From Clostridia bacterium (GTDB taxonomy: Bacteria; Bacillota; Clostridia; Oscillospirales; CAG-272): a stretch of DNA of 64,000 nucleotides. Shown here in pieces: positions 1 through 64,000 of this stretch (positions within the stretch are counted from its first letter, which is position 1; every line of letters begins with the position of its first letter). The stretch lies in the NCBI GenBank assembly GCA_017463125.1, contig JAFTPV010000017.1, positions 1-64,000 on the forward strand, read 5' to 3'. A model generated the notes under the pieces. That model saw nothing but the letters and a program-made list of their open reading frames with translations, was not told the DNA's origin and made no database searches. The translations under genes and the position numbers were made by a program.

Positions 1-28
1 CGAGTCCCTCTTTTATTTGGTGCTGAAG

Positions 29-49
29 AACGCTTTGGCGCGTTTTTTT
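29..49 (+). terminator. intrinsic terminator at left edge
   Basis: AACGC (29-33) pairs with GCGTT (40-44) across a six-base loop and runs into seven T residues (43-49). It probably ends a transcript that begins before the window. The stem is short. Confidence 0.5.
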
Positions 50-95
50 GCGAAGCAAAATTAAGGGCGAATTTTGCCCTCGGCAAATATTCGTT

Positions 96-118
96 GCGAG
101 TGCGCTTTGCGCTCTCGC
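96..118. repeat. isolated GC-rich hairpin in gene-free left edge
   Basis: GCGAG (96-100) pairs with CTCGC (114-118), with an inner GCGC/GCGC stem and a TTT loop. It lies in a 1-310 stretch that holds no convincing gene. An open frame at 94-288 consists mostly of hairpin sequence and has no ribosome binding site. A smaller hairpin, AGGGC/GCCCT, sits near 64-80. Confidence 0.4.
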
Positions 119-141
119 TTACAATCTCCCGTCTCCCACAC

Positions 142-182
142 AAAAAAGACTGTAATTTTGATACAAAATTGCAGTCTTTTTT
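142..182. terminator. bidirectional hairpin flanked by A and T runs
   Basis: AAAAAAGACTG (142-152) is complementary to CAGTCTTTTTT (172-182). The inner arms AATTTTG and CAAAATT flank a three-base loop. The A-run before and the T-run after make it usable as an intrinsic terminator in either direction. Confidence 0.6.
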
Positions 183-185
183 AAC

Positions 186-277
186 TAAATCCGCCTTCGT
201 CGGAATAAATCCACTATCGTGGATGAAATCGCTACGCGATGAAATCTTGCTTAGCAAGGTTAAGGGAGGCGGATTTA
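186..277. repeat. cloverleaf-like multi-hairpin intergenic element
   Basis: An 11-bp closing stem, TAAATCCGCCT (186-196) with AGGCGGATTTA (267-277), encloses three small perfect hairpins: ATCCAC/GTGGAT (209-224), ATCGC/GCGAT (228-240) and CTTGC/GCAAG (246-258). The arms are separated by near-identical GAAA-type spacers. It is non-coding. A related but not identical arrangement lies at 9703-9890. It looks like a dispersed mobile or structural repeat of gut Clostridia; its function is unknown. Confidence 0.65.
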
Positions 278-310
278 ATTTCATCTGAGGTGGCGCACCG
301 AAGAAACTCC

Positions 311-339
311 TTGATTTTAGTTATATATTATGCTATAAT
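311..339 (+). promoter_or_regulatory. promoter of the chromate-transporter pair
   Basis: TTGATT (311-316), a 17-base spacer and a perfect TATAAT (334-339) form a sigma-70/SigA-type promoter about 50 bases before the first transporter start. Confidence 0.7.
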
Positions 340-388
340 AAACTCATAGATAAATAAAAATTTGTAAGTGAGATAAATGGAGGCTCTT

Positions 389-976
389 GTGGGGAAAATA
401 AAAGGCTATCTCTGGCTTTTTTTGACAATGCTGAAAATAGGGTTATTCACCTTTGGTGGTGGATATGCCATGATCGCTCTGCTTGAAAATGAGTTCGTAG
501 AAAAAAAGAAATGGCTTGAAAAAGATGAATTTTTGGACGTTGCGGCGATTGCCGAATCTACGCCTGGTCCTATTGCTATCAATGCAGCAACTTACATGGG
601 ATACAAAAATGCCGGGATTATCGGCTCAATTATTGCTACGCTTGGTATTTGTATTCCGTCTTTTGTTATTATCTATGCTATATCGCTGTTCTTTGATGCC
701 TTTCTTTCGTTGACATTGGTTGAATATGCTTTCAAGGGTATTCAGATATGTGTGGTGTATCTGATCCTTACAGCAGGACTGAAGATGCTGAAGCAGATGA
801 AGAAAACCGTTTTTAACATGATCATTATCTCAATAACACTTATCTGTATGGTCGTGTTTTCGTTGTTCGCGGTGAAGTTTTCAACGATATTTTACATACT
901 GATCAGTGGAATCTGCGGCGTAGTGGTATATCTCCTCGACAAGATCAGGAAGGAGAAAAAACATGATCTATCTTGA
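389..976 (+). CDS. chromate transporter, short-chain subunit 1
   Basis: This is the first half of a split CHR-family (ChrA-type) membrane transporter; such short-chain proteins work as pairs. The 195-residue protein is hydrophobic, with the family's FGGGYAM motif near residue 23, the STPGP motif near residue 57, and about six membrane segments. I start it at GTG 389, because the ATG at 377 is built into the GGAGG ribosome binding site (379-383) that sits five bases before 389. It overlaps the next gene by 14 bases, so the two are translationally coupled. The CHR family is named for chromate export, but the natural substrate in a gut anaerobe is unknown. Family call is firm; substrate is not. 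Confidence 0.88.
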   Translation: MGKIKGYLWLFLTMLKIGLFTFGGGYAMIALLENEFVEKKKWLEKDEFLDVAAIAESTPGPIAINAATYMGYKNAGIIGSIIATLGICIPSFVIIYAISLFFDAFLSLTLVEYAFKGIQICVVYLILTAGLKMLKQMKKTVFNMIIISITLICMVVFSLFAVKFSTIFYILISGICGVVVYLLDKIRKEKKHDLS

Positions 977-1535
977 ATTGTTCTTAACCTTCCTTCAGAT
1001 CGGTGCATTCTCCTTTGGCGGCGGATATGGAATGATTTCGCTGATACGAGAAAAAGTTTTGATGTACGGTTGGCTTACCGAGGAAGAAATGCTCAATGTG
1101 ATTGCCGTAGCAGAATCTACCCCAGGACCGATAGCAGTTAATATGGCAACATTCGTTGGCTCGTCACAAGGCGGTTTCCTCGGCGCACTCCTCGCTACAC
1201 TTGGCGTGGTATTGCCGTCATTTATTATCATTCTCGTAATTGCGGCTTTGATACGCAACTTTCTGAAATATGCGGGGGTAAAAGCGTTTCTCTGCGGTAT
1301 CCGTCCGTGTGTTGTTGGATTGATACTCGCAACGGCTATCACAATGTTTATGAGTACGGCAATCGGGTTCGGTGGCATAGGAGATACACTTGCCATAGAT
1401 TTTAAGGGCATTATCATATTTGCCATATTGATATTGATCAGCATCGTAGCGAAGCTTACATTCAAGAAAAAACCAACTCCGATACTGATGATCATCATAT
1501 CGGCGGGGCTCGGAATGCTGATGTATTCATTATAA
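963..1535 (+). CDS. chromate transporter, short-chain subunit 2
   Basis: This is the partner half of the CHR-family transporter: 190 residues, with the same FGGGYGM motif near residue 20 and the ESTPGP motif near residue 53, so the two subunits are homologous to each other. It starts inside the end of the previous gene (14-base overlap). The two would assemble in the membrane with opposite or complementary topology, as known for short-chain CHR pairs. No regulator is adjacent. A weak inverted repeat, ATAGGTGCA/TGCACCTAT, follows at 1573-1606. Confidence 0.88.
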   Translation: MIYLELFLTFLQIGAFSFGGGYGMISLIREKVLMYGWLTEEEMLNVIAVAESTPGPIAVNMATFVGSSQGGFLGALLATLGVVLPSFIIILVIAALIRNFLKYAGVKAFLCGIRPCVVGLILATAITMFMSTAIGFGGIGDTLAIDFKGIIIFAILILISIVAKLTFKKKPTPILMIIISAGLGMLMYSL

Positions 1536-1659
1536 AAGTCTTGATAAACAAATTCCAATTTATCAAATTAAAATAGGTGCAAATCCTTATAGGTAAATGC
1601 ACCTATACTGCTAAAATTTGCACCCACCTAAAAATGGTATCAATATTTTAGATTACTCA

Positions 1660-1697
1660 CAAAACAAAAAGCACCGCTATGGGTGCTTTTTGTTTTG
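1660..1697. terminator. strong hairpin terminator after transporter pair
   Basis: CAAAACAAAAAGCACC (1660-1675) pairs with GGGTGCTTTTTGTTTTG (1681-1697) around a short loop. The GCACC/GGGTGC core is followed by a T-rich arm, and the mirror A-rich arm makes it bidirectional. Confidence 0.7.
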
Positions 1698-1898
1698 GTG
1701 GAAACACAGACTCGGGCAGCTCGCGCTACGAGCTGTGAGTATACAGATTTTGAAAAAGACACCTTGAAGCACTTACGTTTGTGCGCGATATGGTTCGCAT
1801 TCCCGCCGCAGAGCGCGTAGTGCTTGCACTTAAGCGGCAAGGCGTGGAATATTGACGCTATGCGGCAAAATCCGGTTGCCTTTATCAAACGGCTCTCA
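1698..1898. other. gene-free stretch with a hairpin, origin unclear
   Basis: I see no credible gene. There is a perfect 7-bp hairpin, CAGCTCG/CGAGCTG (1717-1735), and looser complementarity between GCCGC and GCGGC around 1817-1845. The higher GC and patchy inverted repeats differ from the AT-rich gap that follows. It may be a decayed mobile repeat or a remnant of a coding sequence; I cannot tell which. Confidence 0.4.
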
Positions 1899-1925
1899 AG
1901 CACCGCTTTCGGTGCTTTTTTATTT
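1899..1925 (+). terminator. intrinsic terminator before secA
   Basis: AGCACCG (1899-1905) pairs with CGGTGCT (1910-1916) and leads into a T-rich run to about 1925. It insulates secA from upstream transcription. Confidence 0.65.
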
Positions 1926-1963
1926 TTCTTGTAACAAAAATTTCAAAAATTTACATTTAGGTC

Positions 1964-1992
1964 TTTATTTTTATTTATATTTATGATATAAT
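1964..1992 (+). promoter_or_regulatory. probable secA promoter
   Basis: A perfect TATAAT (1987-1992), preceded by TGA as an extended -10, lies 42 bases before secA. The -35 at 17-base spacing is a weak TTTATT (1964-1969), so the extended -10 probably carries recognition. Confidence 0.5.
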
Positions 1993-2033
1993 ATGTTGAA
2001 TAATTATTTTTCGAGTTTGAAAGGGATATATAA

Positions 2034-4796
2034 ATGGGACTTTTTGGCTCAATTTTCAAAAGTTACAGTGAAAAACAGATAAAGAGAATTATACCTTTGG
2101 TTGATGCGACGGAGGCTTTGGCTGACAAGTTTTCGGCTATGACGGACGCGGAGCTTCGCGCTTATACCGATAAGCTCAAGGGCGACCTTGCTGATGGAAA
2201 GACTCTTGACGACATTTTGCCTGAGGCGTTTGCTCTTGTGCGTGAGGCTGACACCCGCGTGCTTGGAAAGCGTCCTTTCAGAGTTCAGATAATGGGCGGT
2301 GTGCTTCTGCACCAGGGAAGAATTGCCGAGATGAAAACGGGTGAAGGTAAGACTCTCGTAGCTACCCTGCCCGCATATCTTAACGCGCTCTCCGGCAAGG
2401 GCGTACACATCGTTACGGTAAACGACTATCTTGCAAAGCGTGACTCCGACGAGATGGGCAGAGTTTACGGCTTCCTCGGTCTTACGACCGGTCTTATCGT
2501 TCACGGTCAGTCCTCAAGCGAGAAGAGGGCCGCTTACGCTGCCGATATCACCTACGGTACGAATAACGAGCTTGGATTTGACTATCTTCGTGACAACATG
2601 GTTGTTTACAAGGAGAGAATGGTTCAGAGAGGTCACAACTTTGCCATCATAGACGAGGTTGACTCCATTCTTATAGATGAGGCGAGAACTCCTCTTATCA
2701 TTTCGGGTCAGGGCTCGAAGTCTACCGACCTTTACGACATGGCAGACAGACTCGTGCGTACGATGTCGCGCCACGTTATTAAGGAAATGGACACCAAGCA
2801 GGACCTTGACGTATACGAAGAGGACTTCATCGTTGACGAGAAGGCAAAGACTGCCGTGCTTACCCAGCACGGTATTGCAAAGGCGGAGAAGTTCTTCGGC
2901 ATTGCGAACCTTTCCGACCCCGAGAATGCGAGCATTTACCATCACGTAAACACGGCGATAAAGGCGCACGGCGTTATGAAGCACGACGTTGACTATATCG
3001 TTAAGGACGACAGCGTTATCATCGTTGACACCTTTACTGGTCGTCTTATGCCCGGACGCCGCTACAACCAGGGACTGCACCAGGCTATCGAGGCAAAGGA
3101 AAAGGTTAAGATTCAGCGCGAGTCGAGAACTATCGCTACCATAACCTTCCAGAACTATTTCCGTATGTACGGAAAGCTTTCGGGCATGACGGGTACTGCC
3201 CTTACGGAAGAGGACGAGTTTAAGCAGATATACGCTCTCGACGTTGTTGAAGTACCTACCAACAGACCTATGATAAGGCTTGACCAGAACGACGTTGTTT
3301 ACCGCACAAGACGCGGTAAGCTTAACGCCATTGTCGGACAGATAAAGGCTTGCCGCGATAAAGGTCAGCCCGTGCTTGTCGGTACGGTTTCGATAGACAA
3401 GTCGGAGGAGCTGTCTGCCCTTCTTAAGAGAGTGGGTATTCCTCACACGGTTCTTAATGCAAAGCAGCATGAGAAGGAGGCGGAGATAGTTGCGCAGGCG
3501 GGTAAGCTCGGAAGCGTTACTATTTCTACCAACATGGCAGGACGCGGTACTGACATCATGCTTGGCGGTAACCCCGAATATCTTGCTAAAAATGAGATGA
3601 GAAAAATGGGTATTGACGAAAAGCTCATCGCTATGGCTACAAGCTCCTCTCCCTCCGAGGACGAGGCTGTAAACGAGGCGAGAGCCACATTCAAGACCCT
3701 TTACGATAAGCACAAGGCGGAGATTGCGCCCGAGGCCGAAAAGGTCAGAGAGGCGGGCGGTCTCTTCATTCTCGGTACAGAGCGCCACGAGAGCCGCCGT
3801 ATAGACAACCAGCTCCGAGGCCGTAGCGGACGTCAGGGCGACCCCGGCGAGTCGAGATTCTTCCTCTCTCTTGAGGACGACTTGATGCGTCTTTTCGGCT
3901 CGGACAGAGTTGCTACCGTTTGTGAAAAGCTCGGTCTTGACGAGCAGACACCCATTGATGCAAAGATACTCTCCGGCTCTATTGAGTCGGCGCAGCAGCG
4001 CATCGAGGATAACAACTTCAACAGACGTAAGAACGTCCTCACCTACGACGACGTTATGAACCAGCAGAGAAACGTTATATACAGTCAGCGCTCCGAGGTG
4101 CTTAACGGCGACGATATAAGCGAAAAGATAACCTCGATGATTCGTCAGTCGGTTGAAGAAACCTTCGAGTTCTGCTTCGGCGTTGATACTCCCAGTGACT
4201 GGAAATTTGACGAGTTCAGAAACCATTATCTCGGAAATCTCGTTGACGAAAAGAACTTTAACTATACCGAAGAGGAGCTTGCCTCAATTGATAAGGACGA
4301 GTGGCGCGAGAGCCTTGTAAACCGTGCGCTCGATATATATCACTCAAAGGACGCACTCTTTGCAGGTGTTGCGGGCGCTCCCGAAAACGCTATGCGCGAG
4401 GTTGAGAGGGTAATACTTCTTCAGAACGTTGACAAAAAGTGGATGGATCACCTTGAGGCAATGGACGATCTCAAGGAGTTCGTTGGTCTTAACTCCTACG
4501 CGCAGCGCGACCCTGTGGCAATGTATAGACTTCAGGGCTCGGATATGTTTGACCAGATGGTTGACGATATCAAGGAGGATACCGTACGTCAGATACTTGC
4601 CGTTCAGCCGAGAAAGCAGGCAACCGAGCGAGTTCAGGTGGCAAAGCCAACGTCCGAGGGATATGGCGGTGAGAAATCCATCGTAAGAAAGCCTGCCGTA
4701 TCTAACAAGGTTGGCAGAAATGACCCCTGCCCCTGCGGCAGCGGTAAAAAGTACAAAAAATGCTGTGGCGTAAACGTCGCTACGGATAAAGATTAA
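2034..4796 (+). CDS. secA: preprotein translocase ATPase SecA
   Basis: SecA is the motor that drives secretory proteins through the SecYEG channel using ATP. The 920-residue length is typical of the full family. Visible are the Walker A motif GEGKT (about 103-107), the DEVD Walker B box (207-210), the preprotein cross-linking region after it, the second nucleotide-binding half with NMAGRGTDI (about 500), and a C-terminal SEC-C zinc motif (CPCGSGKKYKKCC, near 902) that contacts SecB or ribosomes in other bacteria. AAAGGG (2020-2025) is the ribosome binding site. It heads a run of membrane genes but only four bases separate it from the next, so they may be cotranscribed. Confidence 0.98.
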   Translation: MGLFGSIFKSYSEKQIKRIIPLVDATEALADKFSAMTDAELRAYTDKLKGDLADGKTLDDILPEAFALVREADTRVLGKRPFRVQIMGGVLLHQGRIAEMKTGEGKTLVATLPAYLNALSGKGVHIVTVNDYLAKRDSDEMGRVYGFLGLTTGLIVHGQSSSEKRAAYAADITYGTNNELGFDYLRDNMVVYKERMVQRGHNFAIIDEVDSILIDEARTPLIISGQGSKSTDLYDMADRLVRTMSRHVIKEMDTKQDLDVYEEDFIVDEKAKTAVLTQHGIAKAEKFFGIANLSDPENASIYHHVNTAIKAHGVMKHDVDYIVKDDSVIIVDTFTGRLMPGRRYNQGLHQAIEAKEKVKIQRESRTIATITFQNYFRMYGKLSGMTGTALTEEDEFKQIYALDVVEVPTNRPMIRLDQNDVVYRTRRGKLNAIVGQIKACRDKGQPVLVGTVSIDKSEELSALLKRVGIPHTVLNAKQHEKEAEIVAQAGKLGSVTISTNMAGRGTDIMLGGNPEYLAKNEMRKMGIDEKLIAMATSSSPSEDEAVNEARATFKTLYDKHKAEIAPEAEKVREAGGLFILGTERHESRRIDNQLRGRSGRQGDPGESRFFLSLEDDLMRLFGSDRVATVCEKLGLDEQTPIDAKILSGSIESAQQRIEDNNFNRRKNVLTYDDVMNQQRNVIYSQRSEVLNGDDISEKITSMIRQSVEETFEFCFGVDTPSDWKFDEFRNHYLGNLVDEKNFNYTEEELASIDKDEWRESLVNRALDIYHSKDALFAGVAGAPENAMREVERVILLQNVDKKWMDHLEAMDDLKEFVGLNSYAQRDPVAMYRLQGSDMFDQMVDDIKEDTVRQILAVQPRKQATERVQVAKPTSEGYGGEKSIVRKPAVSNKVGRNDPCPCGSGKKYKKCCGVNVATDKD

Positions 4797-4799
4797 GCT

Positions 4800-5477
4800 A
4801 TGGGATTCGGAATACTTTTTACAGGCTATTTTCTGCTTCTTAATTTCGCGTATAGTTATTTTACCGATGCTATCTGTGCGGCAATTATGCTTTACGCTAT
4901 GCACAAGCTCTCGTGGGTTAATCGAGGCTTCAAGACGGGAGTATACGCTTCTATTGCATTTCTCGTCTTTGGCATGGCGGAGCTCTGCGTGAGCGTTGCG
5001 GGTATGATGATACAAATGCCGGACTTTATCGGTCTTGTCTTACCTATGATGCGCCAACTCATAATCGGTATCACGACCGTCACTATGCTGACGGGAATAT
5101 CCGAGGTGGCGCTGGAGGTTGGGCTAAAGAGGCTTTCTAAAAAATGCGAGCTTTTTATTAAGCTTACGCTCTGCTTATACCTTGTGAATATAGTTCTCGA
5201 GGCTCCTGCCTTTGCCGACCTTTTGGGCATTGGTGTATCGGTGGCGCTCTACTTTATCTCCATCGTGGCAACTCTCGCGCTTGTAGCTGCTAATCTCGTT
5301 ACTATATATCAGGCGTATATGAAAATCTGCATGCCAAGCGACAAGGATATGAAGGAGAAGGAATCAAAGCTCGGCTTCGTCAAGGCATTCAAGGCTCATG
5401 AGGAAAAGGCGCAGAAGGAGTATGCGGAATACAGAATAGAAAAGATGAAGGCAAAGAAAAGCAAAGGAAAAAAGTAA
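4800..5477 (+). CDS. polytopic membrane protein, unknown function
   Basis: I do not recognise a named family. The 225-residue protein has about five or six hydrophobic segments and a highly charged Lys/Glu tail from residue 180 onward, ending in a Lys-rich stretch. The N-terminus resembles the next gene product in style: an opening membrane segment followed by a loop (TDAICAAIMLYAMHKLS). It starts three bases after the secA stop and is followed after one base by the next gene, so secA, this gene and the next look like one transcript. A role at the membrane alongside secretion is possible but only inferred from position. Confidence 0.75.
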   Translation: MGFGILFTGYFLLLNFAYSYFTDAICAAIMLYAMHKLSWVNRGFKTGVYASIAFLVFGMAELCVSVAGMMIQMPDFIGLVLPMMRQLIIGITTVTMLTGISEVALEVGLKRLSKKCELFIKLTLCLYLVNIVLEAPAFADLLGIGVSVALYFISIVATLALVAANLVTIYQAYMKICMPSDKDMKEKESKLGFVKAFKAHEEKAQKEYAEYRIEKMKAKKSKGKK

Positions 5478-5478
5478 T

Positions 5479-6876
5479 ATGAAATCAAAGGAAGGCAAGG
5501 TGCTGACCGGTATGGCTACCGTAATGGTAGCGCTGATTTTTCTTATAAATCCGACTGTCAAGACCGTTGATTTATTGCCCGATTTTATCGGTGGATTAAT
5601 TATTATACGGCTTCTTACCTACTACGCTGACAGGGCTCCTCATTTTTACGAGGCGCGCGACGCTATGAAGAAGCTCACGATACTTAGCGCTCTTAAGATA
5701 CCGGCGTTTTTGCTAATGGTATTTATACGCTCAGGTAACGTTGCGGATAACGACATCATAGTGCTTTTCACCTTCGTTTTTGCCGTTTTTGAAGCGTTTT
5801 TGCTTACGGTTTTTATAAAAGAGCTTTTTGCGGGGCTTTACTATATGGGTCTAAGAACGGGCGCCGACGCTCCTATAAAGCCGTTCAAGGTTATCGGTAA
5901 GCTTAAGGCATCTCCCGATTTTGTCCGATTGATTTCAACGGTATTCGTGATTTTTCGAGCTGGCGCGACATTCCTTCCGGAAATGCTTCTGCTCACCACG
6001 ACGGATGAGATAGGTGTCAACACGCAGCTCTTCAACGTCAGGGCGCTGTACCCCCGATTTATCACTGCGGGAATTGTCGGCACGCTGATTCTCGGCGCGG
6101 CTGTTCTGATTTTGTTCTTCAAATATATTAAAGCCATACGCTCCGAAGGAAAGCTCCGGGACGAATCCGATGCGCTCTACACAGGCGAGGCAAGAGCGGA
6201 GCTTGACAATAAGGCTGTTATGAGAAGGATATGTACAGGCACAACGCTTCTATCCCTTTCTGCAATATTCTCAATCACCTTAAGACTTGATGGGCTTTCG
6301 AGCATTGATGTTCTGCCGGACTTTTTAATACCGATTTTCATTTTTGCCGGTGTATACATATTAAAAGACTTTGCTGAAGGCGGTTGGGTCTTATCTTGTG
6401 CGGCTGCCTTTGCCGCCTGTTCAGTCATCTCCGAGGGCACGCTCTCCGACTTTCTCGCACGGCACGGTTACGCTTCTCTTCTCGGCGGAATGACCAAGGA
6501 ATACTTAAGCGTTATTATATGGGGCTGTATTGAATGTACGACAGCAATTTTCACCTTCGTCTGTCTTGCCATATTTATTATCCGCTTTTGCAAGGCGAAT
6601 ACGATGCTCGACGGATCCCGAAGAGTGAGCTACGCGAAAACGTTCATTTACTGTGGCTGCGGTGTGCTTTATTCTGTAATGAAGCTTATAAGCATTGTAA
6701 TAAACGCTAATATTCAAACAGAGCTTGTCGAAACTTCAAGCGGAGTGTCCGCCGTTGCTATGAACGCGATTCCCTGGTTTAGCACCTTGGTGTTTGCAGT
6801 CGCCGTACTGTTTATCGCGGCATCATTCTCTCATTCTTCATATTTAAAGCAAGAGTGCGAGATGAAATACTCGTAA
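5479..6876 (+). CDS. large polytopic membrane protein, unknown function
   Basis: The 465-residue protein has about ten hydrophobic segments and no recognised catalytic motif. It contains two related segments with a DLLPDFIGG/DVLPDFLIP core (about residues 31-40 and 276-285), each in front of a membrane helix, which suggests an internal duplication of a roughly 230-residue unit. The preceding 225-residue protein may be one such unit. One base separates the two genes. Function is unknown; the pairing suggests the proteins act together. Confidence 0.75.
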   Translation: MKSKEGKVLTGMATVMVALIFLINPTVKTVDLLPDFIGGLIIIRLLTYYADRAPHFYEARDAMKKLTILSALKIPAFLLMVFIRSGNVADNDIIVLFTFVFAVFEAFLLTVFIKELFAGLYYMGLRTGADAPIKPFKVIGKLKASPDFVRLISTVFVIFRAGATFLPEMLLLTTTDEIGVNTQLFNVRALYPRFITAGIVGTLILGAAVLILFFKYIKAIRSEGKLRDESDALYTGEARAELDNKAVMRRICTGTTLLSLSAIFSITLRLDGLSSIDVLPDFLIPIFIFAGVYILKDFAEGGWVLSCAAAFAACSVISEGTLSDFLARHGYASLLGGMTKEYLSVIIWGCIECTTAIFTFVCLAIFIIRFCKANTMLDGSRRVSYAKTFIYCGCGVLYSVMKLISIVINANIQTELVETSSGVSAVAMNAIPWFSTLVFAVAVLFIAASFSHSSYLKQECEMKYS

Positions 6877-6881
6877 GGCTA

Positions 6882-6910
6882 TTGATTAATCCTCATTTTT
6901 GTGCTAAAAT
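6882..6910 (+). promoter_or_regulatory. internal promoter for the next membrane gene
   Basis: TTGATT (6882-6887), a 17-base spacer and TAAAAT (6905-6910) give a SigA-type promoter just after the preceding stop codon, about 60 bases before the ATG at 6970. Confidence 0.6.
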
Positions 6911-6969
6911 ATTTATAACTGTATTTGAAATCTATGGAAGGGTCTGCCGACAGGGCAGGTTTATACGAT

Positions 6970-8043
6970 ATGGAAAAATTCAAGGAGATATTTGCCGCCG
7001 TCAAGAAAAAGTGTGCTGACGGATTTTCTAAGGTAAAGGCCTTTTTGAAGAAGATGTGGAAGGAAATCTCCGCACTCTTCGAGATTATTGCCATTTTAAT
7101 AAAAAAGGCGGCCTCTGCGGTAAAGAAATTTTTCATCAAGGTAAAAAAAGAGATAAAGGCGCTCTTTGAGATAATAGGCATGGGGCTTTCCTTTATCGGA
7201 AGAAAAATCTCCGCGCTCTGCTCGATTATATCGAGACTTTGTAAGAGGGCTTGTGATTTCATTCTCCCGCTTTATCATAAGTATAAGGAATACATACTCC
7301 CTGCTCTGATAATTCTGACCGGTGCGCTTTACATACTCGCATCTCTCATTATTTTCTTCGGGGGCGGTGAGAAGCCCTATTCGCGCGAGAGCGTCGGAGC
7401 GCAGCTTATTTGGCTCTCGGTGCCGTCGGCTATAACCGTTATTGCAACTGTCGTAACGGGTATCAAATCCTTGCTCGAAGAAAGACGCGAGGCAATGGTA
7501 AAGCTTGATACGACGGAGCGCGCTTACAGACTGGTGAAGCGTCTGACTCTCGGCGCAAGCTTCAGCGAGGAGGCTAAAGAAAAGTTTGAGTACGAAAGAA
7601 AGATAAGAAGAGATATAATTCTTATCTCGCTTGGTGCTACTGCCGTTGTTTCTCTCATCTCGGCTATCCTTATCCTTAATCCAAACAAGTATACTATTGA
7701 AAATCTTAACGGCGACATCGTGTCCTCTGTTTTCATAGCGCTACCGGCGGTTGTCGTGGGCTTCGGCTCCGCGATATTTGCAAAGCAGGTATGCCTTGCG
7801 AGCCTGTCAAGAGAGACGGCTGTAATAAAAGAAGAGATGAAGACTATGGGAGAGCGTCCGAAGGCTGAACCAAAGCCGCACTTTACGGAAACTGCATATT
7901 ACCGCGTAATCACTGTGGCGGTTAGAGCATCGGTGACGGCACTCGCTCTTGTGTTTATCGTGCTTGGTATAATGAACGGCGGTATGGCTGACGTTATCAA
8001 CAAGGCGGTAAAGATATGCACAGAATGCATAGGCCTCGGCTGA
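6970..8043 (+). CDS. Lys-rich membrane protein, unknown function
   Basis: The family is not recognised. The 357-residue protein opens with about 100 residues of amphipathic, Lys-rich helix containing a repeated unit (KEISALFEIIAILIKKA, then KEIKALFEII), followed by four hydrophobic segments (two near residues 112-165, two near 215-265) and a final membrane helix at the C-terminus. I prefer ATG 6970 because the AGGGCAGG stretch precedes it at usable distance and the promoter at 6882-6910 leaves little leader for the earlier in-frame TTG 6925 or ATG 6934. The amphipathic N-terminus could lie on the membrane surface. It is followed after 36 bases by an iron-sulfur membrane protein. Confidence 0.7.
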   Translation: MEKFKEIFAAVKKKCADGFSKVKAFLKKMWKEISALFEIIAILIKKAASAVKKFFIKVKKEIKALFEIIGMGLSFIGRKISALCSIISRLCKRACDFILPLYHKYKEYILPALIILTGALYILASLIIFFGGGEKPYSRESVGAQLIWLSVPSAITVIATVVTGIKSLLEERREAMVKLDTTERAYRLVKRLTLGASFSEEAKEKFEYERKIRRDIILISLGATAVVSLISAILILNPNKYTIENLNGDIVSSVFIALPAVVVGFGSAIFAKQVCLASLSRETAVIKEEMKTMGERPKAEPKPHFTETAYYRVITVAVRASVTALALVFIVLGIMNGGMADVINKAVKICTECIGLG

Positions 8044-8079
8044 TAGTTACATAAATTCAACTACGGAACGGATAATGAT

Positions 8080-9678
8080 ATGAAAAACACTGAAGAAAAA
8101 AAGACGTCCCTCTGGCGTAGAATAATGCCTAGCAAAAGACGGTGGATACAGCTTTACACCGCCCTGCTCTTCAATGCCTACCTTAAGGGCTACATAACCG
8201 GCGAAATATTCAAGGGTGTGACTAAAAACGTCTGCACACCGGGACTTAACTGCTACTCTTGCCCCGGCGCTGTGACCTCATGTCCTCTCGGCGCTTTGCA
8301 AAATGCCTTTGCCTCAAGCGGTAAGACGACGCCTTATTATATGCTCGGTATAATCCTGCTTTACTGTATAATATTCGGAAGAATGATATGCGGCTGGGTC
8401 TGTCCCTTTGGTCTTGTGCAGGATCTATTACATAAAATAAAGACCCCGAAGCTGAAAAAGGGGCCTGTAACGCGTATTCTTTCCTATTTCAAATACGTGG
8501 TGCTGGTGCTTTTCGTGGTGGTGTTCCCCCTTCTTTACGTTATAAGGGATCTGCCGCTTCCCGCATTTTGTAAATACATTTGTCCCGCAGGAACCTTCGG
8601 CGGTGCGCTCGGTCTGCTCATTAATCCTCTTAACGAGTCTGTTTTCGGAATGCTCGGTCCGCTCTTTACGTGGAAATTCGTGCTTATGGTGTCATTCCTA
8701 GTGGCAGCGGTATTTATTTACCGAGTATTCTGCCGCTTCGTTTGTCCGCTCGGCGCTCTTTACGGTCTTTTCAACCGCTTTGCATTCTTTGGCATAAAGC
8801 TTGACAGATCCGCCTGCACCGACTGCGGAAAGTGCGTAAGCAAATGTAAGATGGATATAAGAGAGGTCGGTGACCACGAGTGTATCCAGTGCGGTGAGTG
8901 CATCGACGTTTGTCCCACGCAGGCGATAAGTTGGCGCGGAAAGAAGATAATCCTTCCCGACAATGAGATAAATCAGGCGGAGGGCGAGCTTCAGGTCTGT
9001 GACGAGGGCGCAAACTTTATCGTCAGGGTTGACAGCAAAACTCTCGTTACGAAAAAGCGCTCTGACAGAGTGAAGAATATTATCACCTTTGCTCGTTACG
9101 CTATGGCGACGGTACTTTTCGTAGCTCTCGTATATTTCAATTTCTTCCATCAGAATACGGCGGAGGCGGCTCTGCCCACAGACCCTGACACAGAAATCGT
9201 TGACGAGGAGCTCTCCAAGATCCCCTACGGCTACGAGGTTGGCGAGAGATGTCCCACGATGAGCCTTGAGCTCGTTTTGGAGGACGGTAACGTAAACATC
9301 AGCGACCTGCGCGGTAAGACTGTGGTAATCAATTTCTGGGGAACCTGGTGCGGTCCCTGCAAGGCGGAGCTTCCGCACTTCAACGAGCTTGCCACAGAGT
9401 ATAAGGACGACGTAGTTTTCCTTATCGTCCACACGCACGACGACAGAGAAACGGCGCCCGCCTATATAAATACGAACTTTGCGGGCTCGGAGATGGTCTT
9501 TGCCTACGACAAGCCGCTTGACGACTCTACGGATATGTACTTCAACCTTCTCGGAGGAACGTATTTCTATCCCAGAACTCTCGTACTTGACGAAAGAGGC
9601 GTTATAACTCACACGGTTGACAGCGCAATCTCGTACGACGCTCTCAAGGCAGAGATCGAAAAAGCGCTTAATAACTAA
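8080..9678 (+). CDS. NapH-like iron-sulfur membrane protein fused to TlpA-type thioredoxin domain
   Basis: This is a predicted membrane electron carrier with a thiol-redox output domain. The N-terminal part (1-290) is NapH/YccM-like: several membrane segments with Cys motifs (CSPG-type near 60, CGWVCP near 108, CKYICP near 167, CRFVCP near 218) and two ferredoxin-type 4Fe-4S motifs (CTDCGKC at about 247 and CIQCGEC near 271). A membrane helix near 343-360 leads to a C-terminal TlpA/ResA-like thioredoxin domain with a WCGPC active site near 422. The likely reading is that cytoplasmic electrons cross the membrane to reduce extracytoplasmic disulfides. The fusion is unusual but seen in Clostridia. 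Start is ATG 8080. Confidence 0.88.
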   Translation: MKNTEEKKTSLWRRIMPSKRRWIQLYTALLFNAYLKGYITGEIFKGVTKNVCTPGLNCYSCPGAVTSCPLGALQNAFASSGKTTPYYMLGIILLYCIIFGRMICGWVCPFGLVQDLLHKIKTPKLKKGPVTRILSYFKYVVLVLFVVVFPLLYVIRDLPLPAFCKYICPAGTFGGALGLLINPLNESVFGMLGPLFTWKFVLMVSFLVAAVFIYRVFCRFVCPLGALYGLFNRFAFFGIKLDRSACTDCGKCVSKCKMDIREVGDHECIQCGECIDVCPTQAISWRGKKIILPDNEINQAEGELQVCDEGANFIVRVDSKTLVTKKRSDRVKNIITFARYAMATVLFVALVYFNFFHQNTAEAALPTDPDTEIVDEELSKIPYGYEVGERCPTMSLELVLEDGNVNISDLRGKTVVINFWGTWCGPCKAELPHFNELATEYKDDVVFLIVHTHDDRETAPAYINTNFAGSEMVFAYDKPLDDSTDMYFNLLGGTYFYPRTLVLDERGVITHTVDSAISYDALKAEIEKALNN

Positions 9679-9702
9679 TAAAATATTAAAGACGCAAGGC
9701 AA

Positions 9703-9890
9703 TAGCGTGATACCCTTAACGGAGTATCACGCTAAACTATGATTGCCCTTACGGGCAAGTTATCAGTTTAGATATGCTTCGCATAGTTATGATTGGCTTT
9801 GCCAAGTTTAAGATTTGATTAGCAATCATACCATAACATTTGCGTAGCAAATTCATAACGGCGAGCATAGCGAGGCTCATAACTCTAAAC
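9703..9890. repeat. multi-hairpin intergenic element
   Basis: An 11-bp perfect hairpin, TAGCGTGATAC/GTATCACGCTA (9703-9734), is followed by a run of small perfect hairpins with short loops: TTGCCC/GGGCAA (9743-9758), TATGC/GCATA (9773-9785), TTGGC/GCCAA (9793-9805), TGATT/AATCA (9816-9828) and ATTTGC/GCAAAT (9838-9852). GTTTAGA (9767-9773) can pair with TCTAAAC (9884-9890) to close the array. Spacers carry TATGATT/CATAAC-like words. The 9679-10077 gap contains no gene. Architecture matches the element at 186-277. Confidence 0.65.
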
Positions 9891-9904
9891 TAAAACCGAC
9901 AGAA

Positions 9905-9949
9905 AAAGAGCAGACACATAAGGTCTTACGCCTTGCGTGTTTGCTCTTT
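9905..9949. terminator. long hairpin, probable terminator
   Basis: AAAGAGCA (9905-9912) pairs with TGCTCTTT (9942-9949), continued by ACAC/GTGT and AAGG/CCTT inside. It lies between convergent genes (the iron-sulfur fusion on plus, the deacetylase on minus) and could stop both transcripts. Confidence 0.5.
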
Positions 9950-10077
9950 CTGCTTGTTATAGGGGCTTGGGCTTAGCCCATAATGGTTTGACTAGTCAAA
10001 TGCGATGCTCGCACTTAGTGGTGTTTTTCAAATTCTCCGCTAACGACATCACACTATGCTTCGCGTCTTTTTTTCAT

Positions 10078-11037
10078 TCATATATCAATATATGACTTTG
10101 GCTCCAGAACTATTCGCTCACCGTCCACCTTAATATAAAGCGTCAGGTCTGTCCGGTTAGTAATCCTGTCATCCGTTATCTCAACACTTTTTACAGCGTC
10201 CTCGTAAGCGAGAATGTCACCGACCGAGGCGTAATAATAGTCCTCGGGACGATTGCCGTAGGTTTTTGCAAAATACTCAAGATCCTCCCAATTGTCAGAG
10301 GTTCTGAAATCGTGAGAATGAACTCCGAAGCAGAAGAACTTAAGCTTACCGTCATCCACAAAGCTCTCGTAAATACTCATCACGTCGTTTAGCGAGCGGT
10401 GATTCGCGTTATAGCTCCACGCCCATCTGTCAGAAGGAAGTGAAAAGCCTGTTGAATCCCTAAGCTCTCCCGTTTTTCTCACAGACTTATAGTTTTTCTT
10501 AAGATACTCGATAACCTTGGTATTTTTTTGCTCAAAGCAGGGCCAGACGAATGAGCTGACAGACCCCTCTCCAAAAATCGCCTCCAGCGCCTTTCTAGAA
10601 TCAGAAGCGAAGGAAATATAATGCTCGGGGGTGGCAATGCTATACCAGCCGTCAGGCTTGATTCTCTTGACATGATGATGAATTCTGTAAAGGCCTTCTA
10701 TCCACGTTTTGTAAACAACGGGATTATCAGGTGTATAATCGTCAGAGGTGCGAGAGTTGAACTCATCGTCGGAAACGTTATACGGCATACCGTCGTCGAA
10801 GACTATCGGGTGATGCTTACAGTGGTTGGCTATCTCGTAGCCTCTGTAAAAATCACGGTATCCCTCGGCGTCAAGAGCTGAAAAATCAGGCCAACAAAGG
10901 TTAAATGTCCCCTTTATCCCATAGGGCTTTATTATATTAATGAATTTTCCGTCAGTTTCAAGATTTCCGTCGTCCATTGTAAAGGTGACGGATTTTCTCG
11001 TCCAGCCCGGAAAATAATTCACGTCAATTTTCTTCAT
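10078..11037 (-). CDS. polysaccharide deacetylase-like protein (NodB/CE4 fold)
   Basis: The 319-residue protein has the CE4/NodB motif order: TFTMDDG (Asp22, Asp23) and NHCKHH (His72, His75/76), which would form the metal site for removing acetyl groups from N-acetylated sugars. The first motif reads MDDG instead of the usual FDDG. There is no signal peptide, so it is either cytoplasmic or exported in an unrecognised way. C-terminal to the catalytic barrel is a small beta-rich tail. It lies 21 bases after the serine acetyltransferase gene on the same strand, so the two share a transcript. Substrate unknown. Confidence 0.85.
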   Translation of the reverse strand: MKKIDVNYFPGWTRKSVTFTMDDGNLETDGKFINIIKPYGIKGTFNLCWPDFSALDAEGYRDFYRGYEIANHCKHHPIVFDDGMPYNVSDDEFNSRTSDDYTPDNPVVYKTWIEGLYRIHHHVKRIKPDGWYSIATPEHYISFASDSRKALEAIFGEGSVSSFVWPCFEQKNTKVIEYLKKNYKSVRKTGELRDSTGFSLPSDRWAWSYNANHRSLNDVMSIYESFVDDGKLKFFCFGVHSHDFRTSDNWEDLEYFAKTYGNRPEDYYYASVGDILAYEDAVKSVEITDDRITNRTDLTLYIKVDGERIVLEPKSYIDI

Positions 11038-11058
11038 TTCCTTTAATATCCTATGCTT

Positions 11059-11904
11059 TTACCCTTTATAGTAAACGGTTTCACCTGCGGGCACGGAATG
11101 AGTTAGCCAAACGTTACCGCCGATGATGCAGCCGTCGCCTATTTTCGTATTTCCTCCAAGGATTGTTGCATTTGCATATATGACTACTCCGTTACCGATG
11201 TCGGGGTGGCGCTTTGTGCCCTTTATGGGATTACCGTCATCATCAAGCTCAAAGCTCTTTGCGCCAAGAGTAACACCTTGATAAATCTTAACTCTGTTGC
11301 CTATTGTGGTGGTTTCACCTATGACAATACCGGTTCCGTGATCGATAAAGAAATACTCACCGATAGTAGCTCCTGCGTGTATATCTATTCCCGTTTTTTC
11401 ATGAGCGAACTCGGTCATAAGCCTTGCTATATAAGGAATCTTCCTTACGTAGAACTCGTGGGCTATGCGGTAAATGGATATGGCGTAAAAGCCGGGATAC
11501 GAGAGTATTACCTCCTCGGGAGAACGGGCAGCGGGGTCGCCCTCGTAGAGCGCTATAACGTCCTTAATCAGCTTCGCCTTTACAGACGGGAGCGTATCAA
11601 GTATCTCGTACGCCACAGACTCCGTATCAACGATAGAGTCCTCGTCAAAAAACGAATAGGACGCTGTTAGCTGACGCTTAAGCAAAAGAAATATTTCGGA
11701 AAGAAGCTCTTCTTGCTTTTTACCTATATCCTCCGGAAGCGCAAAATAGTCGGGAAACATCAGATGTTGTATTTTCTTTACTATTTTTATCACCTCTATG
11801 CGCGAGGGTACCATAACGGTATGCTTTTTGAAATAAGTGAAATTTTCCTCGCTGGTATCGGAGATGGCCTTTGCTACGGCCTCGAGCTTTTCTTCGTGGG
11901 ACAT
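11059..11904 (-). CDS. serine O-acetyltransferase
   Basis: This enzyme transfers acetyl from acetyl-CoA to L-serine, giving O-acetylserine for cysteine synthesis in the cytoplasm. The 281-residue protein has an all-helical N-terminal region of about 170 residues and a C-terminal left-handed beta-helix with hexapeptide repeats. The conserved stretch FIDHGTGIVIGETTTIG with its catalytic His lies near residue 188, followed by VKIYQGVTLGA. It is the long EpsC/SrpH-like variety rather than the short CysE form. No cysK is adjacent. Promoter at 11932-11960. Confidence 0.92.
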   Translation of the reverse strand: MSHEEKLEAVAKAISDTSEENFTYFKKHTVMVPSRIEVIKIVKKIQHLMFPDYFALPEDIGKKQEELLSEIFLLLKRQLTASYSFFDEDSIVDTESVAYEILDTLPSVKAKLIKDVIALYEGDPAARSPEEVILSYPGFYAISIYRIAHEFYVRKIPYIARLMTEFAHEKTGIDIHAGATIGEYFFIDHGTGIVIGETTTIGNRVKIYQGVTLGAKSFELDDDGNPIKGTKRHPDIGNGVVIYANATILGGNTKIGDGCIIGGNVWLTHSVPAGETVYYKG

Positions 11905-11931
11905 TCTGCGCCTCCTAGTTTTGTTTTATTA

Positions 11932-11960
11932 ATTTTAGCATACAAAAGCATCTTTTGCAA
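11932..11960 (-). promoter_or_regulatory. promoter of the serine acetyltransferase operon
   Basis: On the minus strand, TTGCAA (11955-11960), a 17-base spacer and TAAAAT (11932-11937) lie about 30 bases before the start codon at 11904. Confidence 0.65.
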
Positions 11961-12040
11961 TAGCTTTTATCATTTTTTTCACTTCTTTATTATTTTTTGA
12001 AAATATTAGGAAAATCGGGTGTAAATATTTGTAAATTTCC

Positions 12041-12069
12041 TTGATTTTTCTTATATTGTATGATATAAT
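12041..12069 (+). promoter_or_regulatory. promoter of the helicase gene
   Basis: TTGATT (12041-12046), a 17-base spacer and a perfect TATAAT (12064-12069), with TGA before it. It leaves an untranslated leader of about 80 bases that carries TTGACA and a GACAA/TTGTC inverted repeat (12106-12129) of unknown meaning. Confidence 0.65.
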
Positions 12070-12157
12070 TTTATAGGTATATTATGCGATAATGCATAAA
12101 CGGTTGACAATATGTAAAGAAAGGTTGTCTTTTGACTAAAAGACGCGGTTAATAGAT

Positions 12158-15100
12158 ATGGGAAAGGGTATTTACACTTTTTACAAAAACCGTCTTGTAG
12201 AAATCGGCGGTAATAACAAATGCCTTTACCTCAAAAACGTCGTCAGAAAGGGTGCCTACGATATAGGTAAGCTTTTCAGCGGCAGAGAGGACAAGATTGA
12301 GGAGCTTGTAGACTTCCTCTGGGGAAATAAAAAGAAGCCTCTGACGCTTCTCTCCGAAAAGGAGATAAAGGATATTTACGAGGCTGTCAGCGAAAAGAGC
12401 GAGCAGACCGAAGCTGAAGCAGAGGAGGAGTATGGCGACGATAAGGAAAAGCCGAAGCGCAAGGGTCGCCCCACAAGCGAAAGAAACAGACTTCTTGAGG
12501 CAGAGGTTGCGAAGGTCAAGGAAATCAAGCGCGAGATAGAGGAGATATATAAGGAAACGGGCAGATACGAGCTTTACGTAGGCTATCCCTTCGTTTTCGG
12601 CTCTGTTATGCAGGGCTCGCAAAGGACTCTTATCAAGGCGCCCCTGCTTCTCTTCCCTGTCAGGATAGACATCGTTGACGAGCGGACGGTAGAGCTAAGG
12701 CTCAACGAAGCAGAGAAGGTACAGGTGAACCGTGCTCTCATCTTTGCCTACGCGCAATCAAGAAAGATGAATATCGACAATCTCGAGCTTGAGTTTGACG
12801 ATATGTCCTCCTTCAAGAACGTAAAGCAGGTGGTTGACTATCTGAATAAGGAAAAGGTAAGGATAGAGAACACTACATCGAAAAACGTTTTTGCTTATTC
12901 AAGATTTAAGGAGCCGGAGAGCGACTCCGAGCTGTCTATCAGATACGCGGCGCTTCTTGCGCGCTTCCCTCTATCGAACTCTATCTATAACGACTATACT
13001 CTTCTTGAAAGAAAAAATCTTACTAACGACGCGATAAACGAGCTGCTCAGAACCGACAAGTCGAAGAAGAATAAGCTTGCGCGCCTTGTCGAAAAGGCAA
13101 AATCGCACCTGCACGCAAGAAAATTCAAGAGGAAGAAAAAATTCACCGCTAAGCACAGCTATACCGTCAAGATGCTTGACTACGCGCAGTCCGAGGTTGT
13201 CAAGAAGGTTGACGAGATGGGCAATATGGTTATCTACGGCCCTCCCGGCACGGGTAAGTCACAGACCATCGTCAACATTATCACAGACGCTATGGTAAAA
13301 AATAAAAAGGTTCTTGTCGTATCGCAGAAGAAGGCGGCGCTGGACGTCGTTTACTCACGTCTTGGCACTCTTAACGAGAAGGCTATGTACATCAACGACG
13401 AGTCGAAGGAGAAGAAGGCCTTTTACGAAAGGTGCTACGCGGCTCATCAGAAGGACGAGGTAGGCTTCCTTTCCGACGTTGAAGGGCTTAAGGCCGAGTT
13501 TACCGAAACCGAGAACAAAATAGCGTCAAATATTGCAAGCCTTGAGGATATATATCATCTCTTGAACGACAAGCGCCCCTTTGGTCTTTCGCTTACGGAG
13601 ATGTACGCATCGTCATATATGTTCCAGAAAAACTCGGTTGAGCATCAGCTATACTCCGAGCTTGTTAATTACGACGAGGTAATGTCCCTAAGCTATAAGG
13701 AAATATCCGACGCACTCTTTGCAATAAAGGCGAAGGACCTTAGCGAAATGTACTACACCTTTGCACAAGCAAAGGACAAAAATCCGATGATCGATATGAT
13801 GCTGCCCGACGTTGATCTTCATACTCTGACAGAGGTGAAGCTAGAGCTTGAGGCTGCCGCAAAATCGAAAAAGGGATATTTCAATATTTCAAAGTATCCG
13901 TACACAAGACAGGTTCTCGCGCATTATTCCTTGATGGATAATGAAAAAATGCTCAAGAGGATCGTGCGTCTTGAAAACAGGCTGGAGCATCCTCTTCAGC
14001 TCTTCCCTGCCTACTCTGAGCGAGTGCTGAAGGAAAAGTTTGAGGATACTATAAAGGCTATTGACAAATTCACTAAAGAATACGAATGCTTAAATAAGGT
14101 TATGACCCGTGACGGCTACATCTCGGTTATTGATAACCTTCTTCGCGGAAACACTCCTTATCTTAAGCTCGTATTTGAGGCGATAGACAACTATATTTCC
14201 TTAAGGGACGTTACTACTCTGTTCCGGACTCTTGATAAAAATACGGTCAATATTCTTGATTTTGCCTACACTGCGACAAAGACAAAGCAGGGCTATTACG
14301 ACGCTATTGACAAGGTAATGCTGCTCCGTATTTATCACGAAATTCTCACAGCGGAGGATGAGAACCGCGACAGGCTCTCGAAGATACTCGATTTCCCGAA
14401 TATCGCGTCAAGGATATATAAGCTTAAGGAATCAGAGCTCGCCCTGTCGCAAAAGCTCTGTGCCGGAAAGAACAGTACTGCGTACCGCACCCTTTTTGAG
14501 AATGCGGAAAACTCAAAGGACTATCTCTACCAGATATCAAAGGAGCAGAAGTTCTGGCCAATCAGAAAGATGATGGAGGTTTACGGCGACTTTATCCTTA
14601 ACCTCTTCCCCTGCTGGCTTCTCTCGCCCGAGAACGTATCAAGCCTGCTTCCTCTTCGGAAGAATATGTTTGACGTGGTTATCTTCGACGAGGCGTCGCA
14701 GGTGTTTATCGAAAGCACGATACCCACGATATACAGAGGTAAGAACATAGTCGTTGCGGGTGACTCAAAGCAGCTTCGCCCCTCGGCAACGTTTATGAAG
14801 CGGTATCTCGGCGCTGATCCCGAAACGCTCGAGGACTACTCAATCCAGGCAGCGCTTGAGGTTGAGAGTCTTCTTGACCTTGCGGTTTCCAGATACGACA
14901 GCGCAAATCTTACCTACCACTACCGCAGTAGGAACCAGGAGCTTATCGATTTCTCAAACAGCGCGTTCTACTCCTCTAATCTTCAGATTGCGCCCAACAT
15001 TTCGGCTAACAAAAAAAGCCGTCCCATTGAAAGATACAAGGTTGACGGCCGCTGGATAGGCAGAACGAACACTGCCGAGGCCGAGAAGATCGTTGAAATT

Positions 15101-15955
15101 CTGAAAAACATCTTCAAGACAAGAAAGCATAACGAGAGCATTGGTATAATCACCTTCAATAGCGACCAGCAGGCATGCATCGCAGACGCTATTGACCGTG
15201 AGTCAAGAGATAACGAGTCCTTCCGCGCCTATATGGCGAAGGAGAATTTCCGTCTTGACGGCGGTGAGGACACGAGCCTCTTCATCAAGAACCTCGAGAA
15301 CGTACAGGGTGACGAGAGAGATATCATAATCTTCTCTATCGGCTATGCTCCCAATGAAACCGGCAGAGTTTATACCAATTTTGGCTCCCTTTCCACAGAG
15401 GGCGGTGAAAACAGGCTCAACGTTGCCATAACGAGAGCTAAATCGAAGATAATAGTCGTAACGAGCATTGAGCCCGAGGAGCTTAAGGTTGATACGGCGA
15501 AAAATCTCGGTCCGAGGCTGTTACGCGACTACCTTGCATACGCAAGAGCCGTATCCGAGGGTGATACCGTCAGCGTAAACGCTATCCTCACCGGTCTTGA
15601 CCCGAAGGAAAAGGCAAAGGATTCGTATCTTACGTCTATGCCCAAGGTTGAGGAGCAGATAAAGGAAAGACTCGAGAAGATGGGATACACCGTTCATACG
15701 GGACTCGGAAACCGGAACAACCGTATTTCTCTTGCGGTATACGACGAAGAAACGGACAAGTATCTCGTCGGAGTTGAGCTTGATACCGACGCGTTTGCTA
15801 CGGGTGCCACCTCGCTTGAGCGTGACGTCTACAAGCCCAAGTTCCTTGAGGCAAGGGGTTGGACGGTTATCCGAGTATGGTGCCGCGATTGGTGGCTCTC
15901 TCCGCAAAAGGTGGTTAAGAATATCGCCTCTATTGCAGAGAAGAACAGAGCGTGA
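12158..15955 (+). CDS. SF1 (UPF1-like) helicase with DUF4011-like N-terminus and MTES_1575-type nuclease-like C-terminus
   Basis: A 1265-residue nucleic-acid ATPase. The N-terminal 340 residues resemble the DUF4011-type region of large bacterial AAA_11/AAA_12 helicases and contain a charged Lys/Glu segment (about 75-130). Helicase motifs follow: Walker A GPPGTGKS (about 360), DEAS box (about 844), GDSKQLRPS, YHYRSRNQELI, and late motifs VQGDERDI and LNVAITRAKSK. The last 100 residues look like a Vsr/MTES_1575-type endonuclease fold (GVELDTDAF, then KFLEARGWTVIRVW). Such architectures occur in nucleic-acid surveillance and phage-defence proteins. It stands alone with its own promoter between cysteine and secretion genes. 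The nuclease is inferred. Confidence 0.82.
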   Translation: MGKGIYTFYKNRLVEIGGNNKCLYLKNVVRKGAYDIGKLFSGREDKIEELVDFLWGNKKKPLTLLSEKEIKDIYEAVSEKSEQTEAEAEEEYGDDKEKPKRKGRPTSERNRLLEAEVAKVKEIKREIEEIYKETGRYELYVGYPFVFGSVMQGSQRTLIKAPLLLFPVRIDIVDERTVELRLNEAEKVQVNRALIFAYAQSRKMNIDNLELEFDDMSSFKNVKQVVDYLNKEKVRIENTTSKNVFAYSRFKEPESDSELSIRYAALLARFPLSNSIYNDYTLLERKNLTNDAINELLRTDKSKKNKLARLVEKAKSHLHARKFKRKKKFTAKHSYTVKMLDYAQSEVVKKVDEMGNMVIYGPPGTGKSQTIVNIITDAMVKNKKVLVVSQKKAALDVVYSRLGTLNEKAMYINDESKEKKAFYERCYAAHQKDEVGFLSDVEGLKAEFTETENKIASNIASLEDIYHLLNDKRPFGLSLTEMYASSYMFQKNSVEHQLYSELVNYDEVMSLSYKEISDALFAIKAKDLSEMYYTFAQAKDKNPMIDMMLPDVDLHTLTEVKLELEAAAKSKKGYFNISKYPYTRQVLAHYSLMDNEKMLKRIVRLENRLEHPLQLFPAYSERVLKEKFEDTIKAIDKFTKEYECLNKVMTRDGYISVIDNLLRGNTPYLKLVFEAIDNYISLRDVTTLFRTLDKNTVNILDFAYTATKTKQGYYDAIDKVMLLRIYHEILTAEDENRDRLSKILDFPNIASRIYKLKESELALSQKLCAGKNSTAYRTLFENAENSKDYLYQISKEQKFWPIRKMMEVYGDFILNLFPCWLLSPENVSSLLPLRKNMFDVVIFDEASQVFIESTIPTIYRGKNIVVAGDSKQLRPSATFMKRYLGADPETLEDYSIQAALEVESLLDLAVSRYDSANLTYHYRSRNQELIDFSNSAFYSSNLQIAPNISANKKSRPIERYKVDGRWIGRTNTAEAEKIVEILKNIFKTRKHNESIGIITFNSDQQACIADAIDRESRDNESFRAYMAKENFRLDGGEDTSLFIKNLENVQGDERDIIIFSIGYAPNETGRVYTNFGSLSTEGGENRLNVAITRAKSKIIVVTSIEPEELKVDTAKNLGPRLLRDYLAYARAVSEGDTVSVNAILTGLDPKEKAKDSYLTSMPKVEEQIKERLEKMGYTVHTGLGNRNNRISLAVYDEETDKYLVGVELDTDAFATGATSLERDVYKPKFLEARGWTVIRVWCRDWWLSPQKVVKNIASIAEKNRA

Positions 15956-15986
15956 TTTTTTATATGTAAATAAATTGTTACGCTAC

Positions 15987-16015
15987 TTGAATATTTCATC
16001 ATTTTAGTTTATAAT
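15987..16015 (+). promoter_or_regulatory. yajC promoter
   Basis: TTGAAT (15987-15992), a 17-base spacer and a perfect TATAAT (16010-16015), 33 bases before the yajC start. Confidence 0.7.
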
Positions 16016-16048
16016 AGTTATATTAAAAAAGAAAGGTATTTTTTGACA

Positions 16049-16441
16049 ATGTTTAATTCAACACTTCTTGAGGCAGCGGCCGGCACTGATATGTGGATAA
16101 CGCTCGGTATGCTGGCAATCCTATTCGTATTTATGTATTTCTTTATGATCCGTCCCCAGAAGAAGCAGGAGAAGAAGGACGCCGCTATGCGTGATGCTCT
16201 CGCTGTTGGTGACGAGGTTACGACGATTGGCGGTATCATCGGTAAGGTCGTTTCCATAAAGGGCGAAACCTTCGTTCTCGAGACCACCAAGGATAAGACC
16301 AAGATCCGTTTCCTTAAGGGCGCTATCAGAACGGTTGACGTAAAGGCAGCTGACCTTGCGGCAGCGGTTATCGAAAACAAAGAGGCGGCAAAGGACGAGA
16401 AGTCCGAGGGCGCTGACAAGAAGGATTCCGAAAAGAAATAA
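16049..16441 (+). CDS. yajC: preprotein translocase accessory subunit YajC
   Basis: YajC is a small membrane protein that joins SecDF at the translocon. The 130-residue protein has one N-terminal membrane helix (about residues 13-35) with the family's FYFFMIRPQKKQEK-like junction (here FMIRPQKKQEK), then a soluble domain with GDEVTTIGGIIGKV and a Lys/Glu/Ala-rich tail. AAAGG (16032-16036) serves either ATG 16049 (12 bases) or an in-frame TTG at 16043 (6 bases); ATG is chosen but TTG is better spaced. secD/secF are not next to it; a small membrane gene follows. Confidence 0.93.
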   Translation: MFNSTLLEAAAGTDMWITLGMLAILFVFMYFFMIRPQKKQEKKDAAMRDALAVGDEVTTIGGIIGKVVSIKGETFVLETTKDKTKIRFLKGAIRTVDVKAADLAAAVIENKEAAKDEKSEGADKKDSEKK

Positions 16442-16456
16442 TCAATAAGATGATAA

Positions 16457-16494
16457 AGAAGAGCTCTGATCAAAAAAGACGGAGCTCTTTTTTA
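16457..16494 (+). terminator. terminator after yajC
   Basis: AAGAGCTC (16459-16466) pairs with GAGCTCTT (16482-16489) and is followed by a T run to 16493. The 15-base loop is A-rich. Confidence 0.7.
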
Positions 16495-16572
16495 TATATC
16501 GGACAAATAGTTGTCATAAAACGCTTATCTTGCGAATAGTCTATCATAGACTTATTCGGAGGTTCTGAATTT

Positions 16573-16977
16573 ATGACATTTTTCAAAAGCCGCACATTTT
16601 CAAAGGGAGCAGCGCCGCTCTTTATTATCGGGATAGGGCTATCAATGCTCGTTTTTGTCGGGGTGTTTCTTTTAGCGACGCTGATCGTTTCTCTAGACTC
16701 TGACCCTACCTCAAAAATAGATATTGCCGCATTCGTTTCTCTTATTATAAGCTCGGCTATATCCGGAATCGTTCTGACGAGGCTGCACGGCAAGGATGGG
16801 CTAAAATATACGGCACTTACCTCTTTGCTTCTTTCTCTCATAATGATACTGATAAGTATATTTTTATCTAGCGGTGCGCTATCGGGCGGAGCGTTTATGA
16901 ATGCGCTGTGCTATTTCGGAGTATCTATGCTTACAGCGTTCATCGGCAGAGGCGGGCGCAGGCGCAAGAGAAGATAA
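16573..16977 (+). CDS. small membrane protein, TIGR04086-like
   Basis: The 134-residue protein has four hydrophobic segments and ends in a strongly basic tail (GRGGRRRKRR). This layout, the loop GIVLTRLHGKDG-like stretch and the position just after yajC fit the TIGR04086 family of uncharacterised Firmicutes membrane proteins. GGAGG (16559-16563) precedes the ATG. Its end meets the stop of the convergent murA with one base between. Function unknown; the conserved link with yajC hints at envelope or secretion work. Confidence 0.75.
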   Translation: MTFFKSRTFSKGAAPLFIIGIGLSMLVFVGVFLLATLIVSLDSDPTSKIDIAAFVSLIISSAISGIVLTRLHGKDGLKYTALTSLLLSLIMILISIFLSSGALSGGAFMNALCYFGVSMLTAFIGRGGRRRKRR

Positions 16978-16978
16978 G

Positions 16979-18208
16979 CTACGCTTTTACTATAAGGGCG
17001 TTAGCTCCTAAAGCGTTTAGCTTTTCTATCGGCGACTCGTATCCGCGAAGGACTATTTCGGGCGAGAGTACGGTGCTCTCTCCCCTTGCTGCAAGCGCCG
17101 TAATTATACAGGCGGCACCTCCTCTAAGATCGGTGGCTGTTGCTTCAGCGGGGATTATATTTGATTTTTCTATCATAACGCCACCGTTGTACGCCCTGGA
17201 GGCAAGCCCGAAGGCAGATAAACTCTCAAGATATCCAAACCTTGTAGGAAAGACTCTATCGTATATCTCACCGCCAGAGAGGACGGCAAGAAGCGGCGCC
17301 ATAATGGGCTGAAGATCTGTTGGAAAGGCGGGATACGGCTCTGCCGTGATCTTTGCGTAACGACAAAAATCGCCTCTACGAGCGCTTATTATATCTTCGA
17401 GCTGCGTAACAGTAGCGCCAATATTTCGCAGAGTATCGCAGAAGGCAGACATATCCGATACCGACACCCCTCTGACGCTTACCTCCCCATCTGTAACCAA
17501 GCCTGCCGCAAGGTAGGTTCCCGCCTCAATCATATCACCTATAATACTGCACTCCCCTCCCGAAAGCTCGCCTCCGACTACCGTCAGGTGAGTATCCGAG
17601 AGGGTTATTTTTGCGCCCATTGAGCGAAGAAAATCTATAAGGCAGAGAATGTGCGGCTCTCTCGCATATCCGAAAATACGGCTCTCTCCCCGTGCCGCAG
17701 AAGCAAGAATAAGCGCATTTGCCGTTGCGCCGACGCTACACTTTGAAAACTCTATATCTACCCCACGTAGCTTATCTCTGTAAAGCGTATCCCCCTCAAG
17801 CCTTGCACCAAAGCGCTCTGCCGCGAAAAGATGAAGGTCTATCGGACGCTCGGCAAAGGCACACCCACCGAAATCGGAAAGCCTTACCCTACCGAATCTT
17901 GAAAGCGATGCTCCTATAAGATAGGTGGACGCTCTTATCTTAACGAGGTGGTGGCGGCTCGGCTCTGTATAATGAAGAGTGCGCGTATCGATTGTCAGGG
18001 TGTCCCCCGCCCTTTGTATTATTGCACCGAAGCTCTCAAGTATCTCAAGTGTCACCCTTACGTCGAGTATATCGGGAACGTTATGTATTTTAGACACGCC
18101 CTTTGCTATAAGGGTGGAAAACAAAACAGGAAGGGCGGCATTCTTTGACCCGCCGATACCGACCTCGCCAAAAAGAGAAATGCCGCCTTTGATAATTATC
18201 TTTTCCAT
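16979..18208 (-). CDS. murA: UDP-N-acetylglucosamine 1-carboxyvinyltransferase
   Basis: MurA transfers enolpyruvate from PEP to UDP-GlcNAc, the first committed step of peptidoglycan synthesis in the cytoplasm. The 409-residue protein shows GGSKNAAL with the Lys-Asn pair (about 22-23), the active-site Cys in GGCAFAERPIDLH (about 115, the fosfomycin target), and AFPTDLQP with the catalytic Asp (about 300). The C-terminus RGYESPIEKLNALGA is typical. It is the third gene of a minus-strand run with the QueG-like and DUF3810-like genes. Firmicutes often carry two copies (murA/murZ); which one this is cannot be told here. Confidence 0.95.
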   Translation of the reverse strand: MEKIIIKGGISLFGEVGIGGSKNAALPVLFSTLIAKGVSKIHNVPDILDVRVTLEILESFGAIIQRAGDTLTIDTRTLHYTEPSRHHLVKIRASTYLIGASLSRFGRVRLSDFGGCAFAERPIDLHLFAAERFGARLEGDTLYRDKLRGVDIEFSKCSVGATANALILASAARGESRIFGYAREPHILCLIDFLRSMGAKITLSDTHLTVVGGELSGGECSIIGDMIEAGTYLAAGLVTDGEVSVRGVSVSDMSAFCDTLRNIGATVTQLEDIISARRGDFCRYAKITAEPYPAFPTDLQPIMAPLLAVLSGGEIYDRVFPTRFGYLESLSAFGLASRAYNGGVMIEKSNIIPAEATATDLRGGAACIITALAARGESTVLSPEIVLRGYESPIEKLNALGANALIVKA

Positions 18209-18260
18209 ACCTTACTCCGAATAGCTTTTTTTCCATTATATTCGGAGAAAGAATTTAGGG

Positions 18261-19352
18261 TTACTTTTTAGATTTGAAATAAGAAACGGTAAGAGTTACC
18301 ACTCTGCCGTAGGTTACGACTCCGTCCGTGCCGTGACTCTTCAAGAAAAGGTCGTTCACAAAATTGGAAATGTCCGAGAGAATTGTGTCACCGTATTCGC
18401 GCGAGATGGCACTTGAGGCACGAAGGTCCGACAGCGCTCTTGCATCAAGTCCCCTTGCTATACTGTAATAGAGATCCGGGTCGGTTCTGTAGAGCGCCGA
18501 TGAAATATAAGAATACATATTCAATGCCGCAGAGTAGCATAGATAGGTATCCGGAGAGCTCGAAAGGACGAAATACGCCATAAAATTCGCCTCGTTCTCA
18601 CGCATAACACCTCGCTGGTGTGAAAGCTCGTGTCCCGCCGTAAATACCACGTCGTACATCGGATAATCTATATTTACATTAGCCTCACCCGTGTAATAGG
18701 TATATATGCCGCCAAGGCTTAAGTAGGACATAATGTTCAGAAGACCGACCCCCTTAGGAGTTGAGGAAAAGTCACCAAGAAAGCCGTATTTTTCAGAAAT
18801 TTCCTTATACGCATCGCAGATTATTTCACCCGACTCGCGAAGAGTGTAGTCGGGTTTTGAGATACCGTTTTCATCATATTCTATAAGCGGGCAAAGAGCA
18901 TTCACCTCATCGCGAAGAGCGGTCATTACCTCGGCAAGATTATCCTTATTAACCTCGCATATTTCAAAGCCTATTCGCTTATCGACCGTCGTCGTATTGT
19001 AGCCTATACCAAGCGCGATAACGTTACCTGAATATAAAAGAAGCAATACGGATACAAAATTTATTACAAACCTCAAGCCGCCCCCGCGCTTAAAGGCGCG
19101 GACTGCCAATATAACTACAACTATTATAATAATAGGTAGAAGAGCCAAGAGCAGCTCAAAGAGCGAAAACGGGAACAGCTCCCCAAATGCCGCCATCACT
19201 CTCCTGTAACCGTAGGAAACGGTTGAATTAAGAAAATCCGCAGCGCAAACGGAGCTTTTAGCTATCATAAGCAAAACGAGGGAGATCCCCGTTACAATAA
19301 ATGAAAACATCGCAAAGGCGGAAAACGCCTTTTTTCTTCCGTAATTTCTCAT
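18261..19352 (-). CDS. DUF3810-like membrane metallopeptidase candidate
   Basis: The 363-residue protein has three N-terminal membrane segments (about 15-35, 58-82 and 92-112) and a soluble outer domain. In that domain, AGHELSHQRGVMRENEANF (starting near 232) contains an HExxH-type zinc motif (His-Glu-Leu-Ser-His) with a following Glu that could be the third ligand. This matches DUF3810, a family annotated as a putative zinc peptidase. It sits between the QueG-like gene (32 bases) and murA (52 bases) on one transcript. A cell-envelope role is inferred from the murA link; no substrate is known. Confidence 0.82.
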   Translation of the reverse strand: MRNYGRKKAFSAFAMFSFIVTGISLVLLMIAKSSVCAADFLNSTVSYGYRRVMAAFGELFPFSLFELLLALLPIIIIVVVILAVRAFKRGGGLRFVINFVSVLLLLYSGNVIALGIGYNTTTVDKRIGFEICEVNKDNLAEVMTALRDEVNALCPLIEYDENGISKPDYTLRESGEIICDAYKEISEKYGFLGDFSSTPKGVGLLNIMSYLSLGGIYTYYTGEANVNIDYPMYDVVFTAGHELSHQRGVMRENEANFMAYFVLSSSPDTYLCYSAALNMYSYISSALYRTDPDLYYSIARGLDARALSDLRASSAISREYGDTILSDISNFVNDLFLKSHGTDGVVTYGRVVTLTVSYFKSKK

Positions 19353-19384
19353 TTCATCCTCAAATTTGACAAGTTTAATTTACA

Positions 19385-20200
19385 TTAATCTACAAAATCA
19401 TCTAAAATTTCAAGATTTCGCTCCACCGTTTTTCTTCCGCGCCATGCAAAAGCTCGTTTTGAAAATTCTTCCTTACTCATAGAAGAAAGTGAGTCCGCCG
19501 TAAGCGTATCTATCCTGTCCCGATAGAAGAATTCTATGGGAGTTTTTACCGGATTTTGGTTATAGGGGCACACGCTCTGACAAATATCGCAGCCCCATGC
19601 GGTGTTATATCTACGCATAAGACCTTTTTCATATTCCGTAAGAGCGCCCTTCTTTTGCGTTATGGCAGACAGGCACTCGGGCGACTCACCCCGCAAAGCG
19701 CCCGTAGGACAAGCCTCTCTGCAAGCGCCGCAGGATATACACCTTTTAGGCTCCTCAGGCGCTTTGGCAGATAGGATTTCCGGGTCAATATCGGTTATAA
19801 AGTCGCCGATAAATATGTAGGTGCCGTATTTTTCATTTATCAGAAGGCCGCTGTCCCCCGCTATACCAAGACCTGCCGCCAGAGCCGCGTGGCGCTCGTC
19901 TATGGGGCTGTGGTCACCGTAGCCGCGAAAGGAAGCGTCCGGGAATTGCTCTTTAATATACTCGCCAAGGCGGGCGCTTACCTCCCCTATTGCAATATGA
20001 TAATCAAGAGAGGCGCTATATCGGGAAATGTTTACGGTTTCTCCGGTATAGTAGGGCAAAAGATAGACAATTACGCTCCTCGGAGTAAAGTCCTCTCTCT
20101 TCATTATATCATCTCGCGTAACGACAAGGTCGGAATACGGGATGACGGCAAAATATTCAATTTTCATTTCACGGAAAAGCTCTTCAAGTCCGACATTCAT
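19385..20200 (-). CDS. epoxyqueuosine reductase-like protein (QueG/DUF1730 type)
   Basis: QueG reduces epoxyqueuosine to queuosine in tRNA using cobalamin and two 4Fe-4S clusters. The 271-residue protein has the DUF1730-type N-terminal half and a ferredoxin part with CISCGACREACP and CDICQSVCPYN cluster ligands. It lacks the C-terminal HEAT repeats and is shorter than typical QueG (about 310-380), so it may be a short form or a paralogue. ATG 20200 is chosen: GGCGG sits just before it, while earlier in-frame codons have none. A queT gene with a preQ1-type riboswitch in the same window supports a queuosine link. Confidence 0.82.
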   Translation of the reverse strand: MNVGLEELFREMKIEYFAVIPYSDLVVTRDDIMKREDFTPRSVIVYLLPYYTGETVNISRYSASLDYHIAIGEVSARLGEYIKEQFPDASFRGYGDHSPIDERHAALAAGLGIAGDSGLLINEKYGTYIFIGDFITDIDPEILSAKAPEEPKRCISCGACREACPTGALRGESPECLSAITQKKGALTEYEKGLMRRYNTAWGCDICQSVCPYNQNPVKTPIEFFYRDRIDTLTADSLSSMSKEEFSKRAFAWRGRKTVERNLEILDDFVD

Positions 20201-20222
20201 TTTATCACCGCCTTTCTTAATT

Positions 20223-20251
20223 ATTATACACCTACATTTGAAAAAATACAA
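20223..20251 (-). promoter_or_regulatory. promoter of queG-like / DUF3810 / murA run
   Basis: On the minus strand, TTGTAT (20246-20251), a 17-base spacer and a perfect TATAAT (20223-20228). It is back-to-back with the plsY promoter; their -35 boxes are eight bases apart. Confidence 0.7.
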
Positions 20252-20259
20252 GATATTTA

Positions 20260-20288
20260 TTGACTTTGCGGTAGTAAAATGCTATAAT
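20260..20288 (+). promoter_or_regulatory. plsY operon promoter
   Basis: TTGACT (20260-20265), a 17-base spacer and a perfect TATAAT (20283-20288). Confidence 0.8.
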
Positions 20289-20344
20289 TAGTTCCGAAGA
20301 AAATATTCCGCATTTAGAAAAATGCGGCAACGGAGGTTAAAATT

Positions 20345-21091
20345 ATGATTTTGAACGAAGGAATTCTTTATAGCACGCCAATTCCTGCTGACTCGTATCT
20401 GCAAATATTTTTTGCTGCTATAATTCTCGTTATACTCTCATCCTACCTTCTCGGCAGTGTGAACACGGCAATAGTAGTTTCAAAGCTGTTATATAAGGAC
20501 GATATCAGAAATCACGGAAGCGGTAATGCAGGACTTACGAATATGCTCCGCACGTACGGCAAGGGGGCTGCGGCTCTTACTCTGCTCGGCGATATGCTCA
20601 AAACCGTTTTTGCTATACTCATATCAGGACTTCTCTTCGGCCTTCACTATCAGAGCGGCATCAGCCTTCAGGATTACGGCTACGTTGCGGCGCTCTTTGC
20701 GGTTCTCGGCCATATTTTCCCTATATATTATAAATTTAAGGGCGGCAAGGGCGTTCTTGCCACAGCTACTGCGGCGCTTATTCTTACCCCCGTCCCCTTC
20801 CTTATACTTATCACCCTGTTTATAGTAATAGTTGCGATGTCAAAGTACGTATCCCTCGGCTCTGTGTCTGTTGCCGTGCTTTACCCCGTTTTAGTCAACG
20901 GATATTTCAGCTTTGCATTTGGGGCAACACCTCCCGGCATACTCTCGCTCTGCACTATAATTCTTGCTATACTTATCGTATGGTGCCATAGAGAAAACCT
21001 CAAGAGAATCTCTGATAAGACAGAGAGGAAAATTTCCTTTAAGAAAAAGGACGTTGAGGTAAAGAAGGAAGAGAACGAAGCTGATGAATAA
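20345..21091 (+). CDS. plsY: acyl-phosphate:glycerol-3-phosphate acyltransferase PlsY
   Basis: PlsY makes lysophosphatidic acid from acyl-phosphate and glycerol-3-phosphate, the first step of membrane phospholipid synthesis. The 248-residue membrane protein has the three family motifs: GSVNTAIV, GSGNAGLTN (about 60-68) and FKGGKGVLAT (about 137). The tail after residue 220 is Lys/Glu-rich and longer than in the usual 200-residue enzymes. GGAGG (20333-20337) precedes the ATG. It overlaps the next gene by eight bases. Confidence 0.95.
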   Translation: MILNEGILYSTPIPADSYLQIFFAAIILVILSSYLLGSVNTAIVVSKLLYKDDIRNHGSGNAGLTNMLRTYGKGAAALTLLGDMLKTVFAILISGLLFGLHYQSGISLQDYGYVAALFAVLGHIFPIYYKFKGGKGVLATATAALILTPVPFLILITLFIVIVAMSKYVSLGSVSVAVLYPVLVNGYFSFAFGATPPGILSLCTIILAILIVWCHRENLKRISDKTERKISFKKKDVEVKKEENEADE

Positions 21092-22253
21092 GGACGGTTT
21101 CGTTTCCCTGATTTTGCGCGCCTGCGAGCTCGATGCGACAAAGCGCCTTGTTTTCTCAAGACCGAATACCTCCGATGCTACGAAGATCTCTGCAAGGCTT
21201 ATTTCTCACAGAGGTCGCCGTTTTTTAGCGGCAGAGTATTCCCTTCCCGGAAACACCGTTTCGCAAAAGAATATTTCAGAGAGCGAAATTGTAGATTTTA
21301 TCATACCACTTTTTGATGAATACAGGCAGGTAAATCTCATAACGACTCTCGGTGATGCGGAGTGGAAGATTGGCAAAAAGGGAGAGGTCGTGCTTGGCGG
21401 TGACGCACTTTTACGAAAAACGTCGGGATCACCCCCTGACTTTGAGCGTGCTATCGAGTCGCTTGACAAGAAGAAAAACTATATTCTAGACGGTACGGAG
21501 CCGTTTCTTTACGAGCTTGGAATTTCCTCAAAAGACGGTCGTATTCACGATAAAAGGCAAGGAAAATTCAGGCAGATAAACCGTTTTCTCGAGCATATCG
21601 AGGATATTTACGACAGGCTCCCGAAGGATAGACCTCTCGTTATTTACGACCTATGCTCCGGAAAGAGCTATCTTTCCTTCGCGGTATACTACTACCTTAC
21701 CGAGATCAAGGAGAGAGAGGTTTCAATGCTCTCGGTTGACTTAAAGCGTGACGTTATCCTCTGGTGCGAGGCGCTGGCCGGGAGGCTCGGCTACTCGGGA
21801 ATGAGGTTTTTGACGATGGATATTGCAGAGCTGCGGGCAGACGATGCCGTTGATATGGTTATCTCTTTACACGCCTGCGATATTGCAACGGATATCGTGC
21901 TGAGCAACGCGGTACGTCTTGGCGCCGAGGTGATTTTATCCACTCCCTGCTGCCATAGATATCTTAAGGATAAAATAACAGCAGAGAGTCTGAAATTCAT
22001 AACCGACTATCCGCACATAGCAAATAAGCTCTCCGAGGCGGCAACTGACGCGCTCAGACTTCTGCGTCTTAAGGCAGCGGGCTACACGGTTGCGGCACTC
22101 GAGCTTACAGACCCGGAAAATACGCCGAAAAACACGCTTATACGGGCGGTTAAAAGCAGAAGAATTTCTGATAGCGAAAAGGAGAGATATCAGTCGGAAT
22201 ACGAGATGGCAAGAGCCTTTCTCGTAGGAGATAAATCTTACGAATACCTATAA
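21084..22253 (+). CDS. SAM-dependent methyltransferase, Methyltransf_32-like
   Basis: The 389-residue protein has a central region KFRQINRFLEHIEDI (about 153-167), then YDLCSGKSYLSFAVYYYL (about 188), the glycine-containing SAM-binding motif I of Methyltransf_32 proteins (METTL25/GSTCD relatives). A later STPCCHRYL stretch with two Cys resembles the family's active-site loop. The substrate is unknown; RNA is likely by family. It overlaps plsY by eight bases and is followed after 13 bases by tsaE, so it travels with tRNA-modification genes. Confidence 0.8.
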   Translation: MNKDGFVSLILRACELDATKRLVFSRPNTSDATKISARLISHRGRRFLAAEYSLPGNTVSQKNISESEIVDFIIPLFDEYRQVNLITTLGDAEWKIGKKGEVVLGGDALLRKTSGSPPDFERAIESLDKKKNYILDGTEPFLYELGISSKDGRIHDKRQGKFRQINRFLEHIEDIYDRLPKDRPLVIYDLCSGKSYLSFAVYYYLTEIKEREVSMLSVDLKRDVILWCEALAGRLGYSGMRFLTMDIAELRADDAVDMVISLHACDIATDIVLSNAVRLGAEVILSTPCCHRYLKDKITAESLKFITDYPHIANKLSEAATDALRLLRLKAAGYTVAALELTDPENTPKNTLIRAVKSRRISDSEKERYQSEYEMARAFLVGDKSYEYL

Positions 22254-22266
22254 GGAAACAAGCGAT

Positions 22267-22686
22267 ATGATTTATTATTCAAGCTGCGCTCAGGATACCG
22301 AGGAGATCGGGCGCAAGTTAGCGGCAAGGCTTGAGGACGAGGGAGTTACCCACGCCTTCATTGCTATGCGCGGCGAGATGGGGGTTGGAAAAACTGCGTT
22401 TACTCGCGGATTTGCCTCTCATTTCGGAATAAAGGGCGTAAAAAGTCCTACTTACACGATAGTGAACGAATATGCGGGCAGGCGCTCGGTTTTTCACTTT
22501 GATATGTACAGGATAGAGAATGATGACGACCTTTACTCTATCGACTTTGACGGATATACTGCAAGGGAGGGCTATATTATCGCCGAGTGGTCGGAAAATA
22601 TAGACGACTTTATCCCCGATGATGCTATATTCGTAACTATACTGCGCACAGACGGCGCTGATGGAAGGAAAATTATGGTAGAATGA
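22267..22686 (+). CDS. tsaE: tRNA threonylcarbamoyladenosine biosynthesis ATPase TsaE
   Basis: TsaE is the ATPase that works with TsaB and TsaD to form t6A at position 37 of ANN-decoding tRNAs. The 139-residue protein contains Walker A GEMGVGKTAF (about 37-46), SPTYTIVNEY and a HFDMYRIE motif, all standard. Its end overlaps the tsaB start by four bases (ATGA), giving coupled translation. Confidence 0.95.
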   Translation: MIYYSSCAQDTEEIGRKLAARLEDEGVTHAFIAMRGEMGVGKTAFTRGFASHFGIKGVKSPTYTIVNEYAGRRSVFHFDMYRIENDDDLYSIDFDGYTAREGYIIAEWSENIDDFIPDDAIFVTILRTDGADGRKIMVE

Positions 22687-23396
22687 AAATACTAGCTTTT
22701 GACGGAACGGCAAAGGTTGCCTCTGTCGCCGTATGCGACGGTGAGCGTGTGCTTGCCGCGTACAGCATTGATAACGGTCTTACCCAGAGTGAGCTGCTCT
22801 TGCCTATGGCGGAGGACGCGCTGAAATCCTTGAAGCTCGGCTTTTCTGACATTGACGCCTATGCTACGTCGGTTGGTCCAGGATCGTTTACCGGTGTCAG
22901 AATAGGTGTATCTCTCGTTAAAGGACTTGCCTTCGGAAGAGATATTCCGTGTATTGAGGTATCAACGCTTGAGGCTCTCGCCGAAAATCTTTCGGGACTT
23001 GAAGGAGTCATAGTTCCCTGTATGGACGCAAGACGCGCGCAGGTATATAACGCATTATTCATATCCTCGGATGAGGGGCTTGAAAGAATCACGGAGGACA
23101 GAGCTATTTCTCTCGACGCTCTTGTAAAGGAGCTGAAAGGGTATGAGGGAAAGAAAATATATCTTGTAGGCGACGGATACGGCGTTGCAAGAGCCGCACT
23201 GATAAAGGCGGGACTCACGATTGAGCACACGCCCGAGATTCTTATAAATGAAAATGCCGCAAGCGTTGCAAGAGTGGCACAAAGAAAATATGAGCGCGGA
23301 GAATATACTACGGATAATGCGCTCTCACCCATATACTTAAGATTACCCCAAGCGGAGCGTGAGCGGCTTGAGCGCGAGAGTAAGAAAAACGACTAA
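22683..23396 (+). CDS. tsaB: tRNA threonylcarbamoyladenosine biosynthesis protein TsaB
   Basis: TsaB is the non-catalytic ASKHA-fold partner that dimerises with TsaD in t6A synthesis. The 237-residue protein starts with ILAFDGTAKVASVAV and carries TSVGPGSFTGVRIGV (about 62-76), both diagnostic. tsaD is not in the window. The start overlaps tsaE by four bases. Confidence 0.95.
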   Translation: MKILAFDGTAKVASVAVCDGERVLAAYSIDNGLTQSELLLPMAEDALKSLKLGFSDIDAYATSVGPGSFTGVRIGVSLVKGLAFGRDIPCIEVSTLEALAENLSGLEGVIVPCMDARRAQVYNALFISSDEGLERITEDRAISLDALVKELKGYEGKKIYLVGDGYGVARAALIKAGLTIEHTPEILINENAASVARVAQRKYERGEYTTDNALSPIYLRLPQAERERLERESKKND

Positions 23397-23407
23397 GGAG
23401 AACTATA

Positions 23408-23860
23408 ATGAACAAAAAGCATATTTATATCGGAGCAGACAGTGCAGGATATAGCCTTAAGGAAGAGGTAAAGGAGCATCTTACAAGCCTTGGATATACA
23501 GTAAGCGACTGTGGCTGCGACTCGGAGGCATCGTGCCACTACCCCGTTTTTGCAAAGGCTGTTTGCGAAAAGGTGCGAGGCGACCTTGATGGCTCGTACG
23601 GCATTCTCATCTGCGGCACGGGTATCGGTATGTCTATGTGTGCAAACAAGCACAGGGGAATTCGTGCGGCACTCTGCTCGGATACGTATTCTGCAAAGAT
23701 GACAAGGCGTCATAACAACTCAAACGTTCTCTGTATGGGGGCGAGAGTTATCGGTTCTTGTCTTGCAATAGATATCGTTGACACCTTCCTCGAAAACGAA
23801 TTTGAAGGCGGAAGGCATCAGACGAGAGTCGAAATGATGATGGAAATAGAAAAGAATTGA
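23408..23860 (+). CDS. rpiB: ribose-5-phosphate isomerase B
   Basis: RpiB interconverts ribose-5-phosphate and ribulose-5-phosphate in the pentose phosphate pathway. The 150-residue protein has the LacAB/RpiB fold with GADSAGYSLK at the start, the active-site Cys in ICGTGIGMS (about 67-75), ANKHRGIRAALCSD and the late RHNNSNVLCMGARV. It lies 11 bases after tsaB; a terminator closes the transcript. Confidence 0.94.
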   Translation: MNKKHIYIGADSAGYSLKEEVKEHLTSLGYTVSDCGCDSEASCHYPVFAKAVCEKVRGDLDGSYGILICGTGIGMSMCANKHRGIRAALCSDTYSAKMTRRHNNSNVLCMGARVIGSCLAIDIVDTFLENEFEGGRHQTRVEMMMEIEKN

Positions 23861-23863
23861 TTT

Positions 23864-23903
23864 AAGAGGACGATGAACTTCAAAGGTTCTCCGTCCTCTT
23901 TTT
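23864..23903 (+). terminator. terminator after rpiB
   Basis: AAGAGGACG (23864-23872) pairs with CGTCCTCTT (23892-23900), with an inner AAC/GTT stem, followed by a T run. Confidence 0.8.
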
Positions 23904-23970
23904 GTGCAAAATTGATATAAAAAAATATATTTTTTGTAAATACTGTCAGTATGTAAAACTTTTCCTTATG

Positions 23971-23979
23971 TGATAAAAT
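23971..23979 (+). promoter_or_regulatory. extended -10 before the GH20 gene
   Basis: TGATAAAAT (23971-23979) is an extended -10 element. The -35 at 17-base spacing (ATGTAA, 23951-23956) is poor, so activation or a weak promoter is likely. Confidence 0.4.
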
Positions 23980-24014
23980 GAGATGTATATCGCACAAGGT
24001 TTATGGAGGTCTTT

Positions 24015-26375
24015 ATGTTTATTGGTAATTTAGAAATCAAGGATTTGCGCTTTACAAGAATGGGAACGGATATAGAAACCGTGCCGACAAGTATTGAAAA
24101 CGGCATTTACACATGGAGCTACGGCGTACTCTCGGACACGGGTCTTGATATTCATATCGAGCTCGGAAGAGAATGCTATGTTGGTACTGTTAAGATACCG
24201 CTTCAGCCGCCGAAGGCATCGGTATATTCCGCCGAGGTAATAAGCGAGGGTAAGATCGTCGGCAGATACGCTGCGGAAACAGGAAAGATAGTCTACGGCA
24301 CGATAACGGTAGAGGTCGGTGCCGTTGCAAAGGAGCTTATCATAAGGCTCTATTCATCTACCGAGGAGATGGTTTTTGCAGTTCCGGAGATAACCGCCTG
24401 CTACGATGACAGCGAGCCGTTTCTTTGGCCTAGAGCGAAAAAAATGCAGTCTGGATGCGGCAAGGTGAAAATTAAAGAAATCACCTCTGACGGCTCGGAG
24501 GACGGCGAATATGTAAAGAACTTTTTACATAACAGGCTCAAAGAGCGCTTTGGCGACTGCTTTGACGCGGGAGGTGTACCCGTAACTATTCGCTGTGACG
24601 CATCAGAGGATTACGACGGTGAGAGATTTACCGTCAGCGTAAGGTCCGACGGTGTTTTGGTGACTGCAAAAAAGAGGCTTACCCTGCTTTACGCGGCTCT
24701 TGCGTTACTCGACATCACTGACGGCGGTGAGCTGCCTATCATCGAGATAGACGACAAGCCTACGAAGGAAATGCGAGGCGTGCATATCGGCATGCCGAAG
24801 AGGGAGAACCTTAGTTTTGTAAAAAGGCTCTTTGAATACGTATTTCTGCCCCTCAGGTATAATCACATTATAGTGCAGTTCTGCGGAGGCGTCAGATACG
24901 ACTCTCATCCCGAGATTGCGGAGGCATACCTTGAAGCCGTCAGAAAGTTTGAGCTGGGACTTGCTCCCAGATTTCCTCATGATTACATGGCGTGCGAGGG
25001 TACGGTGCTTGAAAAGCACGAGGTTTCGGACATGCTCGCTTATGCAAGAGAGCTTGGATTTGAGATAATCCCCGAGCTTCAGACGCTCGGTCACGTTCAA
25101 TGGGTTACAAATGCTCATCCCGAAATTTCAGAGCGTGAGGAAAATGATAAAATCGTTACTGATACCTCTAACGAGGATCTTCGCCCTACTAATTTCTACA
25201 CCCACTGCTACTGCCCCTCAAACGAGAAGAGCTACGAAATAATGTTCGACCTTCTTGATGAGATAATCGAGATGGCAAAGCCCGAAAGATACGTACACAT
25301 GGGTCACGACGAGGTATACCACCTCGGACTTTGCGAAAAGTGCAAAAAAATACCCCACCACGAGCTATTCGCGAGGGATATTATGCGATATTATACTTAT
25401 CTCAAATCAAAGGGGCTTAATGTGGCGATATGGTCGGATATGCTACAGCCCGTTACCCAGTACCAAACATATCCTGCGATAAATCTCGTGCCCAAGGATA
25501 TACTTATGCTCGACTTTATCTGGTACTTCCATCTTAAAGAGGATATTGAAGAAAATCTCTTTGCGGACGGATATCATAACGTTATGATCGGAAATCTTTA
25601 TTCCTCTCATTTCCCGAGATACACGAAGCGAATGATGAATGAAAATCTTTTGGGCGGTCAGGTTTCGCTCTGGTGTGCCATGAACGAGCGAGCTATGGCG
25701 GAAAAAGGCAAGTTCTTCGAGCTTCAGTATACGTCGGAGCTTCTTTGGAATCCCGAAAAGTACACGGAGAATATGCGCTCGGTTTACAACTACGTTATAT
25801 CAAGAAAAATCCAGCCCCGCATGCGCGATGAGCTTCGAGGAGTATACTCACTCTCGGGCTACGAGGAATACGACATTAAGCTGCCCTCAGGCTCGAAGAA
25901 AGGGATACCCTCGGCGCTGTTGGAGGTATGTCCCGATACGGTTATAGCAGACGGTGCTTCCGTAAACGTTGCCAATAGCTTTGACAGGCTTGTTTTTGAG
26001 CAGGCAACGCTTATGCGCGGTCAGCGCAACTCTTGGAAGCCTCTGATAATCTCGGGTGTATATACCATAGAGTACGAGGACGGTACGAGAGAGGAGCTTC
26101 CCGTAAGATACAGCGGAAACGTACAATGGCTGAAGGCAAAATACGGTATGCCGCTCTTTGAGGCAAATTACCGTCACGACGGATATATCGCAACGTGGCA
26201 GTGCGACCCCGCTTACGAAACGACAAACGAGCTTGGTGAGGCTCTGCTGATAAGCGGTCACGTTTGGGAAAACCCGCATCCTGACAAGAAAATTTTGACA
26301 GTTTCTTATAAAGCTGACGAGGCAGATTTTGCGGTCCTTATTCTTGCAGGTCTTAAGGGCTTCAAGAAGAGGTAG
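24015..26375 (+). CDS. GH20-type beta-N-acetylhexosaminidase
   Basis: Glycosidase of family GH20, which removes terminal GlcNAc or GalNAc by substrate-assisted catalysis. The 786-residue protein has an N-terminal beta-rich domain (about 1-235), the barrel with RGVHIGMPK (about 255), IIPELQTLGHVQW, and the catalytic Asp-Glu pair in HMGHDEVY (Asp432, Glu433), then a C-terminal beta-sandwich-like region (about 630-786). There is no signal peptide, so it probably acts inside the cell on imported glycans. ATG 24015 is preferred: GGAGG (24005-24009) sits five bases before it, and an earlier in-frame ATG (24003) overlaps that site. It ends 14 bases inside the convergent MecA-like gene. Confidence 0.88.
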   Translation: MFIGNLEIKDLRFTRMGTDIETVPTSIENGIYTWSYGVLSDTGLDIHIELGRECYVGTVKIPLQPPKASVYSAEVISEGKIVGRYAAETGKIVYGTITVEVGAVAKELIIRLYSSTEEMVFAVPEITACYDDSEPFLWPRAKKMQSGCGKVKIKEITSDGSEDGEYVKNFLHNRLKERFGDCFDAGGVPVTIRCDASEDYDGERFTVSVRSDGVLVTAKKRLTLLYAALALLDITDGGELPIIEIDDKPTKEMRGVHIGMPKRENLSFVKRLFEYVFLPLRYNHIIVQFCGGVRYDSHPEIAEAYLEAVRKFELGLAPRFPHDYMACEGTVLEKHEVSDMLAYARELGFEIIPELQTLGHVQWVTNAHPEISEREENDKIVTDTSNEDLRPTNFYTHCYCPSNEKSYEIMFDLLDEIIEMAKPERYVHMGHDEVYHLGLCEKCKKIPHHELFARDIMRYYTYLKSKGLNVAIWSDMLQPVTQYQTYPAINLVPKDILMLDFIWYFHLKEDIEENLFADGYHNVMIGNLYSSHFPRYTKRMMNENLLGGQVSLWCAMNERAMAEKGKFFELQYTSELLWNPEKYTENMRSVYNYVISRKIQPRMRDELRGVYSLSGYEEYDIKLPSGSKKGIPSALLEVCPDTVIADGASVNVANSFDRLVFEQATLMRGQRNSWKPLIISGVYTIEYEDGTREELPVRYSGNVQWLKAKYGMPLFEANYRHDGYIATWQCDPAYETTNELGEALLISGHVWENPHPDKKILTVSYKADEADFAVLILAGLKGFKKR

Positions 26376-26955
26376 TGCGGAGCAGCTCTTCAATAGCGTT
26401 GCCCTCTGTCAAAAGACGGCAATGCTCGGTAATATAATATGAAAAATCAGCGGTGAGCAAATCGGAGAACTCTAAGATGAAGGGGAATTCGGCAGGCTCA
26501 CCGCCCTTTTTGTATTCCTCGATAGCCAGAAAATAACGGCCTTCATCGGATATGTATATGTCTGCGCCCGGATACGTATCAGCAACACTCCCCAGGGCTA
26601 AAGCGAATCTTTTAAGATCGGTATAAGACTCAAATCGGTAAAAGCTCTTGCCGCGAGAGAGCATTGCTACCTTATCCGAGCGGCAAACGCTCCGTGCCGA
26701 CTCCTTCGGTAAAAGACCAAGCTTGGTTACAAAGACCTCGCACCCGCCACTCTTGACAGGATAAAATTGTATCAGCACCTTATCGCCGTCAGGATCAAAG
26801 CCGACCTCCGCCTTTGCCTTCTCCAGCACTCGCCAAAAGGCTCTGCGGTAAACTGAGGAGCTATAATCCGCGCAAGCGTCAAGCTTGTATGTACGCATAT
26901 CAGTTTCAGACATAACTATTTTGAGCTTCGAGTCACCTATTAATAAAAATTCCAC
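26362..26955 (-). CDS. MecA-like ClpC adaptor
   Basis: MecA-type adaptors bind substrates and deliver them to the ClpC/ClpP protease; in Bacillus MecA controls competence. The 197-residue protein begins MEFLLIGDSKLKIVMSE, like MecA, and has the two-part layout: a substrate-binding N-terminal part (about 1-85), then a C-terminal ClpC-binding alpha/beta domain (about 95-190). The linker between them is short. The 3' end overlaps the GH20 gene by 14 bases on the opposite strand. The targets here are unknown. Confidence 0.8.
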   Translation of the reverse strand: MEFLLIGDSKLKIVMSETDMRTYKLDACADYSSSVYRRAFWRVLEKAKAEVGFDPDGDKVLIQFYPVKSGGCEVFVTKLGLLPKESARSVCRSDKVAMLSRGKSFYRFESYTDLKRFALALGSVADTYPGADIYISDEGRYFLAIEEYKKGGEPAEFPFILEFSDLLTADFSYYITEHCRLLTEGNAIEELLRTTSS

Positions 26956-26982
26956 GACTTTCCCCCAAAATCTTTTTGTTCT

Positions 26983-27011
26983 ATTATACTATTATTTTGC
27001 TTATTTTGCTA
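26983..27011 (-). promoter_or_regulatory. possible promoter of the MecA-like gene
   Basis: Minus-strand TATAAT (26983-26988) with TAGCAA (27006-27011) at 17-base spacing. The -10 is perfect, the -35 poor. Confidence 0.35.
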
Positions 27012-27117
27012 CCGGTAATTTATGGTAAAGACTGTTCAAAGGGGCGAAAAATCGATTAAAATCGTCCAAAAAAGCGACTTTTTGGCTAATAAATATATAT
27101 TTTTTTTAAAAATGTAC

Positions 27118-27146
27118 TTGTAAGTTACAATAAATTATGTTAAAAT
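27118..27146 (+). promoter_or_regulatory. promoter of the riboswitch-queT unit
   Basis: TTGTAA (27118-27123), a 17-base spacer and TAAAAT (27141-27146). Transcription would start near 27153, right at the 5' arm of the riboswitch. Confidence 0.65.
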
Positions 27147-27153
27147 AGGGTTT

Positions 27154-27208
27154 GGTGAGTTCGTAACCATCCTCACCCAGCCGTGAGGCGAAAAAACAAA
27201 ACTAAGGA
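27154..27208 (+). ncRNA. preQ1-I-type riboswitch, with an extra hairpin
   Basis: GGTGAG (27154-27159) pairs with CTCACC (27172-27177) around a loop TTCGTAACCATC that matches the conserved preQ1-I loop of Clostridia. The A-rich tail AAAAAACAAAACTAAGGA (27191-27208) is the 3' strand that folds into the pseudoknot and contains the ribosome binding site AAGGA, so ligand binding should hide it. Between stem and tail lies an added GCC-GTGA-GGC mini-hairpin (27180-27189) that the minimal class lacks. The downstream QueT carries queuosine precursors, as expected. Confidence 0.75.
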
Positions 27209-27218
27209 AGAAAGAAAA

Positions 27219-27734
27219 ATGAAAAACACAAGCAAGCTCACGCGCTATTTAACGCGCGCCTCGGTCATAGCCGCCCTTTACACCGTGCTGACCCTCCTCT
27301 CTGCCGTATTCGGACTGTCTAGCGGGGTGATACAGTTAAGGCTTTCCGAGGCCCTATGTCTATTACCTATCTTAATGCCGGAGGCAACGGTCGGACTCTT
27401 CGTAGGATGTCTTATATCAAATCTTGTTACCGGATGCGCTCTTTGGGACGTAATTTTCGGCAGTCTGGCAACTCTTGTTGCCGCTCTTATCACAAGGCAC
27501 ATCGCGGATATGCGGCTGCCTCTTATCATCAAGACACTGCCGACAATTCTTGCAAACGCCATCGTGGTTCCATTCGTGCTTATTTACGCTTACGGAGCTG
27601 TTGGCTCGTACATTTTATTTTTTGTCACTGTGGCTCTCGGAGAAATAGCGTCGGCAGGTGTTTTCGGAACTGTTCTCTTTACCTACGTTTCGCGCTCGTC
27701 TGCTCTTCGCCGTTATTTAGGTGCAAAAAAATAG
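27219..27734 (+). CDS. queT: queuosine precursor transporter QueT
   Basis: QueT is the substrate-binding S component of an ECF transporter for queuosine precursors such as preQ1 or queuine. The 171-residue protein has about five membrane segments; its first helix region RASVIAALYTVLTLL and the loop QLRLSEALCLLPILMPEA are typical of the family. The ATPase and T subunits of the ECF module are not nearby and are presumably shared. ATG 27219 is chosen because an earlier GTG at 27183 falls inside the riboswitch. Regulated by the preQ1-I-type riboswitch just upstream. Confidence 0.92.
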   Translation: MKNTSKLTRYLTRASVIAALYTVLTLLSAVFGLSSGVIQLRLSEALCLLPILMPEATVGLFVGCLISNLVTGCALWDVIFGSLATLVAALITRHIADMRLPLIIKTLPTILANAIVVPFVLIYAYGAVGSYILFFVTVALGEIASAGVFGTVLFTYVSRSSALRRYLGAKK

Positions 27735-27756
27735 GAACAGATTGCTCTGTCCCTAT
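27724..27756 (-). terminator. terminator at the araC / queT convergence
   Basis: A hairpin with arms ATAGGAACAG (27731-27740) and CTGTCCCTAT (27747-27756) is followed on the minus strand by a run of seven T residues (27725-27731), terminating araC. It overlaps the araC stop codon and lies just behind the queT stop, so it may also act for queT. Confidence 0.7.
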
Positions 27757-28664
27757 TCGTCGTTTTTAGTTACCTGTGGCACCTCTTGAGCGGCATCCAC
27801 CTCTTCACCGGGTCTTTTCCGCTTTTTACGGTTCCTTACAGTCTTTCCACGATAGGTTTTACTGTATTGAAGAGGCGATATACCGTACGCTCTCTTGAAC
27901 TTATCAGAAAAGTAGTTTGAGTCATTGAAGCCGCAAGCGTATGCAACCTCTGCAATGCTTAAGGTGTTTTTCTCCTTTAGCAAATACTCGGCTCTTTGCA
28001 GCCTTACGAGCGTAATAAATTCGTTAAATCCGAAATTTGTTTCCTTCCTAAATGTACGGGATAGATGCTCGGGGCTGATAAAATGCATATCGGCAAGCTG
28101 TCCGAGAGTTATCTCGGTCCTATAATTTTCTTTTATAAATCCGACAACCTCGGAGATGACTGCATCCTTTGTATGAACGGTCTTTGCGGCAGAGAGGTTG
28201 CGTATCAAAATAACGAGAAGATGTTTTATAAGATTAGAGATTTCATCCATTGAAAACTCATCGGGATGATTATATTCCCTCTCTATATCCTTTAAGACGA
28301 TGTAAATATCCCTCGTTATTGTCGGGTGGCGGTAGAGATTGGGTAAAAGACCTATGCGTTCCTTTATCTCTCTCGGAATCATAGTTTCCGAGAATTCAAG
28401 CAGAATTCTCTCATGCTCCTTGTTGCCGTAGTCTGTTGAGTGAATTGCCCAAGGCGGTACTATTATAAGATCGCCGGGAATAATATCATAAACCTTATCG
28501 TTAATAAAGTAGACCCCGTTGCCGTTTACCATATAATAGACCTCGTAGAAGTCGTGAAAATGGTGCTTGTGCATAGTAGCACCGCGCCCCTTAAGGCTCT
28601 CTATGCGTAATCTCTCTCTACTGTCAAGCACGTCAGCAAGCTCGGTAACCGCCCGTTCCTCCAT
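27753..28664 (-). CDS. AraC-family transcriptional regulator
   Basis: A 303-residue regulator with an N-terminal cupin (about 20-110; KHHFHDFYEVYYMVNG and GDLIIVPPWAIH) that would bind a sugar ligand, and a C-terminal pair of AraC helix-turn-helix motifs (about 170-265; LGQLADMHFISPEHLSRTF and IAEVAYACGFNDSNYFSDKF). It is transcribed divergently from uxaBAC, so it probably senses a hexuronate-related sugar and activates that operon. AAAGGGGTG precedes the ATG. The last 40 residues are basic and not part of the domain. Confidence 0.92.
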   Translation of the reverse strand: MEERAVTELADVLDSRERLRIESLKGRGATMHKHHFHDFYEVYYMVNGNGVYFINDKVYDIIPGDLIIVPPWAIHSTDYGNKEHERILLEFSETMIPREIKERIGLLPNLYRHPTITRDIYIVLKDIEREYNHPDEFSMDEISNLIKHLLVILIRNLSAAKTVHTKDAVISEVVGFIKENYRTEITLGQLADMHFISPEHLSRTFRKETNFGFNEFITLVRLQRAEYLLKEKNTLSIAEVAYACGFNDSNYFSDKFKRAYGISPLQYSKTYRGKTVRNRKKRKRPGEEVDAAQEVPQVTKNDE

Positions 28665-28733
28665 TGATATTACACCCCTTTCTTTATAAGTACACCGTAC
28701 TCTTATCGTGAAGAGTTACAAGGTTCTACTAGT

Positions 28734-28762
28734 ATATTACCACAATATATCAAAAAAATCAA
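28734..28762 (-). promoter_or_regulatory. araC promoter
   Basis: Minus-strand TTGATT (28757-28762), a 17-base spacer and TAATAT (28734-28739) with TGG before it as an extended -10. Confidence 0.65.
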
Positions 28763-28792
28763 GAAATAGTTGAATTTTTTCTTAAAACAATC

Positions 28793-28813
28793 AAAGAATT
28801 TAAGGAATTCTTT
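28793..28813 (+). promoter_or_regulatory. candidate operator of the uxa operon
   Basis: AAAGAATT (28793-28800) and AATTCTTT (28806-28813) form a perfect inverted repeat with a five-base spacer, lying over the -35 position of the uxaB promoter. It is the obvious site for a regulator, but an AraC protein usually binds direct repeats, so its owner is uncertain. Confidence 0.45.
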
Positions 28814-28822
28814 TATGTTTTA

Positions 28823-28831
28823 TGATATAAT
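28823..28831 (+). promoter_or_regulatory. uxaB promoter, extended -10 with weak -35
   Basis: TGATATAAT (28823-28831) is an extended -10 box. No good -35 exists at 16-18 bases (AGGAAT at 17), which is usual for an activator-dependent promoter. Confidence 0.55.
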
Positions 28832-28866
28832 AATAAGAAAACATTTTGAAAGCGAGATTAAAACCT

Positions 28867-30153
28867 ATGAATTTTGAAAAAACAACAAGATGTGAAAGAG
28901 TTATTCAGTTTGGCGAGGGCGGCTTCCTTCGCGGCTTTGTTGACTGGATGCTTCAGAAGGTAAACGAGAAATCCGACTTTAACGGAAGCGTTGTAGTCGT
29001 TCAGCCCATTGAGCAGGGTATGTGCGATATGCTCTCGGCGCAGAACTGCGTTTACACTCACCTTATCAGAGGCGTTGAGGGTGTTGAACAGACTGTGGTT
29101 GACGTAATTTCCAGATGCGTTAAGCCCTACGAGGATTTTAATGCATATCTTGCTCTTGCGGAGCAGCCCGAGATGAGATTTGTGGTTTCAAACACGACCG
29201 AGTCGGGCATAGTTTATTCCGACGCGGATAAGGTAACTGACACGCCTCCCAAGACCTTCCCTGCTAAAATTACCCTGCTTCTTAAGCGCAGATTTGAAAA
29301 AGGCCTTCCCGGCTTCATCTTCCTTCCCTGCGAGCTTATTGACAGAAACGGAGACAACCTTAAAAAATGTGTTCTTAAGTACGCTGACCTCTGGGGTCTT
29401 GGCGATGATTTTAAGAAATGGGTTGAGGAAGAAAACGTATTCACCAACACTCTCGTTGACCGTATCAACACGGGCTATCCCAAGGGCGAGGAGCTGGGTC
29501 TTGGATACGAGGACAACATGGTAAACACCTCCGAGTTCTTCCACCTCTGGGTTATCGAAACAGACTTTGACCTTGATGCAGAGCTTCCCTTCTCTAAGGC
29601 TAACCTTAACGTTATCATTACTCCCGACAAGCTAGAGATGTACCGCACGAGAAAGGTTCGTATCCTCAACGGCGCACACACCTCCCTCGTTCCCTACGCT
29701 CTTCTCTCCGGTCTTGATACGGTTAAGAGCTGCATTGACGATCCCGCAATGAACGAGCATCTCAGAAAGTGCGTATTCGACGAAATAATCCCCACGCTTG
29801 ATTTGCCGAAGGAGGAGCTTTTAAGCTACGCAAACAGCGTTATCGAGCGCTTTGGCAACCCTTATATCAAGCATTACCTTTCATCAATAGCACTTAACTC
29901 GGTATCAAAGTTTAAGGTAAGAGTTCTTCCCTCAATTCTCGAGTACATAAAGAGATATAACAAGATGCCCGAGACTCTTCTCTTCTCCTTTGCCAAGCTT
30001 ATCGAATTCTATAAAACCGATATGACAAACGACGCGCCAGAGGTTGTGGAGTTTATGAAGAATAACGACACGGCGGCAATTCTTGCGAACACATCGCTTT
30101 GGGGCGAGGATCTCTCCTATCTTACGGCAGATGTCGAAAAATATATTAAATAA
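28867..30153 (+). CDS. uxaB: tagaturonate reductase (altronate oxidoreductase)
   Basis: UxaB interconverts tagaturonate and altronate with NAD in the galacturonate branch of hexuronate breakdown. The 428-residue protein belongs to the mannitol-dehydrogenase family: N-terminal FGEGGFLRGFVDWM nucleotide-binding region (about 17) and the family motif RKVRILNGAHTSLVPYA near 262. ATG 28867 (MNFEKTTRCERVIQF) is the natural start; a TTG further upstream has no support. It leads a uxaB-uxaA-uxaC operon. Assignment rests on context as well as family, because fructuronate reductase (UxuB) is similar. Confidence 0.92.
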   Translation: MNFEKTTRCERVIQFGEGGFLRGFVDWMLQKVNEKSDFNGSVVVVQPIEQGMCDMLSAQNCVYTHLIRGVEGVEQTVVDVISRCVKPYEDFNAYLALAEQPEMRFVVSNTTESGIVYSDADKVTDTPPKTFPAKITLLLKRRFEKGLPGFIFLPCELIDRNGDNLKKCVLKYADLWGLGDDFKKWVEEENVFTNTLVDRINTGYPKGEELGLGYEDNMVNTSEFFHLWVIETDFDLDAELPFSKANLNVIITPDKLEMYRTRKVRILNGAHTSLVPYALLSGLDTVKSCIDDPAMNEHLRKCVFDEIIPTLDLPKEELLSYANSVIERFGNPYIKHYLSSIALNSVSKFKVRVLPSILEYIKRYNKMPETLLFSFAKLIEFYKTDMTNDAPEVVEFMKNNDTAAILANTSLWGEDLSYLTADVEKYIK

Positions 30154-30165
30154 GAAGGCAAAAAC

Positions 30166-31536
30166 ATGATTATAAATGAACTTGACAACGTTGATATAAA
30201 TCTCGCCGACGGACATAAGTATGCGCTCCGCGACATAAAATGCGGTGAGAATATTATAAAGTACGGAAATCCCATAGGTCACGCGACAGAGGACATAAAG
30301 CAGGGAGAGCACGTACATACCCACAACGTTAAAACTAATCTTTCCGGTAATCTTGAATACTCCTACGATCCGAAATTCTATAATATCAAGGACGAGGATA
30401 AGAGCCGTACATTTATGGGCTACGTGCGTGAAAACGGTGACGTGGGTATCAGAAACGAAATATGGATAGTCAACACGGTTGGATGCGTCAACAAGGTATC
30501 CGAGCAGCTCTCAAAGCTCACGGGTGCGAGATATTTTCCCCACCCCTTCGGTTGCTCACAGCTTGGTGACGACCAGTCCACAACGCAGAAGATACTGCGC
30601 GGTATGGTAAACCACCCTAACGCTGCGGGTGTACTCGTTTTAGGCCTCGGATGCGAAAACAACAATATTGACGTATTTAAGAAGGTGCTTGGGGAATATA
30701 ATCCTAACAGAGTGAAATTCCTTAATACCCAGGACTTTGACGACGATATTGCCGAGGGCGTAAGGCTTATCGGCGAGCTTAAGGAATACGCCGCAAAATT
30801 CGAGAGAGTTCCCGTTCCCGTATCAAAGCTCAGGCTCGGTCTTAAGTGCGGAGGCTCTGACGGATATTCCGGAATTACGGCAAACCCCCTCGTCGGCAGA
30901 CTTTCGGATAAGGTTATCGCTATGGGCGGAAGCTGTGTTCTTACCGAGGTTCCCGAGATGTTCGGCGCAGAGCATCTGCTTATGCAAAGATGCGAGTCCG
31001 AGGAGGTCTTTGAAAAAACTGTTAGGCTTATCAACGACTTTAAGGATTACTATGCAAGACATAATCAGGTAATTTACGAGAACCCCTCACCCGGAAACAA
31101 GAAGGGCGGCATCACAACTCTTGAGGAAAAATCACTCGGCTGCGTACAAAAAGGCGGACTTTCCAAGGTTGTTGACGTGCTTGATTACGGTGACACACTC
31201 ACAAAGAACGGTCTTTCACTCTTAAACGGCCCCGGAAACGATATCGTTGCTATAACCAACCTTATGGCAGCAGGGGTTCATATCATACTCTTCACAACGG
31301 GTAGAGGTACTCCCGTCGGAGCGCCAGTGCCTACTGTCAAGATTGCTACGAACCACTCTCTTGCCGAAAGGAAGAGTGCGTGGATCGACTTCGACGCTTC
31401 CCCCTGCCTTGACGGCAAGCCTCTTACCGACGAGCTATTTGAGTACGTTATCTCGGTAGCAGAGGGTAAGGAAACTAAAAATGAGATAAACGATTACAGA
31501 GAAATTTCAATATTTAAGGACGGTGTAACACTATGA
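30166..31536 (+). CDS. uxaA: altronate dehydratase
   Basis: UxaA dehydrates altronate to 2-keto-3-deoxygluconate with an iron-dependent active site. The 456-residue protein has the SAF-type N-terminal domain (about 8-80, KCGENIIKYGNPIGHA and HVHTHNVKTNL) and the large C-terminal UxaA domain (RNEIWIVNTVGCVN, GCSQLGDD, KCGGSDGYSGITANPLVG). Length is a little under the usual 490. It begins 12 bases after uxaB and overlaps uxaC by four bases. Confidence 0.94.
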   Translation: MIINELDNVDINLADGHKYALRDIKCGENIIKYGNPIGHATEDIKQGEHVHTHNVKTNLSGNLEYSYDPKFYNIKDEDKSRTFMGYVRENGDVGIRNEIWIVNTVGCVNKVSEQLSKLTGARYFPHPFGCSQLGDDQSTTQKILRGMVNHPNAAGVLVLGLGCENNNIDVFKKVLGEYNPNRVKFLNTQDFDDDIAEGVRLIGELKEYAAKFERVPVPVSKLRLGLKCGGSDGYSGITANPLVGRLSDKVIAMGGSCVLTEVPEMFGAEHLLMQRCESEEVFEKTVRLINDFKDYYARHNQVIYENPSPGNKKGGITTLEEKSLGCVQKGGLSKVVDVLDYGDTLTKNGLSLLNGPGNDIVAITNLMAAGVHIILFTTGRGTPVGAPVPTVKIATNHSLAERKSAWIDFDASPCLDGKPLTDELFEYVISVAEGKETKNEINDYREISIFKDGVTL

Positions 31537-32891
31537 GTTTCATAAACGATAGCTTTATGCTCAAAAACGAGCCTGCAAAGAAGCTCTACGCTATGGTAAA
31601 GGATCTTCCGATAATAGACTACCATTGCCACCTTCAGCCAAAGCAGATAGCGGAAAATTATCAGTTCAGAAATGCTTTTGACCTCTTCCTCGGCGGCGAC
31701 CACTATAAATGGCGCCAGATGCGCTCTAACGGAATTGACGAAAAATACGTAACCGGCGATGCTGACGAGTACGAGAAGTTTCTCGCCTTTGCAAAAACTA
31801 TGCCGAAGCTTATAGGCAATCCTCTTTACCACTGGACTCACCTTGAGCTTAAGAGATATTTTGATATCGACGAGCCTCTCACGGAGGAGTCGGCAAAGAG
31901 AATTTGGGACAAGTGCAACGAGTGCCTTGCAAGACCTGAGTTCAGAGCACAGGAGCTTATCAAGAGATCAAACGTTGAGATAATCTGTACGACGGATGAC
32001 CCTATCGATACTCTCGAGTATCATAAGCAGCTTCAGGGCTTCCAGACGAAGATACTCCCCACCTTCCGTCCCGACAAGGCGGTTGAGATCGGTAAGGAGA
32101 CCTTTATTCCCTATATTGCAGAGACCGGCTGCAAGACCTATGAGGAGCTTGTAGCCTGGATAAAGGCGCGCATTGCGTTCTTTAACGAGATGGGCTGCCG
32201 CCTTTCCGACCACGCTCTTGAGTACGTTCCTTACAGTACGGGCGACGCAAAGGCCGCGTTTGATAAGAGAATGGCAGGCGGCGAGCTTACGAAAGGCGAG
32301 ATAGATTCCTTCAAGTGCGCTATTCTTAAGGCGTGCGCAGAGGAATACACAAGGTTCGGCTGGACTATGCAGCTTCACATCGGCGCGCTTCGTAACAACA
32401 ATAAGAAAATGTACAAAAAACTCGGTCCTGATACGGGCTACGACTCTATAAACGACCTGTGCATAGCAGAGGACCTCGGTGCATTTATGAACCTGCTTGA
32501 AGAGGCATCGGTTCTTCCGAGAACAATTCTCTACACCTTGAATCCCAAGGACAACTACGTTCTCGGCACTATGCTCGGCTGCTTCCAGGACGCGACGGTA
32601 CCCGGAAAGATTCAGTTCGGTTCAGGCTGGTGGTTCAACGACCAGCGCGACGGTATGGAGGCTCAGATGCAGGCTCTTGCAAACCTTGGTATGCTTGCAA
32701 ACTTCGTCGGTATGCTGACAGACAGCCGTTCCTTCGTTTCATATCCCCGCCACGAGTATTTCAGACGCATTATGTGCAACCTTATCGGTAAGTGGGTCGA
32801 CGAGGGCGAGTACCCCGAGGATTATAAGTCGCTTGAGAAAATCGTTACGGGCATCGCCTACTACAACGCGAAAAACTACTTTAATTTCTAA
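31533..32891 (+). CDS. uxaC: uronate isomerase
   Basis: UxaC isomerises glucuronate to fructuronate and galacturonate to tagaturonate, the first step of the pathway. The 452-residue protein is of the amidohydrolase-like UxaC family: DYHCHLQPKQIAENYQF (His metal ligands, about 28), the WTMQLHIGALRNNN stretch (about 275) and WWFNDQRDGM near 368. It overlaps uxaA by four bases. kdgK and kdgA, the next steps, are not in the window, so 2-keto-3-deoxygluconate is processed by genes elsewhere. Confidence 0.95.
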   Translation: MSFINDSFMLKNEPAKKLYAMVKDLPIIDYHCHLQPKQIAENYQFRNAFDLFLGGDHYKWRQMRSNGIDEKYVTGDADEYEKFLAFAKTMPKLIGNPLYHWTHLELKRYFDIDEPLTEESAKRIWDKCNECLARPEFRAQELIKRSNVEIICTTDDPIDTLEYHKQLQGFQTKILPTFRPDKAVEIGKETFIPYIAETGCKTYEELVAWIKARIAFFNEMGCRLSDHALEYVPYSTGDAKAAFDKRMAGGELTKGEIDSFKCAILKACAEEYTRFGWTMQLHIGALRNNNKKMYKKLGPDTGYDSINDLCIAEDLGAFMNLLEEASVLPRTILYTLNPKDNYVLGTMLGCFQDATVPGKIQFGSGWWFNDQRDGMEAQMQALANLGMLANFVGMLTDSRSFVSYPRHEYFRRIMCNLIGKWVDEGEYPEDYKSLEKIVTGIAYYNAKNYFNF

Positions 32892-32908
32892 TATTAGCGT
32901 ATCACAAA

Positions 32909-32949
32909 GGGAACACCCGCAAAAAAACGGGTGTCCCCAATGGTTTTTT
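32909..32949 (+). terminator. terminator of the uxa operon
   Basis: GGGAACACCCG (32909-32919) pairs with CGGGTGTCCCC (32928-32938) around an A-rich loop, followed by a T run (32943-32949). Confidence 0.8.
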
Positions 32950-32990
32950 TGTAACTTGTTATGCGAAAAAACACGTAAGAAGGAGAAAAT

Positions 32991-35900
32991 ATGCGAATTA
33001 CGAAGAAAATTGCTCTGAAAAACTATGCGGTAATCTTCCTCTTTATCATTCTGACGCTAGTAGGACTCGTGCTTTCAAAGCAGGTAAAGATAAATTACAG
33101 TCTTTCCGATTATCTTAACGAAACCACCGAAACCAGAATAGCGATAGACATAATAGAGGACGAGTTTGGCATGACCGGAAACGTTCAGGTTATGCTGCCG
33201 AACATAGATAAAGAAACCGCAAACGCGGTAAAGGATGAGCTTGCCGATATTGACGGCGTTCTTAACGTAAGCTTCAATGCTGACAGCGAGGACAGCTACA
33301 AAAACGGCAACGCCCTGTTCGTTGTTCTGCTTGCTGGTACTGACTATTCAGACGTTGCAAAAAACGCAATAGCGGATATTAAGGCCACGCTCTCAGATAG
33401 ATATCAGGACGCAGAGTTTGGCGGCTCTGCAATCGAGCAGTCTGCCCTGCGTGAATCAACGCAGAGAGAAATGAGCCTTATCATAACCCTGGTTATAATT
33501 CTGACTCTCCTTCTGTTGCTTATAACCTCAAGCTCGTTTATAGAGCCTCTGCTCCTTCTTGCATCATCGGGCATTGCTATGGGTATAAATATGGGACTCA
33601 ATCTCCTTCTCGGAGAGATTTCCTATATAACGAATGCTATTGCGGCAATACTACAGCTTGCCCTCTCGATAGATTACAGCATTATGCTCCTCCACGCCTT
33701 CAGAGAGATAAAGCGCACCGAGAGAGATTCAAGGATAGCGATGAAGCAGGCGGTATCAGAGGTTGTACACCCTGTATTTGCCAGCGCGTTTACTACTATC
33801 GCAGGTCTTGGAGCGCTCCTCTTTATGACATTCACGATAGGCTTTGACATCGGTGTCGTGCTTATGAAGGGTATAGTGGTTTCTATGATAACCTCGCTTG
33901 TACTCTTCCCTACCTTTATTCTGACATTCGAGAAGCTTATCAAAAAGACGAGAAAGCGCGCCTTCGAGCCTAAGGGCAAGATGTTTGCGACACTTGCGGT
34001 CAAAAGGAGCAAGATAGTTGTTCCGATAGCACTTGTGGTGATTATCGCCACAGGATTCCTTCAAGGCTCACTCACCTACGGATTTACTGACAATACAGGT
34101 GAAAATCAAAAAATAATAGAAAACTTCAGCAAAAACAATACGATAGTCCTGGTATACGAAAAGGGCGACGTTGAAGAGGACACTAATAAAGAAGAGGCTC
34201 TTGGAGAGTACTTAAAAAATTATAAAAACGGAAATGGTCAGAGCATTCTCGCAGGCTACACCGCAAACTCAACGACAGTACGAGAAAAATATGATATTGA
34301 AAAGGCTATAAGCGTTGTCGGTCTGCCGAGGAGCGATATCGAAATGCTCTACACCATGTATCACCTCTACGAAGACAAGACCCTTGTCACAATGACAAGC
34401 AAGGAATTCGTTGAATTTACCGACTATCTTATGGAAAACGACGAGGACGTCGGCAATATGGTCGGCCCCGATATGAAAAAGACTATCGGTATGCTTAACA
34501 CGATGGGCGAGGTTATGAGCGGTTCGCACACAGCCTCAGCGCTTCACGCACTACTGAGCAGCGGTGATATGTCGGGTATGGGTATCAGCCTCTTCTCGAT
34601 AGAGCAGATGTACGGTCTTTACAGCTACGACAAGGTGGCAAGCCCGAAGGTCAACTTCAAGGAAATGCTATCATATCTGCAGACCTGTGTGACGGACCCG
34701 AACTTTTCAGACAATTTCAGCTCGGAAATGGCTTCATCGCTAAAGCAGCTTGAATTCTTTATCCGCATATATGAAAAATCCGATGCGGAATTATCCGCCC
34801 TTGTAAACGCCTCCTATTCTTACAAGGACTTTTTCCCTGCTCTTAGGCGCGTTGTGGCAAAGGCTCCCACCGCTACCGCACTACCAGAAATCAAAGATAC
34901 TGCAATTCAACAAATCTACATTTCGTATTTCTACGATATGAAGAAGATGCCGCAGACATCTCTTACTGGCGAGGAGTTCGTAGATTTCCTTCTCGCGACA
35001 ATAAGGGCAAACGAAACAGTAGCCGCACAGCTTCCTGCCGATATGATAGCAAAGCTTGCGGATATGAAAACCATCGGGGCATTTATAAATAATAAGGAAG
35101 CGCTCGATTACACGGAAATGACCGATAGCATATCCGAGCTTCAGTCTAATATAAGCAGTGTCAGCACGGGCAATAAAATGAGCGAGAGCATGCTCTCGGG
35201 TGTATACATCAAGCGAGCTATACATGACAATATGGGGCTTACGTCTCCTATTATGGCGTGCGACCTCGTAAACTTCCTTGACCGAGAGGTTGGCACGAAT
35301 CCTCTGCTTAAAAACAAGGTGACTGATAGTGCAAAGGAAACGCTTGCTGCTGCGAAGGCAGAGATTGAGCGAGGCGAATCCCTCTTCATTTCAGAGAATT
35401 ACGCAAGAGCTCTTATCACTGTCAGAGTAGCCGACGAGGGTGCAGAAACAACAGCGTTTGTCAGCAATTTGCTGCTTAAGGTTGATGAAATCTTCGGCGA
35501 AGGAGCGTATATAACAGGTGAGGTAATATCCACCTATGACCTCCAAAGCTCCTTTGAAACCGATAATATGATCATCAGCGTGTTCACTATCGTTTCTATC
35601 TTCTTCATCATACTTATTACCTTCAAGTCTATATCCATACCGTCGGTTCTCGTTGCAGTAATACAGGGTGCTATGTGGATAGCCTTCGCAACCTCGCTTC
35701 TCGAGGGTTCGAGCATATTCTTTATGAGCTATATCATAACCTCCTGTATCCTTATGGGTGCTACGATAGACTACGGAATACTTATGTCCAGCAACTACGT
35801 AGCCTTCAGAAAGAGCTATGACAGAAAGGAATCTATTTACAAGGCGGTTGCGGCGGCTATGCCCACCGTATTCACCTCCGGACTTCTGCTCACGGTCTGC

Positions 35901-36671
35901 GGCTTCGTTATAGACGCTATATCCTCACAGGATTCTATATCCAGCGTCGGATACCTTATCGGTAAGGGTACGCTGGTATCCATCTTCTTGATAACGGTTC
36001 TTCTTCCCTCTATTCTCTATCTCGGGGATAAGATAATACTAAAGCTCGTTATGAAGGACGAAGCCTCCGCAAGATACAAGACGGTGATATTCGGTGCCAT
36101 CGATAAATTCTTCGGCGCTATCGGCTCTGCCCTTTACAAGATAGGGTTTATCAAGGCCATCGTTGATTATATCAAGGCTAAGATAAACGTTAAGAAGATA
36201 AAAAGAAGCCTCGACCTTAAGAAAAAGAAATTTAAGGCATCGGCAAAGCGCGTCATTAAGCAGCTTAAGAAAAAGCTGGGTATTACGAGGCTTGAAAAGG
36301 CTATGGCCGCGCAGAACAAGAAGCTTAAGGCGTGGTGGAGAAAGAAAAAGAAGGTCATCAAACGTAAGTACAAGGCTTCAGCTCTTGCAAGGCTTGTGAA
36401 CAAGATAACAAAATGGTTCCGCGCAAGAAAGCGCCAGACTACCAGATTCTTTAACAAACTTTCCGACACAATAAGAAAAATGCTTACTCCCATTGCGAAA
36501 AAATTCGGCATTGATCTGAAGAAAAAGAAGAAAAAGAAGGAGTCGGTTGATGACGGCTTCCTCGGTTACGATACGTCCGACGCCGACAAATCTGAAGAGG
36601 ATACGGAAGAGGGCGACTCGGAGAATACCGAGGACTACTCTGACCCAAGCGATCCCAAAGACGCAGAGTAA
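32991..36671 (+). CDS. MMPL/RND-family transporter with charged C-terminal tail
   Basis: A membrane transporter of the MMPL branch of the RND superfamily, usually moving lipids or other hydrophobic molecules outward by proton exchange. The 1226-residue protein has the doubled layout: membrane helix, outer loop, then five helices (about 160-330; LALSIDYSIMLLHAFREIK holds the charged helix residues), a long outer loop (about 365-860) and a second helix set (about 865-1020; GATIDYGILMSSNYVAF). After residue 1056 comes a non-family tail: about 120 strongly basic residues, then about 40 acidic ones. AAGGAG precedes the ATG. Substrate unknown; no regulator is adjacent. Confidence 0.88.
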   Translation: MRITKKIALKNYAVIFLFIILTLVGLVLSKQVKINYSLSDYLNETTETRIAIDIIEDEFGMTGNVQVMLPNIDKETANAVKDELADIDGVLNVSFNADSEDSYKNGNALFVVLLAGTDYSDVAKNAIADIKATLSDRYQDAEFGGSAIEQSALRESTQREMSLIITLVIILTLLLLLITSSSFIEPLLLLASSGIAMGINMGLNLLLGEISYITNAIAAILQLALSIDYSIMLLHAFREIKRTERDSRIAMKQAVSEVVHPVFASAFTTIAGLGALLFMTFTIGFDIGVVLMKGIVVSMITSLVLFPTFILTFEKLIKKTRKRAFEPKGKMFATLAVKRSKIVVPIALVVIIATGFLQGSLTYGFTDNTGENQKIIENFSKNNTIVLVYEKGDVEEDTNKEEALGEYLKNYKNGNGQSILAGYTANSTTVREKYDIEKAISVVGLPRSDIEMLYTMYHLYEDKTLVTMTSKEFVEFTDYLMENDEDVGNMVGPDMKKTIGMLNTMGEVMSGSHTASALHALLSSGDMSGMGISLFSIEQMYGLYSYDKVASPKVNFKEMLSYLQTCVTDPNFSDNFSSEMASSLKQLEFFIRIYEKSDAELSALVNASYSYKDFFPALRRVVAKAPTATALPEIKDTAIQQIYISYFYDMKKMPQTSLTGEEFVDFLLATIRANETVAAQLPADMIAKLADMKTIGAFINNKEALDYTEMTDSISELQSNISSVSTGNKMSESMLSGVYIKRAIHDNMGLTSPIMACDLVNFLDREVGTNPLLKNKVTDSAKETLAAAKAEIERGESLFISENYARALITVRVADEGAETTAFVSNLLLKVDEIFGEGAYITGEVISTYDLQSSFETDNMIISVFTIVSIFFIILITFKSISIPSVLVAVIQGAMWIAFATSLLEGSSIFFMSYIITSCILMGATIDYGILMSSNYVAFRKSYDRKESIYKAVAAAMPTVFTSGLLLTVCGFVIDAISSQDSISSVGYLIGKGTLVSIFLITVLLPSILYLGDKIILKLVMKDEASARYKTVIFGAIDKFFGAIGSALYKIGFIKAIVDYIKAKINVKKIKRSLDLKKKKFKASAKRVIKQLKKKLGITRLEKAMAAQNKKLKAWWRKKKKVIKRKYKASALARLVNKITKWFRARKRQTTRFFNKLSDTIRKMLTPIAKKFGIDLKKKKKKKESVDDGFLGYDTSDADKSEEDTEEGDSENTEDYSDPSDPKDAE

Positions 36672-36690
36672 GAAATATCAAAAAAACAAT

Positions 36691-36726
36691 TCCCGACGGA
36701 CATCAGTTTCCGTCGGGAGTTTTTTA
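36691..36726 (+). terminator. terminator between MMPL and flavoprotein genes
   Basis: TCCCGACGGA (36691-36700) pairs perfectly with TCCGTCGGGA (36709-36718), then a T run (36720-36726). It lies between convergent genes. Confidence 0.8.
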
Positions 36727-36729
36727 TTA

Positions 36730-38310
36730 CTAACACCGATTTTTCATTAAAATACGTTCTGCTATAATAACACCGTCTCTTGCGGAAGAAATTATTCCGC
36801 CGGCATAGCCTGCCCCCTCGCCTGCTGGGTAAAGTCCCTTTATATTCAGCGAGTCGAGCGACTCTCCGCGAAGGACTCTTACAGGTGAGGTAGTGCGGGT
36901 TTCGGGGCCGGTCATAACGGCGTCGGGATAGTAGAAGCCACGCATCCAATCATCAAAGTCGTTTATGGATTTTCTCAAAGAATCGGTGATAAATTCAGGC
37001 AGATAATTCTCAGTTCTGTGTATTTCTGTACCGATAGGATAGGTCGGCTTTGTCGGCAATGTGCCTGTGAGTGTGTCGTTTAGAAAGTCGCCGAGGCGCT
37101 GACAGGGAGCCTTATAGCTGTCGGTCAGACTATATGCCTTCTCCTCTATCTTCTTTTGCAGCTCTATACCTGCAAGGGGTGAGTCGGAGGAAAAATCCGA
37201 GGGCGTGACGGATACTAAAAAGGCGGCGTTTGAGTTTTCGCCATCTCTTGCAAACTCACTCATTCCGTTTGTCACAATACCGCCATGACAGCTCGCCGCA
37301 GGTACTACCGTACCGCCGGGACACATACAAAAGCTGTAAACGCTTCTGCCACCTTTAAGATGCGTGACCAGGTGGTAGCTTGCACTCTCTAGAAGGTCGG
37401 GATAGCCTTTTCCGTAGACCAGCTCGTTTATATATTCTCTCGGGTGCTCGAGCCTTACGCCGATGCCGAAGCCGCGAGCCTCAAGAGCCACGCCCTTTTC
37501 GGAAAGGAGGATGAACATATCCCTTGCACTATGCCCTGTCGCTAAAACAAGGGCATCCGTATCGTATTTTTCTTCATTTTCTTTATTCTTAACGGTAATT
37601 CCACACACGGCTCCGTCCTTGACGCTTATATCGGTAAGGCGCGAGGAAAAATGAATCTCTCCACCGAGATATATTATTCTTTCTCTTATTTTTTTGACTA
37701 TACCCGAAAGCCTATCCGTGCCAACGTGGGCGGTGGAAGAAAATAGAACGTCCTCGGGCGCTCCGCACTCAACGAGAGTCTTAAGAACCTTCATTTTATA
37801 TTTATCCATCGCTCCGACCTTGAGCTTACCGTCAGAGTAGGTACCTGCCCCACCTTCACCAAACTGCACGTTGCACTCGGTGTCAAGTATTCCAAGGGTA
37901 GAAAACAGTTTTACTCTTTCATCACGCTCGTCAACAGGAAGTCCACGCTCGAAAACTATCGGTGCTGCACCGCACTCGGCAAGTATAAGCGCGGCAAAAA
38001 GCCCCGCAGGACCAAACCCTACAACTATCGGTCTTGTATTCAATTTCGACTGTGGAATATTAAGCTCATACGATGGATATTCACTGACGCGCTTTCGCAT
38101 TTTGAGAAGTCCATACTCGCGCTCGGGAGAAAGCGATATAGCAACCGTCGCATCATAGTGGATACCACCCTTGTCGTTAAGGTTTAGCGTCCTTTTTACA
38201 AGGTGACAGTCGATTATTTCTTCTCGCTTTATCGGCAGTGCGGCGCATATAGCGTCTTTTACACTATCATAGCTATAATTAAGCTCTAGCTTTATATTAG
38301 TTTTAATCAT
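36730..38310 (-). CDS. FAD-dependent oxidoreductase, COG2509-like
   Basis: A 526-residue flavoprotein of the COG2509-type uncharacterised dehydrogenases. About 90 N-terminal residues form a small domain, then the dinucleotide fold VVGFGPAGLFAALILAE (about 96), FERGLPVDERDERV, NVQFGEGGAGTYSDGKL (about 147), GHSARDMF and the C-terminal GLYPAGEGAGYAGGIISSARDG that closes the FAD site. Substrate unknown; it is widespread in anaerobes. It has its own promoter and is divergent from the aromatic operon. Confidence 0.87.
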   Translation of the reverse strand: MIKTNIKLELNYSYDSVKDAICAALPIKREEIIDCHLVKRTLNLNDKGGIHYDATVAISLSPEREYGLLKMRKRVSEYPSYELNIPQSKLNTRPIVVGFGPAGLFAALILAECGAAPIVFERGLPVDERDERVKLFSTLGILDTECNVQFGEGGAGTYSDGKLKVGAMDKYKMKVLKTLVECGAPEDVLFSSTAHVGTDRLSGIVKKIRERIIYLGGEIHFSSRLTDISVKDGAVCGITVKNKENEEKYDTDALVLATGHSARDMFILLSEKGVALEARGFGIGVRLEHPREYINELVYGKGYPDLLESASYHLVTHLKGGRSVYSFCMCPGGTVVPAASCHGGIVTNGMSEFARDGENSNAAFLVSVTPSDFSSDSPLAGIELQKKIEEKAYSLTDSYKAPCQRLGDFLNDTLTGTLPTKPTYPIGTEIHRTENYLPEFITDSLRKSINDFDDWMRGFYYPDAVMTGPETRTTSPVRVLRGESLDSLNIKGLYPAGEGAGYAGGIISSARDGVIIAERILMKNRC

Positions 38311-38334
38311 ATTCGTCCAAACGTTTTTTATTAT

Positions 38335-38363
38335 ATTTTACCACATTGCTCAGTATTTTTCAA
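38335..38363 (-). promoter_or_regulatory. flavoprotein promoter
   Basis: Minus-strand TTGAAA (38358-38363), a 17-base spacer and TAAAAT (38335-38340) preceded by TGG. Confidence 0.7.
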
Positions 38364-38422
38364 TATTTTGGAATAATTAACCTCTGTTTTTATATTTTTT
38401 ATGAATTTTTAGTCAAAAAAAC

Positions 38423-38452
38423 TTGACACAAAGGGCTAATAGGGTATATAAT
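38423..38452 (+). promoter_or_regulatory. promoter of the aromatic amino acid operon
   Basis: Consensus TTGACA (38423-38428), an 18-base spacer and consensus TATAAT (38447-38452): the best promoter match in the window. The leader is about 25 bases and contains no T-box or attenuator-like structure, so control is either constitutive or by enzyme feedback. Confidence 0.82.
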
Positions 38453-38484
38453 ATATTATTATTTTTTTATTTTAGGAGTAAGGT

Positions 38485-39666
38485 ATGATCAACGAAAAGA
38501 TGAGAGAGCTTGGAGCCCGCCGTTCAGTTATACGCGAGCTTTTTGAGTACGGTAAGAAGAGAAAAAACGAGATAGGCGCTGAAAACGTTTTTGATTTTTC
38601 ACTCGGAAATCCCAGCGTTCCCGCACCACAAGCGGTAAACGAAGGACTTACCGAGCTCATAAAAAATGAAAGCTCCATTCTCCTTCACGGTTATACGTCA
38701 GCTCAAGGCGATGCCTCGGTGAGAGGTGCTATTGCCGATTATATAAATAAGACGCAGGTGGAGTGTGTTAATGCCGACTGTCTTTATATGACTGTTGGCG
38801 CCGCTGCCGCCCTGACCATATCCCTGACTGCCCTTGCCTGCCCAGGCGAGGAGGTTATCGTACCCACCCCGTATTTCCCCGAATACAAGGTGTTTATCGA
38901 AAGAGGAGGCGCTAAAATACGCGAGGTCCCCTGTGATAAGGATTTTCAGCTTGACGTTGCCGCTATTGAAGCGGCTGTAAATGAAAAGACCGCCGCTATT
39001 ATAATTAATTCTCCTAACAATCCTACTGGCGCTGTCTTCAAGGAAGAGAATATTAAGGCACTTTGTGATATGCTGAAGAGAAAGGAAGAGGAGCTCTCAC
39101 GCATTATATATCTTATTGCGGACGAGCCGTACCGCGAGCTTGTTTACGACGGGCTGACGGTTCCCTATCTTACTAAATACTATGACGACACCATCGTCTG
39201 CTACTCTTACAGTAAGTCCCTCTCCCTGCCCGGAGAGAGAATAGGCTACGTTCTCGTTTGCCCGAGGTGCAAGGACTTCACATCTGTTTATCAGTCTGTT
39301 TGCGGTGCTGGGCGTGCGCTCGGATTCGTTTGTGCGCCGAGTCTCCTGCAAAAGCTCTTGCCGAAAGTTCTCGGTGAGGTGTCAGACGTTAATATTTACG
39401 ACAGGAACAGAAGGCTTCTGCTTGATGAGCTGACAAAATACGGCTACGAAACGGTACGTCCCGACGGTGCCTTCTATCTCTTCATCAAATCTCCGAGCGG
39501 TGACTCAAGCGAGTTCTGCGAGAGAGCCAAAAAATTTGAAATACTCATAGTTCCGAGCGATGACTTTGGTGCTCCCGGCTACGCCCGTCTTGCCTACTGC
39601 GTTAAAACAGAGGAGATAGAGCGCGCTCTCCCTGCCTTCAAGGCGCTTATGGACTCGTATAAATAA
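38485..39666 (+). CDS. PLP-dependent class I/II aminotransferase
   Basis: The 393-residue fold-type I aminotransferase begins the operon. It shows FSLGNPSVPAP near 35, NSPNNPTGAVF (about 173-183), ADEPYRELVYDG and the PLP Lys in CYSYSKSLSLPGERIGY (about 240). The first gene of an aromatic operon, it probably makes the last transamination of phenylpyruvate or 4-hydroxyphenylpyruvate to Phe or Tyr, or an aspartate aminotransferase step. Specificity cannot be read from sequence. Confidence 0.88.
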   Translation: MINEKMRELGARRSVIRELFEYGKKRKNEIGAENVFDFSLGNPSVPAPQAVNEGLTELIKNESSILLHGYTSAQGDASVRGAIADYINKTQVECVNADCLYMTVGAAAALTISLTALACPGEEVIVPTPYFPEYKVFIERGGAKIREVPCDKDFQLDVAAIEAAVNEKTAAIIINSPNNPTGAVFKEENIKALCDMLKRKEEELSRIIYLIADEPYRELVYDGLTVPYLTKYYDDTIVCYSYSKSLSLPGERIGYVLVCPRCKDFTSVYQSVCGAGRALGFVCAPSLLQKLLPKVLGEVSDVNIYDRNRRLLLDELTKYGYETVRPDGAFYLFIKSPSGDSSEFCERAKKFEILIVPSDDFGAPGYARLAYCVKTEEIERALPAFKALMDSYK

Positions 39667-39688
39667 CTATAAAGCACAGGATAAATAT

Positions 39689-40783
39689 ATGGCAAACGAA
39701 AATTCACTTGATATCGCAAGAAAAAAGATAAACGAAATCGACGCTAAGATGGCAGAGCTGTTCACAGAGCGTATGCGCGCGGCAGAGATTATCGCGGAAT
39801 ATAAAAAAGAGCGCGGGCTTTCTATCTTTGACGCAAACCGTGAAGACGAGGTTATCGCTCGTAACTGTGCGGCAGTTGAGGACGAGATAATAAGAGAATA
39901 TTACGTAAACTTTCTCCGTAACAATATGAAGGTATCTCGGGCCTATCAGTCAAGACTTATTGAAGGAATGAAGGTTGCATACTCCGGAACGGAGGGTGCC
40001 TTTGCTCATATTGCGACAGAGAAGCTATACCCATCGGCACAAAAGATTGCCTTCCCCGATTTTGCAAGTGCTTACAAGGCGGTTGAGCGCGGAGAGTGCG
40101 ACGTTGCCGTTCTCCCTGTAGAAAACAGCTATAACGGCGAGGTAGGTCAGGTTACCGACCTTATGTTCTCGGGAACGCTTTACGTAAACGGAATGCGCGA
40201 GCTTGCCGTCACGCAGGATCTTTTGGGCATTAAGGGAAGCGATATAAGTAATATCAAGAAGGTTATAAGCCATACTCAAGCACTCGGTCAGTGTGCAAAA
40301 TATATAAGAAAGCACGGCTTTGAAGCTGTGGAGTATGCAAACACGGCTCTTGCCGCAAAATACGTCAGCGAGCTCGGCGACCCAACCGTCGCGGCTATTG
40401 CAAGCGCCGAGGCCGCAGAGCTTTTCGGCCTTGACGTCCTTGACCACGATATAAATGAATCAAAGAGCAATACGACGCGCTTTGCCGTATTCTCAAGGGT
40501 GGCGAACAAGAGAGTCAACAAGGAAGCGGGCGTTCACTCGGTGCTTATGTTCACAGTAAGAAACGAGGCAGGTGCGCTCGCGAAGGCTATCGACGTTATT
40601 GGTAGTCACGGCTACAATATGAGAACGCTCAGGAGCCGTCCTATGAAGGAGCTGCTCTGGCAGTATTACTTCTACGTTGAGACCGAGGGCGACATTCAGA
40701 CGGAGAACGGCCTCACGATGATGGAGGAGCTTGGTGAATTCTGCGACAGGCTGAAATTTGCCGGTACTTATATTAAAATTTAA
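39689..40783 (+). CDS. pheA: bifunctional chorismate mutase / prephenate dehydratase
   Basis: PheA converts chorismate to prephenate and prephenate to phenylpyruvate. The 364-residue protein has an AroQ-type chorismate mutase helix bundle (about 6-85; ARKKINEIDAKMAELFTERM), a prephenate dehydratase domain (about 95-272; GTEGAFAHIAT, PVENSYNGEVGQ and TTRFAVFSR) and a C-terminal ACT regulatory domain (about 287-364), which usually senses phenylalanine. Spacing to the next gene is 13 bases. Confidence 0.95.
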   Translation: MANENSLDIARKKINEIDAKMAELFTERMRAAEIIAEYKKERGLSIFDANREDEVIARNCAAVEDEIIREYYVNFLRNNMKVSRAYQSRLIEGMKVAYSGTEGAFAHIATEKLYPSAQKIAFPDFASAYKAVERGECDVAVLPVENSYNGEVGQVTDLMFSGTLYVNGMRELAVTQDLLGIKGSDISNIKKVISHTQALGQCAKYIRKHGFEAVEYANTALAAKYVSELGDPTVAAIASAEAAELFGLDVLDHDINESKSNTTRFAVFSRVANKRVNKEAGVHSVLMFTVRNEAGALAKAIDVIGSHGYNMRTLRSRPMKELLWQYYFYVETEGDIQTENGLTMMEELGEFCDRLKFAGTYIKI

Positions 40784-40796
40784 GTTAGGAATTTTT

Positions 40797-41813
40797 ATGA
40801 CTACTTTACATCTTGACCTCGGTGAAAGAGGGTATGATATAACCGTAGGACGCGGGCTTCTTGCCAACGCGGGAGAATATTTTAACCTAAATAGAAAGGT
40901 GTTTATCGTCACGGACTCGGGTGTACCGTGTGAGTATGCCGAGCGAGTTGCCGAGGCGGCAAAGGAATACCGTATAGTGACGGTTGATGAGGGTGAGGGC
41001 TCAAAGAGCCCCCAAACTTATATTCGACTGCTTTCCGAAATGGTTGATTTCGGTATGACGAGAACAGACTGTGCCGTTGCGGTTGGCGGAGGCGTTGTCG
41101 GTGATCTTACAGGATTTGTTTCAGCCTCATTTATGCGCGGTATTGATTTCTATAATATTCCGACAACCTTGCTCTCGCAGGTCGATTCATCGATTGGAGG
41201 AAAGACCGCAATAAATCTCGGAGGCGTTAAAAACATCGTCGGTGCGTTTCATCAGCCTAGGGGCGTTCTTATAGACCTTGACACCCTCAAAACTCTTGAC
41301 AGAAGGCAGATTTCAAACGGACTTGCCGAGGCTATCAAGATGTCATTAACCTCTGACGCTGACCTCTTCAAATTCCTTGAAGAAAACGAGATAACAGAAG
41401 AAAATATAGAAAGAGTCGTTGTTGATTCATTGAAAATAAAGAAGTTCGTGGTTGAAAACGACGAGCGAGAGTCAGGGCTTCGTAAGATACTGAATTTCGG
41501 GCATACCTTCGGACACGCCGTTGAGGCAGAGGAGGAAATGCGCGGCTTCTATCACGGCGAATGCGTGGCTATCGGTATGCTTCCCGTGTCATCACAATAC
41601 GTACGAAATAGGCTGATTCCCGTACTGAAAAAGGCGAGTCTGCCCACAGAGTACGGAGGTGACGTTGAGGCGGCGCTCACCTTTATCTCACACGACAAAA
41701 AGTGCGACGGAAGAGCGGTTTCGGTCATTTTTGTTGATACTCCGGGTACCTTCAGGACGGAGAAAATGTCAACTGCCGACTTTGCTTCCCTCGTAAGAGA
41801 ATATTTTAACTGA
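40797..41813 (+). CDS. aroB: 3-dehydroquinate synthase
   Basis: AroB turns DAHP into 3-dehydroquinate with NAD and a metal ion. The 338-residue protein has the NAD-binding GGGVVGDLTGFVSASFMRG (about 96), TTLLSQVDSSIGGKTA and the metal-site HTFGHAVE (about 237). ATG 40797 follows TTAGGA at six bases; a longer in-frame ORF upstream overlaps pheA and is not the gene. Confidence 0.95.
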   Translation: MTTLHLDLGERGYDITVGRGLLANAGEYFNLNRKVFIVTDSGVPCEYAERVAEAAKEYRIVTVDEGEGSKSPQTYIRLLSEMVDFGMTRTDCAVAVGGGVVGDLTGFVSASFMRGIDFYNIPTTLLSQVDSSIGGKTAINLGGVKNIVGAFHQPRGVLIDLDTLKTLDRRQISNGLAEAIKMSLTSDADLFKFLEENEITEENIERVVVDSLKIKKFVVENDERESGLRKILNFGHTFGHAVEAEEEMRGFYHGECVAIGMLPVSSQYVRNRLIPVLKKASLPTEYGGDVEAALTFISHDKKCDGRAVSVIFVDTPGTFRTEKMSTADFASLVREYFN

Positions 41814-41831
41814 TATTCAAAGGAATAAAAT

Positions 41832-42935
41832 ATGAAAAACACATTTGGAATCGCTCTAACGCTCACCATTTTCGGAGAGAGTCACGGCGAATATATCGGA
41901 GCGGTGCTTGACGGTCTTGCTCCCGGTATAAAAATAGACAGAGAGTATATAAATGCACGTCTTGCAGAACGCCGTCCGTCAGGTAAGATTTCAACGGCGA
42001 GAGTAGAGGCAGACGAATATATAATAGCAAGCGGAGAATTTGAGGGCTATACTACGGGCGCGCCCCTGACAGTCCTTATTCCCAACACTAATAAAAAGAG
42101 CAAGGATTACTCAACGCTTAAAACAACACCCCGTCCCTCTCACGCAGACTATACGGCGGAGTGCAAATATCACGGATTTCAGGACTATCGCGGCGGCGGG
42201 CATTTTTCCGGCAGAATTACTGCGGCACTTGTTGCGGCAGGCGCTATACTTCGCTCGGCTCTTATAAGTAAGGGTATAAAAATAGGCAGCCATATCGTAG
42301 AGCTTCACGGAGCGTCAGACAGGCGCTTTGAGGACTATGAGCGCGACATAGACTCACTTTTAGGCAAGAGCTTCCCTACCCTCACAGACAGTGCAGAGGA
42401 AAATATGCGCCGTGAGGCAGAAAAGGCGGCAGCTATGGGCGACAGCGTCGGAGGTATACTCGAAACTGCAATTATCGGCGTTCCCGCAGGTGTTGGTGAG
42501 CCTTGGTTTGATACTCTCGAATCAATGCTTGCTCACGCGCTCTTCTCGGTTCCCGCTGTTAAGGGAGTAGAATTCGGCGCGGGATTTGCCTTTGCTGATA
42601 TGTACGGAAGCGAGGCAAACGATCCGTTTACTATAAAGGACGGAGGCGTTGTCACCGTGACTAATAATAACGGCGGTATAAACGGCGGCATCACTAACGG
42701 TATGCCAATACTTTTAAGCACTGTGATAAAGCCTACCCCCTCAATATTCAAGGAGCAGGCAACGGTTGATCTTACGGAAGGTAAAAACACTGTGCTGAAG
42801 CTCGAGGGACGTCACGACCCTTGTATAATCCACAGAGCGAGAGCGGTCGTTGACGCTATGTGCGCGATAGTTATCGCGGATATGCTGACTGCAAGGTTCG
42901 GTACGGACTATCTCGCCTCAGGTGATAAAAAATAA
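41832..42935 (+). CDS. aroC: chorismate synthase
   Basis: AroC eliminates phosphate from EPSP to give chorismate, using reduced FMN. The 367-residue protein shows the family motifs FGESHG (about 12), RRPSGKISTARVE (about 47), RPSHADYTAECKYHGFQDYRGGGHFSGR (in part near 95) and, near the end, EGRHDPCIIHRARAV. Starts 18 bases after aroB. Confidence 0.95.
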   Translation: MKNTFGIALTLTIFGESHGEYIGAVLDGLAPGIKIDREYINARLAERRPSGKISTARVEADEYIIASGEFEGYTTGAPLTVLIPNTNKKSKDYSTLKTTPRPSHADYTAECKYHGFQDYRGGGHFSGRITAALVAAGAILRSALISKGIKIGSHIVELHGASDRRFEDYERDIDSLLGKSFPTLTDSAEENMRREAEKAAAMGDSVGGILETAIIGVPAGVGEPWFDTLESMLAHALFSVPAVKGVEFGAGFAFADMYGSEANDPFTIKDGGVVTVTNNNGGINGGITNGMPILLSTVIKPTPSIFKEQATVDLTEGKNTVLKLEGRHDPCIIHRARAVVDAMCAIVIADMLTARFGTDYLASGDKK

Positions 42936-42952
42936 TTTTTCAGGAAAATACT

Positions 42953-44182
42953 ATGAACTACGGTTTGATTGGCGAGAAGCTGGGACACAGCTACTCTAAA
43001 GAAATACACGGGTATCTTGCCGACTACGACTACACGCTGCGCGAGGTAGCAAAGGAGTATTTTGACACCTTTGCTACCGAGCGTGACTTTAAGGCAATAA
43101 ACGTAACCATTCCCTATAAGCAAACTATAATTCCTTATCTTTATTATATTGACGAGAGTGCTAAAGCTATCGGTGCGGTAAACACGGTTGTAAACCGCGA
43201 GGGTAAGCTTTACGGCTACAATACTGATTTTTACGGTCTGAAGATGCTTATAGAGCGCATCGGAGTATCTCTTGATGAAAAAAAGGTGGCGGTACTGGGG
43301 ACGGGAGGTACGTCAAAGACCGCAAGAGCCGTTGCCGAGAGTCTCGGAGCGCGCGAGGTCCTGCGTGTGAGCCGAAGCGCAAAAGAGGGTGCTATTAGCT
43401 ACGATAAGCTTTACCTTGATCACTCCGATGTTGAATATATAATTAACACGACGCCCTCGGGAATGTATCCTAACATATTTGACATACCTGTTGATATTTC
43501 AAAATTTGAAAGACTTCTCGGCGTGTGCGATGCGGTATATAACCCCCTACGAACCCCTCTCGTCCTTGCGGCAAGAGAACACGGTATTGCTGCCGAGGGT
43601 GGACTTTATATGCTTGTGGCACAGGCGGTAAGAGCATCTGAAATTTTTCTCGGTACTACGTACTCAGAGGATACAATTTTGGATATATACAATAAAATAC
43701 TCGGCAGAAAAGAAAACATCGTGCTTATAGGTATGCCCGCATCGGGAAAAAGCACGGTTGGCGCGATAATTGCCGAGTGTCTTGATCGCGATATTGTGGA
43801 TACGGATAATCTGATAGTTGAAAAAGCGGGTATGGAAATTACCGAGATTTTTTCTAAATACGGTGAAAAACATTTCCGCGATCTTGAGTCCGAGGCGGTG
43901 CGTGTAGCTTCAGCAAGGAACTCGGTAGTTATCGCTACGGGCGGCGGCGCAATACTGCGCGAAGAGAACGTTAAAGCACTCCGTGAGGGCGGCAGGCTTT
44001 TCTTCATTGACAGACCTCTTGAAAAGCTGATACCAACAGACTCAAGACCCCTCTCCTCCGACCGAGAGGCTATCACGAGGCGGTATAACGAGAGATACGG
44101 CATATACCGTGCGGTTGCGGACGTTATAATAGACGCCGACGCGACACCGGGCGAGGTTGCCGACAAAATCATAAACAGTTGA
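42953..44182 (+). CDS. aroEK: shikimate dehydrogenase / shikimate kinase fusion
   Basis: One 409-residue polypeptide for two consecutive steps, 3-dehydroshikimate to shikimate and on to shikimate 3-phosphate. The AroE part (1-250) has KLGHSYSKEIH (about 9), INVTIPYKQ (the catalytic Lys), AIGAVNTVV and NADP-binding GTGGTSKTARA (about 116). The AroK part (255-409) has Walker A GMPASGKSTVG (about 259-269), DTDNLIVEKAG, the FRDLESEAV motif and GGGAI. A linker of only a few residues joins them. Elsewhere these enzymes are usually separate; the gene symbol aroEK is descriptive. Confidence 0.93.
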   Translation: MNYGLIGEKLGHSYSKEIHGYLADYDYTLREVAKEYFDTFATERDFKAINVTIPYKQTIIPYLYYIDESAKAIGAVNTVVNREGKLYGYNTDFYGLKMLIERIGVSLDEKKVAVLGTGGTSKTARAVAESLGAREVLRVSRSAKEGAISYDKLYLDHSDVEYIINTTPSGMYPNIFDIPVDISKFERLLGVCDAVYNPLRTPLVLAAREHGIAAEGGLYMLVAQAVRASEIFLGTTYSEDTILDIYNKILGRKENIVLIGMPASGKSTVGAIIAECLDRDIVDTDNLIVEKAGMEITEIFSKYGEKHFRDLESEAVRVASARNSVVIATGGGAILREENVKALREGGRLFFIDRPLEKLIPTDSRPLSSDREAITRRYNERYGIYRAVADVIIDADATPGEVADKIINS

Positions 44183-44191
44183 GGCGAGAAT

Positions 44192-44635
44192 ATGAAAATA
44201 TATATCATAAACGGCCCTAATCTTAATATGCTTGGTGTAAGAGAGCCGGATAAGTACGGCAGCACCTCTTACGCAGACGTAGTGAATATGATAGACGGGC
44301 ATTGCAAATCGCTCGGTGTTACACCCGTTTTTTATCAATCCAATCACGAGGGTGACCTAGTTGATAAAATTCAGGAAGCGTACTTTGAGGGTGCTTCGGG
44401 CATAGTTATCAATCCCGGGGCTTACACTCATACAAGCATTGCGCTTCTTGACGCGGTTTCGGCAACAAGGCTGCCTACCGTTGAGATTCACATATCAAAT
44501 GTAGAGGAGCGCGAGGATTTCAGACAGGTGAGCTACATCAGAGCCGCCTGTATCAAAACCATCACGGGTCACGGCGTTTCGGGATATAACGAGGCCGTTG
44601 ACTTTCTCGTGAATTATCTTAAAGAAGAAAAATAA
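44192..44635 (+). CDS. aroQ: type II 3-dehydroquinate dehydratase
   Basis: AroQ dehydrates 3-dehydroquinate to 3-dehydroshikimate. The 147-residue, type II (dodecameric) form has INGPNLNMLGVREPDKYGS at the start (about 6, with the catalytic Tyr), QSNHEGDLVD, INPGAYTHTS (about 77) and VEIHISNVEEREDFRQ. It is not homologous to type I AroD. Nine bases separate it from the fusion gene. Confidence 0.96.
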   Translation: MKIYIINGPNLNMLGVREPDKYGSTSYADVVNMIDGHCKSLGVTPVFYQSNHEGDLVDKIQEAYFEGASGIVINPGAYTHTSIALLDAVSATRLPTVEIHISNVEEREDFRQVSYIRAACIKTITGHGVSGYNEAVDFLVNYLKEEK

Positions 44636-44637
44636 TT

Positions 44638-45855
44638 ATGAGAGTTAAAATAGAAAAGAGCTATGCGGCAGGACGGATTGTCCCCCCTGCTTCAAAGAGC
44701 ATGGCACACAGGCTTCTTATCGCGGCGGCACTTTCAGAGAGCAGAACAAAAATCGTTGACGTAACTCTCTGCGAGGACGTTTTAGCAACGGTTGACTGTC
44801 TGTCGGAGCTTGGTGTTTCATCACTTCTGTATGGCAATATTGCAGAGATTGAAGGTGGAAGCATCAGGACGGCAATGCCAAAGGGTGTGCTTAACTGCCG
44901 TGAGAGCGGCAGCACATTAAGATTTATGCTTCCCTTAGCGCTTCTTTCGGGAAACGAAACAACATTTATCGGTGCAACTCGCCTTATGGAAAGGCCTATG
45001 GCGGTATATGAGGACATCTGCCGCGAGAGAGGCTTAAAATTTGAAAGAAGCGAAGGCAAAATCACCGTTTGCGGTCCTCTTGAGGCGGGGGAGTATTCCC
45101 TACCCGGCAATATCAGCAGTCAGTTTATTACAGGGCTTCTCTTTGCTCTTTCGGCTCTTGACGGTGACTCAAGAATAAGGATAACCACAGATATTGAAAG
45201 TCTGTCATATATTGAGCTTACGCGCTCGGCTATGGCTACCTTTGGTGTCGAGGCGGCTTGGGAAGACGAGAGAACACTCTATATCAAGGGAGGGCAGAAA
45301 TACGCATCACAAGGTAACGTCTTTGTTGAGCGCGACTACTCGGGCGCAGCATTTCCCGACGCCTTTAATCTTATCGGAGGGAATGTTAAGGTTGACGGAT
45401 TAAGTCCTACAAGCCTCCAGGGTGACAGAGTATACAAGGAGCATTACGAGGCGCTGAAGGTAGGTGCTCCCACGATAGATATTACCGACTGTCCCGACCT
45501 TGGACCTATACTTTTCGCTCTTGCGGCAGGGCTCTATGGCGGTTTATTTACCGGTACAAAGCGTCTTAAGATAAAGGAGAGCGACAGAGCGGCGGCTATG
45601 GCCGAAGAGCTTTCAAAATTTGGTGCAGAGCCTATAGTTGAAGAGGATAAAGTTACGGTCAAGAAACGCGAGCTTCACACCCCGACAGAAATACTATCGG
45701 GTCACAACGACCACAGGATCGTTATGTCGCTTGCGGTGCTGGCAAGCGTTTACGGCGGCGAAATTGATGGCGCTGAGGCTGTTGCGAAGAGCTACCCCTC
45801 CTTCTTTGAGCATATAAAAAAATTAGGAATTGAATTTAAGACTTATGAAACTTGA
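44638..45855 (+). CDS. aroA: EPSP synthase (3-phosphoshikimate 1-carboxyvinyltransferase)
   Basis: AroA joins PEP to shikimate 3-phosphate. The 405-residue protein has PPASKSMAHRLLIAAAL (Lys/Ser substrate binding, about 18-34), ESGSTLRFMLPLAL (about 86-99), the NISSQFITGLLFAL loop, and KESDRAAAMAEELSKFG (about 311). The second-position residues of the 94-105 region fit neither class with certainty, so glyphosate sensitivity is not predicted. Its end overlaps the tyrA start by 11 bases. Confidence 0.95.
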   Translation: MRVKIEKSYAAGRIVPPASKSMAHRLLIAAALSESRTKIVDVTLCEDVLATVDCLSELGVSSLLYGNIAEIEGGSIRTAMPKGVLNCRESGSTLRFMLPLALLSGNETTFIGATRLMERPMAVYEDICRERGLKFERSEGKITVCGPLEAGEYSLPGNISSQFITGLLFALSALDGDSRIRITTDIESLSYIELTRSAMATFGVEAAWEDERTLYIKGGQKYASQGNVFVERDYSGAAFPDAFNLIGGNVKVDGLSPTSLQGDRVYKEHYEALKVGAPTIDITDCPDLGPILFALAAGLYGGLFTGTKRLKIKESDRAAAMAEELSKFGAEPIVEEDKVTVKKRELHTPTEILSGHNDHRIVMSLAVLASVYGGEIDGAEAVAKSYPSFFEHIKKLGIEFKTYET

Positions 45856-46714
45856 TAAACAGACTAAAATATTAATAATAGGACTTGGAGTTATCGGCGG
45901 AAGCTATGCAAAAGCACTGACCGACAAGGGTTATAACGTCAGTTGTATTACAAAAGAGGATTCTGACATAAAATACGCGCTTAAAAACAAAATGATAAGC
46001 TACGGTACTACGGAAATTGAGGACGAGCTTATAGCCGACTCGGAGCTTATAATTTTTGCGCTGTATCCGACAACGTTTATTGAATGGATAAAGAAAAATC
46101 AGCACCTCTTCTCTCCCGGTACGCTCATAACGGACGTTACGGGTATAAAGAGTAGCGTCGTCTATGAGGTTCAGAGCATTCTGCGAGATGACGTGGAGTA
46201 TATCGCAGCACACCCAATGGCAGGACGTGAAAGATCGGGCGTTGAATTTGCTGACCCTTCTGTTTTTGAGGGAGCGAACTACATCGTGACCCCTACCGAC
46301 AAAAACACGAAGGAAGCGATAAGAATTTGTAAGAAGCTTGGTGACGAGCTTGGGTTCCTCCGAATTTCCGAGCTTACTCCCGAGGCGCACGATGAGATGA
46401 TAGCCTTTCTTTCTCAGCTTACGCACTGTATAGCCGTTGTGCTGATGAACTGCAACGACTCCGAGGGGCTTGAAAAATACACGGGTGACTCATTCCGTGA
46501 CCTCACGAGAATTGCGAAAATAAACGACAGAATGTGGTCAGAGCTTTTCCTAATGAATAAGGACGCATTGCTCACCGAGATGGATAGGTTTATTGAAGAA
46601 TTTACCGAATTCCGAACCTATCTTGCAAACGGTGACGGCAAGAGAATGAGAGAAAAAATGCGCTCATCTACGGCTAGGCGCTCACTTTTTGACAAGCCAA
46701 TTATAAAAAGCTGA
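45845..46714 (+). CDS. tyrA: prephenate dehydrogenase
   Basis: TyrA oxidatively decarboxylates prephenate to 4-hydroxyphenylpyruvate for tyrosine. The 289-residue protein has the NAD-binding IIGLGVIGGSYAKAL (about 12) and HPMAGRERSGVEFAD (about 121). No ACT or chorismate mutase domain is attached. ATG 45845 is the first real Met; a TTG at 45830 sits only one base after AGGA and is unlikely. Upstream overlap with aroA is 11 bases. Confidence 0.93.
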   Translation: MKLDKQTKILIIGLGVIGGSYAKALTDKGYNVSCITKEDSDIKYALKNKMISYGTTEIEDELIADSELIIFALYPTTFIEWIKKNQHLFSPGTLITDVTGIKSSVVYEVQSILRDDVEYIAAHPMAGRERSGVEFADPSVFEGANYIVTPTDKNTKEAIRICKKLGDELGFLRISELTPEAHDEMIAFLSQLTHCIAVVLMNCNDSEGLEKYTGDSFRDLTRIAKINDRMWSELFLMNKDALLTEMDRFIEEFTEFRTYLANGDGKRMREKMRSSTARRSLFDKPIIKS

Positions 46715-46745
46715 TTTTACAAAGTTTTGAAAGGATACTGAAAAT

Positions 46746-47777
46746 ATGAATATGGAATTTTACAGAAAGCTGCCTATTCCAAAGGACGTTAAGGAGCAAT
46801 TTCCTATAACGGAAGAGCTTTCAAAGATTAGAGAAGCACAGGTTGCGGAGCTAAACAAGGTTTTTGCGGGTGAATCGGATAAATTTATTCTGGTTATAGG
46901 TCCCTGCTCTGCTGACAGAGAGGACGCAGTTCTTGACTATATTTCAAGACTCCGTAACGTTCAGGACAAGGTTATGGATAAGATAATAATCGTTCCTAGA
47001 ATTTATACCAACAAGCCGAGAACGACCGGCGAGGGATACAAGGGTATGCTACACCAGCCCGACCCGAACAGTCAGCCCGATATGCTCAAGGGCATCATTT
47101 CTATAAGGAAGCTTCACTTAAAGGCTCTTTCCGAAACGGGCTTTGCCTGCGCTGACGAAATGCTTTATCCCGAAAATCACAGATACCTCTCTGACATTCT
47201 GGCATACTGTGCGGTCGGTGCGCGCTCGGTTGAGGACCAGCAGCATAGACTCACCGCCTCCGGTCTTGACATTCCCGTTGGTATGAAAAACCCGACGAGC
47301 GGTGACATAACCGTTATGATGAATTCTATCAAGGCGGCACAGTCCTCGCACGTATTTCTCTATCGCGGTTGGGAGGTAAAGAGCGCAGGTAACCCTTACG
47401 CTCATGCTATACTTCGCGGCTACGTTGACAAGCAGGGCAAGAGCCACCCCAACTATCACTACGAGGATCTCTACAACCTCTATGAAACCTACAAGTCCTC
47501 CGGACTTGCAAATCCTGCGGTAATAGTTGACACAAACCATGCAAACTCCGGCAAAAACTATCTCGAGCAGATAAGGATTGCCAAGGAGATTCTGCACAGT
47601 TGCCGTTACTCAAAGGATGTGAGAAGCATCGTCAAGGGCCTTATGATTGAGAGCTACATCGAGGACGGCGCACAGAAGATCTGCGAGAACGCAGTTTACG
47701 GTAAATCCGTAACAGACCCCTGTCTCGGCTGGAAGAAAACAGAGCGCCTGATTTACGATATGGCAGAGGTGCTATAA
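46746..47777 (+). CDS. aroF: 3-deoxy-7-phosphoheptulonate synthase, class I (AroFGH type)
   Basis: DAHP synthase joins PEP and erythrose 4-phosphate at the entry of the shikimate pathway. The 343-residue protein is of the E. coli AroFGH type: IGPCSADREDAV (about 57), KPRTTGEGYKGMLHQPDPN (about 97), GARSVEDQQHR and VDTNHANSGKNY (about 261). That type is normally feedback-inhibited. It stands last in the operon although it acts first. aroF is used only as a generic label; the sensitivity (Phe, Tyr or Trp) cannot be told. Confidence 0.93.
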   Translation: MNMEFYRKLPIPKDVKEQFPITEELSKIREAQVAELNKVFAGESDKFILVIGPCSADREDAVLDYISRLRNVQDKVMDKIIIVPRIYTNKPRTTGEGYKGMLHQPDPNSQPDMLKGIISIRKLHLKALSETGFACADEMLYPENHRYLSDILAYCAVGARSVEDQQHRLTASGLDIPVGMKNPTSGDITVMMNSIKAAQSSHVFLYRGWEVKSAGNPYAHAILRGYVDKQGKSHPNYHYEDLYNLYETYKSSGLANPAVIVDTNHANSGKNYLEQIRIAKEILHSCRYSKDVRSIVKGLMIESYIEDGAQKICENAVYGKSVTDPCLGWKKTERLIYDMAEVL

Positions 47778-47795
47778 TAATTATTGCATATATAG

Positions 47796-47865
47796 CTTAT
47801 AGGTCATCCTCATCCACCGATTACCGCCTTCGGTTGCGGTCCCCCTTCCCCTATCTTGGTGAAGG
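47796..47865. repeat. pyrimidine-rich intergenic repeat-like element
   Basis: Contains ACCGC/GCGGT (47823-47840) and CCTTC/GAAGG (47844-47865) inverted repeats in a CATCCTCATCCACCG-type context. Such elements recur in the intergenic DNA of gut Clostridia. It holds no gene; only this copy is visible here. Confidence 0.4.
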
Positions 47866-47872
47866 CTAAAAA

Positions 47873-47905
47873 AGAAAAAACACCCATTGTTATGGGTGCT
47901 TTTTC
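47873..47905. terminator. terminator between aromatic operon and glutaminase
   Basis: AGAAAAAACACCCAT (47873-47887) pairs with ATGGGTGCTTTTTCT (47892-47906, one mismatch) around a GTT-type loop. A and T flanks make it serve the convergent aroF and glutaminase transcripts. Confidence 0.75.
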
Positions 47906-47926
47906 TCTGAATAGCAAATTTTTTAG

Positions 47927-48844
47927 TTAAAATATACTCATTTCAAGCTTTTCGCTTAAGATTTCTAGGGCTTTTATGCCCGGGAGGCTATTGCCTTTTT
48001 TGTCAAGGGCAGGAGAATAGATTCCGATACCCATTCTATTCGGTACGACTGCCATAATTCCGCCACCGACTCCGCTCTTTGCGGGGACTCCGACGTTTAA
48101 GGCAAATTCACCCGAACCGTCGTACATTCCACTGGTCGTCATAATAGCGTTTACGTATCTTGCGTATTCGGGCGGGATTACCTGCTCACCCGTGCGAGAA
48201 TCTTTTCCACGATTGGCGAGAATATAGGCAATTTTTGCAAGGCCGATGCAGTTTATCTTTATCGAGCAGGCGCGGAAATAGACGTCAAGCACCGACTCGG
48301 CATCGTCCTCTATCATTCCGTAAGCCTTTAACATATAAGCAAGGGCGCGGTTTTTATTTCCTGTCATTTTTTCGGACAGATAGACATCCTCGTCGACAGA
48401 CAGAGCTTCGTCACCTGCCATTTTTCGCGTAAGGTCAAGTAAGCGTGCAAATTTTTCTTCATAGGTATCTCCGTTTATAAGAGTACAGAGAGCTATCGCA
48501 CCTGTATTTATCATCGGATTTATATGCTCACGCTTCAGCGCCTGATCACTATAATTAAATGCATCAAATGGCTTGCCCGTTGCCTCAACGCCGACAAGAG
48601 AGCGCACACGATCGGCCCCCTTATCTATAAGAGCCATCAAAAGTATCATCGGCTTTACCACACTTTGCATAGTGAAAGGCTTATCATAGTCGCCAACGCA
48701 CTCAAGGTGGCAAGCATCCGAGATAACTGCTATACCGAACTCGGCGGGATCTGATTTTGCAAGCTCGGGAATATAGTTTGCAACCCTGCCCTCCTCGGCG
48801 TATTTTCGACAGCTTTCAAGAGCGTCTTCCAGTATTTTTCTCAT
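47927..48844 (-). CDS. glsA: glutaminase
   Basis: Hydrolyses glutamine to glutamate and ammonia. The 305-residue protein belongs to the serine beta-lactamase-like glutaminase family: the catalytic Ser-x-x-Lys in TMQSVVKPM (about 59-67), PFDAFNYSDQALKREHINPMINTGAI-like region with the Asn-rich motif (about 95-118), and the C-terminal PAKSGVGGGIMAV (about 258). It is not obviously connected with the neighbours; it has its own promoter. Confidence 0.95.
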   Translation of the reverse strand: MRKILEDALESCRKYAEEGRVANYIPELAKSDPAEFGIAVISDACHLECVGDYDKPFTMQSVVKPMILLMALIDKGADRVRSLVGVEATGKPFDAFNYSDQALKREHINPMINTGAIALCTLINGDTYEEKFARLLDLTRKMAGDEALSVDEDVYLSEKMTGNKNRALAYMLKAYGMIEDDAESVLDVYFRACSIKINCIGLAKIAYILANRGKDSRTGEQVIPPEYARYVNAIMTTSGMYDGSGEFALNVGVPAKSGVGGGIMAVVPNRMGIGIYSPALDKKGNSLPGIKALEILSEKLEMSIF

Positions 48845-48881
48845 TCCGGCGTGTCCTCTTTTTTTATTTATTATCTCTTAT

Positions 48882-48910
48882 ATAATAGCATAAAATCTGC
48901 ACAAATGCAA
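48882..48910 (-). promoter_or_regulatory. glutaminase promoter
   Basis: Minus-strand TTGCAT (48905-48910), a 17-base spacer and TATTAT (48882-48887), about 38 bases before the start codon. Confidence 0.6.
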
Positions 48911-48939
48911 TGTTTGCGCGTATTTTTTATTAACGTTAA

Positions 48940-48986
48940 AAGAGGCTTTCTCAAATTAAAATTTGAGAAAGCCTCTTCTTTTTTTG
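48940..48986. terminator. long perfect hairpin at the end of the 14-kb operon
   Basis: An 18-bp arm (48940-48957; starts AAGAGGCTTTCTC) is the exact reverse complement of 48960-48977, with a two-base spacer. A T run follows on the plus strand (48979-48985); the minus-strand side has a short T stretch (48936-48940). It stands where minus-strand transcripts of the ABC locus would end. Confidence 0.7.
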
Positions 48987-49118
48987 TTAATTGTCACACA
49001 ACGGGTTGTGTTTTTTCAGTTTTGGAGCTAGTTTGACGTCGGTGAGTGCCGCTGTATTTACAACCGCAATCGAGGCAACGGAGAAATAGACCAAAAATGA
49101 AATGCCATAGCGCAAGCC
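48987..49118 (-). other. in-frame open extension after the last permease gene
   Basis: After the TAA (49119-49121) of the last permease gene, the same frame stays open for 43 codons to a second TAA at 48987-48989. It would read as a hydrophobic stretch (ISFLVYFSVASIAVVNTAAL) and a Lys-rich end. It could be a small separate protein with a TTG start at 49115, a worn remnant, or chance. A short palindrome ACACAAC/GTTGTGT (48996-49011) lies in it. No ribosome binding site is evident. Confidence 0.3.
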
Positions 49119-50198
49119 TTAGCCTACAAGACCGGAACGCTCGATACCCTGTACAAGATACTTCTGGCAGAACAGGTACATAACAACCAGCGGAGCTATT
49201 ATAAGAATACCGGCGGTGTTCTGAAGAATGTTCTGATACAGAGACCATACGGGATGGTTACCGTAGAGTATCTCGAGAGAGGTGGGAGCGGTTGTAATAT
49301 CGGGCATTACCCAAGGACGATTAGAGCCGATGAAGAAGAGACCCGAATAGAACTGGTCTGTCCACTGCCATGAGAACGAGAACAGGAATACCGTTATCAT
49401 CATGGGAACGGAGAGCGGGAGAATTATCTGCACGAAGGTGCGGAAGGTTCCCGAACCGTCAACGTACGCTGACTCCTCAAGCTCATCAGGAACGCCCTTA
49501 AAGAACTGACGGAGAAGATAGATATAAAGACCGTTCTTAAAGGCTATACCGCCAAGGGAGAGAATTATAAACGGCAGGTACGTGTTTGTCAGCTCTATCT
49601 TACTACCCGTAAGAGTAGACAGAATACCTGTGGTTTCCGTAGCCATTACGTGACCAAGGTCAAACGAGGTAAAGTGTCTTACCATTGAAAGCTCGAGCGC
49701 ACTGTGAGGAATTATCATAGTTATAACAACGACAACCATAATGAGTCCGTTGCCCTTGAACTTAAACTTTGCAAGACCGTAGCCTACGAGGCAGGCAACC
49801 ATCGTCTGAATCAAAGCACAAATCGCAGAGAGGAACAGCGTGTTAAAGAATGCTCCAAGCTGAACACCCTGTGAGTTCGTGTGGAAGAAATATCCGTTAT
49901 CCGATATAATGTACTTATACTGATCAAGAGTGAATGCTCTGGGAATCAGAGATACCGTAGCATCTGCTACATCGGAAGGGGACATAAACGAGCCTGCTAT
50001 CTTTGAGAAGAAGGGGAAAAGGATTACGTAGGAAACGCCGAGCATCAATATGAACTTGAATATATTGACGACTACCTTTATCCACGTGTTAGAGGTTTTG
50101 AGTTTCTTGAGCATACGCTCCTTAAAGGTGAGCTTGCCCTCATAGTCAACCTGAATTCTATTTTTTGTTTCTTTAGTTATTACTGTTTTTGAATCCAT
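49119..50198 (-). CDS. carbohydrate ABC transporter permease, MalG type (second pair)
   Basis: Inner-membrane channel half, MalG/AraQ-like. The 359-residue protein has an unusual 40-residue charged N-terminus, then six membrane segments and the EAA motif EESAYVDGSGTFRTFVQIILPLSVP (starting near 254), which docks with the ATPase. The C-terminus YLVQGIERSGLVG is typical of the family. It lies 13 bases after its partner permease. The ATPase must come from elsewhere. Confidence 0.93.
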   Translation of the reverse strand: MDSKTVITKETKNRIQVDYEGKLTFKERMLKKLKTSNTWIKVVVNIFKFILMLGVSYVILFPFFSKIAGSFMSPSDVADATVSLIPRAFTLDQYKYIISDNGYFFHTNSQGVQLGAFFNTLFLSAICALIQTMVACLVGYGLAKFKFKGNGLIMVVVVITMIIPHSALELSMVRHFTSFDLGHVMATETTGILSTLTGSKIELTNTYLPFIILSLGGIAFKNGLYIYLLRQFFKGVPDELEESAYVDGSGTFRTFVQIILPLSVPMMITVFLFSFSWQWTDQFYSGLFFIGSNRPWVMPDITTAPTSLEILYGNHPVWSLYQNILQNTAGILIIAPLVVMYLFCQKYLVQGIERSGLVG

Positions 50199-50210
50199 AC
50201 TGACACCTCC

Positions 50211-51200
50211 TTAATCCCTTCTCTGATAGAAGACGAACGACGAAGCTACTGCGGCAACAAGAGCTATAATAATCGCTATAATAAGGAAATACATCCAATA
50301 CATTGCCGTTGCCTGCTCCATCTGTGCCTTATCGTAAATATTGGCAATATAGTTCATCGCAGGGTTATTTGTTCTTGTGAAGGAGTCGATAACCGTGTAA
50401 ACCGCGTTTACGAGAATCATAGGCGAGATCATCGGGAAGGTTATCTTCCAGAAGGTTTCCCAGCCGGATGCGCCCTCTATCTGACAAGCCTCGTAAATCG
50501 AGGGGGAGATAGACTGCAGACCCGCAAGGAAGATAAGCATCTGTACACCGGAGTAGTTAATAATGTTATAAACGTTATTTACAACGCCTACAACGTACGT
50601 AACAAGCTCACCGCCGACCTTCATGCTTGCAAACAGCTGCTGAACGTCAAGAACCGATATGATCTCGTTAGCACTTGCACCCGAGCCGTCATCCGTGCCG
50701 GCACCGGCAGAATCTGACATCTGGTCAGCAAGGTTAATGGAATCCATAATACCCGTTGAAATAATAACGGGAACGAAGAATATTGCGCGGAATACTGCGC
50801 GTCCGAGCATCTTCTGATTAAGGACAACTGCTATAAATAGAGAGAATACTATGATAGCGGGAACCTCAAAGAGAAGCTGCTGAAGTCCTGCGAGAAGCTG
50901 CTCTGTGAAGGTAGAGTCTGCGAAGGGCTGAGTATAGAAATCAAGACCTACGAACTCAAGCTCTATTCTACCAAGAGCGGCTTCTTCACCGGAAAGAGGT
51001 ATGATCTTATTAAAGCTGAACCAAATCGAGTCAATAAGAATCGGAAGGTAAATAAGAAGCACACCGAGTATGAAGGGGAGGACGAAAACGTATCCCGCCC
51101 TCGCCTTTCTGGCATCAAGAGACGCTCTGCGCTTAAAAACAGACTTTAGCATCGCAGAAAAGGATTTTTTATCTGTTGTGAGATTCATATTATTATCCAT
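50211..51200 (-). CDS. sugar ABC transporter permease, MalF type (second pair)
   Basis: Partner channel half, 329 residues, with a first membrane segment near 38-60 and an EAA motif SIYEACQIEGASGWETFWKITFP (about 235). A polar Asp/Ser/Gly-rich outer loop (about 150-190) is inserted between membrane segments. GGAGGGA precedes the ATG. It follows the large secreted protein by 14 bases and precedes the MalG-type gene. Confidence 0.93.
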   Translation of the reverse strand: MDNNMNLTTDKKSFSAMLKSVFKRRASLDARKARAGYVFVLPFILGVLLIYLPILIDSIWFSFNKIIPLSGEEAALGRIELEFVGLDFYTQPFADSTFTEQLLAGLQQLLFEVPAIIVFSLFIAVVLNQKMLGRAVFRAIFFVPVIISTGIMDSINLADQMSDSAGAGTDDGSGASANEIISVLDVQQLFASMKVGGELVTYVVGVVNNVYNIINYSGVQMLIFLAGLQSISPSIYEACQIEGASGWETFWKITFPMISPMILVNAVYTVIDSFTRTNNPAMNYIANIYDKAQMEQATAMYWMYFLIIAIIIALVAAVASSFVFYQRRD

Positions 51201-51213
51201 TTAACGTCCCTCC

Positions 51214-54200
51214 TTACTGAATTTTTACATAACCGGATCCATCAAGTGTGATACATCCGTCTTTGTCAACGTAATTTGCAATATTGGTATGAACATCTGC
51301 ATCGAGTTTAAGCTTAACGCTATATACGTTGTAATTGAGGATAAACACCGTTTCCTCACCGGTTACGGTATCTCTGTAGGTTACCATTGCAACGTTCTTG
51401 CTGGAACAGGTATACTCGGTTGTAACATAGTCATCATCTGTTGCATACGACGTTGTGATATAATTGTACTTTGACTTATATTCTATGATGCCTGAATCAA
51501 GAGCAACCTGAGCATAAGAGTTATCATTTGCTCCCGGGTATGCAGTTTCAAAAGCGGTGACGATATCGGAAACCGATTTTGAAACCACGTCATAGAGTGT
51601 CATATCAGCATTTGCCGCAATTCCCATATCAGCAAGCTCTGCTACGGTAAGAACCTCTTCCTTTGCCTCCTGCTCATCTACGTTAAGAACGGAGAGAAGC
51701 TTAGCAACAACGGACGCCTTGTCGATAACGGCGGCAATTCCCGCATACTTTGCCTTAGCCTCAGGGTCCTCACGGAGATCTGCCGCAGCACTTGCGATAG
51801 CATCCTCGAATATTTCAGAGGTTCTTTCAGCAAACTCGGTTATAAGGTGGTCATAGTTTTCAACTACTTCCTCACGGTCGATAAGACGCTCGGCAGTCAG
51901 CATAATATGATCAACGATTTCTGCGGTCTGAAGATCACCGATAGCCTCATTAATAACCTTGTACTGCTCAACTATCTCGTCCTTCCAGTTGTGATAGTCT
52001 ACACCGTAATACTTAGAAAGGTCAGGATCATCCTTCAGATAATTGGTGTTCTGGTAGCAAAGAATGTAATAGAGGCTTGCTCCGTTCTCTATAGAACGAA
52101 GGATTTCGTAATCCGAGGATCCGGAATAGTTGATAGGTGAGCCTGCGTAATTAACATATCCGTGAAATACAAGTCCATAGAACGGAACCGTATAAGAGGA
52201 ATACATATAGTGGCTAGAGTCTATGGGTGCATTGAGCACATGGTCAACGTACTGCATAGCGTAAATATTACCTGCATCGGTCATAACCGAATAATCGGAT
52301 TTCATCTTAGCAAACAGGCTCTTAACGTATCCGAGAGATCTCTCGCGGTTTATCGCGTTCTCTTTATCGAAATTAGAGTTAAGATCCGAGCCGAGTGTAG
52401 CTACGGAAAGACCTGTTGCATCATATTTGGAATAATCATTGAGGAATTTCTCGTAAAGCTCCTCGTAAGAGTCGGAAGAAACTACGAGAGTGAAGAGAGA
52501 TTCATACTCCTGAAGAACGGAGTTGTAAACCTGCTTTGAAGCATATCTGTTATCAACCATAAGTGCAGCGTTGCTTCTGCGGCTGACGCCGTCAAACAGC
52601 TCTTCTTTAGCTATATAAAGGAAGTCAAAGTCGGGATAAACGCCGAAATTGTATCCTTCTGATGCCTTTGCGTTAACATCTTCAGCTACACTGAGAAGAT
52701 CCTTAAATCCATTATCTCCGCCGAGCGAGCCCTGCCACCATACTTTGGCGGGATAGGTGAAGGACATACCGCCGTTTGCATAGCCTGTAAGACGGAAATT
52801 AATATTCTTTACGCCCGAGCCTGAAAGCTCGTTATACATATCCTCAACGTCACTAAAAGTTGTAAGAGGAGTTGATATAACGACAGGGAACGAAAGTATC
52901 TTTTTCGTTACGTCCATAGCACCGAGTGTTTCGATATAAAGCGGAACACTGTCCGTCGTATCCTCGGCCTTGATAGCTGTAAGAATATTATTACCCTTAA
53001 GATAATCACGATAGCACTCTGCCATACCGACGTAACTTGTATCGTATCCACCAACGTCCTCGGTGAAAGCAGACTTATCGGTCAGCATAGTTACTTTAGT
53101 CTTGAATGAACCCTCGTATACCGACTCGGAAGCGATATAATAGAAGCCAAGACCGCTTACCGAAATAGTTTCGGAAAGGTCACAGATATCTGTCGGCTGC
53201 GGGTTATATATCGAATAAGTCATCGCATACTTGTGCGTACTACCTCCCGAAGCAAATCCAAGAGAGGTGAGCGCGGAGCCCTCCTCAACTATAGAGAAGA
53301 AGCCGTTAGTAACAGTATCGGAACTGCCCTTTGCTTTAGTCTGCTCGGTAGCGTTTGCATCAGTTACAAGTCCGTAAACCGGAACGGTAGTCTGCTCAAG
53401 GTGAGCACGTGTTACACCAATCGTAGCATAGCCGTAGTCCTCACCGTACATAGGAACGGTATAGCTGGGCTGAATTGTGCGAATATCGTCGAACTCAACT
53501 ACGGCTCCCGAACCGTCGGGGAAGAAGATATAACCGTCACGGCTCTTGTCACCTGCTCCGAAATACTTAAGAGCTGTAATAGACTTTACGGTATAATTTG
53601 TGTTGTTGTTTACGAAATAAGGCTCACTCATGGGAACCTCGTAATACAGTTCACCATTTGCATTAAGAGTATAGTTGATAGAAACGAGGAAGCTTGCCGA
53701 ATTTACATCAGCAGATACATATCCGGTTTTTGCTTGATCGGCCTTTGCCTCATCCTTGGTATAAAGCTCTGCAAGAATTTTTGAAATAGCGTTATTCACA
53801 AGGCGGTATGTTGTAAGATCCTCACTGTTGATTCTGTAAACAACGTTACCGTCACCAACAGCCGGGATAGTTTCAAAGAGGATCTTATCGCGATCTTTAT
53901 CAAGATTTGCAGGATCAATACGGCTGTAATTGCTGAATACAACCTTTACTGCCTCGAAATACGACTGCATTTCTCTGAATTCATCAGAATATACGCCAAG
54001 AACATTTTCAGCATACTTTTGAACAGTATCAACAGCATTTATAACCTTGCTCTTATGATATCCGGGTTCTCTGTGGATCGCATAATTATTAAGGTCGTAA
54101 TCAACGCCGTTTGGAGCACCGCAGTACTCGTTCATAAGCTCAACGATTTTTGCAAACATCGGCTTTGCGATATTATCAACGAAATCAGTTGCCAATATAG

Positions 54201-54786
54201 TAGCGGGAACTCGGAAATCCGCAGCATTTACGCCAAGAGCATACTGAACCGAAATACCCTTTCTGCCATCAGGCTGCTCTGCAATCTCAGTTACGTTAAG
54301 AGCAAATCCCTTATTGAGCTCGGATAAGCTGTTATAAGAGCCTGAGCCTGCAACCGTAGGATTGGAAAGGTCGGAATACTCTATCTCTATCTGGCTCATT
54401 ATCGTATTTGAAAGAGCAGTAGAAGCATAATAGGGGTCGACCGGGTTACTTGTAAGTATCTGACCGGTTTTTGTATTCTGGTAATAAACAAATCCTGTAT
54501 ATCTGTTTACATAGAGATTATAGCCGGCCGCGCTGATCGAATCAAGATAACCCTTCTCAAGCTCATCTGCGAGCATCTTGTCTGCACTGGTGTAATTATA
54601 GGAGAGATACTCTTTTACAAAAGACTGAAGGGACGCGCGTGAATTAACAGACTCATCCACCTCGCCCATAACGACTGTAACGCCGGACGGTTGCTGCGCT
54701 GATGCGGTGAACGGAATAACCGAAACGATGCTTGTAAATAGCATCATAAGCACAAGGGCAGACGATAATATTTTATTAAATTTCAT
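51214..54786 (-). CDS. secreted DUF5696-like large protein, putative glycosidase
   Basis: The 1190-residue protein has a clear signal peptide (1-30, ending TASAQQ). Its middle and C-terminal region alternates helix and strand as in a TIM barrel (about 600-1000; VWWQGSLGGDNG near 690, LGSDLNSNFDKENAINRERSLGYVK near 795, SPINYSGSSDYEILRSIENGASLYYILC near 880). This resembles the DUF5696 family that sits in ABC sugar-transporter loci of Firmicutes. The N-terminal half is a beta-rich domain with a helical part (about 60-330). There is no recognised anchor. Catalytic residues are not proven. Downstream of AGGAGG, a five-codon ORF (ATG 54793) overlaps the start. Confidence 0.78.
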   Translation of the reverse strand: MKFNKILSSALVLMMLFTSIVSVIPFTASAQQPSGVTVVMGEVDESVNSRASLQSFVKEYLSYNYTSADKMLADELEKGYLDSISAAGYNLYVNRYTGFVYYQNTKTGQILTSNPVDPYYASTALSNTIMSQIEIEYSDLSNPTVAGSGSYNSLSELNKGFALNVTEIAEQPDGRKGISVQYALGVNAADFRVPATILATDFVDNIAKPMFAKIVELMNEYCGAPNGVDYDLNNYAIHREPGYHKSKVINAVDTVQKYAENVLGVYSDEFREMQSYFEAVKVVFSNYSRIDPANLDKDRDKILFETIPAVGDGNVVYRINSEDLTTYRLVNNAISKILAELYTKDEAKADQAKTGYVSADVNSASFLVSINYTLNANGELYYEVPMSEPYFVNNNTNYTVKSITALKYFGAGDKSRDGYIFFPDGSGAVVEFDDIRTIQPSYTVPMYGEDYGYATIGVTRAHLEQTTVPVYGLVTDANATEQTKAKGSSDTVTNGFFSIVEEGSALTSLGFASGGSTHKYAMTYSIYNPQPTDICDLSETISVSGLGFYYIASESVYEGSFKTKVTMLTDKSAFTEDVGGYDTSYVGMAECYRDYLKGNNILTAIKAEDTTDSVPLYIETLGAMDVTKKILSFPVVISTPLTTFSDVEDMYNELSGSGVKNINFRLTGYANGGMSFTYPAKVWWQGSLGGDNGFKDLLSVAEDVNAKASEGYNFGVYPDFDFLYIAKEELFDGVSRRSNAALMVDNRYASKQVYNSVLQEYESLFTLVVSSDSYEELYEKFLNDYSKYDATGLSVATLGSDLNSNFDKENAINRERSLGYVKSLFAKMKSDYSVMTDAGNIYAMQYVDHVLNAPIDSSHYMYSSYTVPFYGLVFHGYVNYAGSPINYSGSSDYEILRSIENGASLYYILCYQNTNYLKDDPDLSKYYGVDYHNWKDEIVEQYKVINEAIGDLQTAEIVDHIMLTAERLIDREEVVENYDHLITEFAERTSEIFEDAIASAAADLREDPEAKAKYAGIAAVIDKASVVAKLLSVLNVDEQEAKEEVLTVAELADMGIAANADMTLYDVVSKSVSDIVTAFETAYPGANDNSYAQVALDSGIIEYKSKYNYITTSYATDDDYVTTEYTCSSKNVAMVTYRDTVTGEETVFILNYNVYSVKLKLDADVHTNIANYVDKDGCITLDGSGYVKIQ

Positions 54787-54807
54787 TTTTCATTTACCTC
54801 CTGCACC

Positions 54808-57800
54808 TTACATTATTCGGTTAAATATTTCGGTAAACAGCGAGATGATGAACGTAGCCATCTTCATAACAAGGCTGGAGAAGAGGATTGCTATGAACAT
54901 AATAACGGCCATAGCCACTATTGTACCGATAGTTGTGATAACGTTCTTTCCGGTAGTGTAATCGTGAGTTACGACCATACCGAAGAAGAGGAGTATACCC
55001 ACCCAAACGTATCCAAACGTTACAAGCAGGCTGATGATTCCGCCCTCACTCACAGTAAGAACGTTTGTAAGAATAGTAGAAAGAATTACGAATACGGGGA
55101 GCGGTGCGAGTGAATAGCAGGTTGCGATATAAATATCCTTAAGGCTTCCCTCACCGTCAAAGAGCGTCGTAAGACACCAGTTACCGACAACCCAAAGAAG
55201 AACGGGAACGAGAACCGATATTACCTGAAGGAATACCGTTGAATAATCACCCTTGGGGTTATGCATATATCCCGTACCGATAGCCTGATAGAAGAATGCT
55301 ACTATCGCAGCACCGAGAATTGTAGTTGCCGCTCTTACGGAGCCGCGCTTCTCGTGCTTAAGATCCCAGAAGCCGTCGAAGGGATGGAATATAAGGTGAG
55401 TTACATAGATAAGCTCTTCTCCATAGGTCTTTTTACCAACCTTAAGAGCGGTTGCCTTATTTTTCTTCTTAGCCCAACCAAGGAACTTGAAGAAGAGGAG
55501 AAGAAGAGCAATTACGCCTACGATAAGAGGAATCATCCATAGAGAGAGAATGTCCTTACGCACAGCAGCAAATGCCAAAGCGTACTGCTCCGTTTCATAA
55601 GCGCTGGCAAGCATCTTCATTGCTCCATCATAATCGCCCTGGTTGTAAAGCGCCTTACCTATACCTATATAAGCAAGGTCAAAGTTGTTGTTTCTCGTAA
55701 GAACGTTTTGCCAATGTACGATAGTCTGGTCGTACTTATGCTTGTTTTCACTCTCGAGAGCTGCCATTATCATTTCACAGTAGTCGGTAGGATGATAAAC
55801 GACAAGATATTCACCAACCTCCGTTTTATCAAGGAGGAGCATATTGTATTTATAATCCTTACCAAGCTCATCCTCGGAAACGAGAACGGGCTGATATGCG
55901 AGTGCTACGCTATTTGCGGTATTACCGAGCTGCTCGCCCTTATTACCAAAAGCAAACAAAAGGTTACCGTTTTTATCATAAGTGAAGGTTCTCTGTCTTG
56001 ACGAGTCGAGTATAGTCCACGTGCCCTCGTCACCTACTGCGACGTCAATTATCTTTGAAACGTCTTTTTCAGTTGCGGTAATGTCGTTAAGAAGAACTTC
56101 TCCGCCGGGATCGAAGAATCCGTTTCTCTTCATAATCTCGACACCCATAGAGTTAAGCTTCTTAACAGGAGAATAGGTTGCAACCTGAGATGTACCTTTA
56201 CTCGTGTTAAACTGCTGCTTAAGGTCCGATGTCTCCGAGAAGCTAATGGTTGCATAAACGAAGCCGTCCTCGTCAACCGTCAGATTGTTGAAGGGATCCG
56301 GGAGCTTAAGGATTGACGACTGCTTCTGCTCAACGCTCTGGAAATTCTTCCAGATCTGATCCATAATATCGGTCGTAACCTTCTGTGCGCCTATAAAGCC
56401 TGTGAATTTACCCTCGTTTGAGAGTACTATGATGCCCTTGTAGCAGCTCTTTGAAACAACGAATATTCTACCGTATTTGTCAACTGCAACTGCGGTGGGA
56501 ACGAATTCACCCTCATCAAGAAGACCTGCAACAGGGGGCTGCTCTATCGTTTTTACATAATTATAATCCTTATCAAAGACAACAATTGTGTTATCTCCGG
56601 TATTACAAACGAAAATGTGGCTGGAGCCGTCCACCATAAGATCGGGGCTGGTTACAAACACGCCGCTCGGGGAGTTAAGCGTTCTATCCTGATTATAATC
56701 ATCGATATACGTGCTGATAACACCCATAACCTTATAATCTCTGTGATTGAGAATTACAATACGATTATTTTCCTTATCAGCAATATAGACGTTACCATCG
56801 TGGTCAGTAACAACGTCGCTTGCTCCGTTGAGCTTTGTATTACCGAACTTTTCAAATACAGAGTAGCAGTAGATAGTTGCAAGATCCATAGGATTCTTGT
56901 TACCCTGCTCTACCGTAATAGCATTCCACTCGTCCATTCCCTCGCCGCTATAATAAACAGACTTGAGGTTCGTGGCACCGAAGAAAGCGTCTTTGCCAAT
57001 CTTTGTAACGTTCTTTCCGATAAATACATTTCTTATATCTCTGTAAATTTCGGTACAAACAGTGCTTTTTGTAGCGTCATAGTTGACATCTTCAGTTGCC
57101 TCAAAAGCAGTGACGTTGAAAAGATTTGCCGCGATTTCAGCTACAGGACGTAAATTATATTCCTCGGGAATCTTTACGTTAACGTTTGTAAGACCACTGA
57201 TCTCGTAGATCAGCTTTCTGATCGATTCGGTATCGATCTCGCCAACAGCTACATTTTTGCCCTGATTTCCATCAGCCGCAGAAACATCCGCGATTTTTGA
57301 ATCAAGCGTGGTTCTTAAGGCAGACAGGAACTGATCGGGTTCAACGTAAGTACCGTCATCATTTACGATCTCGGAAGCCGAAAGGGTAACCTTTACGTCA
57401 TTTACCGATTCATTAGGATAAGTTGCTCTATACTCGGCTATTATGGAATTCATTCCCATAACAATATCGATAATTCGCTCGATCGATTCCGTAGCGAAGC
57501 CGGTTACGATATAATACTCGCCGTCCTCACTAAGCTTATAATCAAGCTCGGAAATGAAGTCAATGCCGTTATTGGTTTCCTTCTGAGGCCAAATAACTAT
57601 ATCCTCGCTGGAGTCGTAGTGCCAATAATTGCCGCCTAGCAGATTCATTGCTGCGGAATCATAATTCAAAACATCGGGGGTGTAAGCGTGAGGTGAGGAA
57701 AGAGGCTCACCGTCGATAGAATAGGTATATGTGTCATAGGACTCGTATGCGGAGGCTGCAATGGTGCCAAAGAGCATTATGGCAACTATTGCAAAAACAA

Positions 57801-57825
57801 CGATTTTTGTAAACGTATTTTTCAT
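54808..57825 (-). CDS. NHL-repeat, TPR and Yip1-like membrane protein
   Basis: A 1005-residue protein with a signal peptide (1-25), a family-typical N-terminal motif (TYSIDGEPLSSPHAYTPD, about 34), an unusual insert (about 50-320) that includes a leucine-rich BspA-like segment (FIGKNVTKIGKDAFFGATNLKSV, about 266-288), NHL/beta-propeller repeats (about 328-700; GNVYIADKENNRIVIL near 347), a TPR-like pair (about 712-745), a membrane helix and a C-terminal Yip1-like domain with five membrane segments (about 805-1005). It may be a membrane-held sensor or scaffold for the ABC system. Family and order are clear, function is unknown. Confidence 0.78.
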   Translation of the reverse strand: MKNTFTKIVVFAIVAIMLFGTIAASAYESYDTYTYSIDGEPLSSPHAYTPDVLNYDSAAMNLLGGNYWHYDSSEDIVIWPQKETNNGIDFISELDYKLSEDGEYYIVTGFATESIERIIDIVMGMNSIIAEYRATYPNESVNDVKVTLSASEIVNDDGTYVEPDQFLSALRTTLDSKIADVSAADGNQGKNVAVGEIDTESIRKLIYEISGLTNVNVKIPEEYNLRPVAEIAANLFNVTAFEATEDVNYDATKSTVCTEIYRDIRNVFIGKNVTKIGKDAFFGATNLKSVYYSGEGMDEWNAITVEQGNKNPMDLATIYCYSVFEKFGNTKLNGASDVVTDHDGNVYIADKENNRIVILNHRDYKVMGVISTYIDDYNQDRTLNSPSGVFVTSPDLMVDGSSHIFVCNTGDNTIVVFDKDYNYVKTIEQPPVAGLLDEGEFVPTAVAVDKYGRIFVVSKSCYKGIIVLSNEGKFTGFIGAQKVTTDIMDQIWKNFQSVEQKQSSILKLPDPFNNLTVDEDGFVYATISFSETSDLKQQFNTSKGTSQVATYSPVKKLNSMGVEIMKRNGFFDPGGEVLLNDITATEKDVSKIIDVAVGDEGTWTILDSSRQRTFTYDKNGNLLFAFGNKGEQLGNTANSVALAYQPVLVSEDELGKDYKYNMLLLDKTEVGEYLVVYHPTDYCEMIMAALESENKHKYDQTIVHWQNVLTRNNNFDLAYIGIGKALYNQGDYDGAMKMLASAYETEQYALAFAAVRKDILSLWMIPLIVGVIALLLLFFKFLGWAKKKNKATALKVGKKTYGEELIYVTHLIFHPFDGFWDLKHEKRGSVRAATTILGAAIVAFFYQAIGTGYMHNPKGDYSTVFLQVISVLVPVLLWVVGNWCLTTLFDGEGSLKDIYIATCYSLAPLPVFVILSTILTNVLTVSEGGIISLLVTFGYVWVGILLFFGMVVTHDYTTGKNVITTIGTIVAMAVIMFIAILFSSLVMKMATFIISLFTEIFNRIM

Positions 57826-57839
57826 TTTAGTCCTCCCTA

Positions 57840-58730
57840 TTAGTCCTTCATACCCGAAGAGCCCATCGTTTCGATAATCTGGCTCTGGTTAAGGACAAAG
57901 ACAGCAATCGGGACGATCATCATAATAACTATCGCAGCAGCACCGGCACCTGAACGGGCGATACCGCCGGTGACGATCTGGTTAATAGCGTAGTTGAAGG
58001 TTTTAAGCTCCTCGGAGTGAATGTAAATTGACGAACCGGAGTTCCAGAGTGATTTGAAGCACTCAATCATAAGAGTGAGCCACGCAGGCTTAACCATAGG
58101 CATTGCTATGATAAGGAAGGTTCTAAACTCACTAGCGCCGTCAAGACGCGCAGATTCAAGCACCGTATCCGGAACAGACGATTCCATAAACTGCTTCATC
58201 AGGTAAAGACCCATTGTTCCTGCCATAGAGGGTACGATTATCGAAAGATAAGTATCGACCCATCCGAAAGCTGAAAGAATGATGAAGTGAGTCACCTGGT
58301 TAACGGTTGAATGGAACATAAGCGACATTACTATCATCTGGAATATAGCGTTTCTGCCGGGGAAACGAAGCTTTGCAAGCGAGTAAGCCGCCATAGAAGC
58401 AAATACAAGGTTACCGCAGGTACCGCAGATAGTAATGAATACTGTATTAAATATGTATCTTGAGAAAGGAACCCAAGAGTCACTCATAAGCGTAAACAGC
58501 TCTGAGAAGTTATCAAACGTAGGATTGATAACGTAGAAGCGAGGCGGGAACATAAACAGCTCGTCAAGGGGCTTTAATGACTGTATCACAACGTAATACA
58601 TCGGGAAGAACATTATGATACCGAGTATGGTAAGCATAAAGGTAATGCCCGCGTCACCGCCCTTGGAACGGTTCAGAACGACTCTATGACCTCTGGTACG
58701 AAGTTTTTTTACTGCTGCCATATTACTCAC
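57840..58730 (-). CDS. carbohydrate ABC transporter permease, MalG type (first pair)
   Basis: A 296-residue permease with six membrane segments and an EAA motif TVLESARLDGASEFRTFLIIAMPMVKP (starting near 191). It pairs with the MalF-type gene just before it, with which it overlaps by eight bases. Distinct in sequence from the second MalG-type permease of the same operon. Confidence 0.94.
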   Translation of the reverse strand: MSNMAAVKKLRTRGHRVVLNRSKGGDAGITFMLTILGIIMFFPMYYVVIQSLKPLDELFMFPPRFYVINPTFDNFSELFTLMSDSWVPFSRYIFNTVFITICGTCGNLVFASMAAYSLAKLRFPGRNAIFQMIVMSLMFHSTVNQVTHFIILSAFGWVDTYLSIIVPSMAGTMGLYLMKQFMESSVPDTVLESARLDGASEFRTFLIIAMPMVKPAWLTLMIECFKSLWNSGSSIYIHSEELKTFNYAINQIVTGGIARSGAGAAAIVIMMIVPIAVFVLNQSQIIETMGSSGMKD

Positions 58731-59688
58731 CTACCTTCGAAAGTGCCTTCTTAACAAGGATGTTTGATGCAAACATCATAATGAAGAGCACGACGGCTAT
58801 CGCTGACGCGTAACCGACCTCATATCTTGATCCACCGTAGTCACTAAGGTGGTGCATTATCGTATGCGCCGCATAGTCAACCGAGGGGAATCCGCAAAGC
58901 GCGTCAACTACCGCACCGAATCCGAAGGAGTTGGTTATCGCAAGGACCGCACCGAACATCATCTGAGGACGCATGGTGGGAAGGGTGATATACCAAAGCT
59001 CCTGCCAACGATTCTTGATGCCGTCAACTGCTGCAGCCTCGTACATAGAGCGGTCAACCGTCTGGAAGCCGGCGATGAACGAAAGGAACGCAGTACCAAG
59101 CGACGTCCAAAGAGCGACAATGATACACAGCGGCATAACGTACGCCGCGTCCTCAAACCACAGTATCGGTGAGGTTATAATTCCTAAATCCATCAGCGTT
59201 GCGTTTGCCCAACCGTAAGAGTCGGACGAGAAGAGCGTTTTCCAAATCAAGTAAACCTGACCGGAGATCGAGGGAGCGTAGAATACAAGAGTTACTACCG
59301 CACGGATCTTCGGAGGAAGCTCGTTTACAAACCACGCAACAAGAAGCGAAAGTATGTAAGAAACGGGACCTGTTACACAGGCGAATATAAGCGTATTCTG
59401 AACCGCCAGCATAAAGATGTCGTCATCAAGGAAGAGTCTTGTATAGTTATCAACACCCTTCCAGTTAGGCATCTCAAGCATGTTGAAGTCCGTCAAACTC
59501 AAAAACATTGAAAGAAGAACAGGTAATACTGTAAATACAATGAAGAGAATCAAAAACGGGAACAACATAAAGTAAGCCGTTTTATTACGCTTCATTTCTT
59601 TCCATGTCCACTGTAACTTTGACATCTCATCGCGCTGAAGAGGGCGATTCTTATCAGTCTTTTTTACAATTTCTTCTGACATAGTCAT
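58723..59688 (-). CDS. sugar ABC transporter permease, MalF type (first pair)
   Basis: A 321-residue permease with six membrane segments; the EAA motif is SMYEAAAVDGIKNRWQELWYITLP (about 212). The start overlaps the end of the solute-binding protein gene by four bases, so the three are translationally coupled. Confidence 0.94.
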   Translation of the reverse strand: MTMSEEIVKKTDKNRPLQRDEMSKLQWTWKEMKRNKTAYFMLFPFLILFIVFTVLPVLLSMFLSLTDFNMLEMPNWKGVDNYTRLFLDDDIFMLAVQNTLIFACVTGPVSYILSLLVAWFVNELPPKIRAVVTLVFYAPSISGQVYLIWKTLFSSDSYGWANATLMDLGIITSPILWFEDAAYVMPLCIIVALWTSLGTAFLSFIAGFQTVDRSMYEAAAVDGIKNRWQELWYITLPTMRPQMMFGAVLAITNSFGFGAVVDALCGFPSVDYAAHTIMHHLSDYGGSRYEVGYASAIAVVLFIMMFASNILVKKALSKVGE

Positions 59689-62600
59689 TCTCCTTTGCTT
59701 TCAAGTTTGGGAGGAGCATTAAGCCCCATTTCCTCCCACGTCGTCTGGCTGTAAAGATACTCGCTAAACTCATCTCTCTTACGAGTAAGCTCGGAGTTGA
59801 TAGCGTCAATGTAGCTCATCATAGCCTCGTTTGCGGGAAGACCGTCGTTATATACATCAAGGAATGCGAATTTCATATATCTTGCGATAATGTAGGAGCC
59901 GGGATAGTTAACTATTGCATCCATATGAGCCATCTGATCAGAGATAGCAGCCTTCTCCTTTGCAGTCCAAGAAAGGTCGTTTATTGCAAGCTTATTTGCG
60001 GTTTCGTACTTAGCTGCAGGACCGATAAGAGCAACGATGGAGTTACCGTAGCTTGCCTGAACCTCACGGCTGGTCTGCCACTGCATAAACTGCCATGCTG
60101 CAAGAAGAGTATCGATGTCATCCTGGCAGCCGTTAAGAAGAACGGTTGCGCTAACGCCCGCAAGAGAGTCGTAGTTATAGATTTCCTTGCCGGTTTCCTC
60201 ATCCTCGTATATAGAACCGGGAAGCGAGGAGAATTCCCAAACGCCGCCGATCTCGGATGCGAATACTACAAGGCTGTTGTATATACTAATATAATCACCG
60301 ATGGTAATAGGCATCTCACCCGTTCTGAAACGGTTTGCCGTATCGAAGGATACGGGAAGAGAGTGCTCTGTGTAAAGGCTACATACGAAGTCAAACGCCT
60401 CAAGCGAAACGTTGGAGTCAAGATTTATAGCAGAGCCTGCCCATCTGGAATCGTATTCATCCCCCTCGTATCTCCACATGCTCTCACCCATCTGGTAAAT
60501 CATAAAGTCAAGAGCGCTGACGTAAGATACACCTATCGTCATATTGTTAGACTGCAGCATAGGAAGCGAGCCGAGAAGCTCATCCCATGTTTCCGGAACC
60601 TCAAGTCCGAGCTCGCCAAGAACGTCCATACGGTAGAACATCATAGCGAATGACATCGTCATAGGAAGACCGTACGTCGTGTCGGAAAGAGTAAGAGTCT
60701 TCATCGCAGCATCGGCAAATATTTCAGAGCGCGATGCCTCCTCAAACGCGGAGGAAACAAGCCTTAATCCACGAGAGGTCATCTCCTCGTTTGAAAGCTT
60801 GGTTTCAGACTTTATCTCGTTGCCGTTTGCATCTCTGTACCAATAATTATTAAATACAGCATTTTGCTCTTCGGTAAGGTTTCCTGCATTTCCGCTGACA
60901 CCTACAATTGCATTACGTATAGCATAGTTGATTACCTCGGAGGATCCAAGTCCCAGATATACGTCAGGACCCTTTCCTGAAAGAATGGAAGGAAGAAGGG
61001 TTCCGCCGGTAACGAGCTTAAGCGAAACGCCCTTGCCGTACGTATCGGTAAATCCACCCTTTGCGTCGATCATAGAACGCCAGATCTGTGACTGGTCACG
61101 ACCCATTGCGAGCCATACCTGAACCGCACCCTCTTCGGCCTGTGCCTCCTCGGTAAGACCCATTTTATCATAATCGGTGAAGAATGAATATATGAAGGAA
61201 GAAATCTCAAACCAAATGGACTCAAAGAAGTTTGCGTTTGCATAAGGGATATCGTCCTCATCAGAATCAGAGGGAACGATAGTAACACTGTCGAGCATCA
61301 TAGAGCTCGTCTTGGAATCGTTTATCCACGTACCGAGAGTACCGAGATAAGACTTAAGGTTTGACATATTTTCAGCAATCTTTTCACCGCCGTCAGCACC
61401 CATAGTAGTCAGGATTCTGGCAATCGTGTCAAGAGTTGCTATATGAGAACCGTTAGTTCCGCAAAGCGCCTCAAGCTCGTCTGCAACGGTGGTAAGAGTC
61501 TTTGCCTGCTCAAGAAGGCTTACAAGAACCTCGGGCATATATTTCATAAAGCTATAATCCTGGTTCTTATCGGGCTCGGCGCCTGTACGCTGAAGGATAC
61601 GAAGATAGCAGTTGTTGATTATATTAAGAGATTCCTCAACAGTCTTTATCTTCTCCTTAAGGTCACCGAGAGAGCACTCGAGATAGAGAGTGTACTCATC
61701 GCCCTCCTCAAAGAAGAGCTCGATTTCCTTCTTGGACTGAACGGGATTGCCGTCCTCGTCGGTTACAACATTACCGTTATCGTCAAGCTCGTCATAGTAG
61801 TAGCCCATATACTCGGACTGCCACTCATTGCTATAGCCGAAGCGGATACGGTAAGCCTCGTCAAAGGGAACCTCGGCAGTCTCACCATAGATACCGCCGG
61901 AAAGCTTCAAGGTACGGCAGATGAACATACCCTGAAGGGTGTCCTGCCTAAACCTTGCACCAAGCTTGTAGAAGCCGGTTTCATCAACGGTAAAGGTGTA
62001 TGCAGCCCACTGTCCCATCGCGCTATAGCTATTTTCGCCAATAACGTTATACAGCTGCGCCTTAGAGCTTACGGGAGAGTTAATCGCAGAGGTGTTATCG
62101 TTAGTTGCAGCAACAGAGGAATCAGAAATGTAATCGGGGAACTCTGCCTCAATTACCGTGCCAACGCCATTTGCAGCTTTAGCATCATCGTTAAACTCTG
62201 TTCTGATATAATTCAGATAATCTGCGTAAGAACGAGCACTGGACTGCTCGTCAATATATGTATTTCCGTGAGCATCAGTCTTGTAGTTCGGTGCATCGGC
62301 AGGAACGATCTTTATAGACTTGACGATCATAGGCTCCTTGATAGCCTCAAGGGTTATCCACTGCGATCCCTCGGCAAGATAGAACTTAAGCGCACCGTCG
62401 GAATAACCGGAGGAGTCGGTAACCATATGCTTCGTCCATGTGGATATAGCCTTTGCGGAGGGGGCCATAGAGTTACCGTTAATATCCTGAGTAATCTTAT
62501 AGGTGGTAACGGTCTGCATAAGCTTGCCGTTTTCCGGATAAGTCTTGGTAACATACTTATAATAGCCCTTGTTATCACCGTCGGCTATGTGCTCATATTC

Positions 62601-63305
62601 GGTAACAGAGCCAACCGATGTGAAGGGACGCTTCTCCGCAGGAACCTCATAAGGCTCACTTACGGTCTTATAGTCGTATATCCAATGCTTGTCAAAGGAT
62701 ATGCTGCTGACCTCGTCAAAAGGAATTACGCCTCGCAGTGAGAGCTTACGTTCAATCGCGCTGACGCTACTCTTAGTAAGAATCGGAACAGTGTTTTCTC
62801 CGTCAACGTAGCTCTCGGCATCGATAATACAATCAAAATACTCTATTTCGATAGTATAGAAACCGGAAGCTCCAACCTCAATGTCGAAGTTCCAGGTAAC
62901 AGAGGCCGCCTTACCATCCGAGCTAACGGCAGGAAGAAAGACCGACATGGCCTTATCCTCTTCGGAAAGCTCGCTCCAATTTCCAGGAGACTTGGCAATA
63001 GAAGCCGCAACCTCCTTGCTATCAGAGACCTTTATCGCATCGCCGTTAAAATCGGTAACGGATAAAGAAATTTCCTTGCGAGAGTCACCGTTAATGCTAT
63101 CCTTGTGAGAAAGCAAGTATGCTTCGTACGACGACGTAGTAAGCAACGACTGCATTTCCTCAAGAGTAGCGGCAGTACCGCTCTCGCCTTTGAGAGAGCC
63201 GGTCTTTACAGACTCACTTGCAAGTGACGTTACGCCGAGTGCGCCAAAGGCCAGCACTACAGAAAGCATCATCGCAACAACTCTCAAAAAGATCGTTCTT
63301 TTCAT
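59685..63305 (-). CDS. giant extracellular solute-binding protein with carbohydrate-binding-like domains
   Basis: The 1206-residue product begins with a signal peptide (MKRTIFLRVVAMMLSVVLAF, about 1-30). The first part (30-715) holds two beta-sandwich, CBM6/35-like pieces: SVTWNFDIEVGASGFYTIEIEYF (about 125) and GQWAAYTFTVDETGFYKLGARF (about 425), plus a helical coiled stretch (about 560-680). From about 722 to the end is an ABC solute-binding domain of the sugar type (VQVWLAMGRDQSQIW, GKGPDVYLGLGSSEVINYA). The start is ATG 63305 with GGAGG ten bases upstream; a longer frame has no binding site. Typical solute-binding proteins have 400-550 residues, so the N-terminal 700 are an added module. 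Confidence 0.85.
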   Translation of the reverse strand: MKRTIFLRVVAMMLSVVLAFGALGVTSLASESVKTGSLKGESGTAATLEEMQSLLTTSSYEAYLLSHKDSINGDSRKEISLSVTDFNGDAIKVSDSKEVAASIAKSPGNWSELSEEDKAMSVFLPAVSSDGKAASVTWNFDIEVGASGFYTIEIEYFDCIIDAESYVDGENTVPILTKSSVSAIERKLSLRGVIPFDEVSSISFDKHWIYDYKTVSEPYEVPAEKRPFTSVGSVTEYEHIADGDNKGYYKYVTKTYPENGKLMQTVTTYKITQDINGNSMAPSAKAISTWTKHMVTDSSGYSDGALKFYLAEGSQWITLEAIKEPMIVKSIKIVPADAPNYKTDAHGNTYIDEQSSARSYADYLNYIRTEFNDDAKAANGVGTVIEAEFPDYISDSSVAATNDNTSAINSPVSSKAQLYNVIGENSYSAMGQWAAYTFTVDETGFYKLGARFRQDTLQGMFICRTLKLSGGIYGETAEVPFDEAYRIRFGYSNEWQSEYMGYYYDELDDNGNVVTDEDGNPVQSKKEIELFFEEGDEYTLYLECSLGDLKEKIKTVEESLNIINNCYLRILQRTGAEPDKNQDYSFMKYMPEVLVSLLEQAKTLTTVADELEALCGTNGSHIATLDTIARILTTMGADGGEKIAENMSNLKSYLGTLGTWINDSKTSSMMLDSVTIVPSDSDEDDIPYANANFFESIWFEISSFIYSFFTDYDKMGLTEEAQAEEGAVQVWLAMGRDQSQIWRSMIDAKGGFTDTYGKGVSLKLVTGGTLLPSILSGKGPDVYLGLGSSEVINYAIRNAIVGVSGNAGNLTEEQNAVFNNYWYRDANGNEIKSETKLSNEEMTSRGLRLVSSAFEEASRSEIFADAAMKTLTLSDTTYGLPMTMSFAMMFYRMDVLGELGLEVPETWDELLGSLPMLQSNNMTIGVSYVSALDFMIYQMGESMWRYEGDEYDSRWAGSAINLDSNVSLEAFDFVCSLYTEHSLPVSFDTANRFRTGEMPITIGDYISIYNSLVVFASEIGGVWEFSSLPGSIYEDEETGKEIYNYDSLAGVSATVLLNGCQDDIDTLLAAWQFMQWQTSREVQASYGNSIVALIGPAAKYETANKLAINDLSWTAKEKAAISDQMAHMDAIVNYPGSYIIARYMKFAFLDVYNDGLPANEAMMSYIDAINSELTRKRDEFSEYLYSQTTWEEMGLNAPPKLESKGE

Positions 63306-63338
63306 TTGCTGATTTCCTCCAAAATAACTTTTGAATAC

Positions 63339-63356
63339 AAAAAGGCGCAACACGCC
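63339..63356 (-). promoter_or_regulatory. hairpin with T run in the operon leader
   Basis: On the minus strand GGCG (63356-63353) pairs with CGCC (63347-63344) around a five-base loop and is followed by TTTTT (63343-63339). It lies about ten bases after the predicted transcription start and could be a small attenuator. The stem is only four or five pairs. Confidence 0.35.
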
Positions 63357-63373
63357 TATCTATATACGCAAAT

Positions 63374-63402
63374 ATTATAACATATAAAGTGCCGAAAGTC
63401 AA
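63374..63402 (-). promoter_or_regulatory. promoter of the 14-kb ABC/DUF5696 operon
   Basis: Minus-strand TTGACT (63397-63402), a 17-base spacer and a perfect TATAAT (63374-63379), about 70 bases before the solute-binding protein start. Confidence 0.75.
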
Positions 63403-63416
63403 GCATTCTATTTTTT

Positions 63417-63426
63417 CGAGCGCTCG
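63417..63426. promoter_or_regulatory. palindrome upstream of the operon promoter
   Basis: CGAGCGCTCG (63417-63426) is a perfect 10-base palindrome 15 bases before the -35 box, in otherwise AT-rich DNA. It is a candidate operator or activator site. The rest of the 63306-63766 gap has no gene; it holds two small hairpins (63651-63663, 63664-63682). Confidence 0.4.
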
Positions 63427-63708
63427 CGTGAGGCCGCATTAGAATATTTTTCCAATTATTAGAAAAAACATATTGTAAATATTTGTTTGCACGGGTTCGG
63501 GCGTTTTTTACATTATTCAAGCAAAATGTAATTGAAATTTACAAATTTAGCCTTATTTTCCAACATTTAATAGCGTTTTATGTATATTTAGTAAATGACA
63601 TTTACTTTAATTAGGTCTTTTTTTGCTCTTTTAGGTATAAAAAAGCCAATGTGCAAAATGCACAAAAATCGCTTTGATTTTTCTACACGCAAAAATTTCA
63701 AAGGAAAA

Positions 63709-63740
63709 GCGGTTTTTGCCGTTCTTCGACAAAAACCGCT
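63709..63740 (-). terminator. terminator of mnmA
   Basis: AGCGGTTTTTG (63709-63719) pairs with CAAAAACCGCT (63730-63740) around a 10-base loop; on the minus strand TTTTCC follows. It sits 27 bases beyond the mnmA stop. Confidence 0.7.
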
Positions 63741-63766
63741 CACAAGAGCTTCGTTCTATAAGCTGA

Positions 63767-64000
63767 TTATTCGGTTATAATTCCCCCGGCTACGATGTAT
63801 CCGTCTATATACAGAACGGCAGACTGTCCGGGTGCAGCCATAATTTCGCTACAAAAATGAAGAACAGCGTTACCTTCGCCCATAAGCTCTGCCTTAACGT
63901 TATACATAGGAGATTTGTATCTTATCTTTACCTGCACGTCAATAATACGGTTTTCTCTCGGCTCTGCCATACCAGAATATATCATATCCGAAAGTCTGAC
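63767..64000 (-). CDS. mnmA: tRNA-specific 2-thiouridylase MnmA, C-terminal part (truncated by window edge)
   Basis: The visible 77 residues contain VKIRYKSPMYNVKAELMG, then FCSEIMAAPGQSAVLY and a final GGIIT, the C-terminal beta-barrel region of MnmA, which adds sulfur to the wobble uridine of Lys, Glu and Gln tRNAs. The gene continues past 64000 on the minus strand. An internal Met at 63985 is not the start. Confidence 0.9.
   Translation of the reverse strand, partial: VRLSDMIYSGMAEPRENRIIDVQVKIRYKSPMYNVKAELMGEGNAVLHFCSEIMAAPGQSAVLYIDGYIVAGGIITE

Follow-up and report, generated by a model that had tools for sequence, protein, structure and literature searches.

The polysaccharide utilization locus of Gram-positive bacteria is a known concept, and carbohydrate importers of the CUT1 type offer a second point of reference for the locus described here. 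According to the sections of the cited papers drawn on here, AraNPQ of Bacillus subtilis is a CUT1 importer that uses the shared MsmX ATPase (PMC5730181), and Athe_0595-0598 of Anaerocellum bescii is a CUT1 importer that uses the shared MsmK ATPase (PMC12838199). A third point of reference comes from the GH129 glycosidases, including NagBb (PDB 5wzn) and ZgGH129 (PDB 5opq). The GH101 endo-alpha-N-acetylgalactosaminidases are further from DUF5696, the domain of central concern below, than GH129 is, and only GH129 served for mapping the catalytic pair.

The locus lies on contig JAFTPV010000017.1 of a Clostridia bacterium (genome G000; 1.9 Mb, 92% complete), in a stretch of 64,000 nucleotides that was analysed as a whole and is called the window. 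Seven open reading frames (ORFs) occupy positions 49119-63305 of the minus strand, just where the preliminary description had placed them, and their intergenic gaps in reading order (-4, -8, 14, 21, 13 and 12 bases) fall inside the claimed range of -8 to 21, which confirms the tight operon. The features of the unit and its immediate surroundings, in reading order, are:

63374..63402, minus strand: promoter-like site TTGACT-17-TATAAT, 11/12 consensus bases, with TG before the second hexamer
63343..63357, minus strand: small hairpin, rich in G+C and with a T run after it, in the 5' leader (window sequence)
59685..63305, minus strand: giant solute-binding protein, 1206 aa from ATG, with signal-peptide-like start, modules and CUT1 domain
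61272..62942, minus strand: modules of beta-sandwich type in the N-terminal part of the same protein, residues about 122-678 (from the model's strand pattern)
59763..61139, minus strand: solute-binding domain of the same protein, residues about 723-1181
58723..59688, minus strand: permease P1a, UgpA/PotB-like (Pfam BPD_transp_1; EAA loop conserved)
57840..58730, minus strand: permease P1b, UgpE-like (Pfam BPD_transp_1; EAA loop conserved)
54808..57825, minus strand: NHL/TPR/Yip1 membrane protein, 1005 aa (Pfam and sequence features)
54889..55398, minus strand: Yip1 domain of the same protein, residues 810-979 (Pfam 7.7e-15)
51214..54786, minus strand: DUF5696 protein, 1190 aa, with signal-peptide-like start and GH129 fold (Pfam and fold match)
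51895..53742, minus strand: DUF5696 domain of the same protein (Pfam, E 2.9e-127)
52396..52401, minus strand: A796-T797, at the GH129 nucleophile place, not Asp (alignment)
52276..52278, minus strand: D837, at the GH129 acid/base Glu place (alignment)
50211..51200, minus strand: permease P2a (Pfam BPD_transp_1; EAA loop conserved)
49119..50198, minus strand: permease P2b, MalG-like (Pfam BPD_transp_1; EAA loop conserved)
47927..48844, minus strand: glutaminase gene, next downstream and outside the unit (Pfam)

Taken by its parts, this arrangement is familiar, being that of a CUT1 importer which shares its ATPase. An SBP_bac_1-type binding protein and two EAA-loop BPD_transp_1 pairs place it among the CUT1-type ABC importers, and uptake itself is its predicted activity. 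Like AraNPQ and Athe_0595-0598, as those are portrayed in the cited sections, it combines an SBP_bac_1-type protein and an EAA-loop BPD_transp_1 pair with an ATPase encoded elsewhere, and no MalK/UgpC-type ATPase gene was found among its seven genes. Set against the same portrayals, the unit stands apart through a second permease pair, two beta-sandwich modules that enlarge its giant binding protein, and two constant additional subunits, namely a GH129-fold protein and an NHL/Yip1 protein.

The preliminary description had put the operon behind one strong promoter, and a near-consensus site does lie ahead of the unit. That it is the only one rests on its position, since a promoter scan of the window returned 46 sites against 27.9 expected, including another 11/12 site inside P2b (49592-49564); with this second site and more sites than in shuffled sequence, the scan alone cannot show a single promoter. 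The closest relative (L076 and L142, which are one contig) has a matching promoter layout upstream, while a loose promoter pattern that precedes 68 of 88 binding-protein genes, counted without a control, was given no weight. By eye, the same relative also has a hairpin of different sequence at the equivalent place in the leader.

Clearly, the first question for such a unit is whether its genes belong together. Yip1 or DUF5696 matches were taken with their surroundings, as 60 regions roughly 13-20 kb long, and compared: the window's family, the other families of its order, and 15 class- or phylum-level genomes gave 20 regions each. Since these regions were chosen for flank length and spread, they show the surroundings of the genes and not their frequency. 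The seven genes are collinear on one strand in 20/20 family, 20/20 order and 19/20 class/phylum loci (59/60 in total). The sole exception, L134, lacks P1b between P1a and the Yip1 gene and has a P1b-like gene downstream. A scan of contigs from named genomes, in which the best 80 of 258 relatives were kept, showed the complete order in 66/80 loci; in each of the other 14 the contig stops on the side where genes are missing. Five loci are identical DNA in both sets, and the loci counted as complete include six with a truncated binding-protein gene, cut by a contig end in L201, L208 and L219 and by the choice of region in L113, L121 and L125. The P1b gene of L121 and the DUF5696 gene of L125 each occur as two pieces around opposite-strand ORFs. 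A neighbourhood map across Clostridia and Paenibacillus had been proposed as a check, and the unit was recovered there, including in Butyrivibrio and Paenibacillus. The preliminary description had also allowed that the unit would be chance if its genes did not stay together elsewhere; a chance neighbourhood is rejected, as the order is kept in loci from the family to the phylum level.

Within the window's family, a search with the Yip1 protein found a match in 92/98 genomes, or 90/98 once two weak matches (G910 and G929) are set aside; one of the 90, G907, is only partly seen. Beyond the family, DUF5696 was above cut-off in 26/299 phylum, 96/391 class and 104/197 order genomes, in samples that partly overlap and with stand-alone relatives included. 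Two genomes with several copies, G331 and G412, show copies pairing across genomes, not within either, in all 7/7 genes (L125 with L128, and L126 with L129), in keeping with inheritance of the whole unit; the other five paralogous copies pair irregularly, and a binding-protein identity of 1.00 between L130 and L131 is an artefact of overlapping regions.

The giant solute-binding protein claimed at the head of the operon is borne out. Its ATG is preceded by GGAGG, and its architecture comprises a signal-peptide-like start, two beta-sandwich modules with a helical insertion, and a C-terminal CUT1 binding domain. A Pfam scan of the protein's own sequence gave no match; an SBP_bac_1 search of the genome matched it above cut-off, and its alignment profile matched solved sugar-binding proteins (best E 1.3e-22). 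A structure model of residues 26-1206 reached pLDDT 86 and pTM 0.82. Pfam scans of the N-terminal modules in nine relatives found CBM_35 in L124 at 28.5 bits (cut-off 28), with CBM_6 at 24.8 (below its 28.9), and GH115_C in L120 at 25.3 (cut-off 24.1), the rest being below cut-off or without a match. By this sequence measure, the modules appear weakly CBM35/CBM6-like in some relatives. The modules are absent from the VIA-align rows, which are filled by the binding domain, and this is not a sign of a new fold.

All four putative permeases carry BPD_transp_1, in agreement with the two pairs first proposed, and all four keep the EAA loop through which the ATPase is coupled. A single ATPase above the UgpC cut-off was found in G000, on contig C25. 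With the EAA loops conserved and only one such ATPase found, a UgpC-type protein is the natural candidate for the motor. UgpC was above cut-off in 83/98 family genomes, absent or below E 1e-100 in 13/98, some of which have the unit, and present in the six family genomes without any Yip1-gene match. Co-occurrence was accordingly dropped as proof of the motor, being not decisive, and because of those six genomes the ATPase of G000 is paired with the unit solely by elimination.

The search for other sugar uptake in G000, a genome that is 92% complete, covered CUT1 sets and PTS components. A search with P1a matched only P1a itself and P2a, and no further CUT1 set was found. Two SBP_bac_1 proteins were found; besides the giant protein there is a PotD-like one, whose gene stands next to that of a PotC-like permease, with a PotA-type ATPase not far away. 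There was no PTS_EIIA_2 match in G000, and the only PEP-utilizers_C protein found was pyruvate phosphate dikinase; PTS uptake may be absent from this genome at its present completeness. Two GH3 proteins were also found.

Between the two permease pairs lie the two unusual genes. The first was described as an NHL/TPR/Yip1 membrane protein, and its Yip1 domain and one NHL repeat are above the Pfam cut-off, while TPR is below it. Along its 1005 residues run a signal-peptide-like start, an insertion (residues about 62-330, partly LRR-like), the NHL propeller, a TPR-like stretch, a transmembrane helix and the Yip1 domain; the hydrophobic stretch at 757-787 is followed by a lysine-rich stretch and then by the Yip1 helices. 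NHL and Yip1 are separate ORFs in at least 6/20 order-level and at least 11/19 complete class/phylum-level loci. A single NHL/Yip1 ORF was seen in the remaining loci of these groups, in which short Yip1 ORFs could be missed. From its predicted topology, one guess is that this protein might join the outer parts of the machine to the permeases.

The second, a secreted DUF5696-like protein in the preliminary description, has a signal-peptide-like start and matches DUF5696 at 7.4e-126 in a Pfam scan, so this much is upheld. A GH129 fold extends across most of the protein. The broader A2 profile, compared with PDB sequences, matched GH129, and the A4 profile returned only unlikely matches (interferon gamma, huntingtin and TATA-box-binding protein). 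A profile of the stand-alone relatives matches NagBb at 5.6e-79, and the invariant D353 and E396 of that set align with NagBb D435 and E478, which we take to be the catalytic nucleophile and the acid/base of GH129. Mutants named in PDB titles are D764N and E796Q for GH101 and D486N for ZgGH129. A kinship of DUF5696 with alpha-amylases was considered and rejected: the weak Pfam matches in control genomes say little, because those examined were two amylases and a DUF6259 protein.

A joint alignment was made of 141 cassette DUF5696 proteins and five stand-alone relatives, the only stand-alones compared; the initial choice of ORFs left the proteins of L097 and L115 out of the 141. The catalytic Asp and Glu are both present in 5/5 stand-alone proteins. 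Among the cassette proteins the Asp occurs in 7/141, the Glu in 24/141 and both in 0/141, and the counts are unchanged (7, 24 and 0) for the 136 distinct sequences. Where the nucleophile lies, the alignment could be off by one residue: in the LSLRDLG motif of L116-type members, hhalign puts Asp at the nucleophile and MAFFT puts Arg. Allowing one residue either way yields a single candidate with the catalytic pair, L117. A tree of 66 proteins has one branch (support 99) that separates the five stand-alone from the 61 cassette proteins. One stand-alone branch of the same tree is very long. Unlike NagBb and ZgGH129, the cassette proteins lack the Asp/Glu pair and are encoded in a transporter operon, and the window's own protein has large helical insertions.

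It is conceivable that DUF5696 is nonetheless an enzyme that works through other catalytic residues, a new glycosidase family related to GH129, and that the locus is an ordinary one that binds, cuts and imports. The full GH129 fold is in keeping with this, as is the acid/base place, which is acidic in 84/136 distinct members (Asp in 60, Glu in 24), so that residual or changed catalysis may persist. Among the window's acids at residues 600-930, only E619 (Asp/Glu in 129/141) and E900 (Glu in 139/141) keep an acid in over 85% of members, and both could be read as conserved acids of an active barrel. E900, however, is common to four of the five enzymes yet lies off their mapped catalytic places, and the nucleophile Asp, at 7/141, never occurs together with the Glu. 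Moreover, D424, Y447, D450 and N840 are near-invariant, each occurring in more than 90% of cassette members, and none of the four is present in the five enzymes (Y447 and D450 face gaps there), as a new role predicts. An active enzyme is thus unlikely. The preliminary description had the protein either cutting or holding a glycan; with both catalytic residues kept in 0/141 cassette members, holding fits better than cutting. Judged by its fold and the loss of these residues, the DUF5696 protein is probably a non-catalytic glycan-handling subunit derived from a glycosidase.

Further evidence on the substrate comes from genes beside the unit. Forty neighbour genes, all from outside the window's family, were picked by hand and scanned, so the numbers are not rates: 12/40 have a glycoside hydrolase domain (GH26 four times, GH43 twice, and GH35, GH3, GH9, GH10, an MGH1-like domain and the Glycoamylase family once each) and 28/40 have none. 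Neighbours outside the family also include CBM35, CBM27, regulators and a MalK-type ATPase. Near the copy on plasmid pNP243 of Butyrivibrio fibrisolvens are a GH43 gene, genes of the histidine kinase and response regulator types, and two more binding proteins. The plasmid copy of Paenibacillus cellulosilyticus, which has a UgpC ATPase gene directly upstream, sits with LLM flavin-dependent oxidoreductase genes instead of glycosidases and fits a glycan reading less well. The plasmid annotation names parts of the unit one by one. In some class/phylum relatives and in Butyrivibrio, then, the importer lies beside glycosidases, lectins and regulators, much as in Gram-positive polysaccharide utilization loci. 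The window differs from such loci, in that its next downstream gene is a glutaminase and the flanks in its family hold no gene constant in size and strand, the only criteria compared. The glycan context of the initial proposal is supported in relatives by the hydrolases beside their copies, while the cutting that it assigned to the secreted protein is not borne out.

Of the 27 first-downstream genes listed outside the family, 16 were scanned; eight are SBP_bac_1 genes, five are carbohydrate-active or carbohydrate-binding (GH26, Glycoamylase, a ricin lectin and CBM65 twice), and three are others (LtrA, an ABC exporter and one without a match). A binding-protein gene directly after P2b in 8/16 cases favours two importer halves in those relatives, and the seven genes might by extension encode two separate importers with different substrates, sharing an operon and forming no physical complex. 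Against such a division, two unusual genes lie between the pairs, in an order kept in 59/60 loci (L134 being the exception). The identity matrices of the 60 loci, which correlate between genes at 0.71-0.93, also link the two halves: DUF5696, the P2 pair and the Yip1 protein correlate with one another at 0.89-0.93, P1a with P1b at 0.92, and the P1 pair with the first group at 0.82-0.86, common species history contributing to all of these. The preliminary description had read two permease pairs with one binding protein as either two substrates or a hetero-complex, and either may hold. Separate importers are possible but on the whole doubtful.

The histidine kinase and response regulator genes beside some copies (L127 and Butyrivibrio) suggest another role, chiefly in sensing: DUF5696 and the propeller/Yip1 protein would read surface glycans, and the permeases would only tune the response. 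The ATPase-coupling loop is nevertheless kept in all four permeases and no flanking gene is constant (in size and strand) in the window's family, and a sensor is very improbable.

For the window's family, the glycan could conceivably be self-made or host-derived (wall, capsule or mucin), imported or recycled by the unit in place of a plant glycan. The presence of the Yip1 gene in nearly all genomes of the family would suit this, as would a partial GH20 domain in one of ten other window proteins scanned besides the glutaminase, about 23 kb away. The bifidobacterial GH129 and GH101 enzymes of solved structure act on mucin O-glycans, according to the part of PMC8106489 drawn on here. Of course, kinship of fold does not fix the ligand, and PDB titles show ZgGH129 to be a 3,6-anhydro-D-galactosidase crystallized with a carrageenan oligosaccharide. 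Many of the nearest named relatives come from herbivore guts, which is compatible with either view. A self-made or host glycan is rather unlikely as the substrate.

On balance, we lean towards the seven genes encoding one cell-surface glycan transport machine that includes a non-catalytic GH129-fold subunit. The CUT1 domain of the giant binding protein would catch oligosaccharides while its modelled N-terminal modules might hold the polymer. P1a/P1b and P2a/P2b would form two ABC import channels, presumably driven by a single UgpC/MsmX-type ATPase encoded elsewhere. The DUF5696 protein, from the GH129/GH101 group and without the catalytic pair, could bind or guide the glycan, and the NHL/TPR/Yip1 protein could serve as a membrane-anchored propeller tying the outer parts to the permeases. 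In many relatives, to judge from the neighbouring genes, the cargo would be fragments of plant mannan, xylan and beta-glucan; in the window's family, the machine may be a near-universal importer of some sugar.

The preliminary description had called the system undescribed, and this still holds for the open-licence literature, where no paper on DUF5696 was found and, judged mostly by title and the start of the abstract, no description of such a unit under DUF5696, Yip1, NHL and importer terms. It is conceivable, if only tentatively so, that the unit represents a widespread class of Gram-positive import machine, a functional counterpart of the Sus system of Bacteroidetes. In it, a dead GH129-type glycosidase and an NHL/Yip1 propeller would belong permanently to a double ABC importer, and glycan chains that are long or surface-bound would be handed on by the binding protein to one permease pair or to both. 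Such a machine could be the main route by which sugar enters the cells of one family of gut Clostridia, the members of which may have no PTS.

What the unit offers in any event is a place for DUF5696, bacterial Yip1 and the NHL/TPR membrane propeller, for which no function was found here, as parts of one testable machine, and it suggests that a glycosidase fold was recruited into a nutrient importer without its catalytic residues. Because the Yip1 gene is present in 90/98 family genomes and copies at the class/phylum level lie beside GH26, GH10 and GH43 genes, the substrate of this machine bears on the uptake of complex glycans by gut and soil Firmicutes.

Five stand-alone relatives of the DUF5696 protein (L136, L137, L138, L139 and L140) matched the GH129 glycosidase NagBb (PDB 5wzn) strongly when searched as a joint profile, and both catalytic residues are retained in all of them. 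Judging from sequence, these proteins, although labelled DUF5696, are likely to be true GH129-type enzymes. In the predicted model of the window's own DUF5696 protein, two long helical insertions occur at residues of about 199–354 and 969–1085, and both are greatly shortened or missing in the short class- and phylum-level members.

The Yip1 protein of the window (54808–57825; 1005 aa) also carries an insertion, at residues of about 62–330, with weak LRR-like similarity to 4gt6 (E 0.0035). This insertion is shared with the closest relative (L076, the same locus as L142; 997 aa), and the Yip1 proteins of L144 and L153 are about as long as that of the window.

The unit could possibly be regulated through its leader, where a short hairpin with T residues after it (63343–63357, minus strand) lies between the promoter-like site and the start codon. 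Inspection by eye shows that the closest relative has a leader hairpin at the equivalent place, with a sequence unlike that of the window.

Among the proteins encoded elsewhere in the window are these two:

12158–15955, plus strand: 1265 aa, combining AAA_11/AAA_12 helicase domains with an MTES_1575 nuclease domain at the C-terminus
24003–26375, plus strand: 790 aa, containing part of a GH20 catalytic domain

The first is of a type found among defence genes.

Among other copies of the unit, the P1b permease gene of L121 and the DUF5696 gene of L125 are each split in two around opposite-strand ORFs (442 and 498/263 aa), which are perhaps mobile DNA insertions. At L223 (17760–26983), the plasmid-borne copy of Paenibacillus cellulosilyticus has four LLM flavin-dependent oxidoreductase genes and two further binding proteins after it, neighbours that hint at a substrate out of the ordinary.
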